This document shows positions 1 through 64,000 of a stretch of 64,000 nt of DNA, one piece after another. A program made the translations under genes and the position numbers. The DNA lies in assembly GCF_026151205.1 (NCBI RefSeq), contig NC_087074.1, positions 7,357,726-7,421,725 of the forward strand. Reading direction: 5' to 3'. Under the pieces are notes generated by a model. That model was not told the origin of the DNA, did no database searches, and worked only from the letters and a program-made list of their open reading frames with translations. This DNA comes from Bolinopsis microptera. Taxonomy: Eukaryota > Ctenophora > Tentaculata > Lobata > Bolinopsidae. How positions within the stretch are numbered: position 1 is the stretch's first letter; each line of letters starts with the position of its first letter.

Positions 1-140
1 AATATAACCAACTCTTCCCCTTACGACATTATTTTACCCCCTTTCGTCGGTTCTGATGATACTATCCTGGTTGTATGAAGAGTTTAGTTATCCTTTTGTA
101 GTGATGCTATGGTAATTTAGCATGTTCGCTTCTACAATAC

Positions 141-335
141 CTGTATTTATACACTCGGGTTCATTAAAATCGAAAATAAATTCCGTTCCTGAGGTGCAGG
201 TCACCTCGCTGCTCCCTTTATTGAGAGCTCTGGATTCAACACAATTCACTTCCACCACGGTTCCTGGGACTACTGGGAACTGTGTTGATGTTCTTATCAC
301 AGTTCTCCACTCAGCCTTCAGTCCCGTACAGCTCA
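141..335 (-). CDS. CCP/sushi-like domain exon of a modular surface protein (gene runs off left edge)
   Basis: A 195-nt exon with an acceptor (atcgacag) and a donor (CAG|gtattg), phase 1 at both ends. It encodes about 65 residues beginning SCTGLKAEW and ending PECINT, with the cysteine, Gly and Pro spacing of a complement control protein (CCP/sushi) module: four Cys, a V-P-G-T-V-V-E-V strand and an S-S-E-V-T-C strand. It joins in frame to the Cys-rich exon just upstream (TGT G|TG gives Cys-Val). A homologous exon of the same length and phases lies on the plus strand at 32309-32503, so the two genes share a module. CCP modules bind ligands outside cells; the ligand here is unknown. Confidence 0.65.
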
Positions 336-608
336 CTGTCGATATGTCATATTAAATCACGTTGAACTGATTATAGTAATTAATTGGGTTGTGTGATACA
401 ATTATAAGGGTTATTTTGACGGTTTCTTATGTTCTCTTCCGCGATTTAGTTTTGCAGTCCCGAACCCTTTCAAGCAACCTCTAACACAATTATAATATCG
501 TTTGCTCGGGGGTCCAAGTCTCAAATACTGTATACAGTTTACCATTCTGTAGCACAGTTAATTCAAATTTAAAACACAACAATAATATAAGATTTAAAAT
601 TATCTTAC

Positions 609-724
609 CACAGGCAGTTTTGTCAGAGTTTGGTTTCCATCCAGCGTCACATGTCTCACAGCTTGTCATAGCATCATTCCGATATGTTCCTTCCCCACAC
701 GGCTCTGGAATTATAACGCTACAA
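609..724 (-). CDS. Cys-rich GCC2/GCC3 (ephrin-receptor-like) domain exon
   Basis: A 116-nt exon preceded by a pyrimidine-rich tract and ttttccag, and ending TGTG|gtaaga. The translation includes CGEGTYRNDAMTSCETCDAG, the C-x12-C-x2-C spacing of GCC2/GCC3 or TNFR-like extracellular repeats. It enters in phase 2 and leaves in phase 1, and splices in frame to the CCP exon at 141-335. The upstream domain exon at 2002-2436 ends in phase 1, so at least one further exon between 725 and 2001 has probably been missed, or one boundary is wrong. Confidence 0.6.
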
Positions 725-2001
725 CTGGAAAATCGTTGTGGAAGATAAGAAAATCGTTATTATTTAAGTAATTAAGTACAGTTCAGATATGTTACAATAG
801 CATTAGATTTAAAACAATATGTGAAAAATTAAATATCCACATATTCCACGGTTTTTCGAGGAAATTATTGCCACCCAGACTCTTGCAGTTCATGTCTTCT
901 CGTACCACGAATTTTCCTTCTTGATTCTAACTCTAAGCCCAATACTAATTCAAATTGTTATCAGTCATTAGGGCTAACGCTAAAAATTCGCCTCATCAAC
1001 AAACTATGAAGCACAATTTGTAGGTTTATAACCTACCAGGACGCGCGCCGAATTGGATCGACTCGTCGACGGTCCTAATATTTTTGGAACAAATATTTTA
1101 CGAGTATCGCCCGTTAAAGCACAATGCACATTGCACAATGCACATACGGTGTAAACTCTGCAAAATAAATATTGAACCAAAACAATTTTGAGTTTGTTTG
1201 GTAAAATAACTTTATACTGCCTATGTTCAAAATATTTTGTAAAAACATCAGTTTCTGAATTGTTAATTGTTTTAACCTTGTAGCTGAAAATGGCTTGTCT
1301 CCATGATGTCTACTACAAAATATGCAATATTTCTAAATTATAATTAGCTATTTTGCAATCCGCTATCGCCAATATGATTATAACTCTGCCTTCAGAGAAA
1401 AAATGTGATTTTATCTCATTCGGAGAACAGTAATTGATAAAATTATGACCACTTTATTAAGTTACTAGAAAACCCGTGGTCACAGGGATGAAGCTAATAG
1501 TATTTTTTGTTAATAAGTTTAAATCGCGTCAAAAACATCCTACACAACCGAAGATACAGCCGATTTGCAATTAAAATGTTGCTCGCACTAAACACAAGTA
1601 CAACGTAATATCAACAAAACTGATAAAAATGCCGTTCTAACATCTAACAATCTTTGCACGTGCACGTGCGTGTAACAACCCTCGTTACCATGGTTACTTT
1701 GCAACCTTTTGCTTTTGACCTAATTTGCACGTGGGCGGTCATACAGACAGACATTCTACAAAAAGAATCTTTTGAATTATGATATCGATAAATAACAATA
1801 TGATAACTATCCTATTATTATATCCCGTATCCTATATATGTGTTATATTATGTTAAATTACACACTTGAAATTTAGACAGAAAACACGTAATTACGAGCT
1901 TACGAGAGAATCAGCAAGGTGGTTTTATTTATAAATTAAATTTGTTGTTACTTTGTTATATTATTATATATTAAACTATAATGCTTGTTGTTGTTAGTCA
2001 C
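725..2001 (-). other. Presumed intron(s), with a copy of a dispersed repeat
   Basis: AT-rich non-coding DNA between two exons of the minus-strand modular gene. Positions 1020-1102 hold a repeat also present at 8430-8510. Around 1655-1735 there is a GC-richer patch with CACGTG motifs. A missing exon with a phase 1 to 2 change is expected here but I could not identify it. Confidence 0.4.
1020..1102. repeat. Dispersed repeat starting with a short hairpin (copy 1)
   Basis: It starts with the near-palindrome GTAGGTTTATAACCTAC followed by CARGACGYGCGCCGA and then AACAAATATTT. The same string recurs at 8430-8510 with scattered substitutions. It is probably one end of a transposon family; the other end was not found. 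Confidence 0.55.
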
Positions 2002-2436
2002 CTGGTTGTGTTCCGTAGTAATCAGATGCTGTGTCGGAGGAATGGAAACTTATCTTTGCTACGTCTCTACTCCAGAACGTGCTCCAACTATTGTCTATAC
2101 ACGTTGTGCCTGAGAACAGGATGTTGATCACCTCCACCTCGTTACAGTGTATCACTAGTCTGACACCTGCAGTTCTGGTTAGAGTGATACGCCAAACCTT
2201 GTCAGTAGGAGAGGGGGGTTCAACAGGGAGGTTAGTCCAGGCTGTGCACCAGTTGAGTAAATATCGTGGAGTTGAGGTGAACCAGAGGTAGACTACTCCT
2301 GTATACTCTCCCCCAGCAGAGTTAAGGTGCACTACCACAATATCGTCACTCCCCAGCACACAATTAGTTTTAATTTCTAAAGGTGTCGACTCAAGATCCC
2401 ACTCTATTTCCACATCTCGCTGCACTGGTAACCAAC
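2002..2436 (-). CDS. Unrecognised ~145-residue extracellular domain exon
   Basis: One long open exon of 435 nt, with phase 1 at both ends if the acceptor is attaacag|GT; the donor is CCAG|gtgact. The start was chosen because G|GT joins in phase to the signal-peptide exon at 3229-3313. The translation is rich in beta-strand-like stretches (DDIVVVHLNSAGGEYTGVVY; VWRITLTRTAGVRLVIHC) and ends in a conserved-looking WSTFWSRDV...SDTASDYYG segment; it has four Cys and many Trp. I do not recognise the family. A beta-sandwich, lectin-like or adhesive fold is inference from composition. The domain sits between a signal peptide and Cys-rich and CCP modules, so it is probably extracellular. Confidence 0.6.
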
Positions 2437-3228
2437 CTGTTAATTGTATGTTTAACTCGTGACTACTGAGCAACGATTTATGTTATCATGAATTGAAGGA
2501 GGAGGTGTTCAGTGTTGTAGCAAAATTGTAAAGGAATTGCAAGAATGTCGCCAATAATTTATTCTCAGAATTTAAGGGCCCAACCATACTATGACTTTTG
2601 TCACCATGACAGTTGTCGCCATGACTGTTGTCATAGTGAGGTCAGATGTAATGCCAACAGGCACGACAGTCATGACCAGAGGTACGTAGTGTGTTTAGAG
2701 GGCGTGCAAAGGATACGTGACAACTCCTCAGGCACGTCGGGCACGTCTTTTCGTCACGATTACCTTATAAGGTCAATATTTTACGTGATATGGACATTTG
2801 CAGTACAGACTTATAGATCGAGTGCAATTGCAAAGATAGTACAGACAGATCCGCGTATCCGTCTGAAACTCGATCTACTGACACAAGATGCTTCCACGTT
2901 TTTAGGTTACATTTTTAGGTTTCAATTGGTTAAATGAGTAAAACTGTAAGTGTAACCCTAACGAAAAATTATACCAACTTCCTTATATGTTCATATCACG
3001 TGATCGTGAACTTTTTATGGTTTTGAATGCCTTTGAGCGTTCATTTTAATGTTTGTTTAAAATTACTTGTCATACGTTGTATGACCCGCCGCGCACGAAG
3101 TGCGCGGCTCCCCCTGTATAGTGAAGCGACAGTGGGGGTCACCACATGATACAAAAAATTACATGTCCGTTCACACAATGTCCGGCCAAATAACGTCCAA
3201 TAAGGTAAAGTCAAACATAGTAACATAC
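2437..3228 (-). other. Presumed first intron of the minus-strand modular gene
   Basis: No convincing exon. A plus-strand open frame at about 2545-2937 is His/Cys-rich and arises from CATGAC/GTCATG-like simple sequence; I do not consider it a gene. Near 3090-3140 there is a GC-rich hairpin (CCGCGCACGAAGTGCGCGG) and a GTATAGTGAAGCGACAGTGG stretch. Confidence 0.4.
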
Positions 3229-3313
3229 CATTTTGGTTAGCAGCAGCGGCCCCCGGCCCCCTAATGAAGATAGTCAGGATCAAGATGGTCAAGATGTCCT
3301 TGGTGCTGACCAT
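3229..3313 (-). CDS. Signal-peptide exon of the minus-strand modular gene
   Basis: The ATG at 3313 opens MVSTKDILTILILTIFIRG followed by a Pro-Gly-Ala-rich segment, then a donor AATG|gtatgt in phase 1. This is a typical N-terminal signal peptide: a short charged start, an 11-12 residue hydrophobic core and small residues near the cleavage point. An in-frame ATG at 3349 would add 12 polar residues and is less likely. It joins in phase to the domain exon ending at 2436 (G|GT = Gly). The gene lies about 1.5 kb downstream of the BCCT transporter 3' end, in the same orientation. Confidence 0.55.
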
Positions 3314-3499
3314 TGTGAACTCTTCGGAAACCCAATAGTTCATTTTCATCTTGTCAACACACGCCTACTTCGGACTCGATTGTGCATGTGTGAAACTTTG
3401 GAAAGATAGAGAATTGAACGCAAAGGCAAACGGTTGAACTTAGTTGTGGTGACCTTGGAAGCTTGTAGAGAGTTCGCTCTTACTCTCATGGCTAATGCT

Positions 3500-3572
3500 A
3501 CAGAAAATGGTCCACAATACCATTAGGCCTAGACAGTGTCTAGGCCTAATGGTAATGTGGACCATTTTCTGT
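3500..3572. repeat. 73-bp near-perfect palindrome
   Basis: Arms of 36 nt with a single central base at 3536 and one mismatched pair; the arms contain ATTAGGCCTAGACA and its complement. RNA from either strand would form a long hairpin. It could be a small foldback transposon or a cruciform-prone site. No flanking target duplication was confirmed. Confidence 0.8.
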
Positions 3573-4781
3573 CTGGTAGCAATCCACCAATATCAATCTT
3601 GAGTCTTCCCTCTCTGAGAGCCATTGGTGGTGGGACAGCTGTTTATAAAGTTGCCACGATCATAGGCTAATGATCGAATAACTTGTACGCATACAGCAAG
3701 TTTTTATAGTGCTAATGCTCTAATGCTATTCAAAGAGGTTGCTAGTATACTACAGATCATAGTTTTAAGCATCTATTTCAAGGAAACGGTGTGCCCACAA
3801 GAGCTCTCAGCTTATATTTGGACAATACTATGGGAGATAACATTTCATGACCATTCAGATGACAGAACATTAGCGCTTTAGCACCGCCACCAGATGGACT
3901 TTTAAAGTGAATCCCCTCTACAGAAAGAACGATCGTTGCGAAAGAATGATTAGCCTGAGGTCATCTGGTAATATCTCAATTATTTGCAATTTTACATAAT
4001 TCAAACATTTATTTAGATGATAGTTAAAATAGGTTGTGACATTTAAATCAATGAATTTGACGTCTAAAATAGTGAACAAATATTACTCAAATTTATTTTT
4101 AGTTATGCAAAACTAAAAATCAATTCAGTGAAATCAAAAAACTGCCTCAATATGTGATTTGTTAACCGTTCAACGTAAACTAGTCAACCTAAAATTAAAT
4201 CATATCTTAGTTCGCGAAAACGTCACAATTATACTGGTCATGTTGAAAAGTAACTCTAAAAAACTATTCCATCACACTTTAGCGGACCCCTGTTGCAACA
4301 AAAGCCACCTATGTTAGCATAAGCAAAATTTGCCACGTTTTCGTGTGTAAACATAGTTATCTAAACAACTTAACTACTTAACTTAAACTACTTAACTAAA
4401 CATATTACTTCTGTAAACTTAAACAAAGTCTGATATCTAAACAGCTTTAGAGGGTCTGGTATTGAGGAGTTTGTTGGAGCAGGTAGGACATGAGTAAGAG
4501 GGGGTGGAGGAAGGACTGGTGACAGAGTTATAGGAATCGTAGGTCTCGGACTCTCGCTTCTTGACTCACTCAAGTGCTGCTACTTTGATTAACTCGAGAA
4601 TTATTGAGCATCAGATTTTAACCACTCTTTGTTTATATAGTTCTCACGTTACTTACTTAATAAGTATGATCAGTCGCTTGATTTTAACCGCGGCGTTAAT
4701 ATTGTGTTCATAGCTAGGTTACAATCTTAATAAGAACCACGAGCAGTCTCTAGAGACCTGACTATAAAGTAGACGATCTAT
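3573..4781. other. Intergenic region / 3' flank of the BCCT gene
   Basis: Mostly AT-rich with no conserved motif that I can recognise. At 4388-4573 (minus strand) there is an open frame with a Ser/Pro-rich segment (SESPRPTIPITLSPVLPPPP). It could be an alternative C-terminal exon of the transporter, or simple-sequence chance; I leave it uncalled. Confidence 0.3.
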
Positions 4782-5118
4782 TTAAACTTGATGAGCAGCA
4801 GAGTTGCCGTTCTCAATAACCAGACCGTTGACATGATGACCGTTTGTGGCTCCGTTGCCATTAGCAACTGGCTCTTGTGGCACAATAGTAGTCAGTCCCT
4901 GTTTCATGTGAACAGTCTCCAGCTGTATAGCTACACTTGGGTAGACTAGTAGGGTTGCGAAGAAGTCCTCTAGAGGGTTCCCGTTTATATCGTACTCAGC
5001 TCGAACTGAGGATCTGAAGCTAGCCACCAGGGTCACAAACCCGATGTAGAATATCCAGGCAATGGCGTAGGAACCGGGCACTTCAATCTCTACTATGTGT
5101 AGGGTTATCCAGCTCAAC
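4782..5118 (-). CDS. BCCT transporter, last exon: final membrane segments and cytoplasmic tail
   Basis: The terminal exon starts after tccctcag and ends at TAA (4784-4782). It enters in phase 2: TG|G makes Trp with the previous exon. It encodes the last helix region (IAWIFYIGFVTLVASF) and a hydrophilic tail of about 85 residues rich in Asn, Gly and His near the end (VANGNGATNGHHVNG). The tail is presumably cytoplasmic; in bacterial BCCT carriers the C-terminal tail senses osmotic stress, but nothing here shows that function. The longer open frame reaching 5159 includes intron sequence. Neighbouring exons are at 5330-5416 and 5683-5876. Confidence 0.75.
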
Positions 5119-5329
5119 CTGAGGGAGTGTTTGGGTGGTGATATGTGATCAGAAACCATTGCACCTAATTACAACTAATGTTAAATAAGTAAAAATCATT
5201 TTTATGTCGTAAAAAATAATGATACAACTTATAACTTTTAGGAACTAATGATACTTATAATGCTATCTTAATGTGGATAAAACTTATAAATTAAAAGTTT
5301 TAGGAATTAGAGATACTAATGCTTCTTAC

Positions 5330-5416
5330 CACAGAACGGAGGCAGCAATAGCAACCATTGTTGAACCCGTCTTCTGACCTCCCTGCCTCATGTTTGTCTT
5401 GTAGAGGACCAGTGGT
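5330..5416 (-). CDS. BCCT transporter, penultimate exon
   Basis: An 87-nt exon between ccttcag and TGTG|gtaaga, phase 2 at both ends. It encodes a polar loop (PLVLYKTNMRQGGQKTGS) and the start of a membrane segment (TMVAIAASVLW). It joins in frame on both sides: AC|A = Thr upstream, TG|G = Trp downstream. Confidence 0.75.
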
Positions 5417-5434
5417 CTGAAGGATTATTGGTTA

Positions 5435-5540
5435 ATTGACACCCAGACACGAAGTTATAAATGTGTTCGCTGCTTTTAACATATTAATAGACACCCAGAC
5501 ACGAAGTTATAAATGTGTTCGCTGCTTTTAACATATTAAC
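5435..5540. repeat. Tandem duplication, 52-bp unit, two copies
   Basis: The unit GACACCCAGACACGAAGTTA...TTTTAACATATTAA occurs at 5438 and again at 5490 with essentially no change. It lies in a small intron of the BCCT gene, just upstream (in gene sense) of the acceptor at 5416. Confidence 0.85.
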
Positions 5541-5682
5541 ACAGGACGTAATAAATGTTACTGGGTGGCACTCAGCCTGTCATTCCGCCAAATTTTCAAT
5601 TTGTTTATGAACACAAAAGCCTGCGAGCCCTGGTAATATAAACATATCCCCCAAATCCCACAATAATTATGAATAAACTCAC

Positions 5683-5876
5683 GTCATGAAGATGTATTTA
5701 GCGAAATTACACCACAGCTTTGGGTCCCACGTAGCAAAGGGGTCGATAATACCGATACTGAAGTCAGCTCCATAGGGGTTTAGATCTCCGAACTCCATGG
5801 CAAGACCTCTCCACAGTGACACACACAGGAAGCTCATGATAATGGTGTAAGGGAGTCCAGTAACTATACTCGCCGT
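5683..5876 (-). CDS. BCCT transporter, core membrane exon after the 55-kb intron
   Basis: A 194-nt exon between cactttcag and ATGAC|gtgagt; phase 0 in, phase 2 out. It begins TASIVTGLPYTIIMSFLCVS, the BCCT helix that in family members directly follows the A-G-G-x-x-A-L-x-A-x-Q helix. That preceding helix is encoded by the exon at 60951-61093, which ends in phase 0. The loop that follows (LNPYGADFSIGIIDPFATWD) continues to the next exon. This exon therefore continues the right-hand block of exons across about 55 kb. A separate second BCCT gene is the alternative. Confidence 0.8.
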
Positions 5877-7149
5877 CTGAAAGTGGAGATATATGTGTTA
5901 CCAACGTGTGATCAGGAACATAGTAACATAAACAAATAGCGTTGTATTGGTTCACCTTACTGTGCTCTACCGTGCACACTTGCACAGGTTCCCATAAAAC
6001 TAAATCACTGGCCAGTAGCTCGTATGATGCAGTGTCCCGCCATTTTTAATGCCCTAAAACTTTCCGCTGCATCATTTTTATAGCTGATCACTATGAATCT
6101 GTTGAATTTTAAAATATTATTTGACAGATGTAACGATGATTAATCGTATAATAATTTGGCTAATAACGAGGTTTCTCACGTTTTTTGATGTACCTTGTTA
6201 CGAGACATATTTAAATGGTACGAAAGTCGGTGGCTAGGTCACCATCATTATTTTCCCCAAATTATTTTTCACGTATTTTCCTTAATTATGACTTTCTCGA
6301 TTTACCATCAACTTATCAATATAGTAAGTTATATAAGTTATAAATATGATTCATCAAACAATTAATGAACACTAGTATTCGATCATGAATTGGTTTAAAA
6401 ATGATTTTGGACACGTTCCATTAAAAGTAAGCAAGCTCTGTCACTATTTTATTGGCCACGGCGGCGAAATTTCGGGATTAGTGGAAGATAACAAACACTG
6501 TCGGACGTCGGTCTCCTATACCCTCTGGAGGATTATAAGTTAAGTTGAGGCTAACTTTCAAAAGCTCCGGAGAAATTGTTTGCAAAATGAAACAGCTGAT
6601 CAGAGAAGATTTTTGTATTTAATTTTTCCAAACATTGGGTTTCATTTTGTAAAATAAGGAGTTGAAAAAAATCACTACCTTACGAGACATAATTATGTTC
6701 GACATAATTCCGGTGACCTAAATGATTTGGGAACGAAAATATGGGAATTTTTACCGAAAACCGCCACATTTCGCACACCAAATTAAATCATGGTATTTGT
6801 TGACAATTAAAAGTACCATAACTAGTTAATAGAACAGAGAACTGCACAACAAATTCACAACTCTACGAGCGAATTACTCCGAACAATTGGCAAGATTTTA
6901 TTCAAATCTGTATTGAAATTAACCATATCAGTTAGTAAGATCCTGTACCCATTTCATACTATTTTTTGTTATCTTCACTCAGTTGCTTACAAAGTTAGAA
7001 ACAGCATCCCATAATAAAACACATTGCTTCTAATCTGCACTTCTGCAGGTCCAAACAAACATGGTTACATTACACTATTACAGTACATACAATTAACAAT
7101 ATACAATTTAATAGAGAAATTTGAAAAATTTAATTACAGTCTAGTGGAT
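5877..7149. other. AT-rich non-coding DNA, start of the large BCCT intron
   Basis: No exon-like segment was found. Short poly-T tracts and a GC-rich patch near 6460-6520 are the only features. By the one-gene model this is the 3' end of the 55-kb intron (minus sense). Confidence 0.4.
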
Positions 7150-8214
7150 CTACGTCTCTCGACTTTGGCGTTTCAGCTGCAGACCCCCATTATTATCTGT
7201 CCATGAATTCTTCATCATATTTTTGGACGCAGTTGAAGAACCCCGATAGTCTATACCCCGAACTGAAACACTGAACTTCCCGCCAGAACAAAACACCTTA
7301 CACGCAAGCTCTGACAACTTCAACCAGAGAAAGGCCCTGAAACTAGGAACAGTCAGACTATAAATGTAGAAGTTTGACATGATGTTCAGTAAAGTCAGAT
7401 AATCAGATATCCTTCTGAACTGGATGTAAAATCTCTCCGGGGGGCTACTCTGCACAAACGGCTCCATTAAGTTATATACGATAAAGGGTAGATAAGAGAT
7501 ACAGTAGAGAGTCCCAGTGAGGAGCACTGTGAAGATCCCCTGCCAGCGGAGAGACCCCCCACTCCTGCACGCTACAACCCGGGCTCTGGAGAGATACTGG
7601 ACAGTGAGGATGGTGGAGATGATGACGATCAGGTTGATGGGGATGCAGTGGATAAGACCCTCTAGTAACCCCGAGTACCACCACACACTTGATAGTTCCG
7701 TGTCGTAGGTCTTGTAGTCGAATATCACAGAATCTTGAAAGCAAATGATTAACCCCACTGGTAAGGGAGTACAAAACAGCCATATCACACCACAAGCAAC
7801 ATGCGCCTTCTTCTTGCTCCAGCACCTAGTTCTCAGAGGGTACCGGACCAGCAGGAACTTACTGACTGACAGGGCACAAACCAGTACGTTACTGACGGGG
7901 AATGCCCAATATCCCACAAACTCCTGTAAGTACGCCAGATAGTCCCCGAATACCCACCGGTCTGTTATTAGGGATACTATAACTGGGATCACGTAGTCGA
8001 TAGCTAGAATCAGGTCACATACTGCCATGTGCTGGATCACTGCTATGATGAATTTGTTCAGTTTGAAGGCGTTGTATTTAGTTGAAGCGATCAGAACGAT
8101 ACTATCTCCTATCAGCGAGGATATTAGAACTATGATTAGATATGAAAGCCACAAATATCTCTCAAAATCCTCTTGAATACCATAGATTGTAGCGTTGTTG
8201 GACCTGATTGCCAT
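7150..8214 (-). CDS. Rhodopsin-like GPCR, paralogue 1 (intronless CDS)
   Basis: 354 residues with seven hydrophobic segments at about 20-45, 56-82, 95-122, 134-158, 186-212, 227-252 and 274-298. The N-terminus SNNATIYGIQEDFERYLWLS carries an N-glycosylation sequon and is nearly identical in the paralogues at 44713-45741 and 46083-47183. The TM2 motif HMAVCDL resembles LAxxDL. The end of TM3 reads SKFLLVRYPLRTR where class A receptors have DRY. TM7 reads NFYIYSLTVPSFR where NPxxY is expected. Ligand unknown. These receptors couple to G proteins at the plasma membrane by family knowledge only. It lies inside the proposed BCCT intron on the same strand. Confidence 0.85.
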   Translation of the reverse strand: MAIRSNNATIYGIQEDFERYLWLSYLIIVLISSLIGDSIVLIASTKYNAFKLNKFIIAVIQHMAVCDLILAIDYVIPVIVSLITDRWVFGDYLAYLQEFVGYWAFPVSNVLVCALSVSKFLLVRYPLRTRCWSKKKAHVACGVIWLFCTPLPVGLIICFQDSVIFDYKTYDTELSSVWWYSGLLEGLIHCIPINLIVIISTILTVQYLSRARVVACRSGGSLRWQGIFTVLLTGTLYCISYLPFIVYNLMEPFVQSSPPERFYIQFRRISDYLTLLNIMSNFYIYSLTVPSFRAFLWLKLSELACKVFCSGGKFSVSVRGIDYRGSSTASKNMMKNSWTDNNGGLQLKRQSRET

Positions 8215-9186
8215 TGGAGACGAGGAAAAGGTTCAAAAATGCTTTACCATTAGTCTTGATAAGAGATAATAGGTTACCTAAAGAAAAATGTAGAATAAAG
8301 AAACATACTGAATTAAATAATTGAAGAAATGATAAATAACATATTGTTAGAGACAAAAAACTCAGACTTTTAAGCTATAAGTATAAGCTAAGGTGAAAAG
8401 TACGTTAGAGCGGAGTGCTTCAGGTGCTTGTAGGTTTATAACCTACCAAGACGTGCGCCGAGTTGAACTCGTCGATCCAGTCTTATTTGAAACAAATATT
8501 TAAAAATACTGAACGATCTTGAAACAAAGAAAGAGTTGCTACGTATCCAAACTAAGCAGCCTCGTTACACCGTACTTATCACTTGATGACTGTTTAGACA
8601 GTCAAAAGGTATCATGTCAGTCGATATGATGACATTAGAAATGAAACGGCGCGCGGCCGACTGCGCGATTATCTGGCGGCAAAGACCTATTCTCTACTAT
8701 TAGTGAAAAGTACAGAAAGTCGTTATTAAATACGTACGTTACGTCTGACCTGCAATGTAAGTACTTCTCCTCTTAGCATTGAAGAGTGCTGCTCATTTGA
8801 AGCAACGATCACACAAAGTGACTGAGTATGATTGAGATTACCCTAATCTTGTGCACCACTCATCAGGATAATCTTACTATCTTACACTTCACGGCAATGA
8901 CCCACCAACAGTAAACAATAGAATTATAAACCAGGCGAGGTTTTCCTGGAGAAGAATCTGTGTGCATATCGTGATTAACCCTTTCTAGCTTAATTAGCCT
9001 ATTTGTAGTGTACACCAGGGAGAGATCTAATTAGCATATCGTTTATAACTCCCACCCTTAGTCGGACTAAAAAAGTAAAAACACAATACTCTCAAGAACA
9101 TGCTACCTCAAACCCAGGCATATCTTAGTCTCCTACATATTATGATGCAGAGTGAAATATATATGATTTATAAGATGAAAATTAAA
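8215..9186. other. Non-coding upstream of GPCR 1
   Basis: Contains the second copy of the dispersed hairpin repeat at 8430-8510 and a GC-rich patch at about 8645-8680. No promoter motif can be assigned with confidence. Confidence 0.4.
8430..8510. repeat. Dispersed repeat starting with a short hairpin (copy 2)
   Basis: Same start as 1020-1102: GTAGGTTTATAACCTAC, then CAAGACGTGCGCCGAGTTG, then AACAAATATTT. The orientation is the same as copy 1. Confidence 0.55.
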
Positions 9187-9316
9187 TAGTTTAGATAGTT
9201 TAGATAGTTTAAATAGTTTCAATAGTTTCAATAGTTTAAATAGTTTAAATAGTTTAAATACATAGTTTAAATAGTTTAAATACATAGTTTAAATAGTTTA
9301 AATAGTTTAAATAGTC
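9187..9316. repeat. 10-bp minisatellite (TAGTTTAAAT)n
   Basis: About 13 imperfect tandem units of TAGTTTAAAT with TAGTTTAGAT and TAGTTTCAAT variants and two TACA interruptions. Confidence 0.85.
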
Positions 9317-11415
9317 TAAGAATTGTGCGAGATGACGATACCTAGCTATAAGTATAAATATAATGGCCGACGCAAGATTATGAGATCTACAACATCCCGG
9401 TAGAACCTATAGAACTGATACAACAGTTCACTGGCTCTTAATATGATCTCATATATCAGGCCCTGAAGCTAAAAATAGTTGAACACAGGTGCAATTTTCT
9501 TAGATCCACTAATTCTCTCTCACAACAGTAAGTTATCAATATCTACACAACTCAGCATCCTGTCTACTTATACATAGTAACATGACAGTTTATTATTGAG
9601 TACAAGGATTCTCAGAGTCAAGAGAGAAGAAAGATAGAAAATAAACACGATCAAAGACTGTAAATATTGAGAAGCTGTTTGAAAAGTCGGCTGAAAGAAC
9701 GGATGATTATGAACAGTACCATATAAAGTTAAATGTAGCTGTAAGTATGGTTTCTACTCTAACTCGGTATCGAGTTAGGTTTACTGTTATAGTCATTGAC
9801 TTAAAGTTGTCATTTGATCTTCTTTTTAACTGACTTCTCAGCAAACCCTTAAATATGCAGATAAAGACACACTTACATGAAGCAAGTTACACAGTACACA
9901 GTGTGTACTACACACTGTACACAGTACACAGTACATATTACACAGTACACACAGTACACAGCACACTATCACACACTGTTATAAATACATCTTTGTGAAC
10001 TCTAAAGACGAAATCCTCGATCAACAGATAAAACAAAGACAAAATGAAATTATAACTTTGACCAATGAGAGCCAGTGTGCGAACTCCGTGAGTTGTCCGT
10101 GAGTACAGGGGTATAGGAGAAGATGGAAGGAGATAGACCGACACTTGATAATATTTGAATTCTGTTTTGTTTAACTAGAACTATATTGTGATGTTATATT
10201 AGTTATTTTATTCGATAACCCAAATAACTTGTTTGAGTTCATCACATGGCTCTCCTCCAACCATTTCATTACATCAACCAATCGTTGCTTAACACAGATT
10301 CAATTTAATATAGTTTATACTTATAACTTGAAGTTAAACTTCTTAGGTCTGATAAATTTAACGGGTAAACCAGACTAGGGGTTTAACATTTTACAAAAAA
10401 ACAAAGACAAAATAAAATTAGAACTTTTTTTACAGCACATCATAGTCTCACTTAAAACTGCGGCTGACACAGATTGGACGTGTTTAATATTGTCACTATC
10501 GTGTTACAGAGCTAATTAATGTACAGAGAGTGAGGAGAACCATCACATGGGATAATATAATAATATTAGATAATAACAAGGTAATAACATTAGCACGATT
10601 ACCCAGCTGCAAATATTTTAGATTAGTTATACAGTGCCGCTACTATCCAATTTAAACAGACTTTAACTAATAACATGCCTGTAAACATTATACATTATCA
10701 TATAAATAAGATAATAAGATAGCATAATTCATGGACAGTGTCTCACAGTTTGGTTGGATAATTAATAATCATAAATCGGGCTCACTAAATAACGGGTCAC
10801 TAGATTGTACCGTGGTTACTATCAGTAGTCAGTACGCCCCGCTACACAAACAGAAACACAGCAACGTGAGACCAACTGCAGTTTGTATACAGGTAACAGA
10901 GGAGGGGATTAGCAGAATTATAACAGTCCATGTGTGACTACGTTCTCGTTTTACAAGCAAGTTTAACAAGAACCTGAAACTATCGCTATAAGTAAACATG
11001 TCAACCTAAGTTGTGCTGCTATAATTAGTTCAGTACAAGTCTAATTGTTATGTTTGTAGACGTTTGTGCTGGCCGTGATGTTAAAATCACCCAAGGAATG
11101 GCACCCCATACCACCACATTATTCAACAAACTAGACATAGCTCTATTACAGTCTCAGATGGGACATTGGAAAGTTTGGCGCCTGTGTAACTTGTATGGCT
11201 TGATATTCATCTTATTGAAGCCCTACTATACAGTAAATCGAAATGTTCAGGATTAACTTACAATAATTTGTAACATTATTCATTATTTCATTAGGGAGGG
11301 GTGAGGGTAACTAGACTTTTAACACATTATCTCCTAATTCATTCCTTCCCAGCCTCTTTCCGAACAAAAATACTTATACAATAGTACCTGGCTATAACGC
11401 GCCGAATTTATTAAA
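9317..11415. other. Non-coding DNA before the 15-bp satellite
   Basis: Holds an ACACAGTACACAGTAC simple repeat at about 9885-9965. Small open frames at 10731-10937 and 11050-11256 show no family resemblance, signal peptide or splice context, and are not called. Confidence 0.4.
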
Positions 11416-12637
11416 GCGAGGTGCGTTATAGCGAGGTGCGTTATAGCGAGGTGCGTTATAGCGAGGTGCGTTATAGCGAGGTGCGTTATAGCGAGGTGCG
11501 TTATAGCGAGGTGCGTTATAGCGAGGTGCGTTATAGCGAGGTGCGTTATACTTATAGCGAGGTGCGTTATAGCGAGGTGCGTTATAGCGAGGTGCGTTAT
11601 AGCGAGGTGCGTTATAGCGAGGTGCGTTATAGCGAGGTGCGTTATAGCGAGGTGCGTTATAGCGAGGTGCGTTATAGCGAGGTGCGTTATAGCGAGGTGC
11701 GTTATAGCGAGGTGCGTTATAGCGAGGTGCGTTATAGCGAGGTGCGTTATAGCGAGGTGCGTTATAGCGAGGTGCGTTATAGCGAGGTGCGTTATAGCGA
11801 GGTGCGTTATAGCGAGGTGCGTTATAGCGAGGTGCGTTATAACGAGGTGCGTTATAGCGAGGTGCGTTGTAGCGAGGTGCGTTGTAGCGAGGTGCGGTTG
11901 TAGCGAGGTGCGTTGTAGCGAGGTGCGTTGTAGCGAGGTGCGTTGTAGCGAGGTGCGTTGTAGCGAGGTGCGTTGTAGCGAGGTGCGTTGTAGCGAGGTG
12001 CGTTGTAGCGAGGTGCGTTGTAGCGAGGTGCGTTATAGCGAGGTGCGTTATAGCGAGGTGCGTTATAGCGAGGTGCGTTTTAGCGAGGTGCGTTATAGCG
12101 AGGTGCGTTATAGCGAGGTGCGTTATAGCGAGGTGCGTTATAGCGAGGTGCGTTTTAGCGAGGTGCGTTATAGCGAGGTGCGTTATAGCGAGGTGCGTTA
12201 TAGCGAGGTGCGTTATAGCGAGGTGCGTTATAGCGAGGTGCGTTATAGCGAGGTGCGTTATAGCGAGGTGCGTTTTAGCGAGGTGCGTTATAGCGAGGTG
12301 CGTTATAGCGAGGTGCGTTATAGCGAGGTGCGTTATAGCGAGGTGCGTTATAGCGAGGTGCGTTATAGCGAGGTGCGTTATAGCGAGGTGCGTTATAGCG
12401 AGGTGCGTTATAGCGAGGTGCGTTATAGCGAGGTGCGTTATAGCGAGGTGCGTTATAGCGAGGTGCGTTATAGCGAGGTGCGTTATAGCGAGGTGCGTTA
12501 TAGCGAGGTGCGTTATAGCGAGGTGCGTTATAGCGAGGTGCGTTATAGCGAGGTGCGTTATAGCGTAATAGCGAGGTGCGTTATAGCGAGGTGCGTTATA
12601 GCGAGGTGCGTTATAGCGAGGTGCGTTATAGCGAGGT
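11416..12637. repeat. 15-bp satellite (GCGAGGTGCGTTATA)n, about 81 units
   Basis: A head-to-tail array of GCGAGGTGCGTTATA. Subtypes occur in blocks: TTATA units through about 11865, a block of about 11 TTGTA units at 11865-12020, then TTATA again with occasional TTTTA units. Register breaks occur at about 11549-11554 (6 extra bases), 11895 (1 extra G) and 12566 (partial unit). It reads through as a Arg-Tyr-Ser-Glu-Val repeat, but the breaks and lack of gene context argue against coding. The TTATAGCGAGG motif resembles the ends of some pogo-type elements; that link is speculative. Confidence 0.95.
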
Positions 12638-13970
12638 CTGGGTTATAAAATGTCAAGTGTCCATAACCTCAAAGCTAACCACATCAGAGGCGGCTCGTGG
12701 GAGCTGGTTGGCAGTTGTGTCGGGTGTCCAATCGACGGACTCAGGGTGCTTGGAGCAGTCGGGTCACATAACCCTTAATAAACCCTAACCCGTGCCAAAA
12801 ACAATCGAATTCGTGTTTTACTAGCCTGTCACGTGACCAAACCATGACCATTTTTTTTGCTCATAACTCCTCAGGGAAGTGTTTTAACCCTTAATAAACC
12901 CTAACCCGTGCCAAAAACAATCGAATTCGTGTTTTACTAGCCTGTCACGTGACCAAACCATGACCATTTTTTTGCTCATAACTCCTCAGGGAAGTGTTTT
13001 AACCCTATGTCATTAGGTATGTTTCAGAATCAGCATCGAAAGTTAAATACATTGGATGATGCTACTTATTGTAAAAATCTTAAAAATCCTTGGCGAGTGA
13101 TCTAATGGCTCCGATTTTACAATTCCGAGAGCAAATCTTGAGCCACAAAGAATCTACTTTCACAACGGTAGTTAAGGATCATTTAGCTGAGAGCACAAGG
13201 TCATTAGATGCGGTAAAAGGCAGCTTTTCCTGTCCAGGGGAAAACAATGAAAGAAATAGTCCAAATGTCATAGCTGAAAGTAAGTGAGAGAGATTGCAAT
13301 ACAGGTAGCTGCATCAGCTGAGCGAGCTCAAGCAGTTAGAGTGAACAATATACAAGTATTTAGGGGACAACATGGTGGTTATTTCTATTTTCTAGACCAG
13401 AGCGGCATGGTAGCTGAGCTAAACGGTATGGTGGTGATTGTCACGTGGTGTCGAGCGTGAAAACTGAACACGTGACCAAAAATTCTGCCTCACGGTTGGT
13501 CAGGCAAAACCAGCTCGACATCTGGTTGGTCCAGCAATCAGCTCGTTCAAGAGCACACGTCGTTCAGCTAATACCCTCGGTTTTTCACGTACAAACAGGA
13601 TTTGCTGTCTCTCTCTCTCTCTTCTTTTCTTTTCCCAGTTATATGCTTGTAGTTTCCTTTTATCTATAACGCATGAACTTGTTAGCGGTTTTGTTAAATA
13701 TCAATATTGCTTTATGATTTCTTCCCCGCGATGCAACTGTGTACAATTTAGGATAACAGCATGAGCGGGCATGTATCGTAGCGAACATATTTACAGTAAA
13801 CTATTTCATATTTTACAACTCAGAGCGTTGTTAGTGTCAGTCTTGTTCTATTTATCACACTAGGCCCCCCTCTATCTATCGAAATACGTTTCAGGGTGCA
13901 TTCTATTTTGAGGCACTGCCATTTTATTTATCAATAAGATAATTTATCTTATCAACAAGTTAAGAGAATA
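12638..13970. other. Region upstream of the receptor gene
   Basis: Includes the 116-bp duplication at 12771-13001. A short open stretch at 13105-13280 is followed by a donor-like GAAA|GTAAGT, but has no other exon support. A CT run lies at about 13608-13625. Any promoter of the receptor gene starting at 13971 should lie at the right end, where a small AAGATAATTTATCTT palindrome occurs at about 13936-13951. Confidence 0.35.
12771..13001. repeat. Tandem duplication, ~116-bp unit
   Basis: Two consecutive copies (12771-12886 and 12887-13001) starting ACCCTTAATAAACCCTAACC and containing CCTGTCACGTGACCAAACCA. They differ by one T in a poly-T run. A third copy starts at about 13002 but is cut after TTTTAACCCT. 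Confidence 0.9.
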
Positions 13971-14020
13971 ATGAGGATATCCCAAATCTTACTGATACCC
14001 CTTCTCATCATCGGAACGGA
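13971..14020 (+). CDS. Probable signal-peptide exon of the Cys-rich array receptor
   Basis: The ATG at 13971 opens MRISQILLIPLLIIGTEG, a good secretion signal, placed 380 bp before the first array unit. No GT donor follows: the reading frame runs into 19 consecutive G (14021-14039) and then a hAT-like transposon end. So the original donor has been lost, or the poly-G is an assembly gap or slippage artefact. Assignment to this gene rests on position, strand and the need for a leader. The minus-strand modular gene with a related architecture also starts with a separate signal exon. Confidence 0.45.
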
Positions 14021-14062
14021 GGGGGGGGGGGGGGGGGGGCAACAGGCGACGTTACGCCAATG
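14021..14062. mobile_element. Poly-G plus truncated right end of a hAT-like element
   Basis: Nineteen G followed by CAACAGGCGACGTTACGCCA and ATG, directly abutting GACCGAAG, the first bases of the array. The 24-nt end matches, with a few changes, the right end of the complete 246-bp element at 31939-32184 (CAACAGGCAACGTCACGCCA then CTG). The rest of this copy is missing. Confidence 0.6.
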
Positions 14063-14401
14063 GACCGAAGGGGTTCATCCTGAATTTATGTTAATCTTAG
14101 AAACGCAATAATGTGTGCGAATAAACATAGATTGAAATACTGATGTCAGCAAGCAAAGTTTAGTATTTGTATATTTGGTATTACTATATACGTTTATGAG
14201 GTCCCATCACAGATGATCGAAAGGAATTCCTGTGAATGAAATGCAACTATTGTATGTGAACACCACCCGCACACACTTTGACGCTTATCCAATATTCAAA
14301 TAAAAGCGAACCATCCCTAAAAGGGTACTTCCAATCTTAAGCTGCTTGCCTGCGGCTGAAACTTGCAACTAATACTTGACTAAACTCGACTATACTTGCA
14401 G

Positions 14402-14573
14402 AAGATTGTGTTGCGGGCCAGTTAGTTAGTATCTGGGTCAGTCAACTGGCTGTGCAGCCTGTCCGGCAGATGAATGGAGTGCTGCAGCAAACACAGCTGA
14501 TACCTGCACTGCCTGTCCAGCTGGCAAAGGGGTAGCCTCTGAGCAGGAACACAACAAAGTGATTGCACATGGA
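14402..14573 (+). pseudogene. Cys-rich domain exon 1, frame-broken
   Basis: 172 nt instead of 165: an 8-nt insertion (a GTTAGTTA duplication after GGCCA) and a 1-nt loss in CTCTGAGCAG. Splice sites are intact but inclusion would shift the frame. Edge subtype (TAD, AGKG, QQ). Confidence 0.8.
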
Positions 14574-14943
14574 GTAAGTTGTTGTTTCCTAAAAATTGGA
14601 GGGACCGAAGGGGTTCATCCTGAAATTTATGTTAATCTTAGAAATGCAATAATGTGTGCGAATAAACATAGACTGAAATACTGACGTCAACAAGCAAAGT
14701 TTAGTATTTGTACAATAATTGGTATTACTATACGTTTATGAGGTCCCATCACAGATGCTCGAAAGGAATTCCTGTGAATGAAATGCAACTATTGTATGTG
14801 AACACCACCCGCACACACTTTGACACTTATCCAATATTCAAATAAAAGCGAACCATCCCTAAAAGGGTACTTCGAATCTTAAGCTGCTTGCCTGCGGCTG
14901 AAACTTGCAACTAATACTTGACTAAACTCGACTATACTTGCAG

Positions 14944-15108
14944 AAGATTGTGTTGCGGGCCAGTATCTGGATCAGTCAACTGGCTGTGCAGCCTGTCCGG
15001 CAGATGAATGGAGTGCTGCAGCAAACACAGCTGATACCTGCACTGCCTGTCCAGCTGGCAAAGGGGTAGCCTCTGGAGCAGGAACACAACAAAGTGACTG
15101 CACATGGA
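14944..15108 (+). CDS. Cys-rich (GCC2/GCC3-like) domain exon 2; family description
   Basis: 165 nt, phase 1 in and out, 55 residues. Starts DCVAGQYLDQSTGCAACPAD and ends SGAGTQQSDCTW. Cysteine pattern C-x11-C-x2-C-x14-C-x2-C-x16-C: six Cys, as in ephrin-receptor-like GCC2/GCC3 and TNFR-type extracellular repeats. Because length and phases are symmetrical, any number of these exons can be joined or skipped with the frame kept, and the last one joins the CCP exon at 32309 (A|TT = Ile). Twenty-one in-frame copies would give about 1,150 extracellular residues. A stalk, adhesive or ligand-binding role is inference. Variant residues here: ST, AA, E, A, T-AD, GKG, A, Q. Confidence 0.8.
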
Positions 15109-15483
15109 GTAAGTTGTTGTTTCCTAAAAATTGGAGGGACCGAAGGGGTTCATCCTGAAATTTATGTTAATCTTAGAAATGCAATAATGTGTGCGAATAA
15201 ACATAGACTGAAATACTGACGTCAACAAGCAAAGTTTAGTATTTGTACAATAATTGGTATTACTATACGTTTATGAGGTCCCATCACAGATGCTCGAAAG
15301 GAATTCCTGTGAATGAAATGCAACTATTGTATGTGAACACCACCCGCACACACTTTGACACTTATCCAATATTCAAATAAAAGCGAACCATCCCTAAAAG
15401 GGTACTTCGAATCTTAAACTGCTTGCCAGCGGCTGAAACTTGCAGTTCTATAAATACTTGACTAAACTCGACTATACTTGCAG

Positions 15484-15648
15484 AAGATTGTGTTGCGGGC
15501 CAGTATCTGGATCAGTCAAGTGGCTGTCAAGCCTGTCCGGCAGATCAATGGAGTTTAGCAGCAAACGCAGCTTCTACCTGCACGGCATGTCCAGCTGACA
15601 AAGAGGTAGCCTCTGGATCAGGAACACAAGAAAGTGACTGCACATGGA
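15484..15648 (+). CDS. Cys-rich domain exon 3
   Basis: In frame, core subtype: SSGCQACPADQWSLAANAAS, then ADKEVASGSGTQES. The most common subtype; copies 9-12, 14, 16 and 20 read the same. Confidence 0.8.
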
Positions 15649-16017
15649 GTAAGTTGTTGTTTCCTAAAAATTGGAGGGACCGAAGGGGTTCATCCTGAAA
15701 TTTATGTTAATCTTAGAATGCAATAATGTGTGCGAATAAACATAGACTGAAATACTGACGTCAACAAGCAAAGTTTAGTATTTGTACAATAATTGGTATT
15801 ACTATACGTTTATGAGGTCCCATCACAGATGCTCGAAAGGAATTCCTGTGAATGAAATGCAACTATTGTATGTGAACACCACCCGCACACACTTTGACAC
15901 TTATCCAATATTCAAATAAAAGCGAACCATCCCTAAAAGGGTACTTCGAATCTTAAGCTGCTTGCCAGCGGCTGAAACTTGCAACTAATACTTGACTAAA
16001 CTCGACTATACTTGCAG

Positions 16018-16182
16018 AAGATTGTGTTGCGGGCCAGTATCTGGATCAGTCAACTGGCTGTGCAGCCTGTCCGGCAGATGAATGGAGTGCTGCAGCAAAC
16101 ACAGCTTCTACCTGCACTGCATGTCCAGCTGACAAAGAGGTAGCCTCTGGAGCAGGAACACAAGAAAGTGACTGCACATGGA
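16018..16182 (+). CDS. Cys-rich domain exon 4
   Basis: In frame, mosaic of edge and core subtypes: STGCAACPADEWSAAANTAS, then ADKEVASGAGTQES. Confidence 0.8.
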
Positions 16183-16552
16183 GTAAGTTGTTGTTTCCTA
16201 AAAATTGGAGGGACCGAAGGGGTTCATCCTGAAATTTATGTTAATCTTAGAAATGCAATAATGTGTGCGAATAAACATAGACTGAAATACTGACGTCAAC
16301 AAGCAAAGTTTAGTATTTGTACAATAATTGGTATTACTATACGTTTATGAGGTCCCATCACAGATGCTCGAAAGGAATTCCTGTGAATGAAATGCAACTA
16401 TTGTATGTGAACACCACCCGCACACACTTTGACACTTATCCAATATTCAAATAAAAGCGAACCATCCCTAAAAGGGTACTTCGAATCTTAAGCTGCTTGC
16501 CTGCGGCTGAAACTTGCAACTAATACTTGACTAAACTCGACTATACTTGCAG

Positions 16553-16717
16553 AAGATTGTGTTGCGGGCCAGGCTCTGGATCAGACAACTGGCTGTGGAC
16601 CCTGTCCGGTAGATCAATGGAGTGACGCAGCAAACACAGCTTCTACCTGCACGGCATGTCCTGCTGGCAAAGGGGTAGACACTGGAGCAGGATCACAAGA
16701 AAGTGACTGCACATGGA
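16553..16717 (+). CDS. Cys-rich domain exon 5 (most divergent intact copy)
   Basis: In frame, with changes not seen elsewhere: GQALDQTTGCGPCPVDQWSD, and AGKGVDTGAGSQES. The flanking introns are like all others, so the exon alone has diverged. Confidence 0.8.
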
Positions 16718-17088
16718 GTAAGTTGTTGTTTCCTAAAAATTGGAGGGACCGAAGGGGTTCATCCTGAAATTTATGTTAATCTTAGAAATGCAATAATGTG
16801 TGCGAATAAACATAGACTGAAATACTGACGTCAACAAGCAAAGTTTAGTATTTGTACAATAATTGGTATTACTATACGTTTATGAGGTCCCATCACAGAT
16901 GCTCGAAAGGAATTCCTGTGAATGAAATGCAACTATTGTATGTGAACACCACCCGCACACACTTTGACACTTATCCAATATTCAAATAAAAGCGAACCAT
17001 CCCTAAAAGGGTACTTCGAATCTTAAGCTGCTTGCCAGCGGCTGAAACTTGCAGTCTAATACTTGACTAAACTCGACTATACTTGCAG

Positions 17089-17253
17089 AAGATTGTGTTG
17101 CGGGCCAGTATCTGGATCAGTCAACTGGCTGTCAAGCCTGTCCGGCAGATCAATGGAGTGCTGCAGCAAACGCAGCTTCTACCTGCACGGCATGTCCAGC
17201 TGACAAAGAGGTAGCCTCTGGAGCAGGAACACAAGAAAGTGACTGCACATGGA
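17089..17253 (+). CDS. Cys-rich domain exon 6
   Basis: In frame: STGCQACPADQWSAAANAAS, then ADKEVASGAGTQES. Confidence 0.8.
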
Positions 17254-17624
17254 GTAAGTTGTTGTTTCCTAAAAATTGGAGGGACCGAAGGGGTTCATCC
17301 TGAAATTTATGTTAATCTTAGAAATGCAATAATGTGTGCGAATAAACATAGACTGAAATACTGACGTCAACAAGCAAAGTTTAGTATTTGTACAATAATT
17401 GGTATTACTATACGTTTATGAGGTCCCATCACAGATGCTCGAAAGGAATTCCTGTGAATGAAATGCAACTATTGTATGTGAACACCACCCGCACACACTT
17501 TGACACTTATCCAATATTCAAATAAAAGCGAACCATCCCTAAAAGGGTACTTCGAATCTTAAGCTGCTTGCCAGCGGCTGAAACTTGCAGTCTAATACTT
17601 GACTAAACTCGACTATACTTGCAG

Positions 17625-17790
17625 AAGATTGTGTTGCGGGCCAGTATCTGGATCAGTCAACTGGCTGTGCAAGCCTGTCCGGCAGATCAATGGAGTGCTG
17701 CAGCAAACGCAGCTTCTACCTGCACTGCATGTCCAGCTGACAAAGAGGTAGCCTCTGGAGCAGGAACACAAGAAAGTGACTGCACATGGA
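17625..17790 (+). pseudogene. Cys-rich domain exon 7, +1 frameshift
   Basis: 166 nt. It reads TGTGCAAGCC where other copies have TGTGCAGCC or TGTCAAGCC; the extra base makes it look like a union of the two variants. Splice sites intact. Confidence 0.8.
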
Positions 17791-18161
17791 GTAAGTTGTT
17801 GTTTCCTAAAAATTGGAGGGACCGAAGGGGTTCATCCTGAAATTTATGTTAATCTTAGAAATGCAATAATGTGTGCGAATAAACATAGACTGAAATACTG
17901 ACGTCAACAAGCAAAGTTTAGTATTTGTACAATAATTGGTATTACTATACGTTTATGAGGTCCCATCACAGATGCTCGAAAGGAATTCCTGTGAATGAAA
18001 TGCAACTATTGTATGTGAACACCACCCGCACACACTTTGACACTTATCCAATATTCAAATAAAAGCGAACCATCCCTAAAAGGGTACTTCGAATCTTAAG
18101 CTGCTTGCCAGCGGCTGAAACTTGCAGTCTAATACTTGACTAAACTCGACTATACTTGCAG

Positions 18162-18326
18162 AAGATTGTGTTGCGGGCCAGTATCTGGATCAGTCAAGTG
18201 GCTGTCAAGCCTGTCCGGCAGATCAATGGAGTTCTGCAGCAAACGCAGCTTCTACCTGCACGGCATGTCCAGCTGACAAAGAGGTAGCCTCTGGAGCAGG
18301 AACACAAGAAAGTGACTGCACATGGA
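18162..18326 (+). CDS. Cys-rich domain exon 8
   Basis: In frame: SSGCQACPADQWSSAANAAS; Ser at the variable position after W-S is unique to this copy. Then SGAGTQES. Confidence 0.8.
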
Positions 18327-18699
18327 GTAAGTTGTTGTTTCCTAAAAATTGGAGGGACCGAAGGGGTTCATCCTGAAATTTATGTTAATCTTAGAAATGC
18401 AATAATGTGTGCGAATAAACATAGACTGAAATACTGACGTCAACAAGCAAAGTTTAGTATTTGTACAATAATTGGTATTACTATACGTTTATGAGGTCCC
18501 ATCACAGATGCTCGAAAGGAATTCCTGTGAATGAAATGCAACTATTGTATGTGAACACCACCCGCACACACTTTGACACTTATCCAATATTCAAATAAAA
18601 GCGAACCATCCCTAAAAGGGTACTTCGAATCTTAAGCTGCTTGCCAGCGGCTGAAACTTGCAGTCTATAATACTTGACTAAACTCGACTATACTTGCAG

Positions 18700-18864
18700 A
18701 AGATTGTGTTGCGGGCCAGTATCTGGATCAGTCAAGTGGCTGTCAAGCCTGTCCGGCAGATCAATGGAGTTTAGCAGCAAACGCAGCTTCTACCTGCACG
18801 GCATGTCCAGCTGACAAAGAGGTAGCCTCTGGATCAGGAACACAAGAAAGTGACTGCACATGGA
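18700..18864 (+). CDS. Cys-rich domain exon 9
   Basis: In frame; same protein subtype as exon 3 (WSLAAN, SGSG). Confidence 0.8.
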
Positions 18865-19238
18865 GTAAGTTGTTGTTTCCTAAAAATTGGAGGGACCGAA
18901 GGGGTTCATCCTGAAATTTATGTTAATCTTAGAAATGCAATAATGTGTGCGAATAAACATAGACTGAAATACTGACGTCAACAAGCAAAGTTTAGTATTT
19001 GTACAATAATTGGTATTACTATACGTTTATGAGGTCCCATCACAGATGCTCGAAAGGAATTCCTGTGAATGAAATGCAACTATTGTATGTGAACACCACC
19101 CGCACACACTTTGACACTTATCCAATATTCAAATAAAAGCGAACCATCCCTAAAAGGGTACTTCGAATCTTAAGCTGCTTGCCAGCGGCTGAAACTTGCA
19201 GTTCTATAATACTTGACTAAACTCGACTATACTTGCAG

Positions 19239-19403
19239 AAGATTGTGTTGCGGGCCAGTATCTGGATCAGTCAAGTGGCTGTCAAGCCTGTCCGGCAGAT
19301 CAATGGAGTTTAGCAGCAAACGCAGCTTCTACCTGCACGGCATGTCCAGCTGACAAAGAGGTAGCCTCTGGATCAGGAACACAAGAAAGTGACTGCACAT
19401 GGA
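19239..19403 (+). CDS. Cys-rich domain exon 10
   Basis: In frame; exon 3 subtype. Exons 9-12 are consecutive copies of this subtype, suggesting recent duplication of a block. Confidence 0.8.
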
Positions 19404-19777
19404 GTAAGTTGTTGTTTCCTAAAAATTGGAGGGACCGAAGGGGTTCATCCTGAAATTTATGTTAATCTTAGAAATGCAATAATGTGTGCGAATAAACATA
19501 GACTGAAATACTGACGTCAACAAGCAAAGTTTAGTATTTGTACAATAATTGGTATTACTATACGTTTATGAGGTCCCATCACAGATGCTCGAAAGGAATT
19601 CCTGTGAATGAAATGCAACTATTGTATGTGAACACCACCCGCACACACTTTGACACTTATCCAATATTCAAATAAAAGCGAACCATCCCTAAAAGGGTAC
19701 TTCGAATCTTAAACTGCTTGCCAGCGGCTGAAACTTGCAGTTCTATAATACTTGACTAAACTCGACTATACTTGCAG

Positions 19778-19942
19778 AAGATTGTGTTGCGGGCCAGTAT
19801 CTGGATCAGTCAAGTGGCTGTCAAGCCTGTCCGGCAGATCAATGGAGTTTAGCAGCAAACGCAGCTTCTACCTGCACGGCATGTCCAGCTGACAAAGAGG
19901 TAGCCTCTGGATCAGGAACACAAGAAAGTGACTGCACATGGA
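19778..19942 (+). CDS. Cys-rich domain exon 11
   Basis: In frame; exon 3 subtype. Its upstream intron has TTAAACTGCTTGCC (A for G), a change shared with the intron before exon 3. Confidence 0.8.
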
Positions 19943-20316
19943 GTAAGTTGTTGTTTCCTAAAAATTGGAGGGACCGAAGGGGTTCATCCTGAAATTTATG
20001 TTAATCTTAGAAATGCAATAATGTGTGCGAATAAACATAGACTGAAATACTGACGTCAACAAGCAAAGTTTAGTATTTGTACAATAATTGGTATTACTAT
20101 ACGTTTATGAGGTCCCATCACAGATGCTCGAAAGGAATTCCTGTGAATGAAATGCAACTATTGTATGTGAACACCACCCGCACACACTTTGACACTTATC
20201 CAATATTCAAATAAAAGCGAACCATCCCTAAAAGGGTACTTCGAATCTTAAGCTGCTTGCCAGCGGCTGAAACTTGCAGTTCTATAATACTTGACTAAAC
20301 TCGACTATACTTGCAG

Positions 20317-20481
20317 AAGATTGTGTTGCGGGCCAGTATCTGGATCAGTCAAGTGGCTGTCAAGCCTGTCCGGCAGATCAATGGAGTTTAGCAGCAAACG
20401 CAGCTTCTACCTGCACGGCATGTCCAGCTGACAAAGAGGTAGCCTCTGGATCAGGAACACAAGAAAGTGACTGCACATGGA
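20317..20481 (+). CDS. Cys-rich domain exon 12
   Basis: In frame; exon 3 subtype. Confidence 0.8.
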
Positions 20482-20854
20482 GTAAGTTGTTGTTTCCTAA
20501 AAATTGGAGGGACCGAAGGGGTTCATCCTGAAATTTATGTTAATCTTAGAAATGCAATAATGTGTGCGAATAAACATAGACTGAAATACTGACGTCAACA
20601 AGCAAAGTTTAGTATTTGTACAATAATTGGTATTACTATACGTTTATGAGGTCCCATCACAGATGCTCGAAAGGAATTCCTGTGAATGAAATGCAACTAT
20701 TGTATGTGAACACCACCCGCACACACTTTGACACTTATCCAATATTCAAATAAAAGCGAACCATCCCTAAAAGGGTACTTCGAATCTTAAGCTGCTTGCC
20801 AGCGGCTGAAACTTGCAGTCTATAATACTTGACTAAACTCGACTATACTTGCAG

Positions 20855-21019
20855 AAGATTGTGTTGCGGGCCAGTATCTGGATCAGTCAACTGGCTGTGA
20901 ACCCTGTCCGGCAGATCAATGGAGTGTAGCAGCAAACGCAGCTTCTACCTGCACGGCATGTCCAGCTGACAAAGAGGTAGCCTCTGGAGCAGGAACACAA
21001 GAAAGTGACTGCACATGGA
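20855..21019 (+). CDS. Cys-rich domain exon 13
   Basis: In frame, distinct: STGCEPCPADQWSVAANAAS, then SGAGTQES. Glu-Pro between the second and third Cys and Val after W-S are unique. Confidence 0.8.
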
Positions 21020-21392
21020 GTAAGTTGTTGTTTCCTAAAAATTGGAGGGACCGAAGGGGTTCATCCTGAAATTTATGTTAATCTTAGAAATGCAATAATG
21101 TGTGCGAATAAACATAGACTGAAATACTGACGTCAACAAGCAAAGTTTAGTATTTGTACAATAATTGGTATTACTATACGTTTATGAGGTCCCATCACAG
21201 ATGCTCGAAAGGAATTCCTGTGAATGAAATGCAACTATTGTATGTGAACACCACCCGCACACACTTTGACACTTATCCAATATTCAAATAAAAGCGAACC
21301 ATCCCTAAAAGGGTACTTCGAATCTTAAGCTGCTTGCCAGCGGCTGAAACTTGCAGTCTATAATACTTGACTAAACTCGACTATACTTGCAG

Positions 21393-21557
21393 AAGATTGT
21401 GTTGCGGGCCAGTATCTGGATCAGTCAAGTGGCTGTCAAGCCTGTCCGGCAGATCAATGGAGTTTAGCAGCAAACGCAGCTTCTACCTGCACGGCATGTC
21501 CAGCTGACAAAGAGGTAGCCTCTGGATCAGGAACACAAGAAAGTGACTGCACATGGA
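21393..21557 (+). CDS. Cys-rich domain exon 14
   Basis: In frame; exon 3 subtype. Confidence 0.8.
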
Positions 21558-21927
21558 GTAAGTTGTTGTTTCCTAAAAATTGGAGGGACCGAAGGGGTTC
21601 ATCCTGAAATTTATGTTAATCTTAGAAATGCAATAATGTGTGCGAATAAACATAGACTGAAATACTGACGTCAACAAGCAAAGTTTAGTATTTGTACAAT
21701 AATTGGTATTACTATACGTTTATGAGGTCCCATCACAGATGCTCGAAAGGAATTCCTGTGAATGAAATGCAACTATTGTATGTGAACACCACCCGCACAC
21801 ACTTTGACACTTATCCAATATTCAAATAAAAGCGAACCATCCCTAAAAGGGTACTTCGAATCTTAAGCTGCTTGCCAGCGGCTGAAACTTGCAACTAATA
21901 CTTGACTAAACTCGACTATACTTGCAG

Positions 21928-22092
21928 AAGATTGTGTTGCGGGCCAGTATCTGGATCAGTCAACTGGCTGTGCAGCCTGTCCGGCAGATCAATGGAGTGC
22001 TGCAGCAAACTCAGCTTCTACCTGCACTGCATGTCCAGCTGACAAAGAGGTAGCCTCTGGAGCAGGAACACAAGAAAGTGACTGCACATGGA
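21928..22092 (+). CDS. Cys-rich domain exon 15
   Basis: In frame: STGCAACPADQWSAAANSAS; the Ser after AAN is unique. Then SGAGTQES. Confidence 0.8.
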
Positions 22093-22466
22093 GTAAGTTG
22101 TTGTTTCCTAAAAATTGGAGGGACCGAAGGGGTTCATCCTGAAATTTATGTTAATCTTAGAAATGCAATAATGTGTGCGAATAAACATAGACTGAAATAC
22201 TGACGTCAACAAGCAAAGTTTAGTATTTGTACAATAATTGGTATTACTATACGTTTATGAGGTCCCATCACAGATGCTCGAAAGGAATTCCTGTGAATGA
22301 AATGCAACTATTGTATGTGAACACCACCCGCACACACTTTGACACTTATCCAATATTCAAATAAAAGCGAACCATCCCTAAAAGGGTACTTCGAATCTTA
22401 AGCTGCTTGCCAGCGGCTGAAACTTGCAGTTCTATAATACTTGACTAAACTCGACTATACTTGCAG

Positions 22467-22631
22467 AAGATTGTGTTGCGGGCCAGTATCTGGATCAGTC
22501 AAGTGGCTGTCAAGCCTGTCCGGCAGATCAATGGAGTTTAGCAGCAAACGCAGCTTCTACCTGCACGGCATGTCCAGCTGACAAAGAGGTAGCCTCTGGA
22601 TCAGGAACACAAGAAAGTGACTGCACATGGA
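22467..22631 (+). CDS. Cys-rich domain exon 16
   Basis: In frame; exon 3 subtype. Confidence 0.8.
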
Positions 22632-23004
22632 GTAAGTTGTTGTTTCCTAAAAATTGGAGGGACCGAAGGGGTTCATCCTGAAATTTATGTTAATCTTAGA
22701 AATGCAATAATGTGTGCGAATAAACATAGACTGAAATACTGACGTCAACAAGCAAAGTTTAGTATTTGTACAATAATTGGTATTACTATACGTTTATGAG
22801 GTCCCATCACAGATGCTCGAAAGGAATTCCTGTGAATGAAATGCAACTATTGTATGTGAACACCACCCGCACACACTTTGACACTTATCCAATATTCAAA
22901 TAAAAGCGAACCATCCCTAAAAGGGTACTTCGAATCTTAAGCTGCTTGCCAGCGGCTGAAACTTGCAGTCTATAATACTTGACTAAACTCGACTATACTT
23001 GCAG

Positions 23005-23171
23005 AAGATTGTGTTGCGGGCCAGTATCTGGATCAGTCAAGTGGCTGTGCAAGCCTGTCCGGCAGATCAATGGAGTGCTAGCAGCAAACGCAGCTTCTAC
23101 CTGCACGGCATGTCCAGCTGACAAAGAGGTAGCCTCTGGAGCAGGAACACAAGAAAGTGACTGCACATGGA
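23005..23171 (+). pseudogene. Cys-rich domain exon 17, two 1-nt insertions
   Basis: 167 nt. It carries TGTGCAAGCC (as in exon 7) and GAGTGCTAGCAGC, the latter again a union of GTGCTGCAGC and GTTTAGCAGC variants. Net +2 frameshift. Confidence 0.8.
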
Positions 23172-23543
23172 GTAAGTTGTTGTTTCCTAAAAATTGGAGG
23201 GACCGAAGGGGTTCATCCTGAAATTTATGTTAATCTTAGAAATGCAATAATGTGTGCGAATAAACATAGACTGAAATACTGACGTCAACAAGCAAAGTTT
23301 AGTATTTGTACAATAATTGGTATTACTATACGTTTATGAGGTCCCATCACAGATGCTCGAAAGGAATTCCTGTGAATGAAATGCAACTATTGTATGTGAA
23401 CACCACCCGCACACACTTTGACACTTATCCAATATTCAAATAAAAGCGAACCATCCCTAAAAGGGTACTTCGAATCTTAAGCTGCTTGCCAGCGGCTGAA
23501 ACTTGCAGTCTAAATACTTGACTAAACTCGACTATACTTGCAG

Positions 23544-23709
23544 AAGATTGTGTTGCGGGCCAGTATCTGGATCAGTCAAGTGGCTGTCAAGCCTGTCCGG
23601 CAGATCAATGGAGTGCTAGCAGCAAACGCAGCTTCTACCTGCACGGCATGTCCAGCTGACAAAGAGGTAGCCTCTGGATCAGGAACACAAGAAAGTGACT
23701 GCACATGGA
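23544..23709 (+). pseudogene. Cys-rich domain exon 18, +1 frameshift
   Basis: 166 nt with GAGTGCTAGCAGC, the same variant-union insertion as in exon 17. Confidence 0.8.
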
Positions 23710-24082
23710 GTAAGTTGTTGTTTCCTAAAAATTGGAGGGACCGAAGGGGTTCATCCTGAAATTTATGTTAATCTTAGAAATGCAATAATGTGTGCGAATA
23801 AACATAGACTGAAATACTGACGTCAACAAGCAAAGTTTAGTATTTGTACAATAATTGGTATTACTATACGTTTATGAGGTCCCATCACAGATGCTCGAAA
23901 GGAATTCCTGTGAATGAAATGCAACTATTGTATGTGAACACCACCCGCACACACTTTGACACTTATCCAATATTCAAATAAAAGCGAACCATCCCTAAAA
24001 GGGTACTTCGAATCTTAAGCTGCTTGCCAGCGGCTGAAACTTGCAGTCTATAATACTTGACTAAACTCGACTATACTTGCAG

Positions 24083-24247
24083 AAGATTGTGTTGCGGGCC
24101 AGTATCTGGATCAGTCAAGTGGCTGTCAAGCCTGTCCGGCAGATCAATGGAGTTTAGCAGCAAACGCAGCTTCTACCTGCACGGCATGTCCAGCTGACAA
24201 AGAGGTAGCCTCTGGAGCAGGAACACAAGAAAGTGACTGCACATGGA
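24083..24247 (+). CDS. Cys-rich domain exon 19
   Basis: In frame: WSLAAN as in exon 3 but SGAG instead of SGSG. Confidence 0.8.
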
Positions 24248-24618
24248 GTAAGTTGTTGTTTCCTAAAAATTGGAGGGACCGAAGGGGTTCATCCTGAAAT
24301 TTATGTTAATCTTAGAAATGCAATAATGTGTGCGAATAAACATAGACTGAAATACTGACGTCAACAAGCAAAGTTTAGTATTTGTACAATAATTGGTATT
24401 ACTATACGTTTATGAGGTCCCATCACAGATGCTCGAAAGGAATTCCTGTGAATGAAATGCAACTATTGTATGTGAACACCACCCGCACACACTTTGACAC
24501 TTATCCAATATTCAAATAAAAGCGAACCATCCCTAAAAGGGTACTTCGAATCTTAAGCTGCTTGCCAGCGGCTGAAACTTGCAGTCTAATACTTGACTAA
24601 ACTCGACTATACTTGCAG

Positions 24619-24783
24619 AAGATTGTGTTGCGGGCCAGTATCTGGATCAGTCAAGTGGCTGTCAAGCCTGTCCGGCAGATCAATGGAGTTTAGCAGCAAA
24701 CGCAGCTTCTACCTGCACGGCATGTCCAGCTGACAAAGAGGTAGCCTCTGGATCAGGAACACAAGAAAGTGACTGCACATGGA
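24619..24783 (+). CDS. Cys-rich domain exon 20
   Basis: In frame; exon 3 subtype. Confidence 0.8.
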
Positions 24784-25156
24784 GTAAGTTGTTGTTTCCT
24801 AAAAATTGGAGGGACCGAAGGGGTTCATCCTGAAATTTATGTTAATCTTAGAAATGCAATAATGTGTGCGAATAAACATAGACTGAAATACTGACGTCAA
24901 CAAGCAAAGTTTAGTATTTGTACAATAATTGGTATTACTATACGTTTATGAGGTCCCATCACAGATGCTCGAAAGGAATTCCTGTGAATGAAATGCAACT
25001 ATTGTATGTGAACACCACCCGCACACACTTTGACACTTATCCAATATTCAAATAAAAGCGAACCATCCCTAAAAGGGTACTTCGAATCTTAAGCTGCTTG
25101 CCAGCGGCTGAAACTTGCAGTCTATAATACTTGACTAAACTCGACTATACTTGCAG

Positions 25157-25321
25157 AAGATTGTGTTGCGGGCCAGTATCTGGATCAGACAAATGGCTGT
25201 GCAGCCTGTCCGGCAGATGAATGGAGTGCTGCAGCAAACACAGCTGCTACCTGCACTGCCTGTCCAGCTGACAAAGGGGTAGCCTCTGGAGCAGGAACAC
25301 AAGAAAGTGACTGCACATGGA
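25157..25321 (+). CDS. Cys-rich domain exon 21
   Basis: In frame, transitional subtype: TNGCAACPADEWSAAANTAA, then ADKGVASGAGTQES. The intron after it has several private substitutions (TTTATGGTAA, GAAGTCAACA, TTTAAGAGG). Confidence 0.8.
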
Positions 25322-25692
25322 GTAAGTTGTTGTTTCCTAAAAATTGGAGGGACCGAAGGGGTTCATCCTGAAATTTATGGTAATCTTAGAAATGCAATAA
25401 TGTGTGCGAATAAACATAGACTGAAATACTGAAGTCAACAAGCAAAATTTAGTATTTGTACAATAATTGGTATTACTATACGTTTAAGAGGTCCCATCAC
25501 AGATGCTCGAAAGGAATTCCTGTGAATGAAATGCAACTATTGTATGTGAACACCACCCGCACACACTTTGACACTTATCCAATATTCAAATAAAAGCGAA
25601 CCATCCCTAAAAGGGTACTTCGAATCTTAAGCTGCTTGCCTGCGGCTGAAACTTGCAGTCTAATACTTGACTAAACTCGACTATACTTGCAG

Positions 25693-25857
25693 AAGATTGT
25701 GTTGCGGGCCAGTATCTGGATCAGTCAACTGGCTGTGGACCCTGTCCGGCAGATCAATGGAGTGCTGCAGCAAACACAGCTGCTACCTGCACTGCATGTC
25801 CAGCTGACAAAGGGGTAGCCTCTGGAGCAGGAACACAAGAAAGTGACTGCACATGGA
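25693..25857 (+). CDS. Cys-rich domain exon 22
   Basis: In frame: STGCGPCPADQWSAAANTAA, then ADKGVASGAGTQES. It shares Gly-Pro with exon 5. Confidence 0.8.
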
Positions 25858-26227
25858 GTAAGTTGTTGTTTCCTAAAAATTGGAGGGACCGAAGGGGTTC
25901 ATCCTGAAATTTATGTTAATCTTAGAAATGCAATAATGTGTGCGAATAAACATAGACTGAAATACTGACGTCAACAAGCAAAGTTTTGTATTTGTACAAT
26001 AATTGGTATTACTATACGTTTATGAGGTCCCATCACCGATGCTCGAAAGGAATTCCTGTGAATGAAATGCAACTATTGTATGTGAACACCACCCGCACAC
26101 ACTTTGACACTTATCCAATATTCAAATAAAAGCGAACCATCCCTAAAAGGGTACTTCGAATCTTAAGCTGCTTGCCTGCGGCTGAAACTTGCAACTAATA
26201 CTTGACTAAACTCGACTATACTTGCAG

Positions 26228-26392
26228 AAGATTGTGTTGCGGGCCAGTATCTGGATCAGACAAATGGCTGTGCAGCCTGTCCGGCAGATGAATGGAGTGC
26301 TGCAGCAAACACAGCTGATACCTGCACTGCCTGTCCAGCTGGCAAAGGGGTAGCCTCTGGAGCAGGAACACAACAAAGTGACTGCACATGGA
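26228..26392 (+). CDS. Cys-rich domain exon 23
   Basis: In frame, edge subtype: TNGCAACPADEWSAAANTAD, then AGKGVASGAGTQQS. Confidence 0.8.
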
Positions 26393-26753
26393 GTAAGTTG
26401 TTGTTTCCTAAAAATTGGAGGGACCGAAGGGGTTCATCCTGAAATTTATGTTAATCTTAGAAATGCAATAATGTGTGCGAATAAACATAGACTGAAATAC
26501 TGACGTCAACAACCAAAGATTAGTATTTGTACAATAATCGGTATTACTATATGTTTATGAAGTCCCATCACCGAAGCTCGAAAGGAATTCCTGTGAATGA
26601 AATGCAACTATTGTATGTGAACACCACCCGCACACACTTTGACGCTTATCCAATATTCAAATAAAAGCGAACCATCCCTAAAAGAATCTTAAGCTGCTTG
26701 CCTGCGGCTGAAACTTGCAACTAATACTTGACTAAACTCGACTATACTTGCAG

Positions 26754-26918
26754 AAGATTGTGTTGCGGGCCAGTATCTGGATCAGTCAACTGGCTGTGCA
26801 GCCTGTCCGGCAGATGAATGGAGTGCTGCAGCAAACACAGCTGATACCTGCACTGCCTGTCCAGCTGGCAAAGGGGTAGCCTCTGGAGCAGGAACACAAC
26901 AAAGTGACTGCACATGGA
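26754..26918 (+). CDS. Cys-rich domain exon 24
   Basis: In frame, edge subtype identical in protein to exon 2. Its upstream intron lacks the GGTACTTC segment present in most units; the downstream intron carries the piggyBac-type insertion. Confidence 0.8.
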
Positions 26919-28149
26919 GTAAGTTGTTGTTTCCTAAAAATTGGAGGGACCGAAGGGGTTCATCCTGGAATTTATGTTAACCCTTAAACAGCGAAGCAAA
27001 TATGTGCTTGTTAACGGCGAAGAGCACTCCATATGGACGGCCCCCATGTGACATACAATTTGGATATCGATCCTTTGGGTCACGTGGTAAGATTTTTGGT
27101 CCCGTGTCATGAAATAACGTAATAATTTTCCCGCTAATACATAAGGCATGGGCACTGTTCATAAAATTAGATCATCATTATATCCTGCAAAAGTAGAGCT
27201 ACTTTAGTATCAATAACTCAATTATGCCCGTGTAAGCTATTACACTTTTCTAAGGTTGGCTCGGATAAATTTAAATCTAGCTGTGTAGTTACAATTTGGA
27301 ATCCTAGAAAGTGACCATCTTGAAATAAAAATTAGTCTTTCATCGGTTTTACTTTATATTTGAAGATTCGATATGTGTCAAAAGTGTACTAAACATCAGG
27401 GCCTTGGCACGGTGTACTTTAAAGTTAAGCTGTGTTAACGTGATAAGCATGTTACTCATATAACTGTGTATTCTGTGTAGTATGTTCTAGGTGACACTGG
27501 TGTAATGTTTGTTGATAAAATTGTGACAAATCTCCGTATATTAAGTATAACCAAGGTGAAAGAAAACACAACATACGTTGGTCAGTTGGAGAAACATTTC
27601 AGTAAAGTCACTAGCAACAGGCATATAAGACATCAACTTTGTATATTTATGTTCATGTCTCCGTAAATCATATCTTGATCTATGACTATGATTTTATTGG
27701 AACTATGATTATGAATTTATATTTTGACTAAAACTGTCAAATTAGGTAATAAAAATACGAGGTTTTTTATTTAAAAAAGTTTTGTTTCCCCTTTTCAAAG
27801 CTTGAATATACAGCTTGTTTATCCTAAAGGTTCATTAATGAAGCTGAAAAAGCCTTACAGTGACTAACTTTTCATTTTGCTTACCGAAATTTACCTTCGC
27901 TATCGGTAAAATGAAAAATCTTTGCCTAGTCACACACAGGCGTACCGTCAGCTTGCAGCTGGACTCGCAGTATCCAAAAATTGAATTTATACTGTTTTAC
28001 AAATTGAAACACAGGATGACAAAAGTGTTCAGTAAAAATATTTTGGTGAATTATCGTCATCAATTTATTCTCATTGTTATCATCATTTCAATGAATGATT
28101 TGTTTTTTGTAATAGTAATACTAAAAGTGTAGTGGTAACAACAAAGCAA

Positions 28150-28790
28150 AATGGCTAGGGCTAGCAGTAGCAGTGGCAGCAGCCAGCGCTAGCAGTAGTA
28201 CATAGTAGCAGCCAGCGCTCGTTAGCGCTAACAGTAGCAGCAGCCAGCGCTCTTTGTGCTAGCACTAGCAGTTGCAGCAGCCAGTGCTCGTTGGCGCTAG
28301 CAGCAGCCAGCGCTCTTTGCACTAGCATTAGCAGTAGCCGGCGCCCGACGCTCGTTAGCGCTATCAGTAGCAGTAGCTGGCGCCCGATGCTCGTTAGCGC
28401 TAGCAGTAGCAGTAGCCGGCGCTCGTTAGCGCTAGCAGCAGCAGTAGCCGGCGCCCGACGCCCGTTGGCGCTAGCAGTAGCAGTAGCCGGCACTTGACGA
28501 TCATTACCGCTGCCGCTAGCAGTAGCAGTAGCCGGCGCTTGACGCTCATTAGCGCTGCCGCTAGCATGGTAGCAGTAGCCGGCGCTTGACGCTCATTAGC
28601 GCTGCCGCTAGCAGTAGCACTAGCCGGCGCTTGACGCTCATTAGCGCTGCTGCTGGCAGTAGCAGTAGCCGGCGCTTGACGCTCATCAGTGCTGCCGCTA
28701 GCACTAGCAGTATAAGCAGTAGCCGGCGCTTGACGCTCATTAGCGCTAGCAGAAGGAAGTGTAACTGTAAATTAGCATGACTTGCGCTAG
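28150..28790. repeat. GC-rich minisatellite (AGCAGTAGCCGGCGCTTGACGCTCATTAGCGCT...)
   Basis: About 640 bp of imperfect units of roughly 30-50 bp built from AGCAGTAGCAGTAGCC and GGCGCTTGACGCTCATTAGC. The best-kept copies lie at 28480-28750. GCGCTAAC-like words continue sparsely to about 29140. It lies inside the piggyBac-type element. Open frames through it on both strands are simple-sequence artefacts. Confidence 0.85.
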
Positions 28791-29734
28791 TTATAGCGCT
28801 TACGGTAACGGCACTACTGTGCTTCATTTAACTATGAGTATGGCTGCAATAATAATTTACTTGCTTATTGCTATTTACTTTCTACTGCCACAACTTACTT
28901 ACTATACTGTTACGTTGAGCTAGCTAACGCTAATGATAGCACTAACTAGCACCTTCTAATTTACTGACGAAGCGCTCACTAACGCCGGTTCGGGTTAGCT
29001 AACGATAAATATCGCAAAATCCCAGGTTCAATTTTGACAGTTTGTGGTACTGGTAGCTACCGCTAACTATATATGGAGAATAGAATAGCGCACCCATCTA
29101 AAACTAGCGCTAACTAATTTCATTTAGCGCAAACATACTCTACCATAACCAAGGCGAGGGAAATTTAGTATCGAGAATTGAGGTACAAAGCTCCATTCTT
29201 TCTTTTTGCTTTATTGCAGAGCTTGGTCTTATTTTAGCCATGAGGCTGTGAGGTTTGAAAAATAAAATAACTTTTTCCTGGTATCTTAGAAAATAAATGT
29301 TGTGAATATGCCACAGGCTAAATCAACGGCAACAATTTCGTCCTATCATTTTATAATCGGCTCATTTCATCACAGTTTGAAATTTAGAAATATGCAGCAA
29401 TAATGGATCGTGCACACGATATTTATAACTGCGTTAATTTTGACTGATAACTTGATAAGAAACAAAACAACATTATATGCTACAAAAACAAGCGATCATA
29501 ATTTCAAAGAATCTCAATGATAAAATAAATAATAAACTAGTAAACATATTTCGCAACCCTGGTTGTGTCAATAGTAATACATGGATTTATTTGCCGAATT
29601 TTTGTAATAATTGTAGCCCATTTCTGTCAGTTTTTGCAAAGAAAACTTGATTGTTAAACATGGATAAATTCAAAAGACCCTAATTCACGGGTTGAAGATT
29701 TTAAACAGTTTGCACAACCAGGATTGTGATTCAT

Positions 29735-30437
29735 TAGCAAGTTTCATAAAGCAAGAGGAGATGCACATTCTGCACCATGTGATGTTTATGGCAAATCCTA
29801 TCACCACACAGTTCACACATGCTATAAACAGCTGAAACCTTTTTGCTGTTTTTTATAGTCTTTCCCCTTACAGTTCGAGAGGCAGTCACGACACTGCTTC
29901 TTGCTTTCAACTTTCTTGGGGAAACTAATCATGCTGTTTGGGACTTCAGCTGTCCTCCGAAATTTAGGATTCCCCGTTATGTTGAATGCTGCTGTCAGGA
30001 CATGTGCTCTAACAGTCCAATGATGGGCTTTTCTATTAGCCAAGGCTTCATGAGAGATAGCACTTATTCCACCTGAATGAGTCCACTCTGATGGATTGCT
30101 TAGTTGGACGACAGTGTGGATGTTCACCCTTGTGGTGTCCAGAATGTAATACCACACGCAGTGTTTCCACTTGTTGGATTTCACCTTGGTACTGTATCGA
30201 CTGAAACAAGAACATTTGTTCATTTTGTGAAATATTTCTAAAATGTTCAGATATTATTATTATTAGTACTACTCGAGTAATACTACACATAATACACATA
30301 GTACTTTTTTAATAGGAATTTTAGTGACAATTAAACTAACCCTATCCTCTGATCCATCAAATCAGTTCCGTACTTAGTGAGGTCGTACAGCTTTCCGATC
30401 TGCATTCTGCGGCTTCTCTTTGTTATCGTCTTCTGTT
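29735..30437 (-). pseudogene. C-terminal fragment of a PGBD/piggyBac-like transposase with an intron
   Basis: The upstream segment 30341-30437 encodes IGKLYDLTKYGTDLMDQRIG, matching the piggyBac 'Y-x-x-x-D-x-x-D-Q' region. After a 140-bp GT-AG intron (30201-30340) the frame resumes in phase (GG|T = Gly, then RYSTKVKSNKWKHCVWYYIL), another transposase-core helix. The tail shows the Cys-rich zinc-binding domain (CRDC...NCKGKDY...GFSC), but the frame then stops. MCELCGDRICHKHH continues in another frame (ATG at 29820), so the end is frame-broken or spliced. The N-terminal and most of the DDE catalytic region were not found. Probably a decayed internal-deletion copy. Confidence 0.6.
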
Positions 30438-31736
30438 ACTCCTTTAAAATTAAATAGCACTGGTTTAATAACTATATTCTTGATGTTCACACGTACGTAA
30501 TGAGAAAAGTTTGTCAAAGTATCAGCTTTGAACGTAATTGAATAGATTGCAACACACAAAATAAATGGATTATTTTTACTGTCGATTTGAACTTAGCTGT
30601 AGCTGTACTATTTCAATAGAATACCAACTTCCTTGTCCATAAAGGAGAATATAAGTGCTGAGCTGCAACTCTGAAACACAAAATGTATTTTAAATTGATT
30701 GCACAATACAGTTGTTTCAAATGTAAGAATCTTTTTGTTGGCTACGAAGTGGGGATTCGCAATTTTGCAAAAAACGACATCAAACTATCAAATGAGAGCA
30801 TCTGCCGAAATTATGCCAGCTATGAATGCAAATCACACTGAAGAACAATGAAGAAGAGCGGCCGATATCACAATCACAGTAGCCGGGTTTCTTTATAGGA
30901 AGACAAATACAGGAGCAAAGCATAAATCATCGATGACAAATTACCGAATATTTTGATTCGGTTTCGTGATTCGTTAATATCAGTCACAAGAGAGAATCGT
31001 GCGCTCTCATTGGTTTTTATACTAGCGAGCATTAGCTCAAAGGTGCAACTCAATAATTGAGTTATTTGAAGCTCCTCCGATTGGATTGCAATGCGCTTTG
31101 TGACATGACATGTGATCCGCTGTCCACGTGGTGTTTACTTACCAATCAGATCACTTTAAAGTAACATATACCTAGTCGTCCAACTGGACGGTTCTCCGCT
31201 AGACATATTTAATGCAATTTTTGGCCTTTTTTTAACTAATAATTAACCATAACTATGTTAAATAATAATTTTTGTAAAAAACAGATAGTTTAGGCGATAG
31301 GTAGTGTTCTTGCCGATAGATAGCTGGCGTATCACCGGTATTGCTTATTGCTAATACATGTGGAACACAAATGGCAAAACATTGGAGTGGCACTCCACAT
31401 GGAGTGCTCTTCGCTGTTTAAGGGTTAATCTTAGAAATGCAATAATGTGTGCGAATAAACATAGACTGAAATACTGACGTCAACAAGCAAAGTTTAGTAT
31501 TTGTACAATAATTGGTATTACTATACGTTTATGAGGTCCCATCACCGATGCTCGAAAGGAATTCCTGTGAATGAAATGCAACTATTGTACGTGAACACCA
31601 CCCGCACACACTTTGACACTTATCCAATATTCAAATAAAAGCGAACCATCCCTAAAAGGGTACTTCCAATCTTAAGCTGCTTGCCTGCGGCTGAAACTTG
31701 CAACTAATACTTGACTAAACTCGACTATACTTGCAG

Positions 31737-31901
31737 AAGATTGTGTTGCGGGCCAGTATCTGGATCAGTCAACTGGCTGTGCAGCCTGTCCGGCAGATGA
31801 ATGGAGTGCTGCAGCAAACACAGCTGATACCTGCACTGCCTGTCCAGTTGGAAAAGGGGTAGCCTCTGGAGCAGGAACACAACAAAGTGACTGCACATGG
31901 A
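31737..31901 (+). CDS. Cys-rich domain exon 25 (last)
   Basis: In frame, edge subtype with Val-Gly-Lys-Gly (CPVGKGVASGAGTQQS). It is separated from exon 24 by the piggyBac-type insertion and ends TGGA|GTAAGT. Its phase 1 end joins the CCP exon at 32309. Confidence 0.8.
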
Positions 31902-31938
31902 GTAAGTTGTTGCTTTCTTAAAATTGGAGGGACCGAAG

Positions 31939-32184
31939 CAGTGGTGTAATGAAGGTCCCGCTGACCCGCTGTGCGTGGGGGGGATGGGTGTTTTAATGTG
32001 AGAAAATTTTGAAAATCTAAACAGCGGTACCAGCAAACCTGCGTGGTTTGCTCTAGTGGTTTGCTCTAGAACCACACTTTTTTAGAGATTTTACCTGTGT
32101 ACCCTCTAAAATCACATAATTGTTCAATTTTAGGGAGGGGCGCCAAAAGGGGAGGAGATGCCAACAGGCAACGTCACGCCACTG
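31939..32184. mobile_element. hAT-like non-autonomous element (246 bp) at the right border of the array
   Basis: Starts CAGTGGTGTAATGAAGG and ends GGCAACGTCACGCCACTG, giving CAGTGGYGTR terminal inverted repeats of the hAT type. The left flank is GACCGAAG (31931-31938), the array unit; the right flank is AATGATTT, which is not a matching target duplication. The matching GACCGAAG is next to the truncated copy at 14062. Confidence 0.6.
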
Positions 32185-32308
32185 AATGATTTAAAAGTCT
32201 TTTGAAGCCTCATTATATATTAAAAATGACCCGTTTATGGTATTAATTATTCGAATAAAGCGAATAATGCGAATAACAAAAATCTTTTAATATTAAATCA
32301 TCATGCAG

Positions 32309-32503
32309 TTATAAGCTGCAGTGGACTAAAGGCTGAGTGGACGGGTACGTTCGAAACGACGGAACAGTTCCCAGTACCACCAGGAACCGTGGTGGAAGTG
32401 ACATGCTCGAACTTTGGAGCTCTCAACAAAGGGAGCAGTGAAGTTACCTGCAAATCCGGGAATGATTTCAATTATGTAAAGGAGCTTAGTTGTTCAAGGC
32501 CAG
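32309..32503 (+). CDS. CCP/sushi-like domain exon of the array receptor
   Basis: 195 nt, phase 1-1, acceptor CATGCAG and donor CCAG|gtataa. Encodes SCSGLKAEWTGTFETTEQFP through ELSCSRP. It is the same length and phase as the minus-strand CCP exon at 141-335, and shares SC-GLKAEW, QFPV-PGTVVEV and ALNKGSSEVTC. It joins the last Cys-rich exon as CTW-I-ISC. This shows both genes use the Cys-rich then CCP order and descend from a common modular gene. Confidence 0.65.
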
Positions 32504-33929
32504 GTATAAAATATAAATATCATACATATTTGCTTCAGGTTAATGCAATGCAAGAACTGACACTTGTACATTTATTGCATGACAGCGTTAACAAGATTTG
32601 GGTATAACACGGTTCACATATTTCACATATTTCACATATTTCATTCACATATTTCATCAAACTACCACTCCCAGCGAGTTATTGCCCATCGCGGTCGAGA
32701 GCTGATGTTACGATTGATGACCGTCCGAATAAACCATTACAACTTTTTTATATCTTTAACTAAGATATCCTTTTCTTTATAATAAGTAGGTTGACTTAGA
32801 TCCCAAAATTTAACACAACAAAATTCTATAATCGACAACGTACTTTATACGAACACATATACGTTGTATTGTAATTATTTTCACGATATACGATACAGAC
32901 TCAATAAAAAGGAGCAGCAGACTGCAAGACACCGTTCAAATGACAAGAAGGACTTGGTTCACAATGAGAACAGTTATCGATAACAGCTACATACCAGGTT
33001 TATAAGTTTGAAACGATTTTAGGTTGTGATAAACTCTTAGTAGTGTATATACTGTATGGGTTTGATCATTGTTAATGGTCTGGCCCGGCGCGCGCTACTT
33101 CGTAGCACTTGCCATCGGCTACTTCGAAGAAATTTATACGAGTAACATCCGTCAATGTATGGGTATATAGTATATAGTATAAAGTATGTGCTCATTCTAA
33201 AAATGATTTAATGATGATTATCTGACATGAGCTACAAGATAGTTCACATTTTTTTACAAAAACCCATAATATAAGCGTGGAATAATCTCCGGATAAAAAT
33301 ATTGTAGTAAAAAATATATTTTTTCAAATCAATAATTTCAGTAAAAAAATCATAGAAATGGCACTAGTCGACAGCCGAAGCAGCTTTAATATTTCAAAAC
33401 TTCCTACTATAAAAAGGCATCAGCACTGATAGATAAACTAGCTTGCACAGGTAATCTCGTGGTTTATATGGTCAAGGTTTCAGTTGAACTGATATGCATT
33501 GTTTATTCATTTCTTATTTTGTGAGTTATCTGATTTACAGGTTTCTTTCCATATCACTTTAAAATATTTGACAAAGTTACCATATTCTACATTCGGAACA
33601 TTTTGAGCTCTGAGGTGGTGTACATTGTATAAAAAATGTTTGGTGCTCAGAACGGTACAAGAACAAAGTCTGCAAATGAGCAAAGTCCCACAACTTGGCA
33701 TGACATAGAGGACACAGGGAGTAATATGATAGATCGTTTGGCTGACTTTCATTTTATGATAGATATTGATAGTGGATTTACATTTTACAGTTTATTTTCT
33801 TTTATATTTTGTCGATAAGAAAATACGTTCTTTGCTCCTTTATAATCATATATGTTATTATAACGTTGATACTTTAAATGCGTTTTTGCACCATGAATAT
33901 AATACAATCGTTATCATCACTCTTCTCAG
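32504..33929 (+). other. Downstream part of the receptor gene; candidate small exons only
   Basis: A CATATTTCA repeat lies at 32612-32662. A possible 99-nt exon at 32899-32997 (ACGATACAG|AC ... CCAG|gtttat) is phase 1-1; one frame is open throughout, another (LNKKEQQTARHRSNDKKDLV) looks like a cytoplasmic tail and then stops. No clear transmembrane exon was found, so the membrane anchor is unproved. Confidence 0.25.
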
Positions 33930-34068
33930 GGAAGTGGTTAAAGATCTTAAAGAAGCTTCAGAGAAACAACATCCACACTACGAAGCCATGCAAGCGACAA
34001 ACATTGAAGGGTCATCAGATATCTGACCACCTGGATGGCGAGTAGTCAGTAGTAGTGAGGCAAAAAAG
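33930..34068 (+). CDS. Candidate cytoplasmic-tail exon with stop codon
   Basis: CTTCTCAG|GGAAG ... AAAAAAG|GTAAGT. Entering in phase 2, it encodes EVVKDLKEASEKQHPHYEAM followed by 11 residues and TGA at 34024-34026: a charged segment with one Tyr, as in a short cytoplasmic tail. Two further exon-like segments with good splice sites follow and appear non-coding. Linkage to the Cys-rich array gene is by position and strand only. Confidence 0.35.
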
Positions 34069-34185
34069 GTAAGTTCATTGTCAAAAGTCAAAAGAATATT
34101 AATCGAAAATTATTTATTTAAATTTAAGTAATGATGATAGATATCACAACTTATGACTTTATGATAATGTTGTTAACTTATTCAG

Positions 34186-34533
34186 AGTGCAAGTATCAAC
34201 TAATTAGTGACGACCGTTTTCAAAGCAGATCTTAGAAACTTGAGACACGACATCCTGGCCATTGGTGGTTGAGAACTTAAAAAGTCGCTAACAGCAATTT
34301 GGTGAGTTAGTTTTATATTCAGTTTTAGAAATTCAGAAACTTATATACATCGAGATTAAGATGAGATATTTAATTTGTATAAGAGTAAAAATTAGGTGAT
34401 CAGTATTTCAAAATTTTATCATGATATCTCTCATGATAACTTTCAGGATAACTCAAGATAACCAGAGTCCACAAAGTCAATAAGCTACTGTCCTAGGAAA
34501 CCCTTATCAATCTTCATGCTCTACTTTCGTCAA
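34186..34533 (+). other. Two non-coding exon-like segments (34186-34301, 34447-34533)
   Basis: TTATTCAG|AGTGC ... AATTTG|GTGAGT and AACTTTCAG|GATAAC ... CGTCAA|GTAAGT: good acceptor and donor pairs with short introns between. The first has stops in all three frames, so these would be 3'UTR exons of the transcript ending at 34026, or part of a non-coding RNA. Confidence 0.3.
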
Positions 34534-36245
34534 GTAAGTTTGTTAACTTTGACTTAACGTTGGTTGTATAACCTAATTCTCAAGTTTACATAAGTTGTTT
34601 GATTCGAATTATCAATTAGTGATCGTGATTTTACCACTAAACTAAGCAGTATTTCTTCGGTAAGATCTGATTTTAAGAGCAAAGGTTGGCATCCTTACAT
34701 GGAAAAGAAAACTTGTCATAGTTTTGCCGACTTTTTGGTGGTCTCCTTTGTGAACCTGCTAGTTTTTCTGTTAAACACTGAACATCAACGCTATAACATG
34801 GCGTACATACAAATTCACCATTATATGACATTTAATGAGCGAGCTCATGTCGGAATATCGTAATTCTCCGGCCAATGAAATCGTTCAGATCTCATAATAT
34901 GGTCTCTGGTTGGTTCGAACGTTATTGACGCTGTCCGTTCTGCCTGCTCATTGGTTAGAGACTCCATTGGCTAAGAGAGTCCAACAGGAAAACAAACTCG
35001 GGGTGGCTCGCAGTTTAACGAGATAAAGAGTTTCCTGCAGTATAGAAACACAGGAATTAGATGGTTTTATCTTACGTGGGTAAAATGCGCATTGAGCAGT
35101 GTGCTGTTATACAAGTTAACGTGGCAAATTTTTAAACTCTAAGGTCACAAATTAAGTCAAGCCCAAGGGGAAGAGGGGTTTTCGAATTGATGTCTCTAAC
35201 GTTATTGTAACTTGAAATAAAGTTAATGTCATCAATTCCAAAATTTAAGGAGATTTAGTTCTATATAATATTGCCTCAAAATTTATTGTGTTTACTCTCG
35301 GCAATGGATCTTAATTCTGTGCTTTTGCATTTTCATGAGCTAGAAGACTAGCACTAGCAGACTGCAGAGAGAAGAGGGATTCAATTCTGATCTCAATATG
35401 TAAATAACTTGACAATCCAGGGTCAAGGGTGCTGGTATGATGTTTAACGCGTTATTATAGTATTATCACAGACACAACTTTGGAGCCGGCCCTATATCAT
35501 ACACCACAAGCAGTAGCAGCCTTCTCCTCAATTATCTCACAATAGAACAGTTCTTTAATAAAAGAAAGCTGTGGGAATGAAACGAAGAAAAGGCACCGTT
35601 TAGTAGGCGGGCAGGCCACGTTAAGCGCACTTGCACTTGAATAATGCAACACTTGACTACTCGGTTCCTGAACGTTTAAGACTCGTGATCCACCATTGCT
35701 TGAAATGCAAATGTTAACACTTTTAGTTGTAGTTGAATCCAGAAGAGCAATGAGATTAAATTTAGAATTGGAGAGAGTGGACAGTAAAACGAAATATCAA
35801 CTTCAATCAATCTACATATCAGATACGTATATATCAGATATGTATGTATCAATTATATGTGGATTTAAAATTTTTCTAAACAACGTTATGATATAGTTAT
35901 GTAGCCGAATTCTGATAATAGTTAGCGAGTTTATTTTCTGGCGTTGACTCATTGAGAAGCAGAATATTAGGTTGAAATGAAATGTGCGATAACAGCAAAT
36001 ATTCCAGGGAGACACCCCATATTCATCTTTACCTCCAATACCCTATCTTACAGTGCTACTTAGTCCTTACGACCAAATCCTACTTATCACTAATTATGAA
36101 ATGTATGGTGTTAAACATATCTAAATTTTGACATCTAATGTTTCAGAGATAAGAAGCACCTGAAGATAAGGAAATGAAATCATTTCTAGATAAAACGCAG
36201 AATACAGATAAAAGTTCAACAGACACTAAAAACACAGCTGGCCAA
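34534..36245. other. Non-coding, no gene recognised
   Basis: AT-rich. Two ATTGGYTAG-like words (about 34950-34975) resemble CCAAT boxes but have no adjoining gene. Small ATATCAGATA simple repeats occur at 35812-35850. Confidence 0.4.
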
Positions 36246-36640
36246 CGCGAACTTTAACATCAAGGAACAATAGTGAATAGTTAACATAGTAGCAGTACCT
36301 CGATTAGAACGCAAACTTTAACATCAAGGAACAATAGTGAATAGTTAACATAGTAGCAGTACCTCGATTAGAACGCAAACTTTAACATCAAGGAACAATA
36401 GTGAATAGTTAACACAGTACCTCGATTAGAACGCAAACTTTAACATCAAGGAATAATAGTGAATAGTTAACACAGTACCTCGATTAGAACGCAAATTTTA
36501 ACATCAAGGAACAATAGTGAATAGTTAACACAGTACCTCGATTAGAACGCAAACTTTAACATCAAGGAACAATAGTGAACAGTTAACACAGTACCTCGAT
36601 TAGAACGCAAACTTTAACATCAAGGAACAATAGTGAACAG
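36246..36640. repeat. Tandem repeat, 58/64-bp unit, seven copies
   Basis: Unit CTTTAACATCAAGGAACAAT...GTACCTCGATTAGAACGCAAA at 36252, 36316, 36380, 36438, 36496, 36554 and 36612. The first two units carry an extra TAGCAG-type 6 bp (64-bp period), the rest 58 bp. Confidence 0.95.
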
Positions 36641-37792
36641 TACTGCACCGAGGAACTTTCCGTTTCTAGACAATCCTTTAACTGACATATTTTGATCGAG
36701 TAGATTAAAATCTATTTCAATTTTCAAGGCATTGGTGAAAAATCTGCTATTATACTGCTGCGTTAGTCGATTTGGCTAATTTTTTTCAGAAAATCATTAT
36801 TATTAAAAAAGGAGGAAAACTTTCAGGTTGTAAAGTGTCATGGCTAATATAGACTTGTTAGTGATCTTAATTAATTATACTATCATATTGTGCATAACCA
36901 TTTGAAAACTTCCTCTCGAATGTAGTTCAAAAGCGAAAACGTTTGCTGATCGTGTATATAGATTGATGTGATATTGAGTGAGTTGATGAAATATTCTTCG
37001 CGTCAAAGTAATTTCGCCAAGATTAATGTTTTACAGTTTTCAGCGTGTCTTTTCAGTTGAAATAAACTTTTGGAAACTTTCTTTCAGAGTTTCAGATTGA
37101 ATGATCGGGCTACTTTTCATGACAACATGACCACATATTAGAGATTGAAATTATTTTGTTCTTTATATCTCTAGCTTTATCGTCGACCAAATAAGACAGA
37201 TGTTCGTGATAATGACATTTTTGCAAACATTCTTTATTATTTTCACTTTCACAACTGCTATGATATTAATAAATATAACACATTTCTTAAACCCCTCAAA
37301 CAACTATGCATCCGAATGTTTCCTTTGTTTAAGTCAGCTGAATGGAAAATTAGAATTCCAATCCAAATTTATCGTAAGATAATTTATTATTTGAGAAATG
37401 GTCGATAATTATAAGTGAAAATTATAAGTAACCACAAAATATGAAGAGCAGGGAACTGAAAAGGGAATTTCTTATTTACAAGCAATAATAAACAGTGACT
37501 TAAAACCGTTAGGAATTGGGCTCTTTGCCGCTATCTATTTCATCATCGTGTTTTTTATAACAACTTTTGAAATCGCTGAAATAACATGAGCATTGCTATG
37601 ATTTTTTCTGGAAATCTTATCAATATCGACTGTTATGTAGTGGAACTATACAGTGCATCTCTACACGATCTCTACGATGTCATCATCATTATAAATTCTG
37701 GCTTACATCCAACAATGCTTGGTAATATGCCAAACTGAAATAAGTCAATAAAAGACTACTTTATCCAGGAGCGAGCGTTTGCGCTGATAATG
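36641..37792. other. Non-coding, no gene recognised
   Basis: AT-rich sequence. The open frame at 37200-37382 is hydrophobic but has no start or splice context. Confidence 0.4.
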
Positions 37793-37794
37793 TA

Positions 37795-38516
37795 CAGGGT
37801 GGGCCAAAAGTCAGTTGGCATACGTTGGCCTTAATAGCTCCGCCGTGCTTTATATTTGAGAGCTGTTGCTTTGCAGATGGCATACTGTACTTACTGGTTC
37901 GAGGATTCCGTCGTCAAAATTGGAAAATTCGAATATTTTAGACCACGCCCATTCAATACTAAAACACTTATATTTTTTTCTCTGAACATGCTGAATGCCT
38001 AATTTTTCAGAGACGGCAGATTATTAAATGTTGCATATGATCTGAAAACATGAATGACGAAGTTATCAAGTATTTTCTGTATCTCGTTCACAAAATTGAC
38101 TGGGTGATTATGTGACACCGTGACACGACACCTTAATTGGGCAACCTTAACAATTCCCATAATGTTTAACGGGGTGGTTAGCGGGGTCACCTAATCACGT
38201 GATTAGGTAAACCAATCACCTGATCACACGTAATGAATAAACTCGTTATGCTTCATATCTCGGTCATCTGAGAAGCTACAGTTCTAATTTTTCCAGGACT
38301 TAAACGTAATTCGAATGGCCAAACACAATTCAATAAAATTTAGCTCAATCCGACTATCCAAACTATCAAATAAATGCAAAAATGAACCTTCATTTGAAAA
38401 AAATTCCTCGAACCAGTAGTGGTAGTAAGTCATATCAGAAAGAATTATTTCAATTGGGCACTCAGTGACTGAGCTATTAAGGCCAACGTATGCCCACTGA
38501 CTTTTGGCGCACCCTG
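37795..38516. mobile_element. Mariner-like MITE (722 bp)
   Basis: CAGGGTGGGCCAAAAGTCAG at the left and the complement of CTGACTTTTGGCGCACCCTG at the right: about 46-bp terminal inverted repeats with two mismatches, flanked by TA on each side. Inverted similarity continues inside (TACTGGTTCGAGGA near 37890 and its complement near 38405). No transposase, so non-autonomous. Confidence 0.85.
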
Positions 38517-38518
38517 TA

Positions 38519-39275
38519 TATTGAAGTCACTACGTTTGATACGTCATGATCTTTCTGACTAATGCTGTAAGACAAAGATCGTTGAGAGTTACTACTGAAG
38601 AACAAAGATTGTCTAGTAAAGTTACAGGTAGCATAAGTTTTAAACTAATTACAACACTACAAATCTATTACATTTATTGAGAAAATTATGTAATGTAACG
38701 CGATAGAAGTTCTTTAAGCGGGCAATTCCAGTCCAAACCCTGGAAACATGACATAAAATATTCGTTTTTACTTGTTTGAATGAAAAGCACTGATACAGTG
38801 GGTTCCATTTATCACAGAGAAGCTTTAGTGACGTAGATTTGAAATAGTGACGTAATAGTGATGTAATAGTGACGTAGAAGATTCGAAAAATGTTTCTTGC
38901 AACATCCTATTTCGGTTAAAGAACAATGACATTAAATATAATTACTAACTGGAACGTGTGAGTTCTATGGACAATTCTCTCGTGCGGCCATGTTTATTAT
39001 AATGCTTCTATACCTACTCGTTCGTTGTAATTTCATAGCTGTGAGTTCGAAGACAATCTCTTGAGGATTTGGGAGTTGTTGCTGCCTTTTTACTTGGACG
39101 CGAAAGACAACTAAAAACTTGCATTGTCAAAAAAATGTCCTTTGAACTGATTTTGTACCAATCTATTTGTCGTCTAATTAATCACAATCACGTGTCGAGC
39201 AAACAAACGTCATCTCCCATAATATCCATCTTGTATAACATTAATCGTTAACCCTTATCAGCGGATATTATCAGC
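38519..39275. other. Upstream region of GPCR 4
   Basis: Non-coding. A GTGACGTA/GTGATGTAA short repeat at 38828-38878. No promoter motif assigned. Confidence 0.35.
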
Positions 39276-40419
39276 ATGAACTACTCTACCGATTTTGACG
39301 AGGCACTGTTCCATTACAAAGGTAATTATGAAGCGGCTACAAACTCGATGCAGGTATGTGACAAGGTCCTAGGAACATTACTGATCCTTAGTACCCTGGT
39401 GGGGGTTCCGGGCAACATGCTGTCTCTGAGGTTCTTCTGGAGGAGTGGGAACAGAAGCTTGTCTTATCTTCTTTACATAGCAATCTGCTCTGTTGATGTC
39501 TGGACTTGTATAGCTCATATCCCAGTTACCCTTTCTCTCTTCTTCTCACCGCAAACCTGTCTTCTTTTCCAACGAGATGTTCAGAAAGGCCTGGTTCATA
39601 CTGTACAGCGATTCTCAGTATGGCTCTATGTTCTTAGTTGTTCTTATGAGCGTGGCACGCACGACTTCTATTGTACTTCCCTTCTTGAAGCTTAAGAAAC
39701 ACTTTGCCCTTGCAGCTTTCTTTGCTTTTGAAGTTTTCTTAACTGCTTATAACGCGGTTATTACGTCAGGAAATGAAGATGGGGCGTATGTTGCATTCGC
39801 TTCAAATGAAGTTCACTGCATTTTAGTCGATTTTCGTAACGGCACAGGCAGCTCAATTCTTTTTAAAATTGATTCAGGAGTTGTAGGATTTATGGCCGGA
39901 ACTTTTCCCTTGATTTGTTTTGTAAGTTTTGTCATATGCTATAAACAACTCGCCACCACGAAAGTTCCAACCAACTCAAACCAGGAAAACAACAAGAAAG
40001 CAACCTCAACAATCGCTTTGTTTACAGCAACGTTTCTGATATGCAACCTTCCTGTCTTCATATGTCACGGCATCTTCCTAATGGGGATTACATTTCATCC
40101 TGATAAATCCTATCCAGAGCCCTACTTCACCAGCGTGTTCATGGGTTACTACGCCTGGTTGATCGTCAATGTTAATTGTCCAGTTCTCAATGCTACTCTA
40201 AATCCAATCTTGTACTGGTGCAGATTCAGTGTCATAAAACGGCGGACAAAAAGATCGATAATCTCTCGTCCGCACACGGTTATTGTCCAAAACCGAAATG
40301 TGTCACTTCCAGTAGTTCCAGAAAAGAGTTGTGTCCGGATGAAAGTTCAGATCAGCGACCCTAATTCAGATCACATTACTTCTTCACAAGCAGTGAGTGA
40401 CTATGTGGGATCGAAATAG
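39276..40419 (+). pseudogene. Rhodopsin-like GPCR 4 with one frameshift
   Basis: The first frame (39276 to about 39555) gives TM1 with the GxxGN signature (VGVPGNMLSLRFFW) and TM2. A second frame, shifted by one base, runs from about 39555 to 40419 and gives the FSNEMF region before TM3, TM3 (MFLVVLMSVARTT), TM4-TM6 (ICNLPVFICHGIF) and TM7 with an intact NPxxY motif (NATLNPILYWCRF), plus a C-tail of about 70 residues. The switch falls in CCGCAAACCTGTCTTCTTTT and is equivalent to one extra base. About 380 residues in all. It is not closely related to the other three GPCRs. Either a recent pseudogene, a polymorphism or a sequencing error. Confidence 0.75.
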
Positions 40420-40481
40420 TTTTCTAACCCTTTTTTAAAGAGAAAAGAAACTTCCTGTTGAGGACAACAGTTTGAAAACAG

Positions 40482-40641
40482 TCGGACAACAGCTGCTACT
40501 TTTGGTATCTATATCATGCTGAGCATTCTGATCCTCCTAATCGTTGTGAGAAGTGTACTGATCAGAGAATCATCCTACCACCGTAATACAGGCAATCTGG
40601 TATGTGACCAAGTGGTAGTAGTGGAATCAGGCATCGATTAA
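40482..40641 (+). CDS. Candidate transmembrane plus short cytoplasmic tail exon
   Basis: GAAAACAG|T CGG opens a frame (phase 2) reading TFGIYIMLSILILLIVVRSV, a strong single membrane helix with a following Arg stop-transfer, then a tail of about 30 residues (IRESSYHRNTGN...VVVVESGID) and TAA. It starts 62 bp after the GPCR 4 stop. It looks like the last exon of a type I membrane protein on the plus strand, possibly a duplicate or true end of the array receptor, but no connecting exon was found. Confidence 0.3.
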
Positions 40642-41800
40642 AAGATACTTCGTCCGGAAATTATCGGTTTGCAAAGTTATTAATCTCCGAACAATGTTAA
40701 AGCCAGCCCTAATGGCTAATAACGGCTTACAAGGCCGTGATGGCTGATATCTTTATCGGTTTTGATGCCAGTCGTTAGTTTAGCTGCTCAGTACGTCAGG
40801 AGGCTTCCTTCCATTGATGCTTATCGTCAGCGTTCTCTGATGTCACCGTCGATCAACACTTCGTTCAATCAGCCAAACAGTAAAGCAACGAGCTTCAGGG
40901 TGTTTTCGTCTGTTCTAATAGAATTCATGATAAGCGTACAGTTGTTCTATAGTTGGAGGGTCAAATAGCAATATGAAAGACTAATGTCGAAGAAGAAATG
41001 TTCGGCACCTACGCCAAAAAGCCAACAAACAATACGGGAACCGTACATTATACATATATAATACTCAATATGTAAAAACTGAATATATATTTTTGATTTT
41101 ACGTAACACCAATGAAACCAAAAACATATTTTTTCATCTACATATGTTTTTGGGTACGTACAGTTCTGTGTCATTGTTCAGTTTTGTTTTTACGTTCAAA
41201 GATTGTACAACCATCTAACCATCTTGTTGACCAAATTAAAATTCATAAGTTAAAGTAAAAATCATACTAAAAATAAGGTTATAAAAAATGCGCATTGCCC
41301 GTGCCTCGCTTGGAGGACCCCTGTATTATCACGGTTAAATAACCCCATGATCCTGGCACTTCTCCACTACGTGGTGAGAGGGGTCCACTTTACTCTTGTA
41401 ATCATATATTTACTGTTTAACGTCCTCCTCTCCTGACGGGGATACAGCACGCGACTTAATGTTGTCATGATAGCTCCAACTGTGGTGACCTACCTTATAC
41501 AGCACGCGACTTAATGTTGTCATGATAGCTCCAACTGTGGTGACGTACCTTAATCTAGTGACGTACCTCACCACCCTTGTATAGTGACCACCCTTGCAGT
41601 GACCACTACTATTTGCTAGTTTGTTCCTAATATCTTGTATGTACAGTCCTCTGAGCTGACAATCCCAATATGACTTCAAATGTTGTTCGCATGAGTAGTG
41701 TTTTTAGTGTTGGGACAGTTCAAATTTACAAGTGCATTAGAGCGACTGTCACGGAAATATTCCTAATGAAAGAATGGAGCACGTGAGTTTCTGGGAACCG
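40642..41800. other. Non-coding with a 55-bp tandem duplication
   Basis: ATACAGCACGCGACTTAATG...TGGTGACCTACCTT is repeated at 41442 and 41497 (55-bp period), followed by shorter GTGACGTACCT repeats to about 41575. No gene. Confidence 0.5.
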
Positions 41801-42218
41801 GACACAAGGGCGGAGAACACAAGGGCGGTAGACACAATAGCGGAGGGCACGAGGGCGTAGGACACAAGGGTGGACACGATGATCGGGTGAATCACATGAA
41901 TCACTAATTTAACATGGACAAACGGGTTTTTTGATCATGATCTCAACAGTCTGGTTGAGGTAAAGCTTAGCTCGAAGAATTGGATCTACTCACGCGTAAA
42001 TTTGAAACAAAACATAGTGATGTGACAAATAATCACCTAGATTTAAACGAGCCAAAAATTGAGAGATTTTCCTTAAATATCTCAGCTATATTTTCCTTAA
42101 ATGAATCATGTGATTCGCCCTCGTGTTCACCCTTTTAAAAAAGTAACGCCCTTGTGTCCTACGCCCTCGTGTCCTCCGCTCTTGCGTCTACCGCCCTTGT
42201 CCCCTACGCCCTAGTGTC
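41801..42218. mobile_element. Foldback element with GGGCG-rich arms
   Basis: Left arm 41801-41904 contains GACACAAGGGCGGAGAACAC, GAGGGCGTAGGACACAAGGG and ends with GAATCAC. The right arm 42101-42218 holds the reverse complement: GTGATTCGCCCTCGTG, then CGCCCTTGTGTCCTACGCCC and so on. Each arm is itself built of about 15-bp subrepeats. The middle is about 200 bp of AT-rich DNA. Foldback-type transposons have this design. Confidence 0.7.
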
Positions 42219-44712
42219 ATAATGTCATATACCTGGAAAAATGCCAACGTGACAGGAATTACAGGACCGGGGATAACCACAGACTCAGACTGTTAGTGTT
42301 CACGTTCCCATCCGCCAGACGACATTGTGAACTGTTATCTTTAAAAACCTAAGGTTACAGCAGTTACAGTTTAAACTTTAATCGTCAAATGTAACTTTGA
42401 CGATTGATGTTATATTGCAAATAGTTTCCTTTGTTCTAAATGATAATCACCGATCGCTATAAAAGTATTAGGGCTAGATTGTGAATTTTAACATATGTGT
42501 GTTACATAATTCACTAATTATGTCATTTGCAAACGGATTAAGGGGCGATCAATCTACGTAGACCTATTATACAGAAATATGTGAAACCAGTTCAGACTGA
42601 TGTCATAAGTAATTAAATGTCACGTGTGGTTTCTGTGCAGTATTGTTGGCCGCGTGCCAAACCAGAATAACCTAGAGGGAATGCTTGGAATTGAGGCTAT
42701 GAGGCTCCGCACAGACCACCCTGCAGACCAACCGTATTGAAATCCAGATCAAGATTGGCATCAGCGTTTAGCTCCGTTCCGCTAATTATCGAATTCAACA
42801 TGTTCTGGATTGCACCGAATTTATCATTTTGTTATTCAAGCTCTGTAGCCGGAAATACTAATGACTAATTTAGGCTGCTTGTCCTCAGTCCTGATCATTG
42901 AGGAGTAACTAGCACTGCATGTGCTCGAGGGAGAACGCGGACGCTAGTAAACCTCTTTTGAATTTTGTATCATTTGTATGTTTCAAGAACCCCCCTCCAA
43001 GCTAGTAAACCTCAGCTCATTCACATTGACTTTTTCAAGAGCAAGTTCACAATATTGTTCTGTAAACAACCTGGTACAGCTTTTGTAAAGGTGTTGTTCT
43101 GTTGCTCTCAACACGATTGTTTTGTTGACTCTTCCTCGTTAACCGTTTGCACATATTAACGGAGTTTTATTTGAATTTGAATATTAAAACCGCTGATCTG
43201 ACATTATCTACATTATAGATATATATATATATATATATTTTTAAATTTAAATCTTTAAGTCCTAACTGCAGTATACCTAGTCGGTGCAATTTATTAACTT
43301 ACTGTCTAAAAACTTAAAAGCTTTTTCACTCAAAGAAAGCTTAGAGTGCTTTTACTTTTGTCTAATTATCTCTGTATTACAGTGCTATTATTTACGTAAT
43401 CACTACGATTTCGAAACACCTTAAGTGTTCAGCAGCCCGTTCTCTTGGATGCAGATAAGCGGGTATGATACGGGCTGGTTGTTCACTCAAAGAAAGCTTA
43501 AACTTAAAGTGCTTTTTATAATCTTGTCTAACTAGCCCAGTATTACAGAGTATTACTGTACAGAGTCTGAGTAATCACTACAATTTCAGATTAGTCAGTG
43601 TGTTTAAGTTTAACGTCTGTACGTACTACTTCTGACCACATGATAGCTGTATAATGTCTTACAGCTGCGTGTACCGACTATTAGTTCTATACGGGCACGG
43701 CAGTGCTCGCTTGAAATGACATCATGCTTTTATAGTTTTCTTTGAGCATTGTTGCACAGGAATCTGAGCCCCGTGAATCATCATAATGGCCTGAAATTTT
43801 AACGTTAGGGACGTTATATATATTATTACGACCAGCTGTTTTGGACTGGTGAGTGGCGCGGGGCCAGGGTAACTGTTTTGGTCACCAGGTTGAGGTAACC
43901 ATAACCTGGGCTTGAGAGAGCCCACTTACCCCAGTCTCTATGGTCGCAGTGTTCTTGCATTAAATAAGTGCCCAAAATATATAATTTTGGCGCAATTTGA
44001 CCACAACTTTGACCACAATGCTTGTAGATGATTCCTTTGATCGTCCACTTAGCACAGTCCCCTCTTCACACTTATTACTTAGCACGTTTCTACTTTCTTG
44101 TCACTGTGTTATTACTTTATTAGAGAGAGAGAGAGAGCTCACCCCTTTAAATATAATACATACAATACCTCATGTAGTATGGATTTAATGGTGCATGATT
44201 TGGAGCTTGTGATTGAAAATTGGACACCTCAACTCACTGTGCTTTGTACTCTTACTATGGGGTTGCTTTGTTCAAATGGAATTTTAAATTGTACCTCTAT
44301 ATTATAATCGTACTACTCTTATGTAGCGTAGTATTAAATATTCCCATTTCTCTTGGTTCACACTCCTCCTTATTTAACTCAGTCTCAGGATTTTAATATA
44401 CTTTTCAAGTAGAACCTCGCATCGCTTTGCGTCATCGTGCATGCAGAACTTGTCCATTGTAGTGAAATTAAAGTTGATCGACAATTGCAATTGTTTTATT
44501 GTCTTATGGTCGCTCTTTTTTTCAAACTCAATGAAGCTTGAAAACTAGCTTACATAAAACAAAGGGCACGAGCGAGTGTTCATTTTCAATTTAATTCTTT
44601 GCTCTTTCAATCGTGTTTTAACTTTTATTTCTCCCGTGCCTCCATCCTATCAGTAGTAGTAGTAGTAAGTACAAAGAACCAATCTGAATCTCTCACCCTT
44701 CTCCTTTACAGC
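42219..44712. other. Non-coding upstream of GPCR 2
   Basis: An AT microsatellite at 43219-43240. An imperfect duplication of CACTCAAAGAAAGCTTA...GTAATCACTAC at 43327 and 43482. A GA run at 44123-44134. Just before GPCR 2, TCTCCTTTACAG directly precedes the start, suggesting a spliced 5'UTR; an AGTA|GTAAGT donor-like site lies about 45 bp upstream, which would be a very short intron. Confidence 0.4.
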
Positions 44713-45741
44713 ATGACTGTCAGATACAACAACGCTACAATCTACGGTATTCAAGAGGATTTTGAGAGATATCTGTGGCTTTCATATCTAATCATAGTTC
44801 TAGTATCTTCGCTAATAGGAGATACTATCGTTCTGATCGCTTCAACTAAATACAACGCCTTCAAACTGAATAAATCAATAGTAACAGTGATCCAGCACAT
44901 GGCGATCTGTGACCTGGTGATCACCACAACATTTGTGCTGCCCACAATAATTGCAATGTTCCTAGACAAGTGGATCCTGGGAGACACCCTAGCAATCACT
45001 CACAGATTCATAGAGTTCTGGGCTCTGCCAGTGTGTAACGTGCTGGTGGGAGTGCTGACTACAAGTAAGTTCCTCCTGGTCAGATACCCGCTACACACCC
45101 GGAACTGGACCAGCAACAAGGCCCACGTGGTGTGCTGTCTGGTGTGGTGTGGGTTTGCTGCTATCTCAGTCACATCACTGCTCCTGTGCAATGAGGCCCT
45201 TATATTCGACTACACAAGTTACGAGTTTGATGCCGACTACTCTCGTTTGGAATCCAACGCTGGCAAATTCATTGATGTTCTAATCAGTACAGTGAACTTT
45301 ATCACCATACTGTTAGTCATGGTAACGACTGTATTGACCCTCCAATACCTATCTGAAGCCAGGAAGGTAGCTCGCCGGAGTAGGGGGTCTCTCCGGTGGC
45401 AGGGTGGTGTAACAGTGATGATGACGGGGTTTGTGTACTGTGTCTCCTCGCTTCCTTACGCTATCTACACCATGATGGAGCACTTTGTCAAGGACCCTAG
45501 CTCTCCTAGTTTTGTTAACTTTGAGAGGAGCTCTGAGTGGTTGACGCTGTTGAATGTTATGTCTAACTTTTATATTTATAGTCTAACTGTACCCAGCTTT
45601 AGGAGGTTTCTCGGGACTAAGGTGTTGTTTTTCAAGGATAGAGTGGTTCCTTCAAACAAAGTTCAAAATGAATGTCAGTTGGATGGGAAACAGGAGAGGA
45701 CGTTTGTGGAAGTGGAACTTAGGAAGATTCAGCCAGTATGA
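44713..45741 (+). CDS. Rhodopsin-like GPCR, paralogue 2
   Basis: 342 residues from the ATG at 44713. This start was chosen because MTVRYNNATIYGIQEDFERY aligns with the starts of the other two paralogues; the open frame extends 114 nt further upstream but includes a likely 5'UTR acceptor. Seven hydrophobic segments; HMAICDLV in TM2, SKFLLVRYPLHTR at the TM3 end, SLRWQGGVTVMMTG entering TM6 and NFYIYSLTVPSFRRFL at TM7. C-tail of about 45 residues with Lys/Glu-rich end. Convergent with paralogue 3 (stop codons 341 bp apart). Confidence 0.88.
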   Translation: MTVRYNNATIYGIQEDFERYLWLSYLIIVLVSSLIGDTIVLIASTKYNAFKLNKSIVTVIQHMAICDLVITTTFVLPTIIAMFLDKWILGDTLAITHRFIEFWALPVCNVLVGVLTTSKFLLVRYPLHTRNWTSNKAHVVCCLVWCGFAAISVTSLLLCNEALIFDYTSYEFDADYSRLESNAGKFIDVLISTVNFITILLVMVTTVLTLQYLSEARKVARRSRGSLRWQGGVTVMMTGFVYCVSSLPYAIYTMMEHFVKDPSSPSFVNFERSSEWLTLLNVMSNFYIYSLTVPSFRRFLGTKVLFFKDRVVPSNKVQNECQLDGKQERTFVEVELRKIQPV

Positions 45742-46082
45742 ACTTTGATGACTAAAATATAATTAGGTAATTTTTCGAGTAAACTTTTTATTTTATTAGT
45801 CTTTCATTTTATCAGATCGCTAATCTATAGCTGTTGAAACTTCTCACTGTATCCAATTCATTTTGTTATTATACAATTTCGGTATTTGTTTACAAATTTC
45901 TGAACTAGTTTGAAAACATTATATCTAAAAGTAAAAAGATATTGCAACACTAAAAATAAAAAATATCTTATCAAATTATGTACACAGCATAGGTCAGCAA
46001 AACAACAACTATTGCAAATAACACAAAATCCAAACGTGGCAACCAGACAATAGTTTATAACACATAAAAAACATGAAATAAT

Positions 46083-47183
46083 TCAATTCCAATTTTCATT
46101 TTTTGCCTCAGGCAGCGGCGAGGGAACTGTTTTACAGCTTCTAATTTTCATTCTTTTGAAAATATTGCTATCAAGATCAACTTTATCTCCCGTCCTCTCT
46201 TCTTGAGTACTGAGACTCATCCTCATATTAATACCCTTCAAGGACCCATCAGGTGACATCCACGGGTGAAAATTCAGGATTTTAGACCACAGAAAGTTCC
46301 TAAAACTAGGAATAGTCATGCTATAAATGTAAAAGTTGGACATCACGTTCAGAAACGTCAAATACTCCGAGTTTCTCTCAAACTGAATCATAAAGTCCCC
46401 ATCAAACTGTAACACAGACATTATCTTGTAAACAGTGTAGGGAAGAGAGGACACACAGAACACTAGCCCCGTCATGACCACAGTAAGAATACCCTGCCAC
46501 CGCAGCGAACCTCCCCCTCGTCTGGAAACCTCCCTAGCCTCCACCAGGAACCGGAGAGACAGCACTGTCATTAGGATCACGATGATGGGGATGCAGAACA
46601 CTATGTAGCTTACTATCCGAGCAAACTGGTCCCAGCAACTGGGGGAAGACAAGGGGTCGTAGTCTGTGTCGAACTCGTAGCTGGTGTAGTCGAATATAAG
46701 GTGGGGTCTCCTTATCAGGGAGGTTAATGATATCGCAGCAAAGGTGGCCCAGAACACCAGACACACGGAGTGAGCTTTGTTTTTCGACCAGGATCTTGTC
46801 CGGAGAGGATACCTTACCAGCAGGTACTTGCTGGTAGTCAAGACCCCTACTAAGATATAGTTCATGGGGAACACCCAGAACTCTAGGTACTTCTGGAGAT
46901 AAGCCATGTTGGTCCCCAGGATCCACCCATCTACCACTATTGATATGATAGTGGGGATTATAAAGCAGCCTGATATCACCAGGTCACACACGGCCATGTG
47001 CTGGATCACTGCGATGATGAACTTGTTGAGTTTGAAAGCGTGGCATCTGTTGGAGGCGATGAGGACGATGCTGTCTCCTAGCAGGGAGGATATCAGCACT
47101 ATCAGCAGGTATGTGATCCACAGGTACCTCTCAAAGTCATCCTGGATACCGTAGATTGTGACGTTGTTGGATTTTACAGTCAT
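46083..47183 (-). CDS. Rhodopsin-like GPCR, paralogue 3
   Basis: 366 residues from the ATG at 47183. Same N-terminal block (NNVTIYGIQDDFERYLWITY), TM2 HMAVCDLV, TM3 end SKYLLVRYPLRTR, TM6 entry GSLRWQGILTVVMTG and TM7 NFYIYSMTIPSFRNFL as in paralogues 1 and 2. The C-tail is longer (about 65 residues) and Lys/Arg-rich. The retained motifs in all three suggest a functional subfamily, not decay. Confidence 0.88.
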   Translation of the reverse strand: MTVKSNNVTIYGIQDDFERYLWITYLLIVLISSLLGDSIVLIASNRCHAFKLNKFIIAVIQHMAVCDLVISGCFIIPTIISIVVDGWILGTNMAYLQKYLEFWVFPMNYILVGVLTTSKYLLVRYPLRTRSWSKNKAHSVCLVFWATFAAISLTSLIRRPHLIFDYTSYEFDTDYDPLSSPSCWDQFARIVSYIVFCIPIIVILMTVLSLRFLVEAREVSRRGGGSLRWQGILTVVMTGLVFCVSSLPYTVYKIMSVLQFDGDFMIQFERNSEYLTFLNVMSNFYIYSMTIPSFRNFLWSKILNFHPWMSPDGSLKGINMRMSLSTQEERTGDKVDLDSNIFKRMKIRSCKTVPSPLPEAKNENWN

Positions 47184-50158
47184 TATATTGTCATCAGCTG
47201 GTTACGGAGAAAGTCCTTTTGGAAGGTTAAGTTGTTAATTATTAAACAATATCTGATCGAATGTTTATCCAATAAACATAGAATTACTCGTGTAAATATT
47301 GTGTCGGATAAGCTTGACAATCACTAAACAGTAAGCTAGTATTCAAACTTTCAAAGTGTACAAGTGAATAGAGTACAGACTTCATATCAAACGATCACTC
47401 AAAAAGTATCCAAAGTGTACAAGTGAGTCATCAATCCAGAACAATGAGCTAACTAACCAGAGTAAGTTGTACTTTATATAACTGTATAACTATTCAATAA
47501 GTTATCCGGTGTATTACAACTTGAATAGAGTATATTATACATATGAATATTCAATGAGTATATTAGTGTAATAAAGATAAAGTTGTTGATCATGAATATT
47601 GAATATTCAGTACTGAATATTCGTATAGTGTATTGAAACTAAGAAAGTCGGTGTTATAAAATGATGTAGCCTTTTGGTTTTGGTTCAAGGAGCAAAACAA
47701 AGGTAAAGTTTACGATCATGAATATTCAATAGTCACGAATATTCGTTTAGTGTATTGAAACTAAGAAAGTCTGTGTTATAAAATGATGTAGCCTTTTGGT
47801 TTTTTTTTCAGGAGATCAGAATATACAGGGTGTACCAGAGTAAATGACCACCCTGTAATCTGTATAACGGACACTTAGGCAGGGTGCTAGGATATGGAAT
47901 ACACTCCGCCCCAGATACATGGTATAGACTTTGTAAAACAAACTTATTAGCCTAGAACAACAGAATGAGTGGGATGATCCTCACAAGTCACAGCTGTTGA
48001 AACTAAATCTTTAAACATTCTGATAACACAAAATCAGTTTAACACGCAACAATATACCAGTACAAATAACTTTATTTCTTTTCTTTTCGGTCACTTTGTC
48101 AGAGGATGAATCAGTATTGAGCTAGTTCTGTTCTATAAATTGAGTTCTTTTGATGACGAATCTACTTATAGTTACAATTATTAAAAGCCTGGTCGTAATA
48201 GTATTTCAAAGTTAAGCTTGCGCACAACACTGTAAACTGAAAAGTTGTAACTTGATAAAGTTTTAAATTAAAATTAACAAAATTTAAGTTTGAGATCTTA
48301 AGAGTTGTACTTTAACACTCGATCTAAAGTATTTAAGTAACACATATGATTACGTCATTACACTATTATAGTAAAATTATTACGTCATCATAATCACATA
48401 ACGTTGATTATAGTATTGATGCACGAGAGAGGAATTAAACGCGAAATTTAATAAAACCATAATTTAAATTTAACATTTCAACAAACTTAATATCGACCTA
48501 GAGACAATATAATGCAAACAACAAAGGCCTTCGCTTCCGCCTGTGTCTACTAGGGTTTGGTTTTTAAATAAGAAAAAGAGAAAAAATATACAATGTGCAG
48601 TAAACAAACAAAGTAGCAATTAATAAAGTAAAATAGTTGAAAAGTGTATCGAATCTGAGAGTGTTATAAAAAATAGAATCCGTCCTAAACTCTCTAACTC
48701 TACGGATGGATTACCGGTCCTGTTGAACAATTAAACTTTAAACACTCTGAACTCTTTTAAAACATCCTGAATAAAACTGGCTCTGTTTGTGCATCCGTAA
48801 AAAAGCACTATTACTTGCACTATTACTTGTAAGCAAGGTTAAACTTATAGACGACTTAGTCGAGTAGTTGGCTTACAGCCGAAACTTAGACGTTGTAGTT
48901 TATGGTATTCTGAGATTCATAATGTCCTGATCCCGTACAAAAGTGGCGTTTCTTTTTTGATGTATTATAACGCAAAATATTGACTATTTGTAACAAGTTA
49001 TTGAAACTTTAATTCCAAAGAATTGAAATATCATGACAAGTAAGACATAAGTAACTTAGTAATACAAAGATATTATAAAATCTGGTAAGCCGGAAATTTG
49101 ATAAGTTGGACAAAATGTAGGTACTTATTAATATGCTTGTCAAGTTCAATGAGGAAATTGAGCAGAAGAGTATGATGAATATTATACGTAATTAATATTA
49201 AATATATAGTAAATTATATATTTAATATGTAATATAAACATAAAGGTAAAGACTAAAGGTATGATAAGCTTGTGACAAGTAGCGAGCTGACTTCATTTCC
49301 TGCTTATTCATCAACGTCTCTCTCAATATAACACGTGATCACCCGAAGAAGAACTAATATTGTATTATTTATTTTTAACGATAATTGCTTAGAAATCAAA
49401 ATGGCTGAACGATGTACCCTGTACCTTTTGCAGTGTCGGTCCTTTTTTGAACAATTCCAAAACATAAAGATAACTTCGCTTCAGCGAAGAGTTTTTGAAG
49501 GGGCAAATTTTGATGACAGATCTTGCCATCAAAATAAAACTCAAATTTGTATCTAATCAGTAATGCCAATATCTTGATACAGATCGGAGAAATACCCAAC
49601 ACTTAAACTGCCATCTAATCAGATACCGAGCGTCCTCTATAAGTTTATATTAACTTATTAACGTATCACATTGTGATCAAAGTGTTTTTAAGAGGATGGG
49701 GACTTGTCCCGTTGTGATAAACAATTTTATTTGTTGAGTCATTCATTCTGGCCGTTGGAGCATACAAAAATTTAAGTTTTCGCGATATTTGTCAGATAAG
49801 GTTTAAATTCCATCGTAAAGTTGCTGATCTACACATTGGCATTTTCCTATTAAGAATGCTCAGTGCAGTGCCCTTGTGAGGGATTATTACTATTTTTATT
49901 ATAAACTTGTTAAGATTAAAATTGGTCATTAGAACCATCCGGGCACCGTTTCTGTTTACAATCAATCATCACCGAACATTATTTTTGCCCTCATCGGTAA
50001 AACTAAAATATCTACTAAAATGCAAAGTTCAATTTTGTGGTAATATGATCTTCTTACTTTGCAATGTTAACACTTGTACCGCGACATCAGCCTAAATAAA
50101 AGGATAAAGACAGTCCCATAGTTGGATCACCATTGCTGCATGTGCGCGCGACGTGATA
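47184..50158. other. Non-coding upstream of GPCR 3 and beyond
   Basis: An imperfect duplication of GATCATGAATATT...GTGTATTGAAACTAAGAAAG...ATGATGTAGCCTTTTGGTTT at about 47588-47687 and 47715-47803. At 47825-47857 a mariner-like end (ACAGGGTGTACCAG...CACCCTGT) forms a tiny palindrome. A hairpin CTTCGCTTCAGCGAAG lies at 49477-49492. No gene recognised. Confidence 0.4.
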
Positions 50159-51024
50159 GTAGAGGCTCTTACGGGCATTGTCTGCTCGATACGTTAGGGA
50201 CCCCAGATACACCTTACTAGACGTATTTTTGACCGTAGAATCGATTGAAAGTGGTTTCAAGATGATTGGACTGATTGTTCTGGGGTAAAATCGCAAAAAA
50301 CCGATTTTTGGGCCAAAAATAGGCCAAAAAACCATGTTTTTTGATATTTTGAGCAAGTTAATTTTGTTGGCATGTCGGCAAAACTTGCATAAAGATAGCT
50401 AAAAGACAGCCGCACAAGATTGTATAAAAATAAAACAAATCCCTCTATTTGTTCTGAGGTAAAAATCCAAAAAAGTGGTAAAAATTTTGACTTTTTTGCT
50501 CTAAGTTTGAATAATTTTTTGCAGTTCTATTAAATCAACCCAAAAATAGTCACATCGTGTTTGCCTAAATTTTTCCTTTCCGAGAAGTACCCACTTCATA
50601 TACTTAATCGAAGTTTGAATATTGTCACTCCGCAAGCGTTTTTGCCAAATTTTCGACGCGCACTACGCGCAAAAGCATTTTAGTTGTTATCAATTGGCAC
50701 CCGCGCACCCGCGCGTTCATCATAAATTTCAAACAGCTATAACTCAGCGAGATTATGTCCGTTCTAGCTCATATTTTCACACTAAATAGAAAATAATGTG
50801 ATCTTATTGCTGACAAAATATGGATATAATTACTTTATTTGCTTTAGAGTAATAGACTGTCAAAGTTTAAAACGCGCATTGGTATAGCACGTGACTAATA
50901 AGGCCAAATTTATACTTCTTAACATATTATCGATCCTTAGACATCATACTATTGTGTCCAATTAGCGGTTAGGTCTCTAAACTCGTAGCAGAAAACACGT
51001 CTTTTTGCCCGTAAGAGCCTCTAC
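50159..51024. mobile_element. TA-flanked element with 19-bp terminal inverted repeats (866 bp)
   Basis: GTAGAGGCTCTTACGGGCA at 50159-50177 and its exact complement TGCCCGTAAGAGCCTCTAC at 51006-51024, each flanked by TA. The internal sequence is AT-rich with a GC-rich CGCGCACTACGCGC patch near 50660. No transposase found. Tc1/mariner-like by its TA target. Confidence 0.75.
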
Positions 51025-51540
51025 TATGAGACACCGTTGCATGAGATTGTAATTCAGTACTTACATTTGATCATTCTCACTTCAAATAACGACCTGTACT
51101 TCACGTAGCTTTACGTGTTGCAGCTAGTAAAACAAAACCAGAAATGAGTGATCAGACAAATTAAGATACCGTTTTAAATGAGGGTTACAAAATCTGAAAT
51201 ATAGGATTGTAACCACTAGCAACAGGGAGTGGCTCAACCAAATAGTTAACTAATCTGTAGAACTATCAGATATGAGACGTGGCATGATACTGTAACAAAT
51301 TACAAAAGCTTACTCAAGAATACTTAATAAAAGCATTGATAAAGAATAATATAGTTAATAACGAAGCAGATTTTAATATGTCGCGACAAACCGTATAACC
51401 TTTATACTTATTTCACAGAAGCTGTTCCGTTCGGAAATTGAGCAGAAGAATATTTAGAACATATTATGGTATAATATCTATGTAATAGATAAAATAAATG
51501 ATAAAATCTTACTATATATAAAGCGAGACGATATATATAT

Positions 51541-51820
51541 ATATCCGTACCATTTTACTGACACCACGACATCAACTTTAACACGACTTTCCGCAAAAAC
51601 CGTAAAAGATATACAACTTAAACTTTTTTGATTGGTTCAAATGCTCTAATGGTCTTCAAATCAGCATGAAAAAATAAAAAATTGACCAAGGAATAATAAT
51701 TTTAGTGCCCAAAATGTGGACCCCCAAGTGGTGTCAAAAACGTGAATTAAATAGGTAATAATTATTTTAGTCTCTTGAGTCTTGACACCACTTTAGAATT
51801 AGACGGGTGCCTGCTAGTAT
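51541..51820. repeat. Dispersed repeat family, copy 1 (~280 bp)
   Basis: Starts ATATCCGTACCATTTTACTG and ends AGACGGGTGCCTGCTAGTAT. A second copy at 56715-56989 has the same ends and about 85-90% similarity by eye. Preceded by a TA microsatellite. Confidence 0.8.
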
Positions 51821-51834
51821 ATAATAAAATATAA

Positions 51835-51960
51835 ACTACTAGAAACCCGCTAGTCGAAAGATTTGTTCGAGGGAATTTAAAAAATCAGTTATGTTTTAAT
51901 TTCTATTCATCAATCATGATCTAGCTCTGTTATACTGTAGAAATTATGGATTTTTTTCGA
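51835..51960. repeat. Repeat with CTAGAAACCCGCTAGT start, copy 1
   Basis: ACTAGAAACCCGCTAGTCGA then TTTGTTCGAG, ATGATCTAGCTCTGTTA and GTAGAAATTATGGATTTTTT; matched by 52518-52650. It immediately follows the 51541-51820 repeat. Confidence 0.6.
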
Positions 51961-52517
51961 CAAGTTTTAAATATAAATAAATAAATAGATATATTCTCGA
52001 TAGTATTGCCTGAATAAACAGTATCTGGAGAGAAGATTTGTAGGATACAATACTTGAGTAGGAACAGTGTGTGTAAAGCTCTAGAGCTCTAGGACGTGTA
52101 GGTACTTCGCACGACAATAGCTGGATAACGCAACATTGTTCACACACGTTTCGTGTACCTTCTAAGTTTATCAATTACAGTGAATGGGATATTGACTTTG
52201 AGTAGGGAATGTTGAGACATGATCGGATCTTGTGATATAAAGTAAGAATAGATTATCACCTTATATTTGATCCTTCGAACAGCTGTTGAGCAATGAAACG
52301 CAAACATAATCTTAGCAAAATGAATATATTTCTTTTATCTTCAGCATTTAATCAGTCACATAATCTCAAATTATTTGTTATATAGTAGTGTTGAAAGTAT
52401 TAAAGTAAAAAAAAGTAGATTATCACGTCATGTAATCCTCAACAAGCTAGTATACAATTTACGCTATGACTATGTCCCCGTTGCCGGAGGGATTTCGTCA
52501 AGTTTAAAATATAATAA

Positions 52518-52650
52518 AGACTAGAAACCCGCTAGTCTAAAGCTTTGTTCGAGAAAATTTAAAAAATTATTTTTGTTTCAATTTCTCTAATCTCTAATCA
52601 TCTAGCTCTAACCTCTGTAATGTAGAAAGTATGGATTTTATTTGACAATG
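52518..52650. repeat. Repeat with CTAGAAACCCGCTAGT start, copy 2
   Basis: GACTAGAAACCCGCTAGTCT then TTTGTTCGAG and GTAGAAAGTATGGATTTTAT; same order of blocks as 51835-51960. Confidence 0.6.
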
Positions 52651-53202
52651 ACGACAAAGTTGTAAGTATTCAGATTCCCTAAAACTCTAAAAGATACTTT
52701 CTACTGCATCGAAAAATATCAATCACAACCAAAGTTATGAATAGTGATATCGTGAGCGTAAATGTGGGCTAGTTTAAGTTATGACGTATTATAAAGCATG
52801 GCAACGCGCGTTGCTAATCTGTTATTGCTCGCGCACGTGCAATCTCTTGCCGTTGCTATTAGCAACGACGCAGGTAACCTTTGATGAAATTACGCCATTA
52901 TTAATTTATTATAACTTTATAACGTTTATTTTACCTCACTTCCGACGTTAATTATAAAAAATCTAAAGCCTTAATAAAAATTCTAAGAATGCTATATCCT
53001 ATTCCTATCCTTTTTTTTACAACCCTGCTAAAAATGACGAGGTTACAACTCCAATTGCGAGCTGAAATTGGCGTCACCAAGGGGTCATTTTTGCCGGGGG
53101 ATTTCGTCAAGTTTAAAATATAGTATAGATATGATAAAATCTACAGTCTACACTGTGAACTATCTCAGATACCGTAAACAGTGTGTAGTAATTGGAGGAT
53201 AA

Positions 53203-53310
53203 GAATGTCTAATCTGGGCTCCACAGGGCTCAATCCTAGGACCTTTCATGCTTTTTGTACTATTTATTAATGACATGTCAGAATGCGTAAGAGAAGGTAA
53301 AAATACGTGA
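53203..53310 (+). pseudogene. Non-LTR retrotransposon reverse-transcriptase fragment
   Basis: One frame reads WAPQGSILGPFMLFVLFIND then MSECVREGKNT and a stop. APQGSILGP and LFINDM are the conserved block 4 region of LINE-type reverse transcriptases, just upstream of the catalytic YADD box, which is missing. A short dead remnant. Confidence 0.75.
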
Positions 53311-56300
53311 GGCTGGAGCGACCAAGCTAGATTCTACAAGCATACAATTACATAATATATATGGGAGCAAAACATGCTCACCCACTGTAAGAAAGCTAGT
53401 TAACGTTGAGGTTTAATGTAAAGAACACTACGGTTTATCTTATTAAGGACCGCAAACAAGAGAGGGCGTTCTATTTAGCACAAATTATAAGCCCTTTTGA
53501 AAATTGCAGTGTTATCTGGAGGCCAACATGAACAATTGTTGTCTTGATTAACAAAGTTGAAAGCATTTACAGCAGGATCATCAATATATTAATGACATCG
53601 ATCTGTATGGGCGTCAGATCTATAGGAGCTGAAGTATGAATATACATACCTACTTCTATTCCATACAATTACAATACAATAGTCAATCTGTACTGAAGCT
53701 CCTATGAAAGTATGAAGCACCCAGATCACAAGAGATGTATCTCGACAACATGACGTAACCTTGGCTGTTTAAGAGCACGAGTTTGAGATAACTTAAGATA
53801 AAAAGCAGAATGAAGGTCATCAAAATGAGGGTAATGACTAATCATATCAGGTGGTGATATGATATAACAGAATATAAGAATATACGTCGGTAGTTCATTT
53901 ATAATTACGTTTTGAATGGTTTCGTTATCAAGTCAGGAAAATGTTCGTTTCTGACAAAACGAACATAGTGATAGAGAGGTGTATTCTTCTTTGAGTTTAA
54001 CAATGGTTTGCAATTACATTACGGTAGATTCAACGGTGGATAATCACGTAGCAACGGTGGATAATCGCGGAGCAATCCGTAGTCTGTCTACCATGACGTT
54101 ATGTCTGTTTTAACAATTTTCCACGTCAAACTCTGCTTCTTGATTTAAGAGGATACCTTAGAGGATACATTACTAAGAAGGAATTGATCTGATATCAGAT
54201 AACTGGGGAATGTGATCTTAAGACTGTGTTTATCTTATAAAGTTATAACCGTGAAGCTTTACAACACGCTGAGCCACATGGGATTAAGACAGAATGACTA
54301 AACAGACTTAAAGGAAGTTGAAATAAACGCGCTGTATAAAATTATAATAATCCTCGATAATATTTACGATTTGGAGGTTTAAACAAGCCGTATAAGGAAA
54401 ACCATTAGAGTTCTCAACAATTAATCTCAACGGGCTGAATCGAACGCAGGAGCGTTTAGTCAATATGTGAAACCACGCGGAGTTTAGTACTAATGAGCGT
54501 ATGGACTACAATTAATCTCTCGACTCAGTAACTCCATTTGCTCAAACCTGGAGGATGAAACGTGTCCAGAAACGTTTGCAGCTGTGCCGCTTTATTATCA
54601 TCATCACTGGTAGACACCTCACAGTAGAAAAGAAGTAACGTAGTGTGAGTGTGATTAGGTGTACAGTTAATCAAGTCTTGCCTTATAACCGTTGGATCCG
54701 TGTTAATGGTGTATTGTATATTTTGTTAGATTGTTAGATTGACCTAATCTACTACTTTTCAGACCAAAGAATACCAATTGGGCAGCTATATAGTTAATAA
54801 AGTCACAAAATTCTTATCGCTTTGAGTTTGCCGGATATAATTATAGCTTTGTTGAATTTATTATTTTGATTAAAAAATTACGCGATATAATTGTATCGTT
54901 TGGTAAGTTACTACTTGACTATAATAAATATCTTAAAAGTAATCTTAATAAATATCTTAAAAGTAATCTTTCAAGATATCAAGATATCAGTCCAATCGGT
55001 ATTGCATCGTTGTCTGACTAATGGTAAACATTTATAAAAATAAATGTTATGAAGAGTATGAACACTGAAACATACTCATACTGTAAAGGATGCTGTGCGA
55101 GGGCCGAAATTGAAACATGGTAACCTCAAACCTGAGATGACAACTGACACGTGACATAGTGATTATTCACGTGACTACACATGTGACAGGTAACTGCAGT
55201 TGGGCCTAAATTGACAGGGAACCCAGGGAGTCTCGCCGGCTACTATGTTTACATGACATACTTTACATAATTACGCCGCCGAATTTAGCATTTATAATAT
55301 TTTACATGTATAATATTTCAGTACATGGTACTACTACTAGTACTACTTACTTTAGGTACTTTACTACTAGTACTTCTAGAGAAGGACATGTTGCCATGTG
55401 ATTACAGTATTTGATAAGTTACCATTACTCTAAGTGATACTGTCAAGATATCAGTCCGACCACAAATCGGGTCGTACAGCACAGGCCACAGTCAGTACCG
55501 GAAGTTCAAGAACTGGGTTTGATGTGTCTATCTCACAAACAGCAATCGCAAAGCAGGTCTCACTAGCATGTCTTACATTATATATTAGTATTTAGGTTTC
55601 ATCCTGAATTTTCTATTTTATGAGCTTATGAGATTATAACATTGTCATATTGAGTAAACATTGGCTGGCACTTCGGGCCGGTCCCCAACCAAAACATGTT
55701 GTGTATAAGTTACCTATGTAAGCTAAGTACCGAAGTGGAAGCCTGATTGTGTTTGAAAAAGGAAACTTTTGAAAAGATATTTTATGGGCTGGAGAACTTC
55801 GGAAAGAAATCAAGGCAAGAGTTTTGATAGCGAAGTGTTTTATTTTGCTGAAAATCTCTTCCTACATATTGTCTGATAACTATTATTACATTCATCTTTT
55901 AAATACATTTCTATCTTGCCCCTAACATGTGACGACAGTTGATTAGAAACAAAACATGAAGTCTCGCCAGCAATTTAGCAGGATTTCCGTTGAATTCATC
56001 ATGTGAAGGAAAGGTTCGTTTAATATTTTAGTGTCCCTATTTAAACTTGTCGTTATATTAATTAAACAAATTACTATTTATTTACAAATCCAACAGTTTA
56101 TGTCACGTCTGATCCACTCAGCGAGCCACAAATAGCTGAATTATAAATAATACTTTAAAATTTGCTGCTTATGGGAAGATCTCCAACCGATTCTCCACTG
56201 TGAATCCTTATATTAAGCATGACTTAAGAACGATCTTAACTTACCAAGCTTCGCTTACCTTTATTTTTCAGTATCCGTCAGAACAAAAGTATGTTTTGAT

Positions 56301-56714
56301 TTGAATTTCTTTAACTGCGTTGTAGGAAATTATGAAGCGTTTATTAATTCATCAGCAACAAATAAACAAGAGTAAAGGCAATCTCTTCATTTGTTTTCTA
56401 GTCATCTCCAAGCCAATTTGATCATTTTTATGATTACAAACTCCGGTTTTAGATTGAGCTATTGCAAGATACAATTCTGGTGAAGATTTAATACTTATAC
56501 GAAAAGAGCACCTTATTCTAAATACACATCTTTCATAACAGCTCCTTTGGCTCTAGCAAATTGACTGTTGATCAAATAAAATGAACACTTTTTGGACGCT
56601 CACTAGATGTTATCTGCAAATTGACTGTTGATCAAATAAAATGGATATTGTCGGGTAGAAGTAAGAAGTTATCTGCAGATTGTTTTATAGAGCACGTACG
56701 ATATATTTATGTTT
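53311..56714. other. Non-coding, no gene recognised
   Basis: AT-rich. A short exact repeat AATATCTTAAAAGTAATCTT occurs twice at about 54927-54970, and TACTACTAGTACT words near 55328-55375. Nothing coding was found. Confidence 0.4.
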
Positions 56715-56989
56715 ATATATCCGTACCATTTTGCTGACACCACGGCATCAACTTTAACACAACTTTCCGCAATAACCGTAAAACTAAAAGATATATAACT
56801 GAAAATTTTTTGACTGGTTCAAATGCTTTAATGGCATTCAAATCAGCATGAGAAAATAAAAATTGGCCAACTAGTGCCCAAAATTTGGACCCCCAATTGG
56901 TGTCAAAAACGCGAATTAAATAGGTAATAATTATTTTAGTCTCTTGAGTCTTGACACCACTTTAGTGTTAGACGGGTTCCTGCTAGTAT
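56715..56989. repeat. Dispersed repeat family, copy 2 (~275 bp)
   Basis: ATATCCGTACCATTTTGCTG through AGACGGGTTCCTGCTAGTAT, matching 51541-51820 over its whole length in the same orientation. Confidence 0.8.
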
Positions 56990-59900
56990 TGATAAATCAT
57001 AAAGCTAAACTAGTTGCTAATAACGACGCTGTTAGTTGCTATAACGACGCCAAATAACTTATCTTCTGAACCCATTATGCTTCCAATGCGATTATCTTTC
57101 CTTAATGTTCAATTATAGATGAGAAAAGTTAAAGTAACAGCAATTGTGACAAGCCGGACATCTTTACTTCTACTGCTCTTTTTTACTTCTACTGCTCTTC
57201 GTCATCATTTATGATTTGCTAATGCATAATATAACGCATAATATACCGCTAGTAACGATTTGTATATTCAAATGGATTTGGTTACTTCAAAATAACACAA
57301 AACAATTCGTAAATAGTTCTAGAACTAAATTAACAAAAACTTTATTGCTTAAATGATTACAGTAAAATGAAAACATCACCGCTTCTATAAGATGAAGAAC
57401 ATTTTACCGGCGTTGTGCTCCCGCTCTGAGACCATCACGACGAACAATCACTAAAGTAAGACGGTGTTTTGTTAAAGCAAAGGAAGCGTGGTAGACTAAG
57501 AAAGCAGTCGATCCTACTAATATATTCATTTACTGAATAGCCTCATTAATCTTCAGAAAGAAATTGAATAAAATATATGAGAGTTAAATCAGAGAGGGTT
57601 ATAAATAATATGATGAGCATATTATTATGTATTATACATAGCATAATTTATCTCAACGTGAGATGAGCGTTGTTTGATATGAAATCGACAAGTCAGTAAT
57701 GATGGTACGCAGCCGCAATCGCCCCAAGATAAGCGATTGTAGAATCTTAAGACTGATTGTACACATGAATTTGAGGTATCTTGAGGCATGATCACCAATA
57801 AATTTATCATTAGTTACGTTGTGTAACGTCGAACTACTAGAATTGCACATAAATAAAGTAAACGTTACTTAGATTGTTCAAGTATAACCGCCTCCAAATA
57901 AAAGAAAATTAAAGTTGTAAAGTAGCCAATTAATTACGCTCTAATTGCTTGCAGATAAACCGTCTACTTGACAATGAAAGTAAAAATATGTAAAGACATT
58001 TTTTGAAATAAGCCCGCCTCTATAAATTCCGAATGCCGAATGGCAGCAAGTCAGTGTCTAAGCTGTAAGAGAAGAACAAACGGTCTCTGGTTTCCAACAA
58101 TCACGATTGTAATTTAAACAAAAGGGAGTAATAAAATGCAGCTGTTATTCACAACGTCAGCTTTTTGTCCGATGAATAAGTTGGTTTGACATGAAATTAA
58201 ATGAATAAACAATCGCAATTCGCATTCCTTTGTACGCAGCATTTATGAATTTCTGCAGAGTTACTGGGAGAAGGACTCATGTTGCAATGGTCTAATGGTG
58301 GCGAAGTCAAAGCAAATTCCCCAACAAACTCAAATTTATTAGTTTAGAATTTATCAACAAAAAAAACCTAATGACCTAGAAACTGCCTGTTTTGTTAATG
58401 ATACTAGAAGTGGAATCTTATGCATTGTTCGTCCTATGGAGAATAATATAAATATAACGATATATACGATTGGTTTTGATTGAGTAAAGACTCTAGATAT
58501 TTCAAAATTCCTTTGCTTTGTACGTAGCATAGCACCAAAGAATATTAGCACAATTGCTGGGCAGCGGATTCACCACCAAACCCTCAAACATCTGAAAATC
58601 ATTTACAAAATCGAGTCCAGACATCGGTTAAGAAATATTTCAAAAATAAAGGACCTTAAAACTTCATGTACCAAGCACACAACACATTCCACACCCTGCT
58701 AATCCATACAAGGAGAAATGGGATACACGGACGCTAGAGTTGTTCCTTTGGTCCAAAATTGAAAATAGAGCAACAACACTAGAAACTGTGAGGCCCCAGA
58801 AATGTAAATATTTGGTAAATGTGTTAAATATTTGCTATATAATTATACGGAAGGGCCTGGTTAAACAGGACACACTATGTTATATAGTAATGGATCTACC
58901 TAGTTGATGCAAACAAGAAATTGAAACATGGCCCGCAAATTTTCTAAAAATATCACTTAGTTAAATTATAGATACTCTCGCCATCATAATTGAGGCCAGC
59001 TGGAGACATATTGCAGTCCTCTAAAGTAAATCAAGATAACTCGAATTGTTTTTTTTTTGTCACATACTTTCCTTCCTCCGCAGAACTTTGTCCAAAATGA
59101 CTTATTAAGGGCGGCCAAATTCTGAAAAATGCCCGGCAAATTTTGGAATTTGGCCGCCAAATTTTTTAAAAGGCCTATCTTAAAATTCTGTCCCAAAACT
59201 TAAAGTCGAAATGCGATTCTACGCTGATTTTGAAAATTTCATGTAAAAATATTGAAACCCTATTGAGTTCTATTGTTTAGAGCGAAGTCAGTTTTGAAAA
59301 TATCGCGAACTGAGATATGGGCAATTTTGTTAATTTTTTGCGATTATTTGAACACAAAATCCACAGTTAGGTAGATATTGAGCTGATATTCATAGAGAAT
59401 GTGTAGTATAGGCTTACCTTCCATATAAAGTTGGTTCCATTCAAAAATATTGATACTTGATCAATTTATGGGCCAAAATCGATCAAAATTGGTGCATATG
59501 CCCAAATATGGTCATATGGTTTTTGGCTCATAACTCAGCCAATTTTTGTCCAATCTTGATGAAAATTCATATACGGGTTCAGAAGACCACTAGCTACAAG
59601 TAGAGCACCTAAACTCTGGGTTTTGGGCATGTTCAAGGTATTTGGCTAAATTGGGCAAAATATGGGCGTGGCTGCTTTCACAAAAAAATCAGGGTGAACC
59701 CCCCCCCCCCCCCCCCCCCCTTAAAATTTTCTGAAGAATTAAAAATACTGATTTCTAAAATTTAAACCGGCCCTATTAATAGTACAGACAGATCCGTCTG
59801 AAAAAATCAATTTGCCGACACAACGATAGGTATGATAATGTCATGATCAATGATTCACCTAAAGCCGTGATCTGTCATAACAGAGTAAAAGTGCGATAGT

Positions 59901-60950
59901 ACCACAAGACCCAAAAGTGCACCAATAATACTATGTTTCAACATGCCTTGTGCGCTGCGTCCTTGTGTCCCACTTGTGTCCCTAAAGAGTATGAATCAGT
60001 ATAACATACCTTGTGTTCTGAGGTCAGACATCCTAACGGTGGATTTCAGAGCCACTGATCCGCACTCCAAAGTGAACGAGTTAGCGCGTTTGATAAGATA
60101 TTGAACGATTCCGCGCCATTAGTAACAAGATTGTTCAGGAAAGAGCACGTGCCACAATATCCGACCAATCACAGGGTTTATGGCAATGTAATCATTGAAT
60201 TGGTCACCGATTCAAGAAATTCTTCGAGCTCCATTCTCCGATTATTGATTAACTTCGACAATCAACGATCAGATTTGTACAACTGTTTTACTGTCCGATA
60301 TACGCGAAATAGTCGTCCATTATACTGCATTTACAGGGGCAGCCTCTCATAATGGTGCATAATCTCATAAAATATTTCTATAGAACTGAATAAATTATAA
60401 AGGAGCTAAAGATGATGACTAAAAGCTCACAAGATACGATTAAGTAATCCCTAAATAAGATACGATAAAATATGAGGTAATACCTAAACGTTACGAATTA
60501 CGATGAGCAGTTATCAGTAACATATTATTTCCGAAAACTTGATATATCATGACATCTGTCATATCTATCAGCACTTAAGCCGTCAGTTAAGAACACAATC
60601 TATCATCACGACCACTTCTGTTACATATAAATTGTAATAAACAATTCATGACCTAACAATTTGTATCACCCTTCAATTTCACGTCGAAGCTAGGTGTCAA
60701 AGAGCGATTTCTTTAGAATTTGAGACAAGAAAATATCAAATATTTCTATGAAATATTATTTCTTGCTCCCGATGAAGGTTTTATTATATTATAAACTCAT
60801 TCATTTATGATTTATGACTATACTGTGCATAAAGTGTTAACATTAAATGGAGAAATAATGATAAGGCCTTGCTGACATTTAAAAAACGGACTCGCACAAA
60901 TACAAGACAAAGGGGGAAACTATCAATATACTCCGGAGCGAATATCTAAC
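56990..60950. other. Non-coding with a poly-C run
   Basis: AT-rich, no gene. Twenty-two consecutive C at 59699-59720. GGCCGCCAAATT/GGCAAATTTTGG simple words at 59100-59170. ACAGACAGATCCGTCTGA at 59784 resembles a segment at about 2843. Under the one-gene model this is the 5' end of the 55-kb BCCT intron. Confidence 0.4.
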
Positions 60951-61093
60951 CTGAACAGCAGACAGTGCCTCCTTGCCTCCAGCTATAAGTAGTGCAGTAG
61001 CGGTAGCTCCCTCCACCATGGCCCAGAACACCCTTTGTAATCGGGGTGGGTTCTGGTCTCCGTTAGCGGCCATGATGTCTATCACAAGACTAC
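60951..61093 (-). CDS. BCCT transporter exon before the 55-kb intron
   Basis: 143 nt, phase 1 in (G|GT = Gly), phase 0 out, between TATCCTCCAG and GTTCAG|gttaga. It encodes SLVIDIMAANGDQNPPRLQR then VFWAMVEGATATALLIAGG and KEALSAVQ. This is the strongly conserved BCCT segment: 'G-x-x-N-P-P-x-x-Q-R-V-F-W' then 'LLLAGGxxAL'. With the previous exon it completes the TSADSGS core-helix signature. The next piece of the family, T-A-S-I-V-T-G-L-P, is at 5876. Confidence 0.88.
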
Positions 61094-61271
61094 CTGGAGG
61101 ATATCGAGCAGTTTAGTTTTACTTTCATAGCAGACGAAACCACTTTAAGAACAAAACTGATTATATTTCCACGTTTTGGCAATTTTTCAGATTTTCAAAC
61201 TCCGGAAATACTTAACAATAAGCTGGCTCTCCGCCATATAATCTGTTAAAGCTGGCTCTCCGCCAACTGAC

Positions 61272-61408
61272 CTGAATCAGCGCTGGTAACGAAATAGAGG
61301 ACGATGCCAAAGAGGGATACAACACTCAGCATAGTTCCTAGCTTTCCTTTAGTGTACATCAGAGCAAACCACTGGTCGTCCAGTTTGAGGCAGGATATTC
61401 GCACTATA
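61272..61408 (-). CDS. BCCT transporter exon carrying the TSADSG core motif
   Basis: 137 nt, phase 2 in, phase 1 out, between AATGTTTCAG and TTCAG|gtcagt. It encodes IVRISCLKLDDQWFALMYTK then LGTMLSVVSLFGIVLYFVTS and ADSG. F-V-T-S-A-D-S-G is a hallmark of BCCT carriers, in the helix that contributes to sodium binding in characterised bacterial members. AG|T with the upstream exon gives Ser. Confidence 0.85.
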
Positions 61409-61521
61409 CTGAAACATTAACAGGGTGTGAGAGTGCAGGATATGAAATTACAGTTTAGTGTCCAGTTTGAGGCAGGATATTCGCACTATTCTGAAACATT
61501 AACAGGGTGTGAGAGTACAGT
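61379..61521. repeat. Duplicated exon edge (acceptor and first bases of the TSADSG exon)
   Basis: GTCCAGTTTGAGGCAGGATA...AACAGGGTGTGAGAGT occurs at 61379 and again at 61460 with one change in the acceptor region. The duplicate contains the 3' splice site and about 29 nt of exon, in intron sequence. Confidence 0.85.
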
Positions 61522-61587
61522 GTCCTCGTGGGCCGCCGTGGCTTCGACATAAGTGGGGTAGGTGGGTCGCATCTCAGTCTGAACACT

Positions 61588-61680
61588 GAACAGGGACAAG
61601 GAACAGGGACAAGGAACAGGGACAAGGAACAGGGACAAGGAACAGGGACAAGGAACAGGGACAAGGAACAGGGACAAGGA
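61588..61680. repeat. 13-bp minisatellite (GAACAGGGACAAG)n
   Basis: About seven perfect head-to-tail units. The period of 13 makes all three frames cycle through the same peptide, explaining spurious Pro/Leu-rich open frames on the minus strand. Confidence 0.9.
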
Positions 61681-61765
61681 TAACGATCCATGCAATCAGT
61701 GATCAACGACTAGTATGTGTCCCATTCTAATCCTATTCAACAACTATTTGACAGCAAACGAAACT

Positions 61766-61934
61766 CACCGGTTATCCTCAGACATGGACATATTTTATCT
61801 GTTCTTATCAACCCTTCAACTTCATAGAACTTACCTGGATACCTGGTTAGTGGTTACCTGGTTACTCACCTATTATCCTCAGACATGGACATCGTTTATC
61901 TGTTCTTATCAACTCTTCAACTTTATAGAACTTA
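61766..61934. repeat. Two decayed copies of the end of the next BCCT exon
   Basis: GTTATCCTCAGACATGGACA...CTGTTCTTATCAAC...TAGAACTTAC occurs at about 61771-61833 and 61871-61934. It is the reverse complement of the 3' end of the exon at 62286-62425 plus its donor. Both copies have small indels that break the frame. Confidence 0.8.
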
Positions 61935-62270
61935 CTTGGTTACCTGGTTACCTGGTTACCTGGTTACCTGTTTACCTGGTTACCTGATTACCTGATTACC
62001 TGGTTACCTGGTTACCTGGTTACCTGGTTACCTGGTTACCTGGTTACCTGGTTACTTGGTTACTTGGTTACCTGGTTACCTGGTTACCTGGTTACCTGGT
62101 TACCTGGTTACCTGGTTACCTGGTTACCTGGTTACCTGGTTACCTGGTTACCTGGTTACCTGGTTACCTGGTTACCTGGTTACCTGGTTACCTGGTTACC
62201 TGGTTACCTGGTTACCTGGTTACCTGGTTACCTGGTTACCTGGTTACCTGGTTACCTGGTTACCTGCAGT
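61935..62270. repeat. 8-bp minisatellite (TGGTTACC)n in a BCCT intron
   Basis: About 42 units, nearly perfect. On the minus (gene) strand each unit reads CAGGTAAC, close to the metazoan 5' splice consensus CAG|GTAAGT. The array starts 16 bp downstream of the true donor of the exon at 62286. Confidence 0.9.
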
Positions 62271-62285
62271 TACCTGGTTACTCAC

Positions 62286-62425
62286 CTATTATCCTCAGAC
62301 ATGGACATCTTGTATCTGTTCTTATCAACTTTGTAGAACTTCTCAAAGTTCCCCAGATTATTCTCCTCCCCATTTAACCACTTGTCCCCCACATTGTTAT
62401 GGTACTCTTGGTACACTCCACCACA
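62286..62425 (-). CDS. BCCT transporter loop exon
   Basis: 140 nt, between GATGCTGACAG and AATAG|gtgagt; phase 2 out, phase 0 in if this acceptor is right. It encodes a hydrophilic loop (CGGVYQEYHNNVGDKWLNGE then ENNLGNFEKFYKVDKNRYK). It joins in frame to the TSADSG exon (AG|T = Ser). The upstream exon (63075-63174) ends in phase 2, which does not fit phase 0: either a small exon between them was missed or one boundary is different. Animal BCCT proteins have a longer loop here than bacterial ones as far as I recall. Confidence 0.65.
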
Positions 62426-62712
62426 CTGTCAGCATCATACCTGTTATATAGTCAGTTATCTGTCATACCTGTTGTTAGATTAGGGGTAATACTTATCGTG
62501 TTCTATCGTGCCGTGTTATATGGCTTATATACAGTTAAACCCCGATTCACCGCCCCAGAGTTACCGCGAACCCCGAGTTACCACCCCCTAATTTACAGCA
62601 AACCTACAAGTTCAACGGTTAGACTGTAGTTAAGAAGGGGCGAATCACGTGACAAGTATCACGTGAATTTCACGTGAAAGGCCGACCGGGTGAAGGGACC
62701 AGTATATAAATC

Positions 62713-63006
62713 TACTGATATCTGGATATTATCCGGTTGGAAGAGACAAGGACAAGTGAAACAAGGAAGTTAGGAGTAAGGGCAAATTTTCGGCGTCAAC
62801 GCCATCTTCAGGCTCAAATTATTTGTTATATAGTAGTGTTGAAAGTATTAAATAACAAATAATTAAATTAATACTTTCAACACTACTATATAACAAATAA
62901 TTTGAGCCTGAAGATGGCGTTGACGCCGAAAATTTGCCCTTACTCCTAACTTCCTTGTTTCACTTGTCCTTGTCTCTTCCAACCGGATAATATCCAGATA
63001 TCAGTA
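62713..63006. repeat. 294-bp near-perfect palindrome (139-bp arms)
   Basis: Arms 62713-62851 and 62868-63006 are identical in reverse complement as read, with a 16-nt spacer. Each arm includes GGTTGGAAGAGACAAGGACA, GGCGTCAACGCCATCTTCAG and ATTATATAGTAGTGTTGAAA-like sequence. The inner 40 bp of an arm (CTCAAATTATTTGTTATATA...) also occurs alone at 52364-52403. It lies in an intron of the BCCT gene. Confidence 0.92.
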
Positions 63007-63074
63007 TTTCAATCATGAGACTAATAAACAGCGAACTACTCCGTTATTTGATATATAAATCTAGTTTAATGTAC

Positions 63075-63174
63075 CTTCCTGTTTTCTTGTTGTATGTATC
63101 CTTCAGTCCAGATACTAGGACCTCGTCCCATTTAGAGATATCTGCTTTATAAGCTCCTGCCCAGTCCAACATCT
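63075..63174 (-). CDS. BCCT transporter loop exon (upstream)
   Basis: 100 nt, between AATAATTCCAG and GGAAG|gtacat; phase 1 in, phase 2 out. It encodes MLDWAGAYKADISKWDEVLV then SGLKDTYNKKTG, a hydrophilic loop. G|AG joins the preceding exon as Glu. Confidence 0.7.
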
Positions 63175-63335
63175 CTGGAATTATTAGCTTTTACAAAAAA
63201 AATATTACAATATATATTCAGTAACTACATAATGATAACTTTTCGCTGTTGTAAAAAATATCGGTTTAAAAATGGCACAAGCTAGAGCAAATGAAAATTG
63301 GCAAAGATCTTCAACATATAATTTGATATTAGAGG

Positions 63336-63390
63336 TTGAAAACTAATTTCACTCACAAGGGTCAGCAGGACAGCAAATATAAATTTATTT
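63336..63390. repeat. Partial duplicate of the end of the first BCCT exon in the window
   Basis: AAAACTAATTTCACTCAC then AAGGGTCAGCAGGACAGC resembles AAAACTAATTTCACTCAC then CAGGATCGGCAGGACAGC at 63591-63626, the donor side of the exon at 63610-63741. Confidence 0.75.
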
Positions 63391-63609
63391 TGTTGATCAT
63401 AATGTTGTGATTGCATAATTTATTGTAAATATAATATGTTTCAGAATTATGTAACGCGGTGATGGAAATATTTCAAACGGGTCATATCCTGTATATGGAT
63501 ATATATATATATATATTATAGTATGTCAAACCCAGGATGCACAACACGAAGAATTTTTTGTAACTTTGTATGAAAAGCATTAATAGGCTGAAAAACTAAT
63601 TTCACTCAC

Positions 63610-63741
63610 CAGGATCGGCAGGACAGCAGAAGGGTCTCTCCACCGTGTGCTGCTCAGCTGCATACTTCTCATTCCACAGAGCTGAGCCCCCGAATATAGT
63701 GAGCCACAGGAAACTGTATATCATGGGAGCCGTTAGGGCAC
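63610..63741 (-). CDS. BCCT transporter exon with the SFLW..IFGGSA motif (gene continues past right edge)
   Basis: 132 nt, phase 1-1, between CCGTCCCCAG and GATCCTG|gtgagt. It encodes ALTAPMIYSFLWLTIFGGSA then LWNEKYAAEQHTVERPFCC. The P-x-x-x-S-F-L-W-x-x-I-F-G-G-S-A helix is a conserved BCCT core feature. Earlier exons (N-terminus, first helices, Trp motif) must lie beyond 64000. Substrate cannot be read from this part. Confidence 0.85.
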
Positions 63742-64000
63742 CTGGGGACGGGAATTGTAATATTATAATCGTACTTGCTCTTTCCGATAATTGCTTATTC
63801 ACATAAGCAATTATTTAAGTTGCACATAAATCTGGGGATCGGGATTTTGATGGCGCATAAATATGGGGATTTTTTAAAATCCCCAAATTTTGTACAACAT
63901 AAATATGCCTACTAAGGTATTTGCTGAAGGTGGCATATTCGACAGTGCCGATAGTATGTTCCCGGAAAACTACTAAAGTGGTTTCGTTACTTTACTCAAT

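Follow-up and report, generated by a model that had tools for sequence, protein, structure and literature searches.

The window analysed here, a 64,000-nt stretch of contig NC_087074.1 of the ctenophore Bolinopsis microptera, contains an array of 25 near-identical units (array C3), each carrying one exon for a six-Cys extracellular module, and across units 2–24, the broken exons 7, 17 and 18 included, exon divergence is several-fold above intron divergence. This excess of exon over intron divergence is the strongest signal of the locus and was missed by the sequence-only reading; divergence of this kind would be a direct mark of selection on the repeated module.

Organization of the array

The window array is a real array of exon units. 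All 25 exons are flanked by TTGCAG directly upstream and GTAAGTTG directly downstream at the splice sites, unit spacing is 526–542 nt throughout except between units 24 and 25, and the near-identity of the 540-nt units looks far beyond chance (Table 1). The initial annotation described 25 units of ~540 bp with one 165-nt, phase 1-1 exon apiece. The number of units holds, but an insert leaves 4983 nt between units 24 and 25, making the array effectively one of 24+1 units, and 21 of the 25 exons are exactly 165 nt long, these intact ones being phase 1-1 with six Cys. The remaining four (exons 1, 7, 17 and 18) are frameshifted and each brings a stop when spliced in; in exons 7, 17 and 18 the frameshifts fall at variable sites and resemble hybrids of two exon alleles. 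Splicing of the 21 intact exons with the CCP-like exon is predicted to yield a stop-free product of 1219 aa. The further expectation that any subset of intact exons stays in frame proved correct for 1000 of 1000 random subsets.

Table 1 Features of the array and its flanks in window coordinates.
Feature	Position	Strand	Remark
Signal-peptide exon remnant (MRISQILLIPLLIIGTEG...)	13971..14027	+	Homology to signal-peptide exons at C3:2.43 Mb
Right-end remnant of short inverted-repeat element (CGTTACGCCAATG)	14040..14062	+	Adjoins GACCGAAG of unit intron
Array exon 1, 172 nt, frameshifted	14402..14573	+	
Array units 2–6, 165-nt exons intact	14944..17253	+	
Array exon 7, 166 nt, frameshifted	17625..17790	+	Look of a two-allele hybrid at variable site
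Array units 8–16, exons intact	18162..22631	+	
Array exon 17, 167 nt, frameshifted	23005..23171	+	
Array exon 18, 166 nt, frameshifted	23544..23709	+	
Array units 19–24, exons intact	24083..26918	+	
piggyBac-type insert at TTAA, intron between units 24 and 25	26977..31428	.	Ends in a perfect 20-nt inverted repeat, TTAA included
Minisatellite inside the piggyBac-type insert	28168–28747		
Array exon 25, intact	31737..31901	+	
246-nt element with inverted-repeat ends (CAGTGG.../...CCACTG)	31939..32184	.	Immediately after GACCGAAG of unit intron
CCP(Sushi)-like exon, four Cys, phase 1-1	32309..32503	+	

Spliced together, units 2–5 exceed the cut-offs of Ephrin_rec_like (PF07699; 41.7 bits, cut-off 23.1) and TNFR_ELAPOR1_6th (71.0, cut-off 33.2) and fall below that of TNFR_c6 (PF00020; 26.7, cut-off 29.4), while a single unit stays below cut-off for the first two (19.2 and 24.8, respectively). 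The earlier assignment of a GCC2/GCC3-type domain on symmetrical exons is thus upheld by PF07699, which we take to be the former GCC2_GCC3. The AlphaFold2 model of an array exon (pLDDT 67) was too weak for structure search.

As annotated, a phase 1-1 exon follows the array, and it is predicted to splice in frame to exon 25. Its identity as CCP is less direct, as a Pfam search of this exon returned neither Sushi nor any other family to E=10, a profile built from seven of its relatives matched no Sushi structure, and its predicted model (pLDDT 48) was too weak for structure search. The Sushi/CCP assignment of this four-Cys exon has as its sole support the hhalign match of the seven-row profile (91.6%, E 8e-7) to the exon following the related C7 array, which is Pfam Sushi (23.4, cut-off 20.7).

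Exon and intron divergence

For 39 units from arrays C3, C13, C1, C4 and C8, each comprising an intact 165-nt exon and the first 330 nt of the next intron, pN was 0.0601, pS 0.0186 and intron divergence 0.0080, corresponding to pN/pS of 3.2 (site bootstrap 1.3–36) and pN/intron of 7.5 (3.9–14.6), with distinct changes at 33 N : 3 S (p=0.017), the units of an array being not independent of one another in these statistics. The set excludes the four broken C3 exons and a C8 exon with 15 extra nt, and went from 41 units to 39 when C3 units 24 and 25, whose following intron is interrupted, were dropped. C3 alone shows a weaker inversion (pN/pS 1.6; 23 N : 2 S, p=0.045). C13 units 5 and 8 differ by 11 N and 0 S, with 1/348 and 3/350 differences in their introns; the upstream side of C13 unit 1 (94–99 differences over ~351 positions) is an array edge and was excluded from the argument, and downstream this unit differs from units 8 and 10 at 7/346 and 9/334 positions. 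The introns are free to diverge because C2 units as a whole are ~12% different from those of the window (13.5% in the exon), and with no Rfam match over 13900–33000 we rejected conservation of the intron as an RNA element. The inverted divergence of the young arrays suggests diversifying selection.

Arrays C10, C12, C2 and C7 show the ordinary pattern with no inversion, and pN/pS is below 1 in C10 (0.48 over 24 exons), C12 (0.29) and C7 (0.48, a value that pools unlike unit types). The C10 ratio and the identity of splice signals across the window's units are what an ordinary constitutive stalk would give, one in which every intact exon is always included, copy number changes slowly and there is no combinatorial or recognition role; modular Ephrin_rec_like/CCP proteins, such as SVEP1, are common. 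We regard such a stalk as a serious contender that nevertheless falls short of probable, since it requires that the broken exons be artefacts or be left out by splicing, and the divergence of C3 and C13 is inverted.

Related arrays and their gene contexts

The module (Ephrin_rec_like in tandem) or close relatives of it are found on at least 12 of 13 large contigs. Every exon detected is full length and open in C10 (24/24), C13 (10/10), C12 (5/5) and C2 (5/5), and intron lengths in C10 vary from 355 to 364. What follows an array varies: CCP-like, Sushi and LDLa domains, repeats of Ig-like appearance and, once, GPS/7tm_2. The next domain on the same strand is Sushi after the C7 array and LDLa after the C13 array; at C12:13.94 Mb the order is FAM-like domain, array, CCP-like exon; and the C12b array precedes HRM-like, GPS and 7tm_2 exons that share its strand, with a putative in-frame splice from array to HRM. 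Entry into the next exon in phase 1 is consistent for C3, C12 and C13.

Relatives of the CCP-like family carry GPS and 7tm_2. Among the best 96 of 150 CCP matches (at least 46.4 bits) and all 48 7tm_2 matches, merged to 42 loci, 8 of the 42 7tm_2 loci have the window's CCP-like exon on their own strand no more than 8 kb upstream, compared with a null mean of 0.09 that used partly approximate chromosome sizes. The varied downstream domains together with this pairing therefore indicate that the module has been shuffled between genes. The comparisons support a modular extracellular gene family in which some members are adhesion GPCRs, and the occurrence of one unit in several gene contexts makes exon shuffling observable while it is young.

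The initial annotation named an unexpressed satellite derived from one exon as the finding that would overturn its reading; for the family as a whole this is a poor fit and disfavoured, given the full open exons of C10, C13, C12 and C2 and the extracellular domains that follow several arrays on the same strand. The C1, C8 and C13 copies adjoin a high-copy repeat, so that some array copies may be passengers.

State of the window copy

The signal-peptide ATG that had been placed ahead of the array does have homologues in the signal-peptide exons of a paralogous family, but the exon continues into a G-run and the remnant of a transposon, and its stop is preceded by three GT sites, not one of which provides a phase-1 donor. 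As assembled, the 5' end of the window gene is without an in-frame splice, damage that presumably reflects assembly error or recent decay. On the 3' side, tblastn with exons of two relatives found no GPS or 7TM downstream in the window, and no 7tm_2 match fell in its interval. The piggyBac label of the large insert rests on TTAA and inverted repeats because its two transposase-like fragments matched no Pfam family above its cut-off.

The function of the window copy is in doubt because of the missing donor, the four broken exons, the failure of the searches to find GPS/7TM or any C-terminal half, the insert and the element remnants at both ends. All of these would be expected if it were a dead or dying copy, a satellite-like amplification inside a decayed SP–CCP gene, the functional arrays being C10, C12, C7 and C13; broken or degenerate units are also seen at C12:10.65 Mb and at C4, where seven units with identical exons lie alongside a long degenerate run. 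We consider this rather unlikely, as 21 of 25 exons are open and amino-acid changes exceed intron changes. Moreover, the hybrid-like frameshifts are such as repeat consensus error gives, and the published B. microptera assembly was made with wtdbg and Illumina polishing; assembly may contribute part of the defects.

Proposed explanation

On balance we lean towards a ctenophore family of modular extracellular proteins in which an expanding ~540-nt unit is copied between genes and the surfaces encoded by its exons are selected to differ. A six-Cys Ephrin_rec_like/TNFR-like module on a symmetrical phase 1-1 exon sits within this unit, which would expand via tandem duplication and gene conversion and be copied into several different genes. 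The window's 25 units lie between a signal-peptide exon and a CCP-like exon whose family is related to adhesion-GPCR N-termini, and every module would add 55 residues to a rod-like ectodomain. For the recently spread arrays (C3, C13, C1, C8 and C4), exon amino-acid change has far outpaced any intron change, and the simplest cause of such exon-only change would be selection favouring different repeat surfaces. The array exons are probably transcribed together, and the selection presumably acts on binding. The receptor identity, the variable exon use or copy number and the allorecognition or immune role raised by the initial annotation would be speculative extensions of this account.

Exon-only diversity might instead arise by conversion from spliced (cDNA) or other templates, which would bring in exon tracts from related genes, leaving the introns untouched and involving no selection. 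Eight C3 pairs examined differ at 5–19 exon sites and at 0–5 of ~358 sites in each flanking intron, the C13 pairs 4-9, 5-7 and 5-8 differ at 10–11 exon sites versus 1–3 of ~350 in the intron, of 78 site pairs 19 show all four gametes, the closest such pair being separated by 11 nt, and some exon residues are common to distant loci, all as this account would have it. It is nonetheless unlikely in our judgement, as unit 5, the most divergent exon, is without a close donor (best match outside C3 78% aa in the assembly as searched) and conversion alone does not predict the 33:3 nonsynonymous excess.

Selection on repeat surfaces, the reading that we prefer, has a bolder version that we think improbable: a mobile, tandemly amplifying TNFR-like recognition cassette, whose units, carried near dispersed repeats, enter phase-1 introns of different receptor genes, with introns kept uniform by conversion and exons diversifying. 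If true, this would amount to a hypervariable repeat repertoire across the adhesion-GPCR-like and other surface proteins of a ctenophore.

Relation to known systems

Ephrin_rec_like/TNFR-like repeat proteins include SVEP1, ELAPOR1 and SCUBE, which likewise have tandem six-Cys Pfam modules with an adjoining CCP-like domain; unlike them, the window has up to 25 near-identical modules, one exon each, in near-identical exon-intron units. Adhesion GPCRs (HRM-GAIN-GPS-7TM_2) share GPS and 7tm_2 with the CCP-like relatives and resemble the C12b locus, whereas in the window gene tblastn with the relatives' exons did not find GPS/7TM. Among the titles listed from open-access PMC text, we found no prior description of such an array and no paper on ctenophore allorecognition.

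Dscam-type loci also have tandem exons in a surface protein, as predicted here; the array, known from the genome alone, differs in giving no sign of mutually exclusive splicing, and its modules may all be included. Nematostella, like Bolinopsis an early-branching animal with tandem repeats, has many tandem-repeat proteins, with Ka/Ks >1 in about 40% of 94 tested (PMC2805694); our yardstick is intron divergence, and the word "intron" is absent from the main text of that paper. Venom gene families with accelerated evolution likewise show KA/KS >1 among duplicated copies (PMC6062510), but in the window it is the exons of a single putative gene that are duplicated.

The array exons and their reading frame

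The window array is a true array of exons and belongs to a family of extracellular modules shuffled between genes. The initial annotation had described 25 symmetrical exons, and the array is real in that splice-site motifs flank the exon in 25/25 units, TTGCAG preceding every exon and GTAAGTTG following on its 3' side. Symmetry holds for the 21 intact exons, which are 165 nt long, in phase 1-1 and encode six Cys (unit 2 reads DCVAGQYLDQSTGCAACPADEWSAAANTADTCTACPAGKGVASGAGTQQSDCTW), but not for the frameshifted units 1 (172 nt), 7 (166), 17 (167) and 18 (166). Seventeen different sequences occur among the exons, one of them common to eight units. The prediction that any subset of intact exons would splice in frame was borne out, as 1000/1000 random subsets kept an open frame; joined in silico, the 21 intact exons and the exon at 32309-32503 yield 1219 aa with zero stops. 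In searches with Pfam profiles, spliced units 2-5 matched Ephrin_rec_like (PF07699; 41.7 vs cut-off 23.1) and TNFR_ELAPOR1_6th (71.0 vs 33.2), whereas the anticipated TNFR kinship did not extend to TNFR_c6 (26.7, below the cut-off of 29.4). No earlier description of such an array was found by title in the open-access literature.

Exons diverge more than introns in some arrays

The surprising part of the array is its inverted divergence: mean pairwise substitution divergence among window units 2-24 is 0.049 for exons and 0.0084 for introns, and the 15 inner units vary at 21/165 exon sites vs 4/373 intron columns (p=2e-8). The exons of window units 5 and 6 differ by 14 nonsynonymous and 2 synonymous changes, their introns at 2/359 and 0/360 sites; units 5 and 8 of the array on contig C13 differ by 11 nonsynonymous and 0 synonymous changes (introns 1/348 and 3/350). 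Across 39 units from five loci (C3, which carries the window, C13, C1, C4 and C8), pN was 0.0601, pS 0.0186 and intron divergence 0.0080, giving pN/pS of 3.2 (site bootstrap 1.3-36) and pN/intron of 7.5 (3.9-14.6), and the distinct changes number 33 nonsynonymous vs 3 synonymous (one-sided p 0.017); these statistics are guides, because the units are not independent. C3 alone, counted against the inverted divergence, gives pN/pS 1.6, and 23 nonsynonymous vs 2 synonymous changes (p=0.045). At C10, C12, C2 and C7 the pattern is ordinary, introns being more diverged than exons.

Four-gamete site pairs (19/78) show inter-unit exchange or recurrent change. The main rival explanation is that exon-only conversion from a spliced template made the exon diversity, but the most divergent exon lacks a close donor among the 150 of 373 candidates scored.

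Gene contexts and spread of the module

The module or its relatives occur on C1-C8 and C10-C13 (protein search, 150 of 490 candidates scored). Full exons make up 24/24 of those detected on C10, 10/10 on C13, 5/5 on C12 and 5/5 on C2, compared with 21/25 in the window; C4 carries seven intact exons, all identical, after which come broken and degenerate units in sequence that looks poor, and part of the array at C12:10.65 Mb is degenerate too. Arrays are followed by Sushi on C7 (23.4 bits vs cut-off 20.7) and by LDLa on C13 (37.0 vs 24.1 for two repeats, an exon closer to the array scoring 24.0, slightly under the cut-off). On C12 at 13.94 Mb the order is a domain of ~150 aa that Pfam does not name ("FAM"), five units and a CCP-like exon; at 10.65 Mb the array precedes, on the same strand, an HRM-like piece (17.9, below cut-off 26.2) and GPS (33.0) and 7tm_2 (71.5) pieces. 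The 24 C10 units are followed by at least 11 similar ~110-aa frames with a C..W..C pattern (stretches L011-L012, C10:14.565-14.572 Mb; counted by eye), Ig-like in look, with no Pfam family for the one frame searched. At C3, C12 and C13 the next exon has a phase compatible with the array. In a relative, L020, FAM and a CCP-like exon occur with GPS (23.2 vs 22.5) and 7tm_2 (134.6); the module is undetectable there. At 8/42 7tm_2 loci a CCP-like exon on the same strand lies upstream within 8 kb; 2000 random placements averaged 0.09 such loci and never gave more than 2. The purifying pattern and these gene contexts indicate that the module is probably functional somewhere in the genome.

Units on C1, C8 and C13 have a common upstream boundary and flank, the flank being a high-copy repeat (at least 47 matches; 946 candidates), and those on C1 and C13 also a common downstream boundary and flank. 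Unit introns of C3, C4 and C13 reach 100% identity across chromosomes. The unit has thus moved between chromosomes recently, probably within repeat-rich segments.

Ends of the window gene and assembly quality

The ATG exon at 13971, taken initially to encode a signal peptide (SP), is homologous to SP exons at C3:2.43 Mb, where the order is SP, FAM and CCP-like exon. In the window it continues into a G-run and then an element remnant, and as assembled it offers no in-frame donor to the array because the three GT sites ahead of its stop are in phases 2, 0 and 2. Short inverted-repeat element ends adjoin both array ends at an identical 8-mer of the unit intron, GACCGAAG, so that both ends look element-made. 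At 3', the exon first called CCP joins exon 25 in frame. It has no Pfam Sushi match, and a profile built from seven relatives matched no Sushi structure; an eight-row profile including the C7 Sushi exon matched factor H, and in hhalign the C7 exon matched the seven-row profile (91.6%). We accordingly call it CCP-like. No GPS or 7TM was found for the window gene.

The Bolinopsis microptera assembly is described as built with wtdbg and pilon-polished (PMC10232365), which matters for repeats; at variable sites, exons 7, 17 and 18 each look like a mixture of two exon alleles. A glutamate-receptor frame of this genome has as its top PDB match 'ML032222a iGluR', a Mnemiopsis protein. Many homopolymer-like runs surround degenerate units in L001 upstream of 5283, in L002 (C4:3.306-3.322 Mb) and in a portion of the array at C12:10.65 Mb (L024-L025), which gives the impression of a poor repeat consensus in these places. 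The copy in the window has either decayed recently or is functional, its 5' end having been damaged in assembly.

Neighbouring features

Features within and around the array, in window coordinates
Feature	Position	Strand	Details
Paralogous gene fragment	139-2482	minus	FAM-like exon ~2437-2001; half-length Cys-rich exon ~705-606; CCP-like exon ~336-142
Long uninterrupted rhodopsin-type GPCR frames (four)	7153-8232; 39514-40416; 44542-45738; 46086-47201	-; +; +; -	7tm_1, 32-49 bits
15-nt minisatellite TTATAGCGAGGTGCG	11411-12637		82 copies; several frames open, up to 416 aa
piggyBac-type insert	26977-31428		Between units 24 and 25; TTAA + 20-nt perfect inverted repeat
8-nt repeat TTACCTGG	61932-62281		~43 copies

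A transposase in the piggyBac-type insert had no Pfam support. The minus strand carries more CCP-like exons at C3:7.307, 7.318 and 7.333 Mb, and the CCP-like exons on this strand may form a cluster. Three of the four GPCR frames are similar in sequence by eye.
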